Source of the DNA: Alphaproteobacteria bacterium
Lineage (GTDB): Bacteria > Pseudomonadota > Alphaproteobacteria > UBA828
NCBI GenBank assembly: GCA_009691045.1
Contig: SHWC01000013.1
Span: 1 to 39,449 of the forward strand
Direction: 5' to 3'
DNA: 39,449 bases
In this document: positions 1 to 39,449 of the stretch, in pieces
How the letters are laid out: each line of letters starts with the position of its first letter
Position numbering within the stretch: position 1 is the stretch's first letter
Program-made: the position numbers and the translations under genes
Notes under the pieces: model-generated
What the model saw: only the letters and a program-made list of their open reading frames with translations
Told to the model about the DNA's origin: nothing
Database searches by the model: none

Positions 1-602
1 CGGGGGTCTTGCCCTGCTTTATCCTCTCAAGAGGCGAGGGGATCGCCGGATCCTCGTCGGGCGGGCGGGGCGGGTGGGGGCGAGCGGGGGCGAGCGGGTC
101 CTTAAGCCCCATGCCATGCCTTTGACGATGGTTTGGGGCCCTCTCGGAGGCGCGCCTGGGTGACTGGGCCGGTCACAGCGGTGGCGGCACCCTTATTCGG
201 CTAGCCGCCTTAAGCCGCCGCTGGCTCACACTCCAGAACGCCCACAGGCCTGATATACGCCCGGGCTAAGAGGCGATTTCGATCGCGCCCCATTTGAGCC
301 AAAAATGACACGCCATTTCAAATTTTTTAGAGCAAAATCGGCGGTCCGACGCCAGGGGCGGTCTCAGCCGCTTTTTCTAGCGTGGTGGGCGCTGGCGGGC
401 CTTGGAGAAAACCCCGGAAATCCGCCCAAATATATCAGAACAAAACGAGAATATCACAGCGCGGCCCCAGATATTAACTGAATTCCTTGAGGGCCTCGCA
501 AGGTTTGCCCGTCATTCTGTTAACACGCGGGCCAGTCGAGCCCAGCCGAGCCGGTAGACCCCGGTTTCGGCCGGGTTTGCGTCACTTTATGTGGAGGCAG
601 TC
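1..602. other. Left-edge stretch without a recognisable gene
   Basis: No open frame in these 600 bases looks like a gene. The first 100 bases are very G-rich on the plus strand. Around 300-330 and 420-480 the composition becomes much more AT-rich, as expected for a promoter region of the DUF2141 gene that follows, but I cannot pick convincing -35/-10 boxes. No RNA gene fold was recognised. Confidence 0.5.
59..80 (+). other. Putative G-quadruplex motif
   Basis: Five runs of three to five G are each separated by a single base (loops C, C, C, T) on the plus strand, followed by two more G5/G3 runs with short spacers up to base 98. Four such runs with one-base loops meet the usual definition of an intramolecular G-quadruplex. 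Whether it forms or acts on a neighbouring gene cannot be seen here. Confidence 0.5.
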
Positions 603-1049
603 ATGCGCGGCATGACATTAGTTAGCAAGCTACTTATAAATACGATTGCGGCGGAGTTTGTGCTGTTGGGCGTCGGCGCGGCGCAGGCGGCTGACCTGAC
701 GGTCACCATCCGTCATCTGCGTAGCACCCGGGGTGTCATCTCGGTCGCGCTCTATAATTCGAAGGACGGCTTCCTCGAGCAGGGCGCCGAGGTGCGCTCG
801 ATCGACGTGCGCCCGCAGGGCGATGAAACGCCGGTCGTGTTCAAGGATCTGCCGCCGGGCGAATACGCCATTGCCGCGTTCCATGACGAGAACGCCTCGG
901 GCGAGTTCGACACCAATTTTTTCGGCATGCCGGAGGAGGGCTATGGCTTCTCGAATGGCGCGAAGGCCTTTCTTGGGCCGCCGGCGTTCGATGAGGCGGC
1001 CGTGCCGGTCGAAACGACGGTCAAGACCGAGCTCGAGATGAGCTATTAA
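603..1049 (+). CDS. DUF2141 family secreted protein (copy 1)
   Basis: A 148-residue protein with an N-terminal hydrophobic signal segment ending near AQAA-DLTV, then a single DUF2141 domain. The family is predicted to be a secreted beta-sandwich protein; its function is unknown. Family hallmarks visible are VTIRHLRSTRGVISVALYN near the start, FKDLPPGEYAIAAFHDEN in the middle and the GFSNGAKAFLGPP stretch near the end. I chose the ATG at 603 because GGAGG at 593-597 is well spaced for it; a GTG at 591 in the same frame lies upstream of that site. It is a close paralog of the gene at 1630-2067, about 600 bases downstream in the same orientation. A palindromic repeat follows it. The export prediction is fairly safe; no role can be assigned. 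Confidence 0.85.
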   Translation: MRGMTLVSKLLINTIAAEFVLLGVGAAQAADLTVTIRHLRSTRGVISVALYNSKDGFLEQGAEVRSIDVRPQGDETPVVFKDLPPGEYAIAAFHDENASGEFDTNFFGMPEEGYGFSNGAKAFLGPPAFDEAAVPVETTVKTELEMSY

Positions 1050-1055
1050 GGTTTT

Positions 1056-1226
1056 GACCGGCGCGACCGCGTTGCGCGCTTTTGCGCGCGCCTAAGCACG
1101 CGACGCCGCCTCGGCGGCGAAAGCCAAGCGCGTGGGAGACGCGCGCGTCGCGCGCTTTTGCGCGCGCAGAGCGCGCGGCGCTTGAGGGCGCCTCCATGAT
1201 CGGTCGCGATCATCGAGACTTGGTAC
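1056..1226 (-). repeat. Dispersed palindromic repeat, family R2, copy A (inverted orientation)
   Basis: Read on the minus strand this segment starts TACCAAGTC, contains CGATGATCG and its partner CGATCAT, then a long run of nested GC-rich palindromes and ends near GCGGTCGCGCCGGTC. It aligns along most of its length with 23619-23757 and over its first part with 4811-4925. The gap between the two DUF2141 genes (1050-1629) consists of this repeat plus about 400 bases (1227-1629) in which I see no gene or recognisable signal. Predicted frames across it are repeat-derived. Confidence 0.75.
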
Positions 1227-1629
1227 AGATCTCGCTCGGCGCTGGATTCCATCGGCGGACGTTCTTCCTCCCAAGGCAGCGCTAAGACTGTCCGGGCAAG
1301 ACAGCGATACGACTGTCGGGAACGGCCGCCGATGGTGCAGAGGACCAGCCGCTTCGCTGGCCGATCATGCCCATCGCGTCCGAGCACGATCACGCGCCGG
1401 CCCATCATTTTCCCCGCCTTTGAGTGACGCCCGTCAATAAAACCTTAGGCCTGATTGCGCTGTGAGGGCATGGCAGGCATGCGACCTGCGGGGCCAGATA
1501 AATCTGGCATCGCCGAGCGGTGGCGCGTAAAGCAACTGCCCACGCCACCCACCGAGTCGCGCCGCGCATTGTTTTGTTTCGCGCGCCGATCCCGTTAGTC
1601 GGGGCGATTGATTTCAGGGAAGGTCTTGT

Positions 1630-2067
1630 ATGAACTGGTTTCGCAAGCTCGCCATTCTCAGCGGGCTCTTGGTCTGCGCCATCGCCGGCGCGGCCGAGGC
1701 CCAGGCGGCCGATCTCGTCGTCACCGTGCGTCAGGTGCGGAGCGCGCAAGGCATCATCGCCATCTCGGTGTTCGATTCCGCGAATACCTTTCTCGGCTAT
1801 CACCGCGAGGTCATCGCGCGCGATGTGGTGGCCAATGAGGGCGAGATGCCGATTGTGTTCAAGGATTTGCCGCCCGGCAAATACGCGGTCGCGGCCTATC
1901 ACGACGAAAACAATTCCGGCGCTCTCGACACCAATTTTCTCGGCATTCCGACCGAGGGCTTCGGCTTTTCGAACGGCGCCAAGGCGTTCCTCGGCCCGCC
2001 CGAATTCGACGCCGCCGCCGTGCCGCTCGAAACCAAGACCGAAACCAAGGTCGAATTGCGGTATTAA
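1630..2067 (+). CDS. DUF2141 family secreted protein (copy 2)
   Basis: A 145-residue paralog of the protein at 603-1049. Residues 1-27 form a signal peptide (MNWFRKLAIL, hydrophobic core, then EAQAA). The rest is one DUF2141 domain with the same landmarks: VTVRQVRSAQGIIAISVF, FKDLPPGKYAVAAYHDEN, and GFSNGAKAFLGPPEFD. The ATG at 1630 is preceded by a GGGAAGG purine run at 1617-1623, which supports this start. The family function is unknown; an exported or periplasmic location is inferred from the signal peptide. The intervening repeat and 560 bases of spacing make co-transcription with copy 1 uncertain. Confidence 0.85.
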   Translation: MNWFRKLAILSGLLVCAIAGAAEAQAADLVVTVRQVRSAQGIIAISVFDSANTFLGYHREVIARDVVANEGEMPIVFKDLPPGKYAVAAYHDENNSGALDTNFLGIPTEGFGFSNGAKAFLGPPEFDAAAVPLETKTETKVELRY

Positions 2068-2174
2068 AGCCACCGCCCGGAGCGCGATAGGGACGTCCAA
2101 CGCGCTAATACGGCGAAGGCGCAAGAACGCTGAATCCCCTATGATCTCTCGCAAGGTTTTAGCGAGGGATTCAA

Positions 2175-2942
2175 ATGTCCACCCAACTCTCAGGCCAGCA
2201 CGTTTTCATCACCGGCGGTGGTAAGGGCATTGGCGCGGCGGCGGCGCGGGCCTTGGCCGCGCATGGCGCCAATCTCACGCTCACCGGCCGCGATCGGTCC
2301 GCGCTCGATGAGGTCGCGGGCTCGCTGCCGCGCGCGCAAGCCCTGACGCTGGACGTCACCGATCACGCCGCGATCAAGACCGTGTTCGAGGAAGCGACGC
2401 GCAAATTCGGCCCGGTCAATGCGTTGATCAATAATTCCGGCATCGCCGAGACCGCGCCGTTTATGAAACTGACGGTCGATATGGTGCGCCGCTTGATGGA
2501 CGTGAATCTGATCGGCGCCATGTTGTGCGCGCAAGCCGCTTTGCCGGGCATGATCGCGCTGGGCAAGGGGCGCATCGTCAATGTCGCGAGCCTCGCGAGC
2601 GTCTCGGGCCCGCCCTATCTCGGCGCCTATGCGGCCTCCAAACACGCGCTCCTCGGCCTCACGCGCTCCATGGCGGCCGAAACCGTGCGTCAGGGCATCA
2701 CGGTCAACGCGGTCTGCCCAAGCTATGTGCGCACCGGCATGGTGGAGAAGGGCCTCGCCACCATGATGGCGAAAACCGGCATGAGCCGCGCCGAGGCCGA
2801 GGCCGCGCTCGTGAAGCGCAACCCGCAAGGGCGCTTGATCGAGCCCGAGGAGGTCGCCGCCACCATCGCGTGGCTCGTGCTGCCGGGCGCGGAGTCAGTG
2901 ACCGGCCAGGCGATCGTGATGTCGGGGGGCGAGGGGATTTGA
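2175..2942 (+). CDS. Short-chain dehydrogenase/reductase (SDR)
   Basis: A 255-residue classical SDR, a cytosolic NAD(P)-dependent oxidoreductase. The Rossmann glycine motif TGGGKGIG is at residues 13-20, the NNSG structural motif near 86-89 (usually NNAG), and the catalytic S139-Y152-K156 set is intact in VNVASLASVSGPPYLGAYAASK. The C-terminal CPSYVRTGMVEKG and GAESVTGQAIVMSGGEGI segments are typical of 3-hydroxyacyl-CoA dehydrogenase or 3-oxoacyl-ACP-reductase-like members. The motif after strand two (TGRDRSALDEV) carries an Arg that often favours NADPH, but the substrate cannot be read from sequence. GCGAGGGA at 2162-2169 supports the start. The next gene is convergent. Confidence 0.9.
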   Translation: MSTQLSGQHVFITGGGKGIGAAAARALAAHGANLTLTGRDRSALDEVAGSLPRAQALTLDVTDHAAIKTVFEEATRKFGPVNALINNSGIAETAPFMKLTVDMVRRLMDVNLIGAMLCAQAALPGMIALGKGRIVNVASLASVSGPPYLGAYAASKHALLGLTRSMAAETVRQGITVNAVCPSYVRTGMVEKGLATMMAKTGMSRAEAEAALVKRNPQGRLIEPEEVAATIAWLVLPGAESVTGQAIVMSGGEGI

Positions 2943-2978
2943 GCAGCGCGCTTGATCGCCACCCGACCACCCTAGAAT

Positions 2979-3133
2979 CGTCATTGCCGGGCTTGACCCG
3001 GCAATCCAGTGCCGGCAACACCGCAGTTTTCTCAAGGAGTCTGGATGCCCGGGTCTTTCGCCCGGGCATGACCATTGTGGGGAGGCTACGCCTTCGCGTT
3101 TTTATCCGAACGTGGGTTGATGCCCGGCAATGA
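2979..3133. repeat. Dispersed intergenic palindrome (family R1, GCCGGG type)
   Basis: Contains TTGCCGGGCTTGACCCGGCAA, then CTGGATGCCCGGGTC and its inverse GCCCGGGCATGAC, with a partial third unit at 3117-3131. The same module occurs at 21030-21195, 26874-26955 and 37795-37872, and in degenerate form at 17430-17590. This is a widespread kind of alphaproteobacterial intergenic repeat. It lies downstream of the SDR gene between convergent genes. Confidence 0.8.
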
Positions 3134-3180
3134 CGAAAAAAAGAAAGCGGCTACGCCGGTGGTTCCCCCACCCTGACCCC

Positions 3181-3204
3181 CCCTCTCCCGCAAGCGGGAG
3201 AGGG
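3181..3204. terminator. Perfect hairpin between convergent genes
   Basis: CCCTCTCCCGC pairs perfectly with GCGGGAGAGGG around a two-base loop, in the gap between the SDR (plus) and prfC (minus) stop codons. There is no good U-run on either side, so it may be a repeat of the CCCTCTCCC family that incidentally stops or stabilises transcripts from both directions. Confidence 0.45.
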
Positions 3205-3217
3205 GGCACACCGGGCG

Positions 3218-4780
<1,563 letters not shown>

Positions 4781-4810
4781 CGACGGCTCGGCCTTGGCGG
4801 CTGAGCTTAA

Positions 4811-4925
4811 TACCAAGTCACGATGATCGTGACCGATCATCGTGACGCCCTCAGACGCCGGGCGCGCGCTCCGCGCGCTTGGCTTACGCCGCTCACGCGG
4901 CGCGGCGCGGTCGCGCCGGCCAAGC
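4811..4925 (+). repeat. Dispersed palindromic repeat, family R2, copy C
   Basis: Begins TACCAAGTC, then a perfect inverted repeat with 13-base arms (4817-4829 and 4834-4846) around TGAC, followed by GACGCCCTCAGACGCCGGG and GC-rich palindromes ending GGTCGCGCCGGCCAAG. It aligns with copies A and B. It lies directly upstream of prfC and in its 5' direction. The rest of the 4781-5259 gap holds another small palindrome (GCTTATCGCG, about 4925-4960), roughly 120 bases of unremarkable DNA and a CCCTCTCCC-type repeat at 5152-5255. I see no further gene there. Confidence 0.75.
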
Positions 4926-5259
4926 CGCGATAAGCCAAGCTTATCGCGCTCCGCGAGCGCGTGGCGCTCGACGCGGCTTGGTAGGAGGCAGCCAAGGGGG
5001 TCGCGAGGGTCGCGCTTGAAGGGTCGAGGGTCACGGGGTGTTCCAAATCTGGGCTCATGCGACGGCGAACGGCCGCGCCTGTCATATAAGCCGCCCCGCC
5101 GTCCGGCTCAAGGCGGATGGGGTTTGAAAATGGCGCGGACTCCGAAAACACCTCTCCCCTTGCGGGAGATACGCATACGTTTCTGGAAGGGGCCCATCGC
5201 ACGCGTGGCGTGCGCCGGAGCGCACGACGCGAAACGATGGGAAGGTGAGGGGTAAGGTA

Positions 5260-5610
5260 TCAGCGCGGCTCTTTCCTGAGAGCGCGCTCTATCACGGCGA
5301 CAACACCCTCGATATTCGCCATAACGTCATTGTTCCAAAGGTGGAGAACTCGAAAGCCATCGGCCTCTAAAAACGATGTGCGAACCGTATCAATGCCGGG
5401 TTCCGCATGTTGCTCGCCATCGACCTCGACAATCAGTTTAACCTCGAGACACGCGAAATCTGCGATATAGGGGCCGATCGGCACTTGCCTCCGAAACTTG
5501 GCCCCAGCGATTTTCCGATCGCGCAATTGCTTCCATAGGCGGCGCTCGGCGTCGGTTGAATCGCGACGCAATCGGCGTGCTTGCTCTCGATGCAGGCTCC
5601 GGCCTTTCAT
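5260..5610 (-). CDS. DUF559 / very-short-patch-repair-like endonuclease domain protein
   Basis: A 116-residue protein of the DUF559 family, related to restriction-endonuclease-fold proteins. Visible landmarks are ARRLRRDSTDAERRLWKQLR at the N-terminus, AKFRRQVPIGPYIADFAC with the family Asp, LIVEVDGEQHAEP with the E-x-D-G-x-x-H pattern, and the C-terminal FRVLHLWNNDVM. These acidic and His residues correspond to the nuclease-like active site; activity is not established for this family in general. I place the start at 5610. A longer frame to 5661 encodes residues from the upstream palindromic repeat. The ribosome-binding site GAGGGG sits within that repeat, so the repeat supplies the translation signal. 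It is a stand-alone gene. Confidence 0.85.
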   Translation of the reverse strand: MKGRSLHREQARRLRRDSTDAERRLWKQLRDRKIAGAKFRRQVPIGPYIADFACLEVKLIVEVDGEQHAEPGIDTVRTSFLEADGFRVLHLWNNDVMANIEGVVAVIERALRKEPR

Positions 5611-5611
5611 C

Positions 5612-5870
5612 GACCCCTCACCCTCCCATTGCTTCGCAATGGGCCCCTCCCGGAAACGCATGCGTTTCCGCCCACAAGGGGAGAGGGGATTTCAGGTTGC
5701 TTAATCAACGAATTTCTCGGTGGCGTAGGTCAAGCTATATCGGCGCAACGCTCCCTCTCCCCTTGTGGGAGAGGGAGGGGCCCGTCACGCAGTGACGGGA
5801 GGGCGAGGGGGCCTTGCGCGAAAAGAACGATCCCGCGTGAGAGCGATAGACAAGCGCGCGCGCGCGCGCG
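5612..5870. repeat. CCCTCTCCC/TGAGGGG palindromic repeat cluster plus a (GC)n tract
   Basis: Two tandem modules are present: 5612-5692, with a GGAAACGCATGCGTTTCC palindrome, and about 5750-5817, with a CCCTCTCCCC/GTGGGAGAGGG hairpin and a CGTCACGCAGTGACG palindrome. Bases 5854-5870 are an uninterrupted alternating GC tract. Together they fill the gap 5611-5924 in front of the transporter gene. The modules recur at 9264-9345, 10517-10631, 15117-15265, 17732-17835, 30285-30442 and 39140-39449. Confidence 0.8.
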
Positions 5871-5924
5871 AAGCTCGACGCTCGTTCGCGCTCCGTAACC
5901 GCCTCAATTCGAGACCGCTCTTCC

Positions 5925-6944
5925 ATGAATCCGGTCGTGTTGCTTCTCGCCTTTTATCGGCGCCTGCCCGGCACCGCGCGTGGGCTCCTGTTGGTGGTGG
6001 TCTCGACCGTCGCGTTTGCCGGCATGCAGGCGCTGATCCGCTATACGACGCGCACCGAGCACCCCTTCGAGGTCGTGTTCTGGCGTAATGTGTTTGGCCT
6101 TGCCGCGATCGCGCCGTTCTTTTTGCGCCATGGTCTCGGCGTGTTTCGCACCAAGCGACTGCACCATCACGCGTTCCGGAATTTCATCCATCTCGGTTCG
6201 ATGATGATGTTTTTCTATGGCGTGAGCCTGACGCCGCTCGCCACCGTCTCGGCGCTTTCCTTCACGTCGCCTTTGTTCGCCGCGCTGTTGGCCGTCATTC
6301 TGCTGCGCGAGCGCATTCGCGCGCGGCGTATCGTGGCGTTGGTCATCGGCTTTATTGGGACGCTGATCATCATCCGCCCCGGCTTCATCGAATTGCAGCC
6401 CGGCGCCCTCATGGTGCTCGGCTCATCGTTCATCTGGGGCTTCGTGATGATCAACATCAAAGCCTTGGGCACCAGCGAATCGAGCCTGACCTCAACCGCT
6501 TATATGGCGGTGATGATGACGCCGCTTTCGCTCATCCCGGCCGGGTTTCATTGGAGCTGGCCGCCGCTTGAAACCATCGCCTGTTTTGCCGCCATGGGCG
6601 CGCTCGGCACGCTCGCGCACATTTCGCTCGCCCAAGCCTTTCGCGAGGCCGAGGCGACCGCCGTGCTGCCAGCCGATTTCTTGCGCATGATCTGGGCCAG
6701 CCTCTTGGGCTTCGCGTTCTTTGGCGAGGTGCCGGAGGTCTTGGTCTGGGTCGGCGCCGCGATGATTTTCGGCGCGACGATTTATATCGCCTATCGCGAA
6801 TCGCGGCGGGTCAAAACGCCGGTCGCGGCCGTTGGCGGGCTCGCGCCCGATACCGCCGTTCTACCGATGGACACCGCGCCCTCGCCTGACGCAGGATCGG
6901 GCCGCGATGCGGCGCCGCGGGGTCGAAGTTCGGGTTCGCCCTGA
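5925..6944 (+). CDS. EamA/DMT-family inner-membrane transporter
   Basis: A 339-residue polytopic membrane protein of the drug/metabolite transporter superfamily with two EamA repeats, about ten predicted membrane segments. The first repeat covers roughly residues 15-150 (LLLVVVSTVAFAGMQALIRY, FWRNVFGLAAIAPFFL, ALSFTSPLFAALLAVILLRE). The second covers roughly 165-290 and ends FFGEVPEVLVWVGAAMIFGATIYIAYRE. The last 45 residues form a Pro/Ala-rich, hydrophilic tail that is longer than usual. Substrate is unknown; relatives export amino acids, nucleosides or riboflavin. No clear Shine-Dalgarno precedes the ATG, and repeats lie on both sides, suggesting a single-gene transcription unit. Confidence 0.88.
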   Translation: MNPVVLLLAFYRRLPGTARGLLLVVVSTVAFAGMQALIRYTTRTEHPFEVVFWRNVFGLAAIAPFFLRHGLGVFRTKRLHHHAFRNFIHLGSMMMFFYGVSLTPLATVSALSFTSPLFAALLAVILLRERIRARRIVALVIGFIGTLIIIRPGFIELQPGALMVLGSSFIWGFVMINIKALGTSESSLTSTAYMAVMMTPLSLIPAGFHWSWPPLETIACFAAMGALGTLAHISLAQAFREAEATAVLPADFLRMIWASLLGFAFFGEVPEVLVWVGAAMIFGATIYIAYRESRRVKTPVAAVGGLAPDTAVLPMDTAPSPDAGSGRDAAPRGRSSGSP

Positions 6945-7024
6945 TCCTGAGGAGCCCTGTCGCCTCGCTCCTTCGAGACGCGCTTCGCGCTCCTCAGGAT
7001 GAGGCGACAGGGCGTCTCGAAGGA
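6944..7024. repeat. Interleaved inverted-repeat element
   Basis: Three short arms occur in order and are then followed by their reverse complements in the same order: ATCCTGAGGAGC (6944-6955) with 6989-7000, CCCTGTCGCCTC (6955-6966) with 7001-7012, and TCCTTCGAGACGC (6969-6981) with 7012-7024. All three pairs are exact. This is not one large palindrome: in RNA the three stems would be mutually exclusive or pseudoknotted. It fills the gap between the transporter stop and the dioxygenase gene. Confidence 0.8.
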
Positions 7025-7057
7025 TGGAGGCGAACACCAACCTAAGTTTCAGCGGGA

Positions 7058-8119
7058 ATGGAGACCCTGAATACGATGATCTTTCGACAATTGTTTCACG
7101 CTGAATCGGGCACCTATACCTATTTGCTCGCCGGGCGCCAAGGTGGCGAGGCGCTCATCATCGATCCCGTCGTCGAGCGCGTGGAGCGTTATATGCAGCT
7201 CTTGAACGAGCTTGATCTAAAACTAATGTGGGCGATCGACACTCACGTCCATGCCGATCACATCACGGCCTTGGGCGAGCTGCGCGACCGCACCAAGTGC
7301 ATCACCGTGATGGGCGAGCAGAGCCCGGTCGATGTGGTCTCCATGCGCGTGAAAGATGGCGACCCGATCGAGGCCGAGGGCCTGAGCCTCAGTGCGCTCT
7401 ATACGCCCGGCCACACGATCGATTCCTATTCCTATCTGATGGCGGATCGCGTCTTCACCGGCGATACGCTGTTGATTCGCGGCACCGGGCGCACCGATTT
7501 CCAAAGCGGCAGCGCGCGCGTGCAATATGAGTCGCTCTTCAACAAGCTGCTCAAACTGCCCGACGACACGTTGGTTTATCCCGCGCACGATTATAAGGGC
7601 GACACGGTCTCCACGATCGGTGAGGAGAAACGCTGGAACCCGAGGCTTCAGGTCAAATCGGCCGACGACTATGAAAAACTGATGGCCGGTCTCAATCTGC
7701 CGAACCCGCGAATGATGGATGTCGCCGTGCCGGCCAATGTAAAAATCGGGCTCGGTCAAGGCGCGCTTGAGCACGCGAGCTGGGCGCTTGGCGTCGGCGA
7801 CGTGATGGCCGCCTGGCGCACCAAGGAATCGACGCTGGTCGATCTGCGCGAGGAGGCCGAGCGCAAGCGTCACGGCTTTATTCCCGGTTCCGTGCACGCG
7901 CCCTATACCGAGCTTGATAATGTCATCGCGCCGGGCGGCGTGTTGCGTGAAATGGCACTCGCGACCGGAAGGCGCCTCATTTTTTATTGCGCGTTCGGCG
8001 AGCGCTCGCGCATGGCGGTCGAGGCCGCGCAACAATTGGGCCTTAGCAATGTTTGCCATCTTGTCGGTGGCATCGATGCGTGGAAGAAGGCGGGCGGCGC
8101 CATTGAGGGAAATTCATGA
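7058..8119 (+). CDS. Persulfide dioxygenase-rhodanese fusion (ETHE1-like MBL fold plus rhodanese)
   Basis: A 353-residue two-domain sulfur enzyme. Residues 7-230 are an ETHE1-type metallo-beta-lactamase domain with HVHADH (63-68), H119 in YTPGHT, D136 in FTGDTLL and H177 in PAHDYKG; by analogy with ETHE1, H63, H119 and D136 bind the iron that oxidises glutathione persulfide to sulfite. Residues 250-350 are a rhodanese domain with catalytic C311 in YCAFGERSRMA. The length matches known PDO-rhodanese fusions. The role would be sulfide or persulfide detoxification in the cytosol. An in-frame ATG at 7076 is an alternative start. The stop overlaps the next start as ATGA, so the two are translationally coupled. 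Confidence 0.92.
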   Translation: METLNTMIFRQLFHAESGTYTYLLAGRQGGEALIIDPVVERVERYMQLLNELDLKLMWAIDTHVHADHITALGELRDRTKCITVMGEQSPVDVVSMRVKDGDPIEAEGLSLSALYTPGHTIDSYSYLMADRVFTGDTLLIRGTGRTDFQSGSARVQYESLFNKLLKLPDDTLVYPAHDYKGDTVSTIGEEKRWNPRLQVKSADDYEKLMAGLNLPNPRMMDVAVPANVKIGLGQGALEHASWALGVGDVMAAWRTKESTLVDLREEAERKRHGFIPGSVHAPYTELDNVIAPGGVLREMALATGRRLIFYCAFGERSRMAVEAAQQLGLSNVCHLVGGIDAWKKAGGAIEGNS

Positions 8120-9249
8120 AACTTGCCGATCTGCGAACGCCTGCTTTGGTGCTTGATCGCGCGGCCGTGGCGCGCAACACCGTCGCCATGGCCGCGCGCG
8201 TTCGCCAACATGGCGTCAGATTGCGCCCGCATGTGAAAACCGCGAAGTGCGTTGAGGTGGCGAAGCTCGCGACCGAGGGCCAGTTCGGCGGCATCACGGT
8301 ATCAACCTTGGCCGAGGCGGAGTTCTTCGCCAGTCATGGCTTTCGCGATATCATCTATGCTGCCGGCCTATCGCCCGGAAAGTTCGATGATGTGATTCAG
8401 TTTCGGCGCGAGGGCGTCGATCTGAAAGTATTGACCGATGACCTCGACGTGGCACGTGCGCTCAGCCAGCACGCGCGGGCGGCCGCGGTCAAACTTGAGG
8501 CCTTCATCGAGATCGATAGCGGCCAATTTCGCGCCGGGCTCGACCCCGAGGCGGCCGATCTTGTGCCGCTCGCAAAATTGTTGCATGCGCCGCCGTTTCT
8601 CACGCTCGCGGGCGTTTTGACTCATGCCGGCCAGTCCTATCACGCCAAGGGCGCGGCCGCGATTCAAGCGATCGCGGAAGACGAACGCCGCGCGCTTATT
8701 CGCGCCGCCGAACGCCTGAAAGAGGCCGGCCTGCTTTGCCCAGTCTTGAGCACGGGCGCGACGCCGACCGCGACCCTCGGCACGCGCTTTGATGGTTTGA
8801 GCGAAATTCGCCCCGGCAATTACGTGTTCTATGACCTGACTATGCATTCCCTCGGCGTCTGCCGGATTGAGGACATCGCGGTTTCGGTCTTGGCCAGCGT
8901 GACCGGCCACAACAAGAAGGCCGGTCATATTTTGATCGACGCCGGCTTCATGGCGCTGACCAAGGATCAAGGCGCGCATGATTTTTTGCCCGATGTAGGG
9001 TTCGGTTATGTCATGGATGAACGGTTGCGCGCGCGCCTGCCGGGCCTCTCGGTGACCGAGGTCAATCAGGAACATGGCATGATCGCCGCGCGCACGGCGC
9101 AGGATTTCGAGCGCCTGCCGATCGGCGCGCGCGTGCGGGTATTGCCCAATCATTCGTGCGCGACTTCGGCGATGTATTCGCATTATAACGTGGTCGACGG
9201 CGCGACCGAGACGGTGATCGGGCGTTGGGCACGCTGCGCCGGTTGGTGA
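8116..9249 (+). CDS. DSD1-family PLP enzyme (D-serine dehydratase / D-threonine aldolase-like)
   Basis: A 377-residue fold-type III PLP enzyme. The N-terminal alanine-racemase-like barrel carries the Schiff-base lysine K41 in RPHVKTAK. The C-terminal domain carries a probable zinc pair H346-x-C348 in LPNHSCATSAMYSHY, equivalent to the metal site of eukaryotic DSD1 enzymes. Members cleave D-serine to pyruvate and ammonia, or D-threonine or 3-hydroxyaspartate-type substrates; which one applies cannot be told. It overlaps the persulfide dioxygenase-rhodanese gene by four bases (ATGA), which suggests a linked role, perhaps in sulfur-amino-acid metabolism, but I know of no established link. The gene ends in front of a palindromic repeat. 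Confidence 0.88.
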   Translation: MKLADLRTPALVLDRAAVARNTVAMAARVRQHGVRLRPHVKTAKCVEVAKLATEGQFGGITVSTLAEAEFFASHGFRDIIYAAGLSPGKFDDVIQFRREGVDLKVLTDDLDVARALSQHARAAAVKLEAFIEIDSGQFRAGLDPEAADLVPLAKLLHAPPFLTLAGVLTHAGQSYHAKGAAAIQAIAEDERRALIRAAERLKEAGLLCPVLSTGATPTATLGTRFDGLSEIRPGNYVFYDLTMHSLGVCRIEDIAVSVLASVTGHNKKAGHILIDAGFMALTKDQGAHDFLPDVGFGYVMDERLRARLPGLSVTEVNQEHGMIAARTAQDFERLPIGARVRVLPNHSCATSAMYSHYNVVDGATETVIGRWARCAGW

Positions 9250-9263
9250 GAGTTTTCTTCTTA

Positions 9264-9345
9264 GCCCCCTCTCCCCTTGTGGGCGGAAACGTATACGTTT
9301 CCGGGAGGGGCCCGTCACGAAGTGACGGGAGGGTGAGGGGAAACG
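9264..9345. repeat. CCCTCTCCC/TGAGGGG palindromic repeat
   Basis: One module: CCCTCTCCCCTTGTGGG, the palindrome GGAAACGTATACGTTTCC, then CCCGTCACGAAGTGACGGG and GGTGAGGGG. It separates the DSD1-type gene from the downstream monooxygenase gene, which has its own weak ribosome-binding site. Confidence 0.8.
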
Positions 9346-9389
9346 CACGCGACGATGTTCGATGATGAAGCGAGAGCGGTGAAACACGA

Positions 9390-10496
9390 ATGAAGCTCGG
9401 ATTATTCATGATGCCGGTGAACGATCACCGGCGCGACACGCATGACGTGCTGATGGAAGATGTCGAAATCGCGGTGCGCGCCGATGCACTCGGCTTCGAC
9501 GAATTTTGGGTCGGCGAGCATTACACCACGCTGTCCGAGCCGGTGAGCTGCCCGTTTATTTTCCTGTCAAATCTGATCGCACGCACCAAGCGTATGAAGC
9601 TAGGCACCGGCGTGGTCAATCTGCCGCAGCGCCACCCGGTGCAAACGGCGGCCCATGCCGCGCTCCTCGATCATTTGAGCGAGGGGCGGTTGATCCTGGG
9701 CGTCAGCCCCGGCGGCCTCGCCAGCGATTTCGAGGCGTTCGGCATTACCGATCCGCTCGTGCGCCGTGAAATGGCGGTCGAGGCGGTCGACACGGTGCTC
9801 AAGCTCTGGCGCGCCGAAGCGCCGTTCGACATCAAGGGCAAATATTGGTCGGTAAGTTTGAAGGAGCATGTCTATCCCGAGATCGGCGTAGGCAAGGTGC
9901 TCAGGCCCTATCAATTGCCGCATCCGCCGATCGTGGCGTCCGCGATGAGCCCCAACTCAGCCACCACGCGCGGTGCCGGCGCACGCGGCTGGGGCATTAT
10001 CTCCGCCAATTTCGTGCCGGTCGAAAACATCAAAACGCATTGGCAGGGCTTCATCGAGGGCTGCCAGCAGGTTGGCCGCACGCCGCATGGCAGTGATTGG
10101 CGCGTCGCGCGCACCATCTTTGTTGGCGAGGATGATGACGAGGCCAAGGCCTATGTGCGCGACCCCAATGGCCCGTTCGCGCATTATTTCGGCTATTTGA
10201 TCACGCTCGTGAAGGGCGCCGGCTTCCACGCCATTCTGAAGGCAGACCCCGCCATGCCCGACGATCAATTAACGCCGGATTTCGCGTGCCGCACCATGGT
10301 GATCGCCGGCGATGCGGAATCGGTCGCCGCGCAACTCGTGACACTCAAACGCGAGATCGGCCCGTTCGGCACCATCCTGATGACCGCGACCGATCTGATA
10401 AACGGGCACCACAAAAAACGACTGCTCCGCTCGATGGCGTTGATGGCGAACGACGTCATGCCGCGCCTCAACGCCGCCCTCGCCCGCGAGAGATAA
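9390..10496 (+). CDS. Luciferase-like (LLM class) flavin-dependent oxidoreductase
   Basis: A 368-residue bacterial-luciferase-superfamily protein. The sequence begins MKLGLFMMPVN and shows family markers ADALGFDEFWVGEHY, KLGTGVVNLPQRHPVQTAAHAALLDHLSEGRLILGVSPGG, and RGWGIISANF. These proteins are TIM barrels that use reduced FMN supplied by a separate flavin reductase, or F420, to oxidise substrates such as alkanesulfonates, aromatic or chelator compounds. The substrate is unknown here. A flavin reductase-like gene is found at 24267-24797, too far away to infer partnership. No strong Shine-Dalgarno is seen (GAGAG is 13 bases upstream). It is convergent with the glutamine synthetase gene. Confidence 0.88.
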   Translation: MKLGLFMMPVNDHRRDTHDVLMEDVEIAVRADALGFDEFWVGEHYTTLSEPVSCPFIFLSNLIARTKRMKLGTGVVNLPQRHPVQTAAHAALLDHLSEGRLILGVSPGGLASDFEAFGITDPLVRREMAVEAVDTVLKLWRAEAPFDIKGKYWSVSLKEHVYPEIGVGKVLRPYQLPHPPIVASAMSPNSATTRGAGARGWGIISANFVPVENIKTHWQGFIEGCQQVGRTPHGSDWRVARTIFVGEDDDEAKAYVRDPNGPFAHYFGYLITLVKGAGFHAILKADPAMPDDQLTPDFACRTMVIAGDAESVAAQLVTLKREIGPFGTILMTATDLINGHHKKRLLRSMALMANDVMPRLNAALARER

Positions 10497-10516
10497 CGCG
10501 GTGCAATAGAGGCAAA

Positions 10517-10631
10517 GCCCTCACCCTCCCATCGCTTGACGTCGTGCGCTCCCGCGCACGACGCGCGCGATGGGTCCCTCCCTCTCCCCTTTGGGGAGAG
10601 GCGGGAACGCATGCGTTCCCGAGTGAGGGGC
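10517..10631. repeat. CCCTCACCC/GAGGGG palindromic repeat
   Basis: One large module between convergent genes: CCCTCACCCTCCCATCGC, a CGTCGTGCGC/GCGCACGACG hairpin, CCCTCTCCCC/GGGGAGAGG, and the perfect palindrome CGGGAACGCATGCGTTCCCG at 10601-10620, closed by GTGAGGGG. The same 20-base palindrome recurs at 39233-39252. Confidence 0.8.
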
Positions 10632-10638
10632 GAAGCCC

Positions 10639-11985
10639 TCAATACACGTCGAGATATTCGTTGCGTTCCCAATCGGTGATGTGGCTGCGGAAGCGGTTGA
10701 GTTCATAACGCTTGACCACGCCGAACACCGAGATGAATTCCTCGCCGAGTAATTCACAAAGGCTCTTATCCGCCTCAAGCGCGGCCAGTGCATCCTCGAG
10801 CGAGCGCGGGAAGCGCGGCAGATTTGGGTTCTCCTCCGACGGCCCATCGGTCGAAGGTTGCAGAGGCCGCTTTTCCTTGAGCCCCAGAATCGCGCAAGCC
10901 AGCGTACCGGCGACCGTGAGATAGGGATTGGCCAGGCCTGACGGCACGCGGTTTTCTAAATGCATCGAAGGCTCTCCGGCATATTTGACGCGCACCATCG
11001 CGCTCCGATCTTCAACACCCCATGAAATATTCGACGGCGCGAAGGTGTGCGGCTTGAGCCGGTGATAGCAATTGGGCGTCGGCGCGAAGAGGGCCATGGC
11101 GGCGTGGCCATGATCCATCAGGCCTTGCACGAAATGACGCGCAGATGCCGACATATGATTGGCCGCACCCTTTTGCAGCATGGCGTTTTTGCCGGTCTTC
11201 TTATCGAGCAGGCTGATATGGAAATGCGCGCCACAGCCGGCGATATCGGGCGCGGGTTTTGACATGAACGTCGCGTTCAGCCCGGCCCGCGTAACGATCT
11301 CCTTCACCGCGTTCTTATAGGTGAAGGCGTTATCGGCCGCCTTCATTCCGGCTGTGTGGCGATAGACCAATTCGAACTGCGAGGCCGAGTACTCGACATT
11401 CGCCGTCATCATATCGAGCCCGGCCGCGCGCAGCTGGTTCATCAGCTCGCGGATGATCGGCAGCATCTCGTTCCGCGTGTTGTTGAAAATATGCACGCCG
11501 GGGAAGAGCGGCTTCTGCGTCTCGCGGTCGAGAATATAAAACTCGAACTCGTGCGCCATCTCGGCGACATAGCCGAGTCTGTCAAGCTCGGCCAAGAGCC
11601 GCCGCACAATGCGGCGCGGCGATGCTTCAAGCCACCTGCCGTTTTCCCACTGACCGTCGCAGATCAGTCGCCATGTCTTATCGAGCCAGGGCACGGGCGC
11701 CAATGTGTCGAAATCGGGCACGAGCCGTTGATCGGCATAATTCATCTGCTCGTTATAGAGCGCGCCGGGCACCACGGAGGAGGCCGTGTCGAGCGCGAGC
11801 ACGCCGCCATACATGTTGAGGCCGCCGCGCGCATAATGCTCGACGCGCTCGATCGGCACGAGTTTCGAGCGACCGATGCCATGAAGGTCAGGCGTCTCGA
11901 AGCGCACATAATCGGCGCCCTTCTTGCGCAGCTCGGTGACCATGCGCCCGATCGCATCGGCATTTTTCTTGGTCGTTTCAGCCAT
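10639..11985 (-). CDS. glnT: Type III glutamine synthetase family protein, probable gamma-glutamylmethylamide synthetase-like (GMAS)
   Basis: A 448-residue member of the GlnT/type III glutamine synthetase group, which includes gamma-glutamylmethylamide synthetases (methylamine + glutamate + ATP). Conserved pieces are EFEFYILDRETQ, ANVEYSASQFEL, GCGAHFHISLLD (metal and glutamate/ammonia site), and ENRVPSGLANPYL. The start at 11985 has GAGGGA spaced correctly upstream. It is last in a minus-strand series after mgsA-, mgsB- and mgsC-like genes, with 159 bases of repeat-bearing spacer before it. In methylamine users gmaS sits next to mgsABC, so context favours a GMAS-type activity. In rhizobia, however, the same cluster type is called glnT-glxBCD with less clear substrate. 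True substrate (ammonia, methylamine or another amine) is open. Confidence 0.85.
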   Translation of the reverse strand: MAETTKKNADAIGRMVTELRKKGADYVRFETPDLHGIGRSKLVPIERVEHYARGGLNMYGGVLALDTASSVVPGALYNEQMNYADQRLVPDFDTLAPVPWLDKTWRLICDGQWENGRWLEASPRRIVRRLLAELDRLGYVAEMAHEFEFYILDRETQKPLFPGVHIFNNTRNEMLPIIRELMNQLRAAGLDMMTANVEYSASQFELVYRHTAGMKAADNAFTYKNAVKEIVTRAGLNATFMSKPAPDIAGCGAHFHISLLDKKTGKNAMLQKGAANHMSASARHFVQGLMDHGHAAMALFAPTPNCYHRLKPHTFAPSNISWGVEDRSAMVRVKYAGEPSMHLENRVPSGLANPYLTVAGTLACAILGLKEKRPLQPSTDGPSEENPNLPRFPRSLEDALAALEADKSLCELLGEEFISVFGVVKRYELNRFRSHITDWERNEYLDVY

Positions 11986-12067
11986 CGAAGTCCCTCGACA
12001 CCACTAACGCAACTCTTCTTCGTATCCTTGGACGACTGATCGCGGCGTTGCGAACCTCGTCTCAGTT

Positions 12068-12120
12068 CCCTCTCCACCCCACCGGCGGAGAGGGACACTC
12101 CGCCTCCCCCTTCTCGGGGA
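12068..12120. repeat. Palindromic repeat inside the mgs/gln operon
   Basis: A short CCCTCTCC/GGAGAGGG hairpin followed by a CTTCTCGGGGAAGG hairpin lies in the 159-base gap between the mgsC-like gene and the glutamine-synthetase-like gene. It could partly terminate or stabilise mRNA between the two. Confidence 0.55.
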
Positions 12121-12144
12121 AGGGTGATCTTCGCGACACCCTTC

Positions 12145-13476
12145 TCAATAAGTCCGCCACGCCGGCACGCGACCGTTGAGGCCAACCATCGGCACGCCGG
12201 TCATCATCGAGGCCTCCATGGTAAGCGCCTTCATGTCATTGCCATCGAGGTCGTGCACGCGGTTCTTGCCGCAGGCGCGCGCGAACAACTGAATCTCCAT
12301 CGTCATCGCGTTCAGGAAATTGGCGACGCGCTCGGCACCCTCATCGGGGTCGAGCCGCTCGATCAGCCTCGGATATTGCGTGGTAATGCCGACCGGGCAA
12401 AGCCCAGTGTGGCAGTGATTGCACTCATAGGGCGTGGTGCCCATGCGGTGATAATCTTCGACATGGATCGGCCGATGGCAGCCGAGCGCGATCAAGGCCG
12501 CCGTGCCGATATAAACCACGTCGGCGCCGAGCGCGATGCACTTCGCGGCATCCGCGCCATTCCGAATACCGCCGCCGACGATCAGCTTGATGTCTTCCTT
12601 GAGCCCCATATCGCGCAAGGATTCGGCCGCCTCGGCAATCGCCGCGATGGTTGGAATGCCGGTGTGATCGAGTTGGATGGTGGGCGAGGCCGCGGTGCCG
12701 CCCTCCATGCCGTCGAATACAATGGCATCGACGCCCGCGCGCGCGATCAGCTTGATGTCGTCCGCGATACGCGACGCGCCGACCTTGACCGAAACCGGAA
12801 TTTCGTAGCCGACCGCCTCGCGGATCTGCTGGATCTTGACCGGCAGATCATCGGCGCCCATCCAATCCGGGTGGCGGCACGGCGTGCGTTGATCGACGCC
12901 CTCGGGCAAATCGCGCATGCGCGCCACTTCGGCCGAAACCTTGCTGCCGAGGAGCACGCCGCCGGTGCCCGGCTTGGCGCCTTGGCCGCACACCACCTCG
13001 ATCATATCGGCCTTGCGCATGTCATAGGGCGTCAGGCCATAGCGGCTCGGCAAATATTGATAGACGAGTTTGGCGGAGTTTTTGCGCTCCTCGGGGTGCA
13101 TGCCGCCATCGCCCGTGCAGGTCGAGATGCCGCATTTGGTCGCGGCGCGCCCGAGCGCGCGCTTGGCGTTGATCGAGAGCGCGCCGAAGCTCATGCCCGC
13201 GATCATGATCGGCCGATCCAAAACCAGGGGTCGTTTAACGCGGCCCTCGCCGATCACGACGCGCGTGTCGCACCGCTCGCGATAGCCTTCAAGCGGCATG
13301 CGCGAGAGTCCGGCCGGCACGAATACCAGATCGTCGAACGAGGGCAGATCGCGCCTTTTGGTCGCCTGACCGCGAATCTGGTAGCGACCGAGCTCGGCCT
13401 TTTCCTGGATCGATTCGATCGTGTCGGGCGACCAGATGCCGCTATAGGTCGCGTCCTTTAGAGGACGTCCTTCCAT
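12145..13476 (-). CDS. mgsC: N-methylglutamate synthase subunit C-like / FMN-binding glutamate synthase domain protein (GlxD-like)
   Basis: A 443-residue protein matching the FMN-binding domain of glutamate synthase, a TIM barrel. Visible are the GMSFGALSINAKRALGRAA and GDGGMHPEER segments, VCGQGAKPGTGG, SVKVGASRIADDIKL, and the Cys cluster CNHCHTGLCPVGITTQ, the expected Fe-S site. In N-methylglutamate synthase, this subunit transfers the alkylamino or amino group to 2-oxoglutarate at the FMN site. Its start overlaps the end of the mgsB-like gene by 19 bases, so the genes are coupled. It is the third of three genes that together correspond to the split-up domains of a glutamate synthase large subunit. 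Confidence 0.87.
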   Translation of the reverse strand: MEGRPLKDATYSGIWSPDTIESIQEKAELGRYQIRGQATKRRDLPSFDDLVFVPAGLSRMPLEGYRERCDTRVVIGEGRVKRPLVLDRPIMIAGMSFGALSINAKRALGRAATKCGISTCTGDGGMHPEERKNSAKLVYQYLPSRYGLTPYDMRKADMIEVVCGQGAKPGTGGVLLGSKVSAEVARMRDLPEGVDQRTPCRHPDWMGADDLPVKIQQIREAVGYEIPVSVKVGASRIADDIKLIARAGVDAIVFDGMEGGTAASPTIQLDHTGIPTIAAIAEAAESLRDMGLKEDIKLIVGGGIRNGADAAKCIALGADVVYIGTAALIALGCHRPIHVEDYHRMGTTPYECNHCHTGLCPVGITTQYPRLIERLDPDEGAERVANFLNAMTMEIQLFARACGKNRVHDLDGNDMKALTMEASMMTGVPMVGLNGRVPAWRTY

Positions 13477-14162
13477 ACCTCGAACTCCTTCTTGTCGAAG
13501 TGCCAGAGCGAGCGGTCGGACTCGACCTTGCTAAAACTCTTGGGCGCTTTGATCTTGTATTTATCGAGCGTGGCGTAGAGGTCGTCGCGTTCGGCGGCAT
13601 CGATATCGGCGTAGCGACAGCCAGAGCCGATCGCGTGAATCTGCCCGCCGACATAAATCGCGCCCTGATACATCGAATCACCCAGCGCATCGCCGGTATT
13701 GCCGCAGATGATCAGGCGCCCCTTTTGCATGAAGAAGCCGGTCATGTAGCCCGCATCGCCACCGACGATCAGCTCGCCCGATTTGAGCCCGATCGCCGAG
13801 CGCGGGCCGACCGAGCCTTTGACCACCACCGTGCCGCCACGGAGCGATGGCGCCGCCGCGGTCGCGGCATTGCCGTGCACCACCACTTCGCCCCGAATCA
13901 GATTGTCGCCAATGCCCCACCCGGCCGAACCATGGATCTCCGCCGTCACTTGGTCGGATAGCGACACCGCGTAATAGCCGACATCGCCTTTATAGATGAG
14001 ATGGATCGGATCGGTGATCGCGACGCCGAGATTGTGCCGCGCCATCGGGTGCTCGATCTCGACGGTTTTGACGCCATTCTTCGCCGCGTCGCGGATCGCG
14101 ATATTGAGTTGCGTGACCGACAGTTTGTTGCCGTCGAGCGTGATCTTATCAGCCTTGCTCAT
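13458..14162 (-). CDS. mgsB: N-methylglutamate synthase subunit B-like / GXGXG domain protein (GlxC-like)
   Basis: A 234-residue protein made of the glutamate synthase C-terminal GXGXG beta-helix domain. The repeat is seen in GGTVVVKGSVGPRSAIG, GELIVGGDAGYMTGFF and GRLIICGNTGDALGDSMYQG. In glutamate synthases this domain is structural, holding the amidotransferase and FMN domains together. The frame is open to 14234, but the ATG at 14162 overlaps the upstream stop as ATGA and gives the N-terminus MSKADKITLDG, so I choose it. It sits between mgsA- and mgsC-like genes with overlapping ends on both sides, which makes a three-subunit complex likely. Confidence 0.87.
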   Translation of the reverse strand: MSKADKITLDGNKLSVTQLNIAIRDAAKNGVKTVEIEHPMARHNLGVAITDPIHLIYKGDVGYYAVSLSDQVTAEIHGSAGWGIGDNLIRGEVVVHGNAATAAAPSLRGGTVVVKGSVGPRSAIGLKSGELIVGGDAGYMTGFFMQKGRLIICGNTGDALGDSMYQGAIYVGGQIHAIGSGCRYADIDAAERDDLYATLDKYKIKAPKSFSKVESDRSLWHFDKKEFEVWKDVL

Positions 14163-15061
14163 TGCAGCCGCCAGGTCGTGACCGTGCCGGCGCCGGGCTC
14201 GAACACATTCACCTCGCGCTGCACGCCCTCGCAAATCGCCCAGGCATCGGACGCGATGGCGATGAAATCATCGGTCTCGGCCACCACCATGGGCTTCGCG
14301 GCATAGCGATCCTTCACCAGCGCGACTTCGTTGCCGTGGATCGCGACATAGGTGAAGCAGCCATCGACGATATCGATCGTTGAATTCAACGCCTCTTTGA
14401 AAGAGGCGCCCTGGCTCATCTCATGCCAGAGCACCGCGCAGAGAATCTCGGAATCGTTTTTCGTGGTGAATCGATAGCCCTTCTTGTTTTGATAGAGCCA
14501 GCGCAGGCGGTGATAATTGGTGATGTGGCCATTGTGCATGACGACCAAATCGCGCGTGCCGCGCGCCGACAAAGGCTGCGCATGGGTAAAGTCGATCGCG
14601 CTTTCGGTCGCGAAGCGCGTCAAGCCGATCGCGACGCGCCCCTCATAGGCCGAGAGCTTGAATTTGGTTTCAAGATTGACGACGCCACCCAGATATTTCA
14701 GCACTTCGATGTGCGAACCGATGCTGGCGCAGGTCACGCCATTGCCGAGCCCGTCAATGGCATCGACCAAGGCGTCGTCCTTGCCCTTATAGCTGATCGC
14801 GGCACGAATATAGCCATCGCTGTCATTCGCCGATTTGACCCGGCCCAGTTCATCCAACAGTTCGATCACCTTGGGGCCCATGCCCGCTTTCTCGACATTG
14901 ACGCCGACATAGGTCAAATCCTCGTCATTGTCTTGCCAGAGCGCGACGCCAGTCGAGTTCGGCCCGCGCCGATAGATGCTGTTCAGAATCCGATAGGCGA
15001 TATCGCCGGTCTTCTTACCATGCAGGCGCGATTTGAAAACAATGCCACCAATGCCGCACAT
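14159..15061 (-). CDS. mgsA: N-methylglutamate synthase subunit A-like / class II glutamine amidotransferase (GlxB-like)
   Basis: A 300-residue class II (Ntn-type) glutamine amidotransferase. It begins MCGIGGIVF, so Cys2 becomes the N-terminal nucleophile after Met removal. RRGPNSTGVALW, GLTRFATES, MHNGHITNYHRLRW and TKNDSEILCAV are the expected glutaminase landmarks. In N-methylglutamate synthase, the homologous subunit would hydrolyse the amide of gamma-glutamylmethylamide (or glutamine). GGCGGAG stands about nine bases upstream of the ATG. It is followed directly by the mgsB- and mgsC-like genes and preceded, after 294 bases of repeats, by an unknown gene. Identification as a GATase is sure; methylamide rather than glutamine as the donor is inferred from context. 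Confidence 0.88.
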   Translation of the reverse strand: MCGIGGIVFKSRLHGKKTGDIAYRILNSIYRRGPNSTGVALWQDNDEDLTYVGVNVEKAGMGPKVIELLDELGRVKSANDSDGYIRAAISYKGKDDALVDAIDGLGNGVTCASIGSHIEVLKYLGGVVNLETKFKLSAYEGRVAIGLTRFATESAIDFTHAQPLSARGTRDLVVMHNGHITNYHRLRWLYQNKKGYRFTTKNDSEILCAVLWHEMSQGASFKEALNSTIDIVDGCFTYVAIHGNEVALVKDRYAAKPMVVAETDDFIAIASDAWAICEGVQREVNVFEPGAGTVTTWRLQ

Positions 15062-15116
15062 GCTCGCCGCTCCGCCGATTGTTAGGGCGATCGTGTTGTC
15101 TTGCGGCGGACGTGTC

Positions 15117-15265
15117 CGAGCCCCCTCTCCCCTTGCGGGAGAGGGGGGGACCCATTGCGCAGCAATGGGAGGGTGAGGGGGCAGAGAATAGCATGATTGG
15201 AACCCCTCACCCGCTCCCCTCGGGGCTTAGCCCGAGGGTCGCCTCCTCTCCCGCAAGGGGAGAGG
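15117..15265. repeat. Double palindromic repeat module inside the operon
   Basis: Two back-to-back modules: CCCCTCTCCCCTTGCGGGAG with CCCATTGCGCAGCAATGGG and GGTGAGGGG, then CCCCTCACCCGCTCCCCTCG, CGGGGCTTAGCCCGAGG and TCTCCCGCAAGGGGAGAGGG. They occupy most of the 294-base gap between the unknown gene at 15356-15835 and the mgsA-like gene. A strong structure within the presumed operon could lower expression of the mgs genes relative to the two leading genes. Confidence 0.75.
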
Positions 15266-15355
15266 GGTAAGAAGGAATGCCGCATTGTTGCCATGCGTTT
15301 CTCACCACAAGAGGACAGGTGAAGATATGAGAGGTCTCGCACATCTCGTCTTCCC

Positions 15356-15835
15356 TCAACGCAGCGCAGGCGTGAGCTTGAGTTTGCGATCAAGCGCCGC
15401 CCACGGAATCAGACCATCGATCCAGGTATTGACGCGATCGAGCGCGATCATGATGGCGTGCGCCACATCGACGAACTCGCGGTGGCTCTTCGCGCCACCA
15501 TTCGAGAAATATCCGACGATCTCGTTCATCAATTTGACCGTGTTGGCCATCTTCCATTTGCCGAGCCGGGCCGCATGCCGTGTCACCAACGCGGCCGCCG
15601 CGCGATTGAGCTCAGCCACCGGCATCTCGCCCTTGCGCGCGAGATCGCGCAGCACCTGCATGTTCTCGCCGAGCCAGAACGTATCGAAATTGGCGTAGAT
15701 GACGCACGGCAACGTGCCCATTGGCGGCCGTTTGAAGCGGCGCAGCGCCTTGATATCGGACGGCTCGGTCTTCCAATTCTTTTTGGTGAAGGTCTCGAGC
15801 CGCGCAATCATGTCAGTCGTGTTGGTGATGGCCAT
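15356..15835 (-). CDS. Unknown protein, second gene of the mgs-type operon
   Basis: A 159-residue protein I do not recognise. It has no signal peptide or membrane segment, looks mostly alpha-helical, and has a basic N-terminal third (ETFTKKNWKTEPSDIKALRRFKRPP), a single Cys in TLPCVIYANFDTFWLGENMQ, and an alanine-rich helix region (AELNRAAAALVTRHAARL) followed by KWKMANTVKLMNEIVGYF. GAGGAGG stands seven to eight bases before the ATG at 15835, so this start is strong even though the frame is open further upstream. It follows the DUF3830 gene by only 11 bases and precedes the mgsA-like gene, so it likely belongs to the same pathway; whether it is an accessory subunit or a chaperone is unknown. 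Confidence 0.8.
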   Translation of the reverse strand: MAITNTTDMIARLETFTKKNWKTEPSDIKALRRFKRPPMGTLPCVIYANFDTFWLGENMQVLRDLARKGEMPVAELNRAAAALVTRHAARLGKWKMANTVKLMNEIVGYFSNGGAKSHREFVDVAHAIMIALDRVNTWIDGLIPWAALDRKLKLTPALR

Positions 15836-15846
15836 GATGCGCCTCC

Positions 15847-16230
15847 TCAAGCCGCGCGAATCTGGGCCTTGATCGGCCCCGAGCTCAGGATTTTCTTGCC
15901 CGCCGCCTTGCACGCCGGCAGGCCATCGACGACGCGGGCGAACAACGAGACCCGCCCGAACGGCGTGACATCACCATAAAAAATACAAATGGTTTGCCGG
16001 CCAGGGTAATAGCCGATGTCGCCGGCCTTGACGTTCAAGATCTCGTTCTCGGAATCGGCATAGAACGGCACCATGATGATCAGCTCGTCGCCCGCGAACT
16101 TCGCATGGGTCGAAAACGAATCGCAGGGCAGGCAGTCCGCAAAGGCCGCCGATACGCGCGGCGCCTGGTCGTCCAAGAGCTCCGCGGTGACCGTGCGGCC
16201 CGCGATTTTCATCGTGAAGCGACGCGCCAT
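15847..16230 (-). CDS. DUF3830 (cyclophilin-like fold) protein, first gene of the mgs-type operon
   Basis: A 127-residue protein that I match to DUF3830, a family with a cyclophilin-like beta-barrel fold and unknown function. Typical parts are FTMKIAGRTVTAELLDDQAP, the LPCDSFSTHAKFAGDELIIM stretch, DIGYYPGRQTICIFYGD and PFGRVSLFARVVDG. No signal peptide. Two in-frame ATGs exist at 16236 and 16230; GGAGGA immediately abuts the first and is seven bases from the second, so 16230 is preferred. It is the promoter-proximal gene of the minus-strand operon, divergent from an ABC transporter ATPase gene across a 349-base control region. A role as a small-molecule binding or enzyme accessory protein for the amine pathway is only a guess. 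Confidence 0.8.
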   Translation of the reverse strand: MARRFTMKIAGRTVTAELLDDQAPRVSAAFADCLPCDSFSTHAKFAGDELIIMVPFYADSENEILNVKAGDIGYYPGRQTICIFYGDVTPFGRVSLFARVVDGLPACKAAGKKILSSGPIKAQIRAA

Positions 16231-16370
16231 GATCATTCCTCCGGCCAGGTTAAGGCGCCCTCATTTGCGGGGTCGGCGCGGTCAGGTAGCGGCCAACCCT
16301 CATGTCCGAGAACGGCAACCGGATAACACAGCCGCAAGACCGCTGCAACGGACGAGCGGGCAAGGTTTGT

Positions 16371-16383
16371 TGGTCATACCAGA
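16371..16383. promoter_or_regulatory. Putative GntR/FCD operator, site 1
   Basis: TGGTCATACCAGA. The core TGGT-CAT-ACCA fits the TNGT-N3-ACNA operator pattern known for FadR/FCD-type GntR regulators. It is the exact reverse complement of 13 bases within site 2, and lies about 140 bases upstream of the DUF3830 start. Confidence 0.6.
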
Positions 16384-16448
16384 GCGTCGCTCGGTGCTCG
16401 ACATCGCGCCGTAAAACCACACGTTATGCCGCATGCTGAGCCAGGCCA

Positions 16449-16463
16449 TCTGGTATGACCAGA
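16449..16463. promoter_or_regulatory. Putative GntR/FCD operator, site 2
   Basis: TCTGGTATGACCAGA is a perfect 15-base dyad (six-base arms around ATG) with core TGGT-ATG-ACCA. It lies about 117 bases upstream of the ABC ATPase start. With site 1 it brackets the middle of the divergent control region 16231-16579, so one regulator could act on both operons. The regulator is probably the GntR protein encoded at 18745-19479. I cannot assign -35/-10 boxes in this region with confidence. Confidence 0.6.
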
Positions 16464-16579
16464 CATCAAAAAGGGGTCGGCCATCGCGCACTGTGCTTGA
16501 ATCGCGCCATCGGCTCTGTAAGCATGAGGCCAAGACCAAAGCGTTCAAGGATCAGGGTTCGGGGGGACCAGGGGAGCCA

Positions 16580-17395
16580 ATGAACCAGGCCCAGGCAACC
16601 GAGACCGTGCCGCGTCCCTTGCTCGCCTGCGAGGGCGTCAGCAAGCACTATGGCGCCGTGGCCGCGGTCAGCAATTTGAGCCTCGATGTGCGGCCGGGTG
16701 AAGTTTTGGGCATTGGCGGGCCGAACGGGGCTGGCAAGACCACGCTGTTTGACGTGATCACGGGCCTGACCGCGCTCGATCAGGGCCGCGTCATGTTCGA
16801 TGGTCGCGATATCACCAACGCCAAGCCGCAAACCCTCTGCCATATGGGGCTTGTGCGCACCTTCCAGCTCAATGCCGGCTATGACACCTTGACCGCGCGC
16901 GACAATGTGTTGGTTGGCGCCTATTTCGGCCACCGCAATATCGTAATCCCGGGTCTGCGTCTCAGTGCGCAGGCCAAACGCCGGGCCGAGGCCGCGATGG
17001 ATTTGGTTGGCCTGGCCGATATACGCAACACCGTGGTCAAAACCCTGCCGGTCTATCAACGCAAGCTTCTGATGATGGCGAGCGCGCTCGCCAGCGAACC
17101 CAAGCTCCTGATGATGGACGAGCCGGTCGGCGGGCTGAACCCGCATGAGATCGACGATGTGATGAAGCTGGTCGAGCGCGTGCGCGGCGCGGGCATCACC
17201 ATCGTGCTGATCGAGCACGTCATGCGCTTTCTGGTCGCGCTCTCCGATCGCGTGATGATCATGCATCATGGCGAAAAAATTTATGAGGGCTCCTCGGCGG
17301 GCCTGGTGCGCGACAAGACCGTGGTCGAGGTTTATCTCGGCACGGGCGCCTCGCTGCGTCTGAAAAATCTTATCGAGGAGCGCCAGGCCAGATGA
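16580..17395 (+). CDS. Branched-chain amino acid-type (LivG-like) ABC transporter ATPase
   Basis: A 271-residue ATPase of the HAAT/LIV importer family. Walker A is GGPNGAGKTT, the Q-loop region is VRTFQLNAGYDTLTARDNVLVG, Walker B is LLMMDEPVGGLNP, and the switch His lies in IVLIEHVMRFL. The signature motif, LSxGQ in most members, is replaced by LPVYQRK, which is odd. GGGGAG at 16571-16576 supports the start at 16580, although the frame is open upstream to 16433. The stop is overlapped by an ATG (ATGA at 17392-17395), as in an operon where another gene used to follow directly, but no LivF is present: 459 bases of repeats follow instead. Substrate unknown; amine, amide or amino acid uptake is suggested by the neighbouring operon. 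Confidence 0.88.
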   Translation: MNQAQATETVPRPLLACEGVSKHYGAVAAVSNLSLDVRPGEVLGIGGPNGAGKTTLFDVITGLTALDQGRVMFDGRDITNAKPQTLCHMGLVRTFQLNAGYDTLTARDNVLVGAYFGHRNIVIPGLRLSAQAKRRAEAAMDLVGLADIRNTVVKTLPVYQRKLLMMASALASEPKLLMMDEPVGGLNPHEIDDVMKLVERVRGAGITIVLIEHVMRFLVALSDRVMIMHHGEKIYEGSSAGLVRDKTVVEVYLGTGASLRLKNLIEERQAR

Positions 17396-17854
17396 CGACG
17401 AGCGGCCCGCCCGAACCTGAACGTACGATCGTCATGGCCGGGCATGACCCGCCCATCCAGGCCTATTCACCACAAAGGCACAAAGACACTATAGGGGTCC
17501 TGCCTTTGTGCCTTGGTGTCTTTGTGGTGCATCGTCCGTCGAATCCCGCGATGGCGTCGCTATGGATGGCCGGGTCAAGCCCAGCCATGACGACAAAGAG
17601 GGAGCGCCACGCCAGATGACGACGCTCACAGGTTTCACCTTTCCCGTTGGGGCACCGTTGCGAAACGGGTTTGTGAAAAATGCGGCTGGTGAAGGTATTC
17701 GTGCACCCATGAACACCACTCAACCGCGTTCCCCTCTCCCGCGTGCGGGAGAGGGACAGGGTGAGGGTGGCGCCATTTCAGCCTTTGCTGACCCTCACCC
17801 CGCCCCTCTCCCCAAGGGGAGAGGGGGACACTCGATCGAGCGACGGGCCTAAGC
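17396..17854. repeat. Repeat-filled gap with a duplicated livG 3' end
   Basis: No gene is seen. The last bases of the ATPase gene, GGAGCGCCAGGCCAGATGAC (ending GACG), recur at about 17600-17622 with one mismatch (GCCACGCC for GCCAGGCC), again followed by a possible ATGACGACG start. Between the copies lie a degenerate R1 palindrome and a CACCACAAAGGCACAAAGAC inverted repeat (about 17470-17530). The rest is a CCCTCTCCC-type cluster (17732-17830). The arrangement looks like a recombination scar left where a downstream transporter gene once began. Confidence 0.65.
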
Positions 17855-18739
17855 ATGGAATCCTTCATCCAGATCATCGTCAGCGGTCTGTTGCTGGGCT
17901 CGATGTATGCGGTGAGCGCGGTCGGGCTGTCGCTGCTATGGGGCGCGCTGGGGATGCTTAATATGGCGCATGGCGCGCTGCTCACGGTTGGCGCCTATGC
18001 GTGCTATGCCGCGGTCGTCAGCGCCGGCCTGCCCAATTGGCTCGGCCTGCCGCTTGCCATGCTGGCGAGCTTCGCCTTTGGGCTTTTGATGTACTACGCC
18101 GTGGTGCGCTGGATGTATCAGCGCCAAGGCTTCGAGACCAACATCATCCTCGCCACCATCGGCCTCGCCATGGTGTTCGAGAATGTGGTGTTGAAATTGT
18201 TCGGCGCCTATCCGGTGGCGCAGCCCTTTGGGGTCGACCGCTCGATCGGCTTTGAGATCGGCACCGTGTTCGTGCCCTGGCAAAACGTCGTGATCATCGC
18301 GGTCAGCGCGGTGCTCATGTTGGCGATCGCCGGCGTGCTGCGCGCAACACGCATGGGCCGCGCGATTCGCGCCACCGCGCAAAGCCGCGAGGCCGCGCTT
18401 CTGATGGGCGTGCCGGTTGCGCGCGTGTTCGCCCAGGTCATGGGCATATCGGGCATCGTCGCCGCCGTTTCGGGCGTGATGATTTCATCGATCACCACGC
18501 TCGCGCCGACCATGGGCTATGACCCGATGATGAAAGCCTTCATCGTTTGCGTGGTGGGCGGGCTCGGCAATGTGCCTGGCGCGTTCTTCGCCGCCTTCGC
18601 GCTTGGCCTGATCGAGGCCGGCGTGCAATTCGGCGCCGGCACGCGCTTTGGTTATCCGGCGCTGCTCGTTCTCGTCATCATCGCGCTTCTGTGGCGCCCC
18701 TATGGCGTGTTCGGCCGACGCGCGGTGGTGAGGGTCTGA
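17855..18739 (+). CDS. Branched-chain amino acid-type (LivH-like) ABC transporter permease
   Basis: A 294-residue inner-membrane permease of the LIV/HAAT family with about eight hydrophobic segments. Typical markers are SGLLLGSMYAVSAVGLSLLWGALGMLNMAHGALL at the N-terminus, the cytoplasmic coupling region RATRMGRAIRATAQSREAALLMGVPVARVF, and FIVCVVGGLGNVPGAFFAAFALGLIE near the end. It follows the ATPase gene after a repeat-rich gap and precedes the GntR gene by five bases. No LivM-like permease, LivF ATPase or periplasmic binding protein is in the window, so the transporter is either completed elsewhere or is a relic. No strong Shine-Dalgarno precedes the ATG. Confidence 0.9.
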   Translation: MESFIQIIVSGLLLGSMYAVSAVGLSLLWGALGMLNMAHGALLTVGAYACYAAVVSAGLPNWLGLPLAMLASFAFGLLMYYAVVRWMYQRQGFETNIILATIGLAMVFENVVLKLFGAYPVAQPFGVDRSIGFEIGTVFVPWQNVVIIAVSAVLMLAIAGVLRATRMGRAIRATAQSREAALLMGVPVARVFAQVMGISGIVAAVSGVMISSITTLAPTMGYDPMMKAFIVCVVGGLGNVPGAFFAAFALGLIEAGVQFGAGTRFGYPALLVLVIIALLWRPYGVFGRRAVVRV

Positions 18740-18744
18740 ACGCG

Positions 18745-19479
18745 ATGGCAACCAACCCCAATACGCTCGGCCCGGTGCGCGCCACGATTTCAGGCGCGAC
18801 CTATCAGAGCCTCCGTGAGGGCATCGCGGCCGGGCGTTTTCCGCCCGGCAGCCGCTTGCCGAGCGAGCGCGATTTGGCCGACCGCATGGGCGTGAGCCGC
18901 CCGGCGGTGCGCGAAGCGGTGCGCCAATTGGTCGGGCAGGGGCTGATCGAGATCAAACCGCGCCGTGGGGTTTATGTGCGCGCCGCCGGCGAACTCGGCC
19001 TTGGCGATGCCTTCTCGCAGTTGATCGGCACGGATTTCGATCGCGTGATGGAATTGCTCGAGGTCAGGCGCGCGCTTGAAACGCGCTCGGCCTTTCTCGC
19101 CGCGCAATACGCCACCGCTGCCGATATTGACGAACTCACACGCATCTATGCCGATCTCGCGCGCGACAATGAATTGCGCGCAACCGGCGATGACGCCGAT
19201 GTGCGCTTCCATTGCGCCATCGCCGCCGCGGCCGGCAATACGGTGCTCACCCATATGATGGCGACGCTGCATGGCGCGCTGGTCAAAGCCGCGCGTCTGC
19301 TCGCCTCGCGCCTGATGGACAGCGAGCATTATCGGAACGAGATGTTCGCCATCCACACCCGTATTTTCGAGGCGATCAAAGAGCGCAAACCCAAAGCCGC
19401 CTCCGCCGCCATGGATGCCCATTTCGCGTTTGTGCAACGCGAATTGACGCATTACAGAAGAAAAAGTGGGGAAGGTTGA
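18745..19479 (+). CDS. GntR-family (FadR/FCD) transcriptional regulator
   Basis: A 244-residue DNA-binding regulator. Residues about 15-78 form the GntR winged helix (GSRLPSERDLADRMGVSRPAVREAVRQLVGQGLIEIKPRRGVYV). The rest is a helical FCD effector domain with the metal-binding Asp/His set visible in DVRFHCAIAAAAGN, IHTRIFEAIKE and AMDAHFAFV. FCD members typically sense carboxylates or amino acid-related ligands. It begins five bases after the permease stop with GAGGG upstream, so it is in the same transcript. The paired TGGT-N3-ACCA dyads at 16371 and 16449 are likely targets, making it an autoregulator and a regulator of the divergent mgs-type operon. Confidence 0.9.
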   Translation: MATNPNTLGPVRATISGATYQSLREGIAAGRFPPGSRLPSERDLADRMGVSRPAVREAVRQLVGQGLIEIKPRRGVYVRAAGELGLGDAFSQLIGTDFDRVMELLEVRRALETRSAFLAAQYATAADIDELTRIYADLARDNELRATGDDADVRFHCAIAAAAGNTVLTHMMATLHGALVKAARLLASRLMDSEHYRNEMFAIHTRIFEAIKERKPKAASAAMDAHFAFVQRELTHYRRKSGEG

Positions 19480-19486
19480 ATAAGCA

Positions 19487-19508
19487 CCTTTCCCCTTCAG
19501 GGGAAGGG
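19487..19508 (+). terminator. Possible terminator hairpin after the GntR gene
   Basis: CCTTTCCCCT pairs with AGGGGAAGGG around a two-base loop eight bases past the GntR stop, followed by GTTTCGGG. The U-run is short, so factor-independent termination is uncertain. Confidence 0.4.
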
Positions 19509-19877
19509 GTTTCGGGATGGGGTGTATCACGGCGGGCCGCGCCCGCCTAAACCGCCGTTTCTCGATAACGCCTTCGGTAGACGAAAATTTACAAACAGCC
19601 GACGGACGGTGTGTGACTACTTCAGCACGACGAGGACGCCAAAGTGCGTGCGTCTTTGCCGCTGAAAACTGGATCGCTGGAGCCCACCCCAACTGGGTAG
19701 GTAACGATACACCTAGCGTACCCAGCCACAGGAAGTATGTTTGGGAGCGCCATTATTGACTATGGCAGATCGCCAACCATTCGACTTGGGGGCAACATGC
19801 TAAGGCTTTCAATCACGTATTTTTACAATCTTGGAGCGGCGATGAGGCCGGTTGCCGGTGTGTAAGGAACGCACAAG
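19509..19877. other. Gap with degenerate repeat remnants
   Basis: I see no convincing gene. Around 19650-19695 is a decayed copy of the CTGGATTGCCGGAGCCC element seen at 21010-21030. Base composition is lower in GC than in most of the window, matching the next gene. An 80-codon open frame at 19517-19759 has no ribosome-binding site or recognisable motif. Confidence 0.5.
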
Positions 19878-20606
19878 GTGTCGGAGGCGTTCGGCTGGCT
19901 TTATGGGGCCGAAGAATCATTGAACAACCTCTTCGCTACTACTTGGTTCTTTCCGGCCATCAATGCGTCGTTTGGCCCAGGCCAAGAACTACTAGGCGCG
20001 ATAAAAAGCGTCACCACGAGAAGCGACTTCGATGCGGAGATAGGTTGGCCAGCTTCCTTCGCGATAGCCCGGGCACTGAGCGTGTTTGAGGGGGCCGTCA
20101 AAGCGGAACTCGCTGTGGCAAACGCATATTTCGTTACTCGCAAGGGTGGTTATGACACGTTGGCGCTGGTCGCAAATGCTGAGATGCTTTTTCCGACGGA
20201 TTTAGGTCAAAAAATACCAACCGCGATACTTGATCTCCGCGAGGCGGGCAAATGCCTTGCCTTCGAATTACCAACCGCCGCCGGTTTCCATGTCCTACGC
20301 GCGACAGAAACGGTTTTGCGGGCTTATTGGGGTGCCGTGGGTAATGGTAAGCCTCACCCAAGAAAAAAAACGATGGGGGATTACCTGAAGAGGATGCAAG
20401 ACGAGGGGGGCGGAAATGCGAAGGCGCGGGCAGCCTTGCAACAGATCAAGGATTTACACAGAAACCCACTTATGCACCCTGAGGAGACTCTGACTCTTGA
20501 TGAAGCGATCGGTCTTTTCGGAATTGTCCAAAGCGCGATTAGCGCGATGCTTAAAGACATTCCGTTGCCAACACCAAATCCTATCGCTGCGGGCACTTCA
20601 CCTTAG
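19878..20606 (+). CDS. Hypothetical protein with a HEPN-like C-terminal motif
   Basis: A 242-residue, mainly helical protein of no assigned family. Its C-terminal part contains RNPLMH at residues 195-200 (context KDLHRNPLMHPEETLTLDEA), which fits the R-N-x3-H catalytic motif of HEPN RNases, followed by a predicted amphipathic helix (LFGIVQSAISAML). The segment TAAGFHVLRATETVLRAYW at 133-151 would be another helix of such a bundle. The start is GTG at 19878 with AAGGA about nine bases upstream; no other good start is seen. The gene is clearly less GC-rich than its neighbours, suggesting recent acquisition. No paired nucleotidyltransferase or antitoxin gene is adjacent, so a toxin role is only a possibility. 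Confidence 0.75.
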   Translation: MSEAFGWLYGAEESLNNLFATTWFFPAINASFGPGQELLGAIKSVTTRSDFDAEIGWPASFAIARALSVFEGAVKAELAVANAYFVTRKGGYDTLALVANAEMLFPTDLGQKIPTAILDLREAGKCLAFELPTAAGFHVLRATETVLRAYWGAVGNGKPHPRKKTMGDYLKRMQDEGGGNAKARAALQQIKDLHRNPLMHPEETLTLDEAIGLFGIVQSAISAMLKDIPLPTPNPIAAGTSP

Positions 20607-20632
20607 GCGAGGTCACCATCCTGAATGCTCCG

Positions 20633-20959
20633 TCAAGCCCCTCTCGGTCCAAACAAAATAATAGCCGCCCCCACCAAACACACCGCCGCGCCGATGGCGT
20701 CCCACCGGTCGGGGCGGGCACCTTCGATCACCCAGAGCCAAACCAGCGACGCGATGATGTAGACGCCGCCATAGGCGGCATAGGCGCGGCCTGCGAATGG
20801 CGCCTCGGCGAGCGTCAGCAAATAGGCGAACAGCACGAGCGAGGCGATGCCCGGTGCGATCCACCAAACCGGTTTATCGAGCCTGAGCCACGCCCAAAAA
20901 GCGAAACACCCGGCGATCTCCGCCGCCGCCGCGCCGATATAGATGAGGATGGTCAGCAT
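20633..20959 (-). CDS. UPF0060 (YnfA-like) membrane protein
   Basis: A 108-residue inner-membrane protein with four hydrophobic segments, the normal size and layout for UPF0060. Markers are [24 protein letters not shown] at the N-terminus, [22 protein letters not shown] in the middle and [24 protein letters not shown] at the end. The family belongs to the small multidrug-resistance-related proteins; function unknown. The frame is open far upstream through repeat DNA, but [10 protein letters not shown] at 20959, preceded by GGGGA, is the family start. It converges with the HEPN-like gene. Confidence 0.9.
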
Positions 20960-20996
20960 GGGTCCCCGCTGCCCATGATTATAGCCGACCGCGCCG

Positions 20997-21330
20997 TTTA
21001 CCGCCGCCAAAGACTGGATTGCCGGAGCCCGCCCCCGACATGATCGGGGGTCAAGCCCGGCAATGCCGGGGAAGAGAATATCTCTAAGTGGCGCGACCAA
21101 TGACTTTTGGGTTCCATCATCCTTGAGTGTTCCCGCTAGATTCCATGCGGGCTCATTTTTTTCGTCATTGCCGGGCTTGACCCGGCAATCCAGGTCTTCC
21201 TTGTCGGAGCATGTTCGGAAAGGGCCTGGATGCGGCGACTCGCCCAGGCCTGACAAGAAGGGGCGGGCGCTGCCCGCCTAGGGCGCCACCCACCATCCCC
21301 GGCCCTTCCTCCGGCCCCCGGCGGGAGGAA
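20997..21330. repeat. R1-type intergenic repeats
   Basis: Fills the gap between the UPF0060 gene and the DMFase large-subunit gene. A unit at about 21010-21070 has CTGGATTGCCGGAGCCCGC and GGGGGTCAAGCCCGGCAATG. A second unit at 21165-21195 has TTGCCGGGCTTGACCCGGCAA. Around 21285-21335 a GGCCCTTCCTCC/GGAGGAAGG hairpin lies just past the DMFase stop and may act as its transcript end. Confidence 0.7.
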
Positions 21331-21336
21331 GGGGGA

Positions 21337-23595
21337 TTAACTGAACGGCGCAGGACCGATAAACCGCTTCAACACATTCCCCGTCATGCGCGCGACATTG
21401 TTCTTGTACTTGTTGTGGCTGAGCGAGCCGGCCCAGGCGATCGAGCTGGTGGCGAACACCGCGCCGCCCGACGCCAGCTCATAAAACACGATATCGGCGC
21501 GCACGAGTTCGTTCTCCTGGCCACCGAGGCCCGGATAGTTGATCAACAATTCCTCGCACACCACGAGATAGATGTTGGTGTGGTTCTCGGAGGAGGCGAG
21601 CACGAGCGCGTTGGGCGGCGTGCCCAATAGGCGATCCGCGCGATCGAGCTCAAGGCCGGCCGCGCCATCGCCAACCAGCCCGAAATTACCGATCAGCTCA
21701 TCGGGCTTGATGCCTTTCATAATAAACGCGGCGCGTGGGTTTTTGGCGTCCGGCTTCTGGCGGTAATAGGACGAGATGTCGAACCCTTGGGCCGAAAAGC
21801 CGGTGCCGGCGGTCGTTTGCGGCGCGCGGCCATTGCGCCGCCAGAGCCCGCCATATTCGCCGGTGAAGCTGTGATAATACTCGCCCGTGCGCGCCTCCCA
21901 GGCGCGGATGCCGCCCTCATTGCGCCGCACCTCCATGCAACCGGGCACGCTCTTGTGGAACGCGACGCGCCAATAGAAGCCATTGGCGCCGAGATACATC
22001 AGGCGCCCGCCTTTGGCCTTGAAGGCATCGAGCGCATCCAGCATTTCCTTGCTGAAATATTCCGGGTGGGTCGAAGTGATCAGCACTTGATGGTTCTCGA
22101 TCACCGAGAGCCCTTCGTGGTGCAAATCCTCGTCACTCACCACGTCATAATCGGTGCCGGTCGATTCCAGCCAATCGATGATGTGGGTATCGGCATTGAA
22201 TTGCCAAAGGCCCGAGCCCTTGCCGCCGAGCCAGCACGAATATTTCGGCCGCATATTGAGCACCGGGCGAAGCCGCGAGGAATAGCACACGCCCGAGCCA
22301 TCTGAATGCACATCATAGCACGACGCGCCATATTCGCGGTGCTGATCGAGATACATGTTCTGCGCCGAAAGCAGCGAGAGCTTGCCGGTCAAAAGCTGCG
22401 CGAGCGGCGCGTCGGTCGCCATGCGCTCATTGGCATAGGCGAGATAACTCGCGCTCGGCAACAGAAACACCGCCTTTGCGGTGGCTTTGCCGCGCGGTGG
22501 GCGCACCGCGAACGGCACATAGTCTTCCGTATCGCCCGCGCGCAGCCGTATCGCATAGAGCCCGCTTCTCAGCGTCTTCGGCACGCTGAAGGTGAAATCG
22601 ACCTCCCATTCCGCATCGATCACATCGTCATCGTGAAAATAGATCGCGCCATAGAGCTGGGGCGCGTGGTGCCAATTCATTTCGCTGCCGTCCCAATTGT
22701 GCCCGGTCATCGCACGCGCCGGCATTTGCACGATTCGGCCGTGCAGGCGGTTGGGCCCGATATCGTGGATGGTGGTCGTGGTGATGCCGACCGAAAAATC
22801 CCACACGCCCACCAGATCGGCCATTAAGTGCGAGGGGATCGGCCCCTGCGCGGCCTCCATCATTTCGGCGCGATTCAGCACGCGGTTCGCGATGCGCGGG
22901 CGATCGATCTTGCCGTTGAAGTGGCCTTTGCAGACCACGCGGCCTTTATCTATTTCGTTGAAATAGGCCCCGAAGACCAGCGGGCAGTCATGACTACCAA
23001 CCGATTTCAACGTCGACTTCTTTTTCACGAAGGCGTGATCATCGGTCCGGCCATGAGATTTAAGCGGTTCCTGATAGAGCTTCACCTCTTTGGTCTTGGC
23101 GTCGTAGGAGACCGCTACGAAATACCATTCGCGCGCGACCAAGGGCTTGCCGGAATTGATCACCTCGATCTTGCCCTCGTCATCGCCGAGGCAAACCGCG
23201 AGCGAGCCATCGCGCTTGGTGATGATCAGCGCGAGGCCGGTTTTTTTCGGCACTTCGCGCCAATAGGAGATGATTCCTTGCGTGCCCTTGGTCGGCGTGG
23301 ACGGCCAAATATAGGCCTGGAGCGTGAAGCTCTCGAGGCCTTCGAGCGCGGGCGCCGAGGCGACACAGGCAAAGGAGCCGGCATGGATCGTCTGTTTGCG
23401 GCCCTTATAGGTTTTGCTCGCCGATGATTTGACGACCGTCTCTTGAAAACCGGGGCCTTCGGGGTTCTCGTCGCCGCAGCGCAGGCGCACGAGATCGGCT
23501 TTGTATTTCGGTCCCGCTTCGCAATTGACCATGAAGCTGATGTCTTCGCCCGGCACGACGCTGATTTTGTCGGCATAGGCCGTGAGCTTGAGCAT
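21337..23595 (-). CDS. dmfA2: N,N-dimethylformamidase-family large (beta) subunit
   Basis: A 752-residue protein matching the large subunit of dimethylformamidase, which hydrolyses DMF to formate and dimethylamine. Residues about 85-245 are a LamG/concanavalin-like domain (SFTLQAYIWPSTPTKGTQGI, DRPRIANRVLNRAEM). The C-terminal half is the catalytic region with HPEYFSKEMLDALDAFKAKGGRLMYLGANGFYWRV. Known DMFase has a mononuclear iron bound by two Tyr and one Glu; candidate equivalents are Y387 (SYLAYANER), Y427 (SCYDVHSDGSG) and E512 (STHPEYFS), assigned by eye. The ATG at 23595 has GGGAG eight bases upstream. The small-subunit gene lies directly upstream in the operon. Related enzymes in soil bacteria may act on other amides. 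Confidence 0.87.
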   Translation of the reverse strand: MLKLTAYADKISVVPGEDISFMVNCEAGPKYKADLVRLRCGDENPEGPGFQETVVKSSASKTYKGRKQTIHAGSFACVASAPALEGLESFTLQAYIWPSTPTKGTQGIISYWREVPKKTGLALIITKRDGSLAVCLGDDEGKIEVINSGKPLVAREWYFVAVSYDAKTKEVKLYQEPLKSHGRTDDHAFVKKKSTLKSVGSHDCPLVFGAYFNEIDKGRVVCKGHFNGKIDRPRIANRVLNRAEMMEAAQGPIPSHLMADLVGVWDFSVGITTTTIHDIGPNRLHGRIVQMPARAMTGHNWDGSEMNWHHAPQLYGAIYFHDDDVIDAEWEVDFTFSVPKTLRSGLYAIRLRAGDTEDYVPFAVRPPRGKATAKAVFLLPSASYLAYANERMATDAPLAQLLTGKLSLLSAQNMYLDQHREYGASCYDVHSDGSGVCYSSRLRPVLNMRPKYSCWLGGKGSGLWQFNADTHIIDWLESTGTDYDVVSDEDLHHEGLSVIENHQVLITSTHPEYFSKEMLDALDAFKAKGGRLMYLGANGFYWRVAFHKSVPGCMEVRRNEGGIRAWEARTGEYYHSFTGEYGGLWRRNGRAPQTTAGTGFSAQGFDISSYYRQKPDAKNPRAAFIMKGIKPDELIGNFGLVGDGAAGLELDRADRLLGTPPNALVLASSENHTNIYLVVCEELLINYPGLGGQENELVRADIVFYELASGGAVFATSSIAWAGSLSHNKYKNNVARMTGNVLKRFIGPAPFS

Positions 23596-23618
23596 GGCGC
23601 GTCTCCCTTTATATTTTA

Positions 23619-23757
23619 TCCCGCTGATCGTGGCCGATCATCGGGACGCCCTCAAACGCTGGGCGCGCGTGTCCCACGCGCTTGGCTTTCGCCGCCAAGG
23701 CGGCGTCGCGTGCCCTGGCGCGCGCTAAAGCGCGCAACGCGGTCGCGCCGCATAAGT
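23619..23757 (+). repeat. Dispersed palindromic repeat, family R2, copy B
   Basis: Sits between the two DMFase subunit genes. It begins with an inverted repeat (23619-23630 with 23635-23646, one mismatch) around TGGC, followed by ACGCCCTCAAACGCTGGG, a CACGCGCTTGGCTTTCGCCG stretch and GCGCGCAACGCGGTCGCGCC. Nearly the whole length aligns with the reverse complement of 1056-1226. Confidence 0.8.
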
Positions 23758-23766
23758 TCGCGGCGA

Positions 23767-24090
23767 CTATTTTAGCGTCTCGCCCGTATGCATCTTCCAG
23801 CGCAATTTGAAGACATGCCATTCGGCGTCTTCGAGCGAGGTGAAGGTTTTATCGAGCGGCTTGACCGGCTGAGCGCGATCACCCGTGGTCTGGCCGAGGC
23901 GCCATTTCTTGAACGGCGTCTCGATGATCAGACAATATTTATCAGCCATCGGCGCGCCGCGAAATCTGTTCAGCACCTGCTGCAATTCGGGCGTGTGATG
24001 ACCGACCGGGTTCTTTTTGAATTCGGCAACCACGCGCCGGTCGGCCTCGGTCACTTTGAACCGGCCTTCGAGCTCTTGGATTTGTGGCAT
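23767..24090 (-). CDS. dmfA1: N,N-dimethylformamidase-family small (alpha) subunit
   Basis: A 107-residue protein resembling the small subunit of dimethylformamidase, a helical partner that binds the large subunit. Visible are EADRRVVAEFKKNPVGHHTPELQQVLNRFR at the N-terminal half and CLIIETPFKKWRLGQ with TSLEDAEWHVFKLRWKMHTGE at the end. It is a little shorter than the Paracoccus-type subunit. The start at 24090 is preceded by GGGGGA. The large-subunit gene follows 171 bases downstream; the gap is nearly filled by repeat R2 copy B, unusual for subunits of one complex. Divergent to it is a flavin reductase-like gene. Confidence 0.85.
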   Translation of the reverse strand: MPQIQELEGRFKVTEADRRVVAEFKKNPVGHHTPELQQVLNRFRGAPMADKYCLIIETPFKKWRLGQTTGDRAQPVKPLDKTFTSLEDAEWHVFKLRWKMHTGETLK

Positions 24091-24266
24091 GGCGTTTTCC
24101 CCCGCATCCACCCCATCGAATGACTTTCATTAGATCGCAACCGCCCGGCCTTGCGCAACGCCTAAGCGTTGGCGCGGCCCCGCCTAGGTCAGACCAGGCT
24201 TGACGGCATGAGGCGGATCGTGCTGCTAAGCGGCCTGGGCAAGGGGCCCGGCCGAGAGAGGATTTC

Positions 24267-24797
24267 ATGCCGTTTTTCGAGGATTTCGCGCTCGACACGC
24301 TGCCCGAGCTAAAAGCCGTCGATCCGGCCTCGTTCAAGCAGGGCATGCGGCTGCTGTCAGCCGGCGTGACCATCGTCACAACCGCGATCGGCTCGAGCCG
24401 GATCGGGCTAACCGCGACCGCCGTCTGCTCGCTCAGCGCCGAGCCCGCGACGCTGCTCGCCTGCGTCAATCGCGAGGCCGGCGCGCATGACCCGACGCTG
24501 CAATCCAAGGTCTTCTGCGTCAACGTGCTGGGGCTCGGCCATCTCGACCTCGCCAAACTATTCGCCGATCGCACGCGCGTGCCCGAACGCTTCAATCACG
24601 GCGAATGGGGCACGCTGAATACCGGCGCGCCGGTGTTGATGGATTCGCTTGTCAGCTTCGATTGTTTGCTCGGCCAAACCTTTCGGGCCGAAACGCACAC
24701 GGTGTTGATTGGCCGCGTGCAGGCCGTGCGCTCATCGCCCAATCAACGCCCGCTGCTTTATGCCAATGGCAAATTCGGCAGCTTTGACGAGGCGTAG
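24267..24797 (+). CDS. Flavin reductase-like FMN-binding protein
   Basis: A 176-residue split-barrel flavin reductase of the HpaC/RutF type. Markers are FKQGMRLLSAGVTIVTTAIG, GLTATAVCSLSAEPATLLACVN (flavin-binding), and FCVNVLGLGHLDLAKLFA. The protein ends YANGKFGSFDEA. Such enzymes supply reduced flavin to two-component monooxygenases. It is divergently oriented from the DMFase small subunit across 176 bases; a shared promoter region is plausible. No monooxygenase is next to it; the LLM-class enzyme at 9390-10496 is a remote candidate partner. Confidence 0.88.
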   Translation: MPFFEDFALDTLPELKAVDPASFKQGMRLLSAGVTIVTTAIGSSRIGLTATAVCSLSAEPATLLACVNREAGAHDPTLQSKVFCVNVLGLGHLDLAKLFADRTRVPERFNHGEWGTLNTGAPVLMDSLVSFDCLLGQTFRAETHTVLIGRVQAVRSSPNQRPLLYANGKFGSFDEA

Positions 24798-24854
24798 GGG
24801 TGAGAAGGGTCTGCGCGGACTGCTGATCTAAGATGTCTGTGGAGTGAAGAGGAA

Positions 24855-25162
24855 ATGCCAGAACCTATTTCTTCCATAGAGTCACTTGGCGTGGTCAAGC
24901 GAGCGTTCACATGGATTTTCGGCGTCTTGCGCCTCTCTTCTCGTATGGCGGCAATAGAAGAAAAGCTCAAAAACGTTGAGCGAGAGAGGGCAACGCTTCC
25001 TTATCGGAAGTGACTCAATGCGGGGAGCGCGACATGCGTCTCGCGGATAGCTATCGTTACCGTCAAAACGTCCTAGACGAACAGCGCTATTTTCACGAAA
25101 AATGGCTTTGCTATAACTGCGCCCACCGAGAGGACTCTAATATTCCAGAGCCTGGTGGCTAA
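24855..25162 (+). pseudogene. Frameshifted small zinc-ribbon protein gene
   Basis: Two short frames join into one protein if one base is restored near 25012. The first (24855-25013, AAGAGGA upstream) encodes 52 residues, MPEPISSIESLGVVKRAF to ERERATLPYRK, then TGA. The second continues in the -1 frame as TQCGERDMRLADSYRYRQ to KWLCYNCAHREDSNIPEPGG and stops at 25160-25162. Restoring a base after TG gives C-T-Q-C-G, which pairs with CYNC to make a two-CxxC zinc ribbon of about 100 residues. It is therefore either a pseudogene or a sequencing error. The first half looks like a short amphipathic/coiled helix. Further open codons run past 25162 in the same frame. Function unknown; composition is lower in GC than average. 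Confidence 0.65.
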
Positions 25163-25281
25163 CCAATTTGTTCAAACCGACCAGATGAATTGCGCCGGTT
25201 CATCGAACGGGACGATGCATCTGGGTCGCCGCCGTCCTTCGTCGAGAAAATCCTGAACATGATCTCGTTTTTTTTCAAGAA

Positions 25282-25587
25282 ATGGCCAGCCCAGCCCATC
25301 CGGGGCAGTTCATCAAGATGGAGATCCTGGAGCCGTTGGAACTTTCGGTGACAGAGGCCGCGAAAGCGTTGGGTGTAAGCCGACCGGCGCTGTCGGCGTT
25401 GCTGAATGGCCGCGCGTCGCTTTCGTCGGACATGGCGCTACGGGTCGAGAAAGCGTTCGGTATCAAGATGGATACCCTGTTGCGTATGCAGACGGCTTTC
25501 GAGATTGCCGAAGCCCGCCGTAAAGAGAGCAAGATCAAGGTGAAACCTTACAAGGCGGCCTCTACGAGGGCCGGATCAACGCCGTAA
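25282..25587 (+). CDS. higA: HigA-family XRE antitoxin, apparently orphan
   Basis: A 101-residue HigA-type helix-turn-helix protein. The start MASPAHPGQFIKMEILEPLELSVTEAAKALGVSRPALSALLNGRASLS is the normal family beginning, with the HTH at about residues 22-50 and KAFGIKMDTLLRMQTAFEIAEARR following. No Shine-Dalgarno precedes the ATG, as if translation once depended on coupling to an upstream higB. I searched 25163-25281 by eye and find no HigB-like sequence. A complete higBA pair with a different HigA lies at 27827-28505. It may be an orphan antitoxin, or its toxin has been lost. Confidence 0.85.
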   Translation: MASPAHPGQFIKMEILEPLELSVTEAAKALGVSRPALSALLNGRASLSSDMALRVEKAFGIKMDTLLRMQTAFEIAEARRKESKIKVKPYKAASTRAGSTP

Positions 25588-25619
25588 TGAGGGGTGCAAC
25601 GGCGCTTCTGAATTGATCG

Positions 25620-25895
25620 CTAGAACGTGACGGGTCGTTGCGTCTTAGCGGCGCATCGGCGCCACGGCTTGCCCATGCACGCGATTGATTTTTTGCGAAC
25701 GGCGTTGGCCTCATCGGCCACGCGGACCGAATCGTTTTGGCCGCGGTTTGTGGTCGCTTCATAGCACGGCATTTTTGCGACCGCGGCAAGGCCAAGCGGG
25801 CCGGCGAATAAGTCATCGACATGCAACGCGAATGGCGCTGTGCCCGCGGCGGCAAACGCGACTACTCGCAAAGCAAAGTGGAATCTGCGACGCAT
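25620..25895 (-). CDS. Small hypothetical protein with a possible signal peptide
   Basis: A 91-residue frame beginning MRRRFHFALRVVAFAAAGTAPFA, which looks like a signal peptide, followed by LHVDDLFAGPLGLAAVAKMP and two Cys-bearing stretches (PCYEATTNRG; IACMGKPWRRC). The Cys pattern suggests an exported protein. The ribosome-binding site is weak (AGGA about nine bases upstream). I do not recognise the family. No coding frame on the other strand looks better, so I list it with limited confidence. It is followed by nothing in the same direction for 30 bases and converges with the orphan HigA. Confidence 0.45.
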   Translation of the reverse strand: MRRRFHFALRVVAFAAAGTAPFALHVDDLFAGPLGLAAVAKMPCYEATTNRGQNDSVRVADEANAVRKKSIACMGKPWRRCAAKTQRPVTF

Positions 25896-25969
25896 GGCGT
25901 GAATCCTGGCGATCTGGCGTTGATGGCCAAGATATTAACGCAGGGTTATTGCGGAACGATTAACGGGGT

Positions 25970-26785
25970 TTAATAAAAGCGCTCGATCTTGCGGAAATTA
26001 GGATCCGTTAACACTTGATCAAGCGCATTAGCGATCAACGCGGCCCAACGCGCGGCACCGTCATCGCTTTCGATCAAATCTTGGCGCACCTCGATCTCGA
26101 TATGCGGCAGGCCACGTCTCTGGCCGTGCACGGGGATCGAATAGTCGGATGGGCCCTTGATCGCATAGGGCTCGTTTTCGCCGATGGTGAGGGTGGGATC
26201 GAGCGTGAGGAACGCGCGCTTCAGCGGCGCAACCAGCCGGCGATCATGCTCGAACAAAAGGCCGAGCTGCCAGGGTCGGGCGACGCCGTTCATGGCCGGC
26301 GTGAAACTGTGCATCGAAACAAGAATGGGGATTTGGCGCAGTGCTGCCAAATGACCCTCGATGAAATTCGAAAGCGCCTGATGATAGGGCGCGAAGAAGA
26401 ACGCCTGGCGCAGAGCGCGCTCGCTCGCGCTCAAATTCTGATTGGCCGGGATGACGCTGCCATCGCTTGTGAGCGGGATCGAGGTCGGTGATTCGAGCGG
26501 CCGATTACAGTCGATGATCAGGCGTGAATAGCCCGAGAGAAAGGCCGGGCAGCCTTTACGCGCGGCGAGCTGGCGCGTCACGGCGGCCGCGCCGATGTCC
26601 CAGCCGATATGGCGGTCGAGCTCTGCCTGGGCGAGGCCGAGCCGTGCCATATGGGCCGGCACGGCGTTTGAGGCGTGGTCGCAGCAGAGGATGAGCGAGG
26701 CATCGCCCTTCGGGTTGATCACCTCGAAGGGCGGCGGGTCGCTGGCGCTGAGGTGGGCGGGGTCGAAGGCGGTCGAGGCGGTCAT
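25970..26785 (-). CDS. N-formylglutamate amidohydrolase-family protein
   Basis: A 271-residue zinc-dependent hydrolase of the N-formylglutamate amidohydrolase (HutG-like) family. Conserved stretches are LILCCDHASNAVPAHMARLGL, HIGWDIGAAAVTRQLAARKG, YSRLIIDCNRPLESPTSIP, VSMHSFTPAMNG and HIEIEVRQDLIESDDGAARWA. The family cleaves formyl or other N-acyl groups from glutamate and relatives. A frame opens 5 codons upstream with TTG; I choose ATG at 26785, which has no strong ribosome-binding site. No histidine-degradation genes are nearby. With DMFase, HyuA/HyuB and an isochorismatase-fold enzyme around it, a role in amide-nitrogen salvage is reasonable but unproven. Confidence 0.85.
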   Translation of the reverse strand: MTASTAFDPAHLSASDPPPFEVINPKGDASLILCCDHASNAVPAHMARLGLAQAELDRHIGWDIGAAAVTRQLAARKGCPAFLSGYSRLIIDCNRPLESPTSIPLTSDGSVIPANQNLSASERALRQAFFFAPYHQALSNFIEGHLAALRQIPILVSMHSFTPAMNGVARPWQLGLLFEHDRRLVAPLKRAFLTLDPTLTIGENEPYAIKGPSDYSIPVHGQRRGLPHIEIEVRQDLIESDDGAARWAALIANALDQVLTDPNFRKIERFY

Positions 26786-26873
26786 ACCGGGCCGAATCAA
26801 GGGACGCCATCATGATAGGGCGCCGCGCCAAAATCGGCTACACTAAGGCGCGATCACCGCCCGGGCATTTTTC

Positions 26874-26955
26874 ATTTGTCATTGCCGGGCTTGACCCGGC
26901 AATCCAGTTTTGCCTCGAGCCCTGGATGCCCGGGTCTCCGCCCGGGCATGACGAA
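26874..26955. repeat. R1-type intergenic palindrome
   Basis: TTGCCGGGCTTGACCCGGCAA followed by CTGGATGCCCGGGTC and GCCCGGGCATGACG, closely matching 2979-3075 and 37795-37872. It lies between divergent genes (formylglutamate amidohydrolase-like and cysteine hydrolase), so it shares that control region. Confidence 0.8.
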
Positions 26956-27008
26956 GAAAAAAACCGAGCACGTCGAAAACGGTTTATGTGCAAACGGAGG
27001 AGACCCTC

Positions 27009-27680
27009 ATGACCGCTCAATCCTGGCCGACCACGCGCGATTTGCCGCTCTTGCCCGGACGTTCGGCGCTTCTGATTGTCGATGTGCAAAACTATTGCGC
27101 ACACCGCAATGGCGGTGAATTCAACGGCCTGACGCCCACCGAGTTCGAGGCACGCTTCGGCGGGTTCTTCACGCAATTCGAACGCACCGCGCTGCCGAAC
27201 CTAAAACGCCTGATCGCGTCTTGCCGCGCCGCCGGAATCGAGGTGATGTTCACCACGATCGAGAGCCTGACCAAGGATGGGCGCGACCGCAGTCTGGATT
27301 ACAAGATTACCGGCTTCAACGTGGCCAAGGGCTCCTGGGATGGCAAGGTAATCGACGCCATCGCGCCTTCTGACGACGAGATTGTCATTCCGAAATCGTC
27401 ATCGAGCGTCTTCAACTCGACCAATATCGATTATGTGCTGCGCAATTTGGGCGTTGAGCGGCTCGCCATTGCCGGCATCTATACCGACCAATGCGTCGAG
27501 GGCGCGGTGCGCGATGCGTGCGACAAGAATTATCTGGTCACGCTGGTCGCGGATGCCTGCGCGACCTATACGCGCGAGCGCCATGATAATTCGCTAAAGG
27601 CGCTCAAAGGCTATTGCCGCACCGTCACGACCGACCAGATTGTCGCCGAACTCCAAGGCGCCCAACGCAAAGCGGGGTAG
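27009..27680 (+). CDS. Isochorismatase-fold cysteine hydrolase (N-carbamoylsarcosine amidase-like)
   Basis: A 223-residue cysteine hydrolase. The family triad is visible as D25 (LLIVDVQNYC), K129 (IVIPKSSSSVF) and C162 (IYTDQCVEGAVRDA). Members hydrolyse isochorismate, nicotinamide, ureidoacrylate or N-carbamoylsarcosine. The ATG at 27009 is preceded by CGGAGGAG, so it is preferred to the GTG at 26988. The nearby HyuA/HyuB operon makes an N-carbamoylsarcosine-type amidohydrolase attractive, since N-methylhydantoinase makes that substrate, but biuret- or ureidoacrylate-type activity is equally compatible with the sequence. It is a single-gene unit in front of higBA. Confidence 0.88.
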   Translation: MTAQSWPTTRDLPLLPGRSALLIVDVQNYCAHRNGGEFNGLTPTEFEARFGGFFTQFERTALPNLKRLIASCRAAGIEVMFTTIESLTKDGRDRSLDYKITGFNVAKGSWDGKVIDAIAPSDDEIVIPKSSSSVFNSTNIDYVLRNLGVERLAIAGIYTDQCVEGAVRDACDKNYLVTLVADACATYTRERHDNSLKALKGYCRTVTTDQIVAELQGAQRKAG

Positions 27681-27743
27681 GGGCGCCTACCTTGGCGTCG
27701 CCCTCCCCTGGATGGGGGAGGGCGAGAGAGGGATGGGCAAGGC

Positions 27744-27762
27744 TGTAACGACATCCATTACA
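27744..27762. promoter_or_regulatory. Putative HigA operator, upstream imperfect copy
   Basis: TGTAACGACATCCATTACA, a 19-base imperfect dyad matching the downstream operator at 15 of 19 positions. It starts 33 bases before that operator, about three helical turns. Confidence 0.55.
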
Positions 27763-27768
27763 TCGGTC

Positions 27769-27797
27769 TTGAACTCTGTAATGAGAATCATTACATA
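27769..27797 (+). promoter_or_regulatory. higBA promoter with embedded perfect operator
   Basis: TTGAAC at 27769-27774 and TACATA at 27792-27797 are 17 bases apart, a good sigma-70 spacing. The perfect dyad TGTAATGAGAATCATTACA (27777-27795, eight-base arms around GAA) lies in the spacer and overlaps the -10, so a bound HigA would block RNA polymerase. The higB ATG is 30 bases downstream. Confidence 0.65.
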
Positions 27798-27826
27798 AGG
27801 GCCGACTTCCATGGGAGCCCGGCTCC

Positions 27827-28108
27827 ATGATTCGGAGCTTCAAGGACAAGCGTACCGAGCAGCTCTATACCGGGATGATCCCGAAAGGTATCGATCCCTC
27901 CGTCGCGCGTCGCGCGCAACGTGTCCTCCGTTTTTTGAACCAAGCGAGGCGAGAGCTCGACGTCTGGGCGGTACGGGGATACGACCCCCACAAGCTTGGT
28001 GGCGATCGAGTTGGCCAATGGAGTCTCAGAGTTAACGATCAATGGCGAGTCTGTTATCGGTGGGTGGATGAAGACCCGGAGGATGTCGAATTGACCGACT
28101 ATCACTAA
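27827..28108 (+). CDS. higB: HigB toxin (RelE superfamily)
   Basis: A 93-residue RelE/HigB-type mRNA interferase. Family landmarks are MIRSFKDKRTEQLYTGM at the start, RRAQRVLRFLNQARRELDVW, GGDRVGQWSLRVNDQWRVCYRW with the conserved basic and aromatic active-site residues, and the terminal DPEDVELTDYH. HigB toxins cut mRNA on translating ribosomes and are neutralised by HigA. GGGAG is nine bases upstream of the ATG, inside a small GGAGCCCGGCTCC hairpin that might limit translation. It precedes higA by 55 bases, the toxin-first order typical of hig loci. Confidence 0.92.
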   Translation: MIRSFKDKRTEQLYTGMIPKGIDPSVARRAQRVLRFLNQARRELDVWAVRGYDPHKLGGDRVGQWSLRVNDQWRVCYRWVDEDPEDVELTDYH

Positions 28109-28163
28109 GGGATGAAACCGCCACCATCAACATATGCCTTAAACCATCGAGGGCTATAAACCT

Positions 28164-28505
28164 ATGGTTACTAAGCGAAAGACTCGACGCCTTCCCCCGA
28201 TCCATCCGGGCGAGTTTCTGCGCGAAGATTTTCTGGTACCGCTCGACATGAGCGTGAACGCGCTTGCGGTGAAAATCGGCGTGCCGCGCGCACGGCTGAA
28301 TGACATCGTCAATGAGAAGCGCGGCATTAGCGCCGATACCGCGCTCAGGCTCGGGCGCTATTTTGGTATGTCGCCAGAAATATGGCTCGGTTTTCAGCAG
28401 CAATATGATCTTGAAACCACAAATCGAGCGATTGGCCTCGCGCTCAAGGCGATCAAGCCACGCCGGATGAAAAAGCCGGCCGGCGTGGACGCCACCGCCG
28501 CCTAA
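28164..28505 (+). CDS. higA: HigA antitoxin (XRE family)
   Basis: A 113-residue HigA-type antitoxin. It opens with a basic tail then IHPGEFLREDFLVPLDMSVNALAVKIGVPRARLNDIVNEKRGISADTALRLGRYFGMSPEIWLGFQQQYDLE, the standard helix-turn-helix body. The C-terminal tail RRMKKPAGVDATAA is basic and unstructured. It would bind HigB and repress the promoter via the TGTAATGA dyads upstream. GAGGG lies about ten bases before the ATG. Its last four bases overlap the end of the opposite-strand hyuB gene, so the two transcripts converge with no room for a terminator between them. Confidence 0.93.
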   Translation: MVTKRKTRRLPPIHPGEFLREDFLVPLDMSVNALAVKIGVPRARLNDIVNEKRGISADTALRLGRYFGMSPEIWLGFQQQYDLETTNRAIGLALKAIKPRRMKKPAGVDATAA

Positions 28506-30223
28506 TCAGCCCCGCCCGCAGTGTAGCCATAGAGGCGGCAGGCTTCGCTTTGCGTGACATAACCTTCGCGCACATCTTCCTCGATCATGGTGCGCTCGCG
28601 CGCCTTCGGCTCGCCATAGCCGCCGCCGCCCGGCACTTCGAGCCGCACGCGGTCGCCATTGCGCAACATGATGTTGGAAAATTTGGAGGACGAGCGCTTG
28701 CCATAGGCCTCGACCACCGTGCGCCAATCTTTCCGCCCGCTTTGTTGCACGAGCGTCGCGCCATTGCGCCCTTCGCCGCCGCCGAACAGCGCCCAGGTCT
28801 TGATCTTGTGACGATCCGAGCATTGGCTCGCGGTGATTTCGGGCGCGGCCGAGCGCAGCGTTTTTTGGAAGCCGAGCCCGCCGCGAAATTTTCCGGCGCC
28901 CGCCGAATCGGGCAGCAACGCGAAGTTCTCGACCACGAAGGGAAAGCGCGTTTCGAACACCTCGGTCGGGATGAACCGGCAATTGCCATTGATGCAGATC
29001 ACCGCATCATTGCCGTCGGCATAAGAGCGCCCGCCCCAGCCGCCCGACATCAAATCGTAGCAGGCATAATATTCGTCATTGTCGGGGTGCTGGCCGCCGA
29101 ACACGAAATTGCCGCCAGTGCCGGATTCGGACGCCATGGCGCGTTCAGGGAGGCACTTCGAAAGCGCGCCGATCACGATCGCGGCGAGGCGCGGATGGGT
29201 CTCGGTATTGCCGGCGACTTCGGGCGCCGGGTAATCGACATTGGTGACCGACCCCGGCGCCGCGAGCACACGGATCGGGCGGAACGCGCCGGAATTTTTC
29301 GGAATCGTCGGGTCGGTCAGATGAAAGATCGCGTTATAGGTCGACGACCAGGCGACGCCCAAAGTTGCATTGATCGGGCCCTTGGCCTGCGGCGATGAGC
29401 CGGTGAAATCGACCACCATCTCATCGCCTTGCACGTGCACCTTCACATAGAGCCGATAGGGTTTGTCCTCGATGCCATCATTCTCGACATAATCTTCAAA
29501 ATCATAATGGCCGTCGGGGAAGCTCTCGATCTCGCTCCTCATGCGCCGCTCGGCATAATCCATCAAATCGTCGCACGTCTTGCGGAACACGGCCTTGCCG
29601 TATTTCTTGACGAGTTCCGCGATGCGCTTCTCGCCCGTGTCGAGCGCGCCGATCATGGCGCGCAAATCGCCATGGTTGTGGCGCGGCGTACGCACATTGG
29701 CGAGCCACAGCTTCCAAACCTCGGGCACGTCCTTATTGCGCTTGCGGATTTTCACCGGCGGCATACGGAAGCCTTCGTGGAAAATTTCCGTCGCCTCGCC
29801 GGCAAAGCCGCCGGGCACCATGCCGCCCACTTCCGCGACATGCCCGATCGCGACGCAAAACCCCATCAACTCGCCATCGACATAGAACGGCTTGAACAAG
29901 GTGTGCTCGGGCACATGCAATCCGCCGCGATAGGGGTCGTTGTGAATGATCACATCGCCTTCATCGAGCGTATGAAGTGGAATTTCTTGCGCGCAGGTTT
30001 TGATAAGAAGCGGCATGCCGCCGATCTGCGCCGGGCAGAATTCGGCGACCGCGATCATATTGCCCTTGGTGTCGGTCAGCGCGCAGGTGAAGTCGAGCCC
30101 TTCATTGAAGATCGTCGAGTACGACGTCTTCATCAACACGATGCCCATTTCGCGACAGATCGACACCATCGAGGAATCGATGATGTTCATCGTCACCATG
30201 TCTTCGGAGCGCGGATCGGTCAT
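28502..30223 (-). CDS. hyuB: Hydantoinase B/oxoprolinase-family subunit (HyuB, copy 1)
   Basis: A 573-residue HyuB-type subunit. Conserved family stretches are MNIIDSSMVSICREMGIVLMKTSYSTIFNEGLDFTCAL, GDVIIHNDPYRGGLHVPEHTLFKPF, GHVAEVGGMVPGGFAGEATEIFHEG and, near the end, FRGGLGFQKTLRSAAPEI and EVPGGGGYGEPKARE. HyuB pairs with HyuA in ATP-dependent ring-opening amidohydrolases (N-methylhydantoinase, 5-oxoprolinase, caprolactamase) or carboxylases. AGGA precedes the ATG. It is the distal gene of a three-gene operon with a second HyuB and HyuA, separated from the second HyuB by 227 bases of repeats. Substrate cannot be decided. Confidence 0.9.
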   Translation of the reverse strand: MTDPRSEDMVTMNIIDSSMVSICREMGIVLMKTSYSTIFNEGLDFTCALTDTKGNMIAVAEFCPAQIGGMPLLIKTCAQEIPLHTLDEGDVIIHNDPYRGGLHVPEHTLFKPFYVDGELMGFCVAIGHVAEVGGMVPGGFAGEATEIFHEGFRMPPVKIRKRNKDVPEVWKLWLANVRTPRHNHGDLRAMIGALDTGEKRIAELVKKYGKAVFRKTCDDLMDYAERRMRSEIESFPDGHYDFEDYVENDGIEDKPYRLYVKVHVQGDEMVVDFTGSSPQAKGPINATLGVAWSSTYNAIFHLTDPTIPKNSGAFRPIRVLAAPGSVTNVDYPAPEVAGNTETHPRLAAIVIGALSKCLPERAMASESGTGGNFVFGGQHPDNDEYYACYDLMSGGWGGRSYADGNDAVICINGNCRFIPTEVFETRFPFVVENFALLPDSAGAGKFRGGLGFQKTLRSAAPEITASQCSDRHKIKTWALFGGGEGRNGATLVQQSGRKDWRTVVEAYGKRSSSKFSNIMLRNGDRVRLEVPGGGGYGEPKARERTMIEEDVREGYVTQSEACRLYGYTAGGAD

Positions 30224-30284
30224 GGGTGTCCTGTCAATTGAACCGTCAAATCTGGCCCGTCACGCTAATTCGTTCGATACATCG

Positions 30285-30442
30285 CCACCTCTCCCCTTGT
30301 GGGAGAGGTCGCCGCGTAGCGGCGGGTGTGGGGGCCCATGAAAACGGTCTTCGGCCCCCTCACCCTCCCGTCACTTCGTGCCGGGCCCCTCCCTCTCCCA
30401 CGGGGGGAGAGGGGTTCGGAGAAACGGCGGGCGAGGGGTGAA
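30285..30442. repeat. Palindromic repeat cluster inside the hyu operon
   Basis: ACCTCTCCCCTTGTGGGAGAG with GTCGCCGCGTAGCGGCGGG, then CCCTCACCCTCCCGTCACTT and CCCTCCCTCTCCCACGGGGG with GGAGAGGGG. It fills the gap between the two hyuB genes. The first part closely resembles 39300-39345. Confidence 0.8.
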
Positions 30443-30450
30443 GCGCCGTT

Positions 30451-32172
30451 TCAATCATCCCCGCCGGCTTCGAGGCCATAATCCTTGCGCGCGGATTCCT
30501 TCGAAATGTAGCCCTCACGCAAATCCTCGATCACGGCATCGCGCGGGCGCTTTTTCGGGTCGCCATAGCCGCCACCGCCGGGCGTTTGGAAGCGCATGGA
30601 ATCGCCCGGCTGAATGCGGATATTGGCCCATTTGGACGGGCTCACTTTGCCGAACGCCTCATTGATCATCTGCCAGCGCTCGGCGTTGGCCTTGCGATAC
30701 CAAGTGCCGGCGAGCCCGCCGGGGAGCCCGCCAAACAGGCCCCAGGGGCGCTTCTGATGGCGGTCCGACATTTGGCTGCCGGTGATCTCGACCTTCGAAT
30801 TTTTCAGCGTGCGCCGCGTCGAGAGGCCGCCGCGATGCTCGCCCGCGCCGCCTGAATCCGGCACCAGCTCGTAGGACAAGGTCTGCCAGGGATAGCGCGT
30901 CTCGAACACCTCGACCGGCACCACGCGGCAATTGCCGTTGATCGCATCCGTCGCGTCATTGCCATCGGCGAAATTGCGCCCGCCCCAGCCGCCAAGCTCG
31001 ATCGCATAGCAGACAAAGGTTTCATCCTGCTGCGCGTCATGGCCGGAGAACACGAAATTGGTGTGCGTCGCGCCCTCGGCCGCCATGGTGCGGTTGGGCA
31101 CGGCGGTCGCCATGGCGCCGATGATCGTGCCGGCGATCTTGCAATGGGTCTCGGTATTGCCGCCGACCTCGGGCCCCGGATAGTCGACGTTCACCAAACT
31201 GCCGGGCGGGGAAATGATGCGGATTGGCCTGAAGCAGCCCGAATTGCGCGGGATCGACTGATCGGTCATGTGCAGCATGGCGTTATAGGCGGCCGACCAC
31301 GAAACGCCGAGCGTGCCATTGATCGGTCCGCGTGCCTGCTTCGAGGTGCCGGTATAGTCGATCACTACCTCATCGCCCTGAACATGGACTGTGACGTTGA
31401 TCTTATAAGGCTTGGCCTCGATGCCGTCGTCCTCGACCGTGTCGGAGAAGGTGTATTTACCGTCGGGAATCTGCGCGATCTCGGCGCGCATGCGCGCTTC
31501 GGAATAGGTGATCAAATCGGCGCAGGTTTTGCGGAAGACGTCTTTGCCGTATTTGCGGATCAGCTCCATCATGCGCTTCTCGCCGAGATCGACCGCCGCG
31601 ATCAGCGCGCGCAGATCGCCATAATTGTAGCGTGGCGTGCGCACGTTCGCGAGCAAGAGCTTCCACACTTCCTCGACGTCTTTGCCCTGGCTTCGGATTT
31701 TCACGGGCGGCACGCGAATGCCCTCCTGGAAAATCTCGGTCGCCTCGCCGGCGAACGCGCCCGCCACCATGCCGCCGATCTCCACCAAATGCCCGATCGA
31801 CATCGCATAGGCCATCAACTCGCCATCGACATAGACCGGCTTGATCATGGTGTGTTCGGGGCAATGCAGACCCCCGCGATAGGGGTCGTTGTGGACGATC
31901 ACATCGCCCTCGACGATTTCACCCGGCTTGAACTCCATGACGCAGCTCCGCGCCAGAAGCGGCACGCCGCCGATCATCGAGGGGCAGAACTCGGCCTGGC
32001 TGATCATCTCGCCATTGGGCGAAACCAGCGCGCAGGTAAAATCGAGCGCCTCGTTGAAGATCGTCGAGTAAGACGTCTTCATCAGCACGATGCCCATTTC
32101 ACGGCAGACAGATACCATCGTCGAATCGACGATGTTCATCGTCACCATGTCCATCTCGCTTGTCTTGGCCAT
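30451..32172 (-). CDS. hyuB: Hydantoinase B/oxoprolinase-family subunit (HyuB, copy 2)
   Basis: A 573-residue HyuB subunit, the same length as copy 1 and colinear with it (MNIVDSTMVSVCREMGIVLMKTSYSTIFNEALDFTCAL; GDVIVHNDPYRGGLHCPEHTMIKPV; GDSMRFQTPGGGGYGDPKKRP). It starts five bases after the hyuA stop, so HyuA is its most immediate partner. The two HyuB proteins differ throughout, for example at the ends (YGLEAGGDD here, YGYTAGGAD in copy 1), so they are not a recent duplication. Two HyuB subunits with one HyuA is unusual; they could form two alternative complexes or one hetero-oligomer. Confidence 0.9.
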   Translation of the reverse strand: MAKTSEMDMVTMNIVDSTMVSVCREMGIVLMKTSYSTIFNEALDFTCALVSPNGEMISQAEFCPSMIGGVPLLARSCVMEFKPGEIVEGDVIVHNDPYRGGLHCPEHTMIKPVYVDGELMAYAMSIGHLVEIGGMVAGAFAGEATEIFQEGIRVPPVKIRSQGKDVEEVWKLLLANVRTPRYNYGDLRALIAAVDLGEKRMMELIRKYGKDVFRKTCADLITYSEARMRAEIAQIPDGKYTFSDTVEDDGIEAKPYKINVTVHVQGDEVVIDYTGTSKQARGPINGTLGVSWSAAYNAMLHMTDQSIPRNSGCFRPIRIISPPGSLVNVDYPGPEVGGNTETHCKIAGTIIGAMATAVPNRTMAAEGATHTNFVFSGHDAQQDETFVCYAIELGGWGGRNFADGNDATDAINGNCRVVPVEVFETRYPWQTLSYELVPDSGGAGEHRGGLSTRRTLKNSKVEITGSQMSDRHQKRPWGLFGGLPGGLAGTWYRKANAERWQMINEAFGKVSPSKWANIRIQPGDSMRFQTPGGGGYGDPKKRPRDAVIEDLREGYISKESARKDYGLEAGGDD

Positions 32173-32177
32173 GTGCG

Positions 32178-34214
32178 CTATTCCCCACCCAATTTGCCGA
32201 TCAAGAGATTGCCATAGGCGTCGACCTTGAGCTTCCGCCCCGGGTTGAGCACGGTCACTGACGCCGGCTCCTCGACCACCGCCGGCCCAGTGATCGTATC
32301 GCCTTCTTTCAATTGGCCGCGGTTATAGACCGGTGTGTCGAGCGCGCCATTGGTGAACACCACCTTCCGCGTCGAAACCGGCTTCGCGCCGCTGCCTTTG
32401 CCGATCGTCGCAAAGGCCGGCTTTTCGGTGAGCGACACGACCGTCGCCTTCAAGGTGATCGCCTCAATGATCTCACGCGGAATGTTGAAGCCAAAGCGCG
32501 CGAGATGCATTTGGTGGAAGAGCTCCCACACCTTGGGCGTGGTCGTGGCGTCGAAGCGGTCGAACGGGACCGGCACTTCGAGCTCGTAGTTTTGACCGAG
32601 ATAGCGCAGCTCGACCGAGCGATAGACCTCGACATTCTTGGTGTAGCCCTGGGCCGCAAGCTCGGCGATCCCTGAATCAACGAGCGACTTCATCACCTCG
32701 CTCGCGCGCGCCTGATCGAAGCGCTTCGAGGTCATCTGCACGGTGCGCTGCGTATCGACGCGCGCATCGGTCATGATAAAGCCGAAGGCCGAGAACTGGC
32801 CCGGATGATTGGGCACGATGCCGCTTGGAATGCCGGCATCATCCATCAAATCATTGATGTGCAGCGGCCCCGCGCCGCCGAACGCGAGCAGCGCGAAATC
32901 GCGCGGGTCGAGCCCGCGTTCGATCAAGACCGAGCGTAGCGCGCCGACCATGTTGTTGTTGGCGATGCGGATCATCGCGAGCGCGATTTCATCGGCCGTG
33001 CGGCCGAGTTTTTTCGCCACCGCCCCGACCGCGGTCTTGGCCGCGTCGGCGTCGAGCTTCATGGCGCCACCGAGGAAGTTCGTCGGGCTGATGCGCCCAA
33101 GCGCGACATTGGCGTCGGTCACGGTCGCTTCGGTCCCGCCCATTTTGTAACAAGCAGGCCCCGGCGCTGCGCCCGCGCTTCGCGGCCCAACGCGCAACAT
33201 GCCGCCCTTGTCGATCCAGGCGAGGCTGCCGCCGCCCGCGCCGATGGTGCGAATGTCGATCATCGGAATTTGGATCGGCACGCCGAATTCGATTTCGAAA
33301 TCGGTGGTGAAATTCTCGCGCCCATTGATCACGGTGGCGCAATCGGTCGAAGTGCCGCCCATATCGAGCGTCACGAGATGCGAAACGCCGCACAGCTTGG
33401 CGATGTGCTTGGCCGCGATCACGCCGCCCGTCGGGCCCGAGACCGTCATCTGGATCGGCGCGTTGGCGGCGGCATCGAGCGTCATCTCGCCGCCATTCGA
33501 TTTGATCAGCACCACATGGTCGGTGATGCCCTTGTCTTTCAGGCGCTGCTTAAGCGTTTTGGAATAGCGGCTGACCAGCGGCTTGATATAGGCGTCGGCC
33601 AGCGTGGTCGAGGCGCGCTCATATTCCTTCCACTTGGGCAACACGTCATACGAGATCGAGACCGGCATGCCGGGCAGCTCGACCTCGAGGATTTTCTTCA
33701 CCTCGCGCTCGTGCTCGGGCGAGACATAGGCAAACAACAGATTGACCGCGATCGCCTCGATCGTGCCATCAGCCTTGATCGCGCGCGCGGCCGCGCGAAC
33801 CGTTTCGGGATCGAGCGGGGTCAGCACCTCGCCGCTCGCCAACAGGCGCTCGCGTACCTCATAGCAATGCCGGCGTTTGACCAAGGGCTTTGGCTTGATC
33901 CAGGTAATATCGTAATGGCTGCGCCGATTGCCGCGCTGAATGAACGGCACGTCGCGAAAGCCCTCCGTCGTGATGTAGGCGACCACGGCGCCCTTGCGCT
34001 CGAGGATCGCGTTGGTCGCGATCGTGGTGCCGAGCCGGATATTGCCGATGTCGCCCGGCGTCTTCACGCGGCCAAGGCCGGTGATGATGCCCTCGTTCGG
34101 ATCCTTCGGCGTGGTCAGGTTTTTCCACACGTCGACCGCGTGCGTCTTGGGGTCGTAGGAAACGAAATCGGTGAACGTGCCGCCCACGTCGACGCCAACC
34201 AAAAGTCCAGTCAC
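32178..34214 (-). CDS. hyuA: Hydantoinase/oxoprolinase A-family subunit (HyuA)
   Basis: A 678-residue HyuA-type ATPase subunit. The N-terminus LLVGVDVGGTFTDFV has the phosphate-binding glycine motif of the ASKHA fold; a second one, LVTLDMGGTSTDCA, is in the middle, followed by GAGGGSLAWIDKGGMLRVGP and FGGAGPLHINDL. This subunit phosphorylates the lactam or substrate for the HyuB partner. I take the GTG at 34214 as start, because AGGGAGA stands at the right distance and the frame's upstream 36 codons have no family similarity. It is the first gene of the hyu operon. Target (N-methylhydantoin, 5-oxoproline or another lactam) is undetermined. Confidence 0.9.
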   Translation of the reverse strand: MTGLLVGVDVGGTFTDFVSYDPKTHAVDVWKNLTTPKDPNEGIITGLGRVKTPGDIGNIRLGTTIATNAILERKGAVVAYITTEGFRDVPFIQRGNRRSHYDITWIKPKPLVKRRHCYEVRERLLASGEVLTPLDPETVRAAARAIKADGTIEAIAVNLLFAYVSPEHEREVKKILEVELPGMPVSISYDVLPKWKEYERASTTLADAYIKPLVSRYSKTLKQRLKDKGITDHVVLIKSNGGEMTLDAAANAPIQMTVSGPTGGVIAAKHIAKLCGVSHLVTLDMGGTSTDCATVINGRENFTTDFEIEFGVPIQIPMIDIRTIGAGGGSLAWIDKGGMLRVGPRSAGAAPGPACYKMGGTEATVTDANVALGRISPTNFLGGAMKLDADAAKTAVGAVAKKLGRTADEIALAMIRIANNNMVGALRSVLIERGLDPRDFALLAFGGAGPLHINDLMDDAGIPSGIVPNHPGQFSAFGFIMTDARVDTQRTVQMTSKRFDQARASEVMKSLVDSGIAELAAQGYTKNVEVYRSVELRYLGQNYELEVPVPFDRFDATTTPKVWELFHQMHLARFGFNIPREIIEAITLKATVVSLTEKPAFATIGKGSGAKPVSTRKVVFTNGALDTPVYNRGQLKEGDTITGPAVVEEPASVTVLNPGRKLKVDAYGNLLIGKLGGE

Positions 34215-34324
34215 CTGCAATCTCCCTTGCTCGCAAAAAAGCACGCCGCTGCGGTTGGTTCCGCGCTGGCGCAGGGATGTTAGCGACGCGGAAAGGGCCT
34301 GGCAACCGCTCGGACCAAACAAAA

Positions 34325-34351
34325 GGGCCCCGGCAACGCATGCCGGGGCCC
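34325..34351 (-). terminator. Rho-independent terminator of htrA
   Basis: Perfect 11-bp stem GGGCCCCGGCA / TGCCGGGGCCC around ACGCA, followed on the minus strand by TTTTGTTTGG. It lies 22 bases past the htrA stop, and would stop htrA transcripts before they enter hyuA. Confidence 0.85.
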
Positions 34352-34373
34352 GATTGAGGCGTGATAAAGCGGA

Positions 34374-35756
34374 TTAGCGGATCAGAATAAAGAGCGCGCC
34401 TTCGCCCCGCCTGATATTGAGCAGCAACGACCCGCTGCTCTCGCTGGCCGCCGCCGCGAACTCTTCGGCGGTTTTGACCGGTTGGCGGTTGACCGAGGTA
34501 ATCACGTCATCTTTCCGAAGGCCGGCGCGCCAGGCCGGGCTATCGGATGCGACGTCGAGCACCAAAACGCCCTCCATCTTGCCGAAAAGCGGCGACGCTT
34601 CGGGGATCGAACCAAAGGTCGCGCCCTCAAGCTTTGGCACCGAGGCCGCAGCCTGTTCAGTCGCCGTTTCCTTGATTTCGCCGACCACCATGTCGACGTC
34701 TTTCTTGTCGCCGTCGCGGATAACGGTAAGCGTGACCTTCTCGCCGATCCGCATCAGGCCGATCTTATTGCGCAAATCAGACGAGCCCTTGATTTGCGTG
34801 TGATTGACATGGGTGATCACATCACCGGCCTTGATTCCGGCGGTTTCGGCCGGCGAGCCCGGCGTCACCTGGGAGACCACGGCGGCGTCCTGGGGCGCGA
34901 CCGTGAACGCTTCCGCGAGATCGGGTGTCAGATCCTGGATTTGCACGCCGATGCGGCCGCGCTGCACTTCGCCGTGCGCGATCAGCTGATCCATGATCAG
35001 GCGCGCCATGTTGATCGGAATGGCGAACCCGATACCGATATTGCCGCCGCCCGGCGCGATGATCGCCGTATTGATGCCGACCAATTCGCCCCTGAGATTG
35101 ATCAAGGCACCACCGGAATTGCCGGGGTTGATCGAGGCGTCGGTCTGAATGAAATCTTCATAGCCTTCGATTCCGAGCCCAGAGCGGCCGAGCGCGCTGA
35201 CAATGCCCGAGGTCACCGTTTGGCCGAGGCCGAATGGATTGCCGATCGCGACCACGAAATCGCCGACCTGCACTTTTTCCGAATCGGCGAGTGGCAAAGC
35301 GACCAGATTGACTGGATCGACCTTCAACACCGCGATGTCGGTATCGGGATCGGCGCCCACCACCTTGGCCTTCAGTTGGCGGCGATCCTTGAGCGTGATG
35401 ATAACTTCGTCGGCCTTTTCGATGACGTGATTGTTGGTCAGCAAATAGCCTTGCTTGGCGTCCACAATTACGCCTGAGCCGACCGACTGGGTCTCGCGCT
35501 GTTCGGGCGGCAGTTTGTCGCCGAAAAAGCGTTTGAAGAACGGGTCATTGAACAAGGGATGGCGCGCGACATCGGTTTTGCCCTTGGTCGCGATGTTCAC
35601 GACAGCCGGTGAGGTCTGGTCGACCAGCGGCGCGAGCGACATCACGCCATTGCCATCGGTGGCCGCGGGGATCGCCGCCGCGTGCGCGCTGGTGCCGAGC
35701 GTCAGAGCTAGGCCGAGCACACCGGCAGCGAGCGAGGCACGGATCGTCCGAATCAT
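34374..35756 (-). CDS. htrA: HtrA/DegP-family periplasmic serine protease
   Basis: A 460-residue Do-like protease/chaperone. Residues 1-27 are a signal peptide (ends AHAA). The trypsin-like domain holds the triad H110 (LLTNNHVIE), D140 (DTDIAVLKVD) and S214 (INPGNSGGAL). The family loop HPLFNDPFFKRFFGD is at 66-80. Two PDZ domains follow, at roughly 275-360 (GSPAETAGIKAGDVITHVN) and 385-460 (SPAWRAGLRKDDVITSVN). It degrades or refolds misfolded envelope proteins. The ATG at 35756 has a strong AAGGAGGAATA upstream site, so longer frames are rejected. It ends with a strong terminator. The gap 35757-36027 upstream contains no gene that I can see. Confidence 0.95.
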   Translation of the reverse strand: MIRTIRASLAAGVLGLALTLGTSAHAAAIPAATDGNGVMSLAPLVDQTSPAVVNIATKGKTDVARHPLFNDPFFKRFFGDKLPPEQRETQSVGSGVIVDAKQGYLLTNNHVIEKADEVIITLKDRRQLKAKVVGADPDTDIAVLKVDPVNLVALPLADSEKVQVGDFVVAIGNPFGLGQTVTSGIVSALGRSGLGIEGYEDFIQTDASINPGNSGGALINLRGELVGINTAIIAPGGGNIGIGFAIPINMARLIMDQLIAHGEVQRGRIGVQIQDLTPDLAEAFTVAPQDAAVVSQVTPGSPAETAGIKAGDVITHVNHTQIKGSSDLRNKIGLMRIGEKVTLTVIRDGDKKDVDMVVGEIKETATEQAAASVPKLEGATFGSIPEASPLFGKMEGVLVLDVASDSPAWRAGLRKDDVITSVNRQPVKTAEEFAAAASESSGSLLLNIRRGEGALFILIR

Positions 35757-36027
35757 TCTGTTATTCCTCCTTAAGCCGTCGGGATGGCAGCATAGGGAGA
35801 CATCATGGCTAACCAAGCGCTGCCTCCCAACGGAAGCCTGGCGGTGAGTGGGGGCCGGCTGGGGCCGGCACGCGATCCGGCTTGGCCCGACTCGCCGCGT
35901 TCAATGAGAATACCCTAAGTCGATGCCGCGCCGATAACGATGCCACTCAATCAAATCGTCTTTGTTTGTGGCTGATTTGGGGCACGAGCCCAACTTCACA
36001 AAGAGTTTCGACGGGCGTGAACGCAAA

Positions 36028-36057
36028 ACGGCCGTGCCCGGGGTCGGACACGGCCGT
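36028..36057 (-). terminator. Terminator hairpin after hsp20
   Basis: ACGGCCGTG and CACGGCCGT form a nine-bp stem around a 12-base loop about 100 bases past the hsp20 stop. The minus side continues with TTTTGCG; the plus side continues CTCTTTTTCG, an even better U-run, so it could act in both directions. Confidence 0.65.
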
Positions 36058-36081
36058 CTCTTTTTCGTGTTTTAGCCCGCT

Positions 36082-36140
36082 GGCGCGGCGCGGTCGCGCC
36101 GGCCACGTCTCGATAAGCGACGCTCATCGAGACGGGGCAA
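36082..36140 (+). repeat. Dispersed repeat R2, partial copy D
   Basis: GGCGCGGCGCGGTCGCGCCG followed by GCCACGTCTCGATAAGCG and CGCTCATCGAGACG. The first 23 bases match the end of copy C (about 4900-4922). It lies in the hsp20 3' region between stop and terminator. Confidence 0.6.
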
Positions 36141-36158
36141 ACGATCGACGTGCCGAGA

Positions 36159-36614
36159 TCAGGCTACTTTGGCGTCGATCACCCTAGGCGCGCCGCCATT
36201 GATCGGAATTTGGCGGGTTTTCATCGCCTCAGGCAGCTCAAGCGCGAGCTCGATGCGCAGGAGGCCGTTATCAAGCTTGGCCCCCTTGACCTCGACATGG
36301 TCGGCTAGCTGGAAGCGGCGTTCGAACGTGCGCCCAGCAATGCCGCGATAGAGGTAGGACCGCCCGGCGGCGTCCTTGTCCTCGATCTTACCTTGCACGA
36401 TCAAGAGGTTCGGCTTGAAGGTGATGGTGATGTCCTTATCCTGGAAGCCGGCCACCGCCATGGTGACTCGATAGGCGCTGTCAGCCAGCTTCTCGATGTC
36501 ATAGGGCGGGTAGGACGGGGTCTCCTCGGCCTCGAACGCGGTTTCGAACAGCTGGTTGAGCCGATCGAAGCCTACAGTGGAACGAAACAGCGGTGAAAGA
36601 TCGTAATGACGCAT
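36159..36614 (-). CDS. Hsp20 small heat-shock protein (IbpA-like)
   Basis: A 151-residue alpha-crystallin-domain chaperone that holds unfolding proteins. The N-terminus MRHYDLSPLFRSTVGFDRLNQLFETAF is the IbpA-type arm. The alpha-crystallin domain runs from about 38 to 130 (YPPYDIEKLADSAYRVTMAVAGF, YLYRGIAGRTFERRFQLADHVEV, NGLLRIELALELPEAMKTRQIPI). The start at 36614 has GGAGGA seven bases upstream; that site is part of a ROSE-like hairpin. Upstream also lies an RpoH-like promoter, so heat induction acts at two levels. A frame open to 36716 is the untranslated leader. Confidence 0.94.
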   Translation of the reverse strand: MRHYDLSPLFRSTVGFDRLNQLFETAFEAEETPSYPPYDIEKLADSAYRVTMAVAGFQDKDITITFKPNLLIVQGKIEDKDAAGRSYLYRGIAGRTFERRFQLADHVEVKGAKLDNGLLRIELALELPEAMKTRQIPINGGAPRVIDAKVA

Positions 36615-36707
36615 GGCATATCCTCCATTGAGCGACATGATGAGGGCCTCGCCAAAATGGCCAAGGCCTTGGTCTGCTATCGGCCAGGCCCGCAAGCGGC
36701 ACCCGGC
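36615..36707 (-). promoter_or_regulatory. ROSE-type RNA thermometer in the hsp20 leader
   Basis: On the minus strand the leader ends UCGCUC-AAUG-GAGGA-UAUGCC-AUG. UCGCU fits the ROSE consensus U(U/C)GCU: U-C, C-U-C pair with G-A-G-G-A of the Shine-Dalgarno site, leaving G bulged, exactly the ROSE arrangement. Upstream parts hold further stems (for example GGCCUUGGCC, about 36655-36665). Heat would melt the final hairpin and open the ribosome-binding site. Fold is by eye. Confidence 0.75.
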
Positions 36708-36713
36708 AAGCCC

Positions 36714-36742
36714 CATGTAGGACGCCGAAAAATCTCTTCAAG
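36714..36742 (-). promoter_or_regulatory. RpoH (sigma-32)-like promoter of hsp20
   Basis: Minus strand CTTGAA at 36742-36737, 15 bases, then CCTACATG at 36721-36714, close to the alphaproteobacterial sigma-32 pattern CTTGAA and C-TATAT-type -10. Transcription would begin near 36707, giving a leader of about 90 bases, matching the ROSE element. Confidence 0.6.
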
Positions 36743-36836
36743 AGCCTCAAAATTTTGTCTAAGGCCTTGAAAAGAAATTAGGAAAAACAGGTCGCGCAGG
36801 CCGGGGCGACCGGTGCCAAACCAGCGGAGGGCGACA

Positions 36837-37766
36837 ATGGCCCACACGATTCTCTTCACCCACAAGGCGTGCATCGCACACGATCCCGGCGCCGGCCACC
36901 CCGAGCGGCCCGATCGTCTGCGCGCGGTCATGGCGCGCCTCGATCAACCGGCTTTCGCGGCGCTCGAACGGCGCGAGGCGCCGCTCGCCAGCCGCGAGGC
37001 GATTGCGCGCGTGCACGATGCCAAACTGGTCGAGGCGATTCTGGAGGCCGTGCCCAAAGCCGGTCATGTCGCAATCGATGCCGATACGCGAATGTCGCCA
37101 CAATCCGGCGAGGCGGCCTCACGCGCGGCCGGCGCGCTGATTGCCGCGGTCGATGCGGTGATGAAGGGCGAGGCCGATAACGCCTTTTGCGCCGTGCGCC
37201 CGCCCGGCCACCATGCCGAGCCCGCGCGCCCCATGGGCTTTTGCCTGTTCAACAATATCGCGATCGGCGCGGCGCACGCCCGCGCGGCGCATGGCGTGAA
37301 ACGCATTGCGATGCTCGATTTCGATGTTCATCACGGCAATGGCACGCAGGCTTTTGTCGAGGCCGACGCCGATTATTTTTTTGCCTCGAGCCATCAATGG
37401 CCGCTTTATCCGGGCACGGGTGCGGCGAGCGAGACGGGCGTGGGCAATGTCGTCAATGTGCCGCTCCGCGCCATGGCGGGTTCGGCCGAGTTTCGCGCGG
37501 CCTGGGCCGATAAGGTGTTGCCCGCGCTCGATCGATTCGCGCCCGAGCTGGTGATGATCTCGGCGGGCTTCGACGCCCACCGCGACGACCCCCTGGGCGG
37601 TCTGCAATTGGTCGAGGCGGACTATGAATGGGTCACGAATGAGCTCGCGCGCCTGGCCAAGCGCCATGCCAAAGGCCGCTTGGTCTCGACGCTTGAAGGC
37701 GGCTATGACCTCGATGCCCTGGCCGCCAGCACCGCGGCCCATGTGACCGCGTTGATGGCGGCGTAA
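36837..37766 (+). CDS. Histone-deacetylase-family amidohydrolase
   Basis: A 309-residue HDAC-like, zinc-dependent deacetylase. Visible are GHPERPDRLRAV near the start, RPPGHHAEP with the paired His (H125-H126), DFDVHHGNGTQ with zinc ligands D163 and H165, and ISAGFDAHRDDPLGG with D246, then LEGGYDLDALA. Bacterial homologs deacetylate polyamines, acetoin-related or other small N-acetyl compounds; the substrate here is unknown. GGAGGG precedes the ATG at 36837, so a longer frame from 36813 is rejected. It is divergent from hsp20 and upstream of xseB-ispA, as in other alphaproteobacteria. Confidence 0.92.
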   Translation: MAHTILFTHKACIAHDPGAGHPERPDRLRAVMARLDQPAFAALERREAPLASREAIARVHDAKLVEAILEAVPKAGHVAIDADTRMSPQSGEAASRAAGALIAAVDAVMKGEADNAFCAVRPPGHHAEPARPMGFCLFNNIAIGAAHARAAHGVKRIAMLDFDVHHGNGTQAFVEADADYFFASSHQWPLYPGTGAASETGVGNVVNVPLRAMAGSAEFRAAWADKVLPALDRFAPELVMISAGFDAHRDDPLGGLQLVEADYEWVTNELARLAKRHAKGRLVSTLEGGYDLDALAASTAAHVTALMAA

Positions 37767-37794
37767 CGCAACGAGCGGCGTGCCTCTCCTTATT

Positions 37795-37872
37795 CTCGTC
37801 ATTGCCGGGCTTGACCCGGCAATCCAATTTTTTTGAGTCTGGATGCCCGGCTCAAGGCCGGGTATGACGAGT
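37795..37872. repeat. R1-type intergenic palindrome
   Basis: CGTCATTGCCGGGCTTGACC to CCGGCAATCC, then CTGGATGCCCGGCTC and GCCGGGTATGACG. It lies between the deacetylase gene and xseB and matches 26874-26955. Confidence 0.8.
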
Positions 37873-37967
37873 GAGGGAGGTCCGGCGCACCGTTTTGGGT
37901 GGCGCTTGCCTCAAGGCGGGCGCTGTCTTTACAGTCGAACCAGTTGAGAGTCGGGGAGACGCCGTTT

Positions 37968-38222
37968 ATGCCGCCAGAAAAGGCGCACAAAGAGAAGGAC
38001 GTCGCGAGTCTGAGCTTCGAGGAGGCCTTGGCCGAGCTTGAGGCCATCGTCCAGCGGCTGGAGAAGGGCGAGCTCGGCCTCGAGGATGCGATCACGACCT
38101 ATGAGCGCGGCGTCGGCCTGAAACGCCGCTGCGATGAAAAGCTCAAGGACGCGCAATTGCGCGTCGAGAAAATCGAAGCGAAGGACGGCGCGCTCAAGGC
38201 GACGCCGTTCGACGCCGCGTAG
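37968..38222 (+). CDS. xseB: Exodeoxyribonuclease VII small subunit
   Basis: An 84-residue XseB. The core SLSFEEALAELEAIVQRLEKGELGLEDAITTYERGVGLKRRCDEKLKDAQLRVEKI is diagnostic. XseB binds XseA to form the exonuclease that degrades single-stranded DNA; xseA is not in the window. The start at 37968 has GGGGAG about nine bases upstream. It is followed eight bases later by ispA, the usual alphaproteobacterial pair. Confidence 0.96.
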   Translation: MPPEKAHKEKDVASLSFEEALAELEAIVQRLEKGELGLEDAITTYERGVGLKRRCDEKLKDAQLRVEKIEAKDGALKATPFDAA

Positions 38223-38230
38223 ATCACCCC

Positions 38231-39124
38231 ATGGCAAATCTCGACGACGCGCTGCGCGAAGCCGCAGCCACAATTATCAGCGCGCTCACGCGCTATATCC
38301 CGGCGCCCGAAGGCGCGCAGAAGCGCCTGTTCGAGGCGATGCGTTATTCGACCTTCGCCGGCGGCAAGCGCCTGCGGCCGTTTCTGGTCTTGGCCGGGGC
38401 CGATCTGTTCGGCGTGCCGCGCGCCCATGCGCTGCCAACCGCGGCCGCGATCGAAATGGTGCACACCTATTCGCTGGTGCATGACGATCTGCCGGCGATG
38501 GATAATGACGACCTCAGGCGCCGCCAGCCGACCTGTCACAAAAAATTTGACGAGGCGACCGCGATCCTGACCGGTGATTCATTGCTCACGCTCGCCTTCG
38601 AGGCGATCGCGGCCTCGAGCGGGCACCCAGACCCGGCGGTTCGCGCCGATCTCGTGCACGCTCTGGCGATCGCGGCCGGTGCCGAAGGCATGGCGGGCGG
38701 CCAGATGATCGACCTCGAGGCCGAGAAAAAGAACGGCGCGCTCGATCTCGATGCCATCATCCATTTGCAACGCCTGAAGACCGGCGCGTTGATTCGCTTC
38801 AGTTGCGAGGCCGGCGCCATCATGGCGCGCGCGCGTGACGAGCACCGTCGCGCGCTTCGCATTTATGCCGCGTGTATCGGGCTCGCCTTCCAGATCACCG
38901 ATGATCTGTTGGACCATGAGAGCACGGCCGAACAACTCGGCAAGGCGGTCGGCAAGGACGCCAAGGCCGGCAAGGCGACCTTCGTCCAGCTTTTGGGCGC
39001 CGATGAAGCGCGCCGCCGCGCCCACGCGATCATCGACGAGGCGGAAGCGGTGCTTAGCCCCTTCGGCTCGAAGAGCGCGCTTTTGCGCGACGTCGCGCGC
39101 TATATCGTCGAGCGGAAGAATTGA
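38231..39124 (+). CDS. ispA: Polyprenyl synthetase (farnesyl diphosphate synthase type)
   Basis: A 297-residue trans-prenyltransferase that condenses isopentenyl diphosphate with dimethylallyl or geranyl diphosphate. The first aspartate-rich motif is DDLPAMD (residues 85-91) within MVHTYSLVHDDLPAMDNDD; the second is FQITDDLLD. GGKRLRPFLVL near residues 44-54 and GKAVGKDAKAGKATF are also typical. No clear Shine-Dalgarno stands upstream, so translation is probably coupled to xseB, eight bases away. The C-terminal ten codons reappear downstream at 39254-39286. dxs often follows but is outside the window. Confidence 0.94.
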   Translation: MANLDDALREAAATIISALTRYIPAPEGAQKRLFEAMRYSTFAGGKRLRPFLVLAGADLFGVPRAHALPTAAAIEMVHTYSLVHDDLPAMDNDDLRRRQPTCHKKFDEATAILTGDSLLTLAFEAIAASSGHPDPAVRADLVHALAIAAGAEGMAGGQMIDLEAEKKNGALDLDAIIHLQRLKTGALIRFSCEAGAIMARARDEHRRALRIYAACIGLAFQITDDLLDHESTAEQLGKAVGKDAKAGKATFVQLLGADEARRRAHAIIDEAEAVLSPFGSKSALLRDVARYIVERKN

Positions 39125-39449
39125 TCAAGTTTTCGAGCCCCCACCTCTCCCTAGCCCTCTCCGCCCCCGGGGGCGGAGAGGGAATTCCGGCCGAAAGCCA
39201 TCGCCAATTTACCCTCTCCGCCGGCGGGGCGGCGGGAACGCATGCGTTCCCGGGTGGCGCGTTATATTGTTGAACGGAAGAATTAGCGCTGCGGACTTCA
39301 CCTCTCCCCTTGTGGGAGAGGTCGCCGCGCAGCGGCGGGTGAGCGGACTCATAGCAGACTCTTTATCTAGACCCCTCACCTTCCCATCGCTGCGCGTCGT
39401 GCGCCCGCGCGCACGCCGGCGCGCGACGGGCCCCTTCCTCTCCCTCAAG
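39125..39449. repeat. Right-edge palindromic repeat cluster
   Basis: Contains CCTCTCCGCCCCCGGGGGCG, a CCCTCTCCGCCGGCGGGG hairpin, the palindrome CGGGAACGCATGCGTTCCCG (39233-39252), a CACCTCTCCCCTTGTGGGAG module with GCCGCGCAGCGGCG (39300-39342), and CCCCTCACCTTCCCATCGC at the end, cut by the window edge. No gene is seen apart from the ispA remnant. Confidence 0.75.
39254..39286 (+). pseudogene. Second copy of the ispA 3' end
   Basis: The frame reads V-A-R-Y-I-V-E-R-K-N-stop, identical in protein to the last ten residues of IspA (39092-39124). The DNA differs at five codons, always in the third base (for example CGC/CGT, ATC/ATT, GTC/GTT, GAG/GAA), and the stop is TAG instead of TGA. It starts one base after a 20-base palindrome. 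It looks like the surviving tail of another ispA allele. Confidence 0.75.

Follow-up and report, generated by a model that had tools for sequence, protein, structure and literature searches.

An N-methylglutamate-synthase-type operon in Alphaproteobacteria led by a gene pair resembling a split enzyme of the cucumopine synthase/McbB/KslB superfamily

Introduction

The cucumopine synthase/McbB/KslB family comprises ring-forming enzymes that make the opine cucumopine and beta-carbolines, and McbB, KslB and the cucumopine enzymes are familiar from the synthesis of alkaloids and opines. The substrates of KslB are L-tryptophan and 2-oxoglutarate, which it condenses (PMC12513458), and N-methylglutamate synthase (NMGS) moves an amine onto 2-oxoglutarate (PMC6237917). 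Both kinds of enzyme therefore act on an amine together with 2-oxoglutarate. The locus described here lies in the window, the whole stretch of 39,449 nucleotides that was analysed, and brings likenesses to both together in one operon. The operon is real, is conserved across an order of Alphaproteobacteria and is a variant of the N-methylglutamate-synthase-type operon.

Organization of the operon

Six minus-strand ORFs were confirmed within positions 10639-16230, all in the order given by an earlier sequence-only reading and with Pfam matches that fit it. From the leading gene onwards, and with the spacer between the second and third genes, the features are as follows.

15847-16230, minus strand: DUF3830/cyclophilin-like protein of 127 aa (PF12903, PF04126, PF18050), proposed beta-domain subunit of a Pictet-Spenglerase-like enzyme divided over two genes
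15356-15835, minus strand: 159-aa helical protein (sub-threshold PF18631; hhalign; Foldseek), proposed second subunit
15062-15355, no strand: spacer of 294 bases that holds a dispersed inverted repeat twice and reaches this length in the window's genus alone
14159-15061, minus strand: MgsA/GlxB-like class II glutamine amidotransferase subunit (GATase_6 PF13522, E 2.8e-19), with a Cys2 nucleophile in its MCGIGG start
13458-14165, minus strand: MgsB/GlxC-like GXGXG subunit (PF01493, E 7.7e-13)
12145-13476, minus strand: MgsC/GlxD-like FMN and Fe-S glutamate-synthase-type subunit (Glu_synthase PF01645, E 2.5e-97)
10639-11985, minus strand: glutamine-synthetase-fold ligase (Gln-synt_C PF00120, E 1.6e-85)

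For the DUF3830 gene, the family alignment favoured the ATG at 16230, the start given by the sequence-only reading, over the ORF caller's possible start at 16236, since homologues begin MAxRF. The tight linkage first reported holds for the two leading genes, which are separated by an 11-base gap, and not for the 159-aa gene and mgsA, which lie 294 bases apart. Within the spacer the repeat occurs at 15124-15145 and 15244-15265. This dispersed inverted repeat (CCCTCTCCCGCAAGGGGAGAGG) was found in 8 copies across window positions 5151-39322 at no more than 3 mismatches, with 0 expected by chance. As the distance from the 159-aa gene to mgsA is only about 15-46 bases outside the window's genus, the spacer is, on this comparison, a late insertion within the genus and does not in itself point to two transcription units, and joint transcription across it is likely. 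The spacer was also considered as a terminator and rejected, with no minus-strand terminator-like site inside it and a count of such sites at chance level.

The two leading genes

The DUF3830 protein matched PF12903 with an E-value of 3.5e-13 (50.2 bits against a Pfam cut-off of 26) and also passed the cut-offs of PF04126 (Cyclophil_like) and PF18050 (Cyclophil_like2). Solved relatives found by sequence in the PDB were 3kop and TM1367. Judged by these matches the protein has a cyclophilin-like fold, and it carries the cyclophilin-like domain expected of the cucumopine synthase/McbB/KslB superfamily, an assignment that holds at the superfamily level only. Its AlphaFold model, built from a two-sequence alignment, reached a pLDDT of 38 and was too poor for a fold search. 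No account of DUF3830 was found in the literature library searched.

The sole Pfam match of the 159-aa protein was to the cucumopine synthase helical bundle (PF18631), which spanned most of its length. The E-value was 7e-5 for the window's protein, and two relatives from the genus gave 2e-5 to 3e-5. These matches scored 23-25 bits against a gathering cut-off of 27, and every other member tested was likewise sub-threshold; at an E-value of 0.01 the model matched 4 of the 11 members of the 159-aa family, and across 398 genomes of the phylum it matched the window alone. When a structural model of the protein (pLDDT 69, from a shallow alignment of the window and one related locus) was compared with 350,542 PDB chains using Foldseek, ranks 1-21 were all McbB/KslB Pictet-Spenglerases, with probabilities of 0.92-1.0, E-values of 0.02-0.7 and a TM-score of about 0.5. 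Sequence searches of the PDB with the protein or with the 11-member profile returned no Pictet-Spenglerase. From its Pfam and fold matches, the 159-aa protein looks remotely related to the helical bundle of cucumopine synthase.

Fused homologues of the pair were found as single proteins of 285-307 aa on plasmids of the Rhizobiaceae Neorhizobium and Shinella and in genome G114. The N-terminal half of these proteins aligned with the DUF3830 family (hhalign E 1.8e-6, P 90%) and the C-terminal half with the 159-aa family (E 2.1e-9, P 96%). Both domains of one fused protein (L004) also matched KslB, weakly and with the order swapped, and a profile of the fused family gave weak matches only against the PDB. 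The two domains are encoded here by two genes, and form one polypeptide only in the distant homologues. It should be noted that the fused products of the Neorhizobium and Shinella plasmids (L006, L007) are annotated as hypothetical, and that nearby genes encode a 579-aa B12-binding protein, a GntR regulator, an importer of the Liv type and an oxidase of the DAO type. No mgs trio was found beside the fused homologues at the Shinella, Neorhizobium and G114 loci.

Because the two domains form one polypeptide in other bacteria, the leading genes seem to encode an enzyme of the cucumopine synthase/McbB/KslB superfamily in split form, with its domains as separate subunits. The lines of evidence from sequence and from the model agree on a two-domain architecture divided over two genes, each line being sub-threshold or shallow when taken alone. 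The two leading proteins had been described as being of unknown function; by Pfam, hhalign and Foldseek they are instead matched to the two domains of this superfamily.

Conservation of the gene order

The 159-aa gene was detected in 14 of the 21 genomes examined from the window's family and in a fifteenth carrier, G673, from another family of the same order. It lies directly upstream of an mgsA of the window's clade in all 15 carriers of the order, and the DUF3830 gene lies directly upstream of it in every carrier except G661, where a remnant of the 159-aa protein (residues 67-159 only) adjoins mgsA without DUF3830. The assemblies of G662, G664 and G665 are broken inside the locus, and G664 and L005, apparently one genome as both have a contig of 20,551 bases, were counted once. 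Genomes of the family without the MgsB clade of the window all lacked the 159-aa gene. In a sample of 385 genomes of the class, the profile of the 159-aa family found only the window's family and one marginal match; apart from remote matches, the pair was absent from the other genomes of the sample.

Kept across 15 genomes and two families, the gene order is far beyond chance, and the idea that the pair is a mere hitch-hiker was ruled out by this linkage. A neighbourhood check on co-occurrence, set beforehand as a refuting test of the sequence-only reading, found the pair beside mgsA in 15 of 15 carriers (in G661 as a remnant), and the first description, a variant of the N-methylglutamate-synthase operon headed by two additional genes, is supported. 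Two genomes, G196 and G659, have kept the trio without the pair. As they are sisters in the trio tree (support 98), one loss of the pair is suggested. From G196, G659 and G661 it would appear that in some species the trio can do without the pair, or else that these loci are decaying.

The strict linkage directly upstream of mgsA would also suit a non-catalytic pair, whose proteins would be accessory subunits on the trio or the ligase and might, for example, seal an amine tunnel. Cyclophilin-like proteins whose activity is unknown are common, and a catalytic role of the pair is a prediction only. However, alignments across four genera show many invariant polar residues in both leading proteins, both halves match one fused enzyme superfamily, and the trio persists without the pair in two genomes, so that this reading is considered unlikely.

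Genomic neighbourhood

The genes flanking the operon that bear on its function are as follows.

16433-17395, plus strand: LivG-like ABC ATPase, divergent from the operon, probable importer of the substrate used by the pathway, seen in the window's genus only
17855-18739, plus strand: LivH-like permease (PF02653), conserved in G081 and G664
18736-19479, plus strand: GntR/FCD regulator (PF00392, PF07729), retained next to the operon in genera g1 and g2
21337-23595, minus strand: amidohydrolase like the large subunit of N,N-dimethylformamidase (PF20254, E 1e-100), candidate amine source
9390-10496, plus strand: luciferase-like monooxygenase
24267-24797, plus strand: flavin reductase
25970-26800, minus strand: N-formylglutamate-amidohydrolase-like protein
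26988-27680, plus strand: isochorismatase-like protein

The LivG-like ABC ATPase is likely to take part in import of the pathway substrate, and the GntR/FCD regulator is 62-85% identical in relatives. The formamidase-like gene is linked to the operon in G081, G660, G663, G661, G196 and G659, and is on the contig of G662. Genus g2 has instead an S15-type hydrolase, a GntR regulator, an ABC importer and two class III aminotransferases in the flank. The window also contains hydantoinase A/B genes, and several of these genes of the window are linked to the operon in g2 as well. Two hydantoinase-B/oxoprolinase-type genes (28502-30223 and 30451-32172, minus strand) lie in tandem, encode proteins of 573 aa each that are 60% identical, and adjoin one hydantoinase A; by their sequences the tandem is a local duplication.

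Genes for a luciferase-like monooxygenase and a flavin reductase, together with N-formylglutamate-amidohydrolase-like and isochorismatase-like genes, form a set that occurs in N-heterocycle ring opening. Trigonelline- or pyridine-type ring opening by the monooxygenase and flavin reductase was considered and set aside, as was an imidazole (histidine-derived) substrate, with no support found for either beyond gene content.

A second locus in the same genus, in G081 (L065, G081:C1:97000-112000), was found to encode a formamidase-like protein 47% identical to that of the window, beside a trio of another clade, and also a GS-like ligase, a DAO-type oxidase and a GntR regulator. The pairing of a formamidase-like hydrolase with ligase and trio occurs twice, and therefore the linkage would favour assimilation of a released amine.

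The mgs-like trio and the ligase

The trio contains the glutaminase, GXGXG and FMN glutamate-synthase subunits of the N-methylglutamate pathway. Identity to the canonical proteins was 29-33% for the MgsA-like subunit (against MgsA/GlxB), 30-37% for the MgsB-like subunit (against MgsB/GlxC) and 55-57% for the MgsC-like subunit (against MgsC/GlxD). A tree of concatenated MgsA, MgsB and MgsC sequences resolved four clades, namely the canonical one, that of the window and two more in the same family. The window's clade was monophyletic (support 100, branch 0.64) and sister to the canonical MgsABC/GlxBCD clade, itself monophyletic (support 100, branch 0.68) and represented by Methylobacterium DM1, R. 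etli, Cupriavidus and one copy in G664, these references being annotated homologues and not assayed proteins. As placed by this tree, the trio is a sister clade of N-methylglutamate synthase and not a member of it. A further mgs-like trio clade, followed by a glutamate-synthase-like fragment, was observed in five genomes of the family (L064, L067, L069-L071).

The ligase gene follows mgsC in genera g1 and g409, in most g2 genomes and in G673; in genus g410 it is on another contig, and in G659 it was not found. On the type III GlnT model (TIGR03105) the ligase scored 236 bits (range 236-257) against a cut-off of 469.6, whereas three canonical GlnT/GmaS proteins used as positive controls scored 629-697 bits. 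It is 27-30% identical to canonical GlnT, and the GlnA, GlnT and PuuA (gamma-glutamylputrescine synthetase) models give it similar scores. In a PDB search with the ligase, several plain glutamine synthetase structures outscored the methylamine ligases 9qur and 7cql. On these scores the ligase belongs to an unassigned clade; by the curated model it is not GlnT/GMAS, and the GMAS name is not supported. The sequence-only reading had called it a GMAS/GlnT-like synthetase, a label that in its specific sense these scores do not bear out.

These placements bear on whether the operon encodes the ordinary methylamine N-methylglutamate pathway (GMAS and NMGS), with the leading pair as passengers or regulators. 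For it speak the position of the trio, which is the one of the four trio types found that is sister to canonical NMGS, the linked dimethylformamidase-like gene, and the SoxB-type (MgdA-like) homologues present at other places in this genome and in related genomes. With such homologues elsewhere, the earlier observation that mgdABCD is absent from the window, which agrees with the ORFs scanned, is uninformative alone. However, the ligase fails the GlnT/GMAS model and is distant from canonical GlnT, pair and trio stay together in two families, and G664 has a window-type locus alongside a separate canonical-clade mgsABC. We regard this reading as improbable. Because the trio is a sister clade of NMGS and the ligase reaches about half the GlnT/GMAS cut-off, a variant pathway is supported by the sequences and a methylamine pathway is not. 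The suggestion that another amine is used fares well on the same two points, and the substrate is probably an amine other than methylamine.

A diverged GS/GOGAT system acting on ammonia, with the pair serving some unrelated catabolic step in which the glutamate so formed is consumed, would fit the near-equal ligase scores on the GlnA, GlnT and PuuA models and the GOGAT parts of the trio (glutaminase, GXGXG and FMN domain), but many other GS and GOGAT-like genes are present in the same cells and the neighbourhood is catabolic and includes a GntR regulator and importer genes of its own, which leaves this the least probable reading.

Proposed pathway

In the preferred reading, plausible but tentative at a little short of an even chance, the operon is an amine-assimilation module akin to, and distinct from, the N-methylglutamate pathway, and its leading pair is a two-subunit enzyme of Pictet-Spenglerase/cucumopine-synthase type. 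It builds on the gene content, the conserved order, the two-domain homology with fused relatives and the separate trio and ligase clades. Counting against it are the sub-threshold PF18631 scores, the Foldseek E-values from a model of moderate pLDDT, the lack of a Pictet-Spenglerase among PDB sequence matches to the 159-aa profile, the trio loci in which the pair is missing or reduced to a fragment, and the ligase on another contig in g410. An amine would be imported, or released, possibly by the formamidase-like hydrolase as its linkage suggests. The ligase, going by its fold, would join the amine to glutamate to give a gamma-glutamyl amide. The Cys nucleophile of MgsA would then free the amine, and MgsB and MgsC would pass it to 2-oxoglutarate by reductive addition, the product predicted from homology to NMGS/GOGAT being an N-substituted glutamate. 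The DUF3830 and helical pair may act on the Schiff base of the amine and 2-oxoglutarate or on a ring-closed adduct, and would close or open a ring as cucumopine synthase and KslB do on an amino acid and 2-oxoglutarate, a role proposed from superfamily membership.

It is possible, though doubtful at present, that the locus represents an undescribed amine-assimilation pathway. In it, central nitrogen metabolism would employ a heteromeric Pictet-Spenglerase-like enzyme, alongside a dedicated gamma-glutamyl-amide ligase and a trio like NMGS, to build or break down an opine-type adduct between an amine and 2-oxoglutarate. A split relative of the alkaloid and opine enzymes, kept next to an operon of N-alkylglutamate type throughout an alphaproteobacterial order, would give DUF3830 proteins a testable role and tie Pictet-Spengler-type imine chemistry to amine use in environmental bacteria. 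It should also be noted that mgsABC-like genes in metagenomes should be taken as a sign of methylamine use only where a GlnT-type ligase accompanies them.

Comparison with known systems

The closest operons are mgsABC-gmaS and the rhizobial glxBCD-glnT, which share with the window an amidotransferase, a GXGXG subunit, an FMN subunit and a GS-fold ligase in the same order, with MgsC at 55-57% identity. They differ in that the window's trio falls in a separate clade, its ligase fails the GlnT/GMAS model and two additional genes lead the operon. R. etli has soxBDA adjoining glxBCD-glnT, whereas the window's operon is without mgd or sox genes.

For the leading pair, the fused 285-307 aa homologues offer the same two parts, with an N-terminal half like DUF3830 and a C-terminal half like the 159-aa protein, but as a single gene and with no mgs trio found alongside. 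McbB and KslB (PDB 3x27, 9ns6, 9k0a) likewise combine helical and cyclophilin-like domains and supplied the top 21 fold matches for the 159-aa model; they are single polypeptides with the helical domain first, whereas two genes in the opposite order are present here, and their sequence similarity to the pair is below significance. The cucumopine/mikimopine synthase family (PF18631) is matched over the full length by the 159-aa proteins (E 2e-5 to 7e-5) and, by its Pfam name, has the helical bundle at the C-terminus, the same arrangement as the operon order. It differs from the pair described here, which scores below the gathering cut-off, is split into two genes and lies in an amine-assimilation operon rather than on T-DNA.
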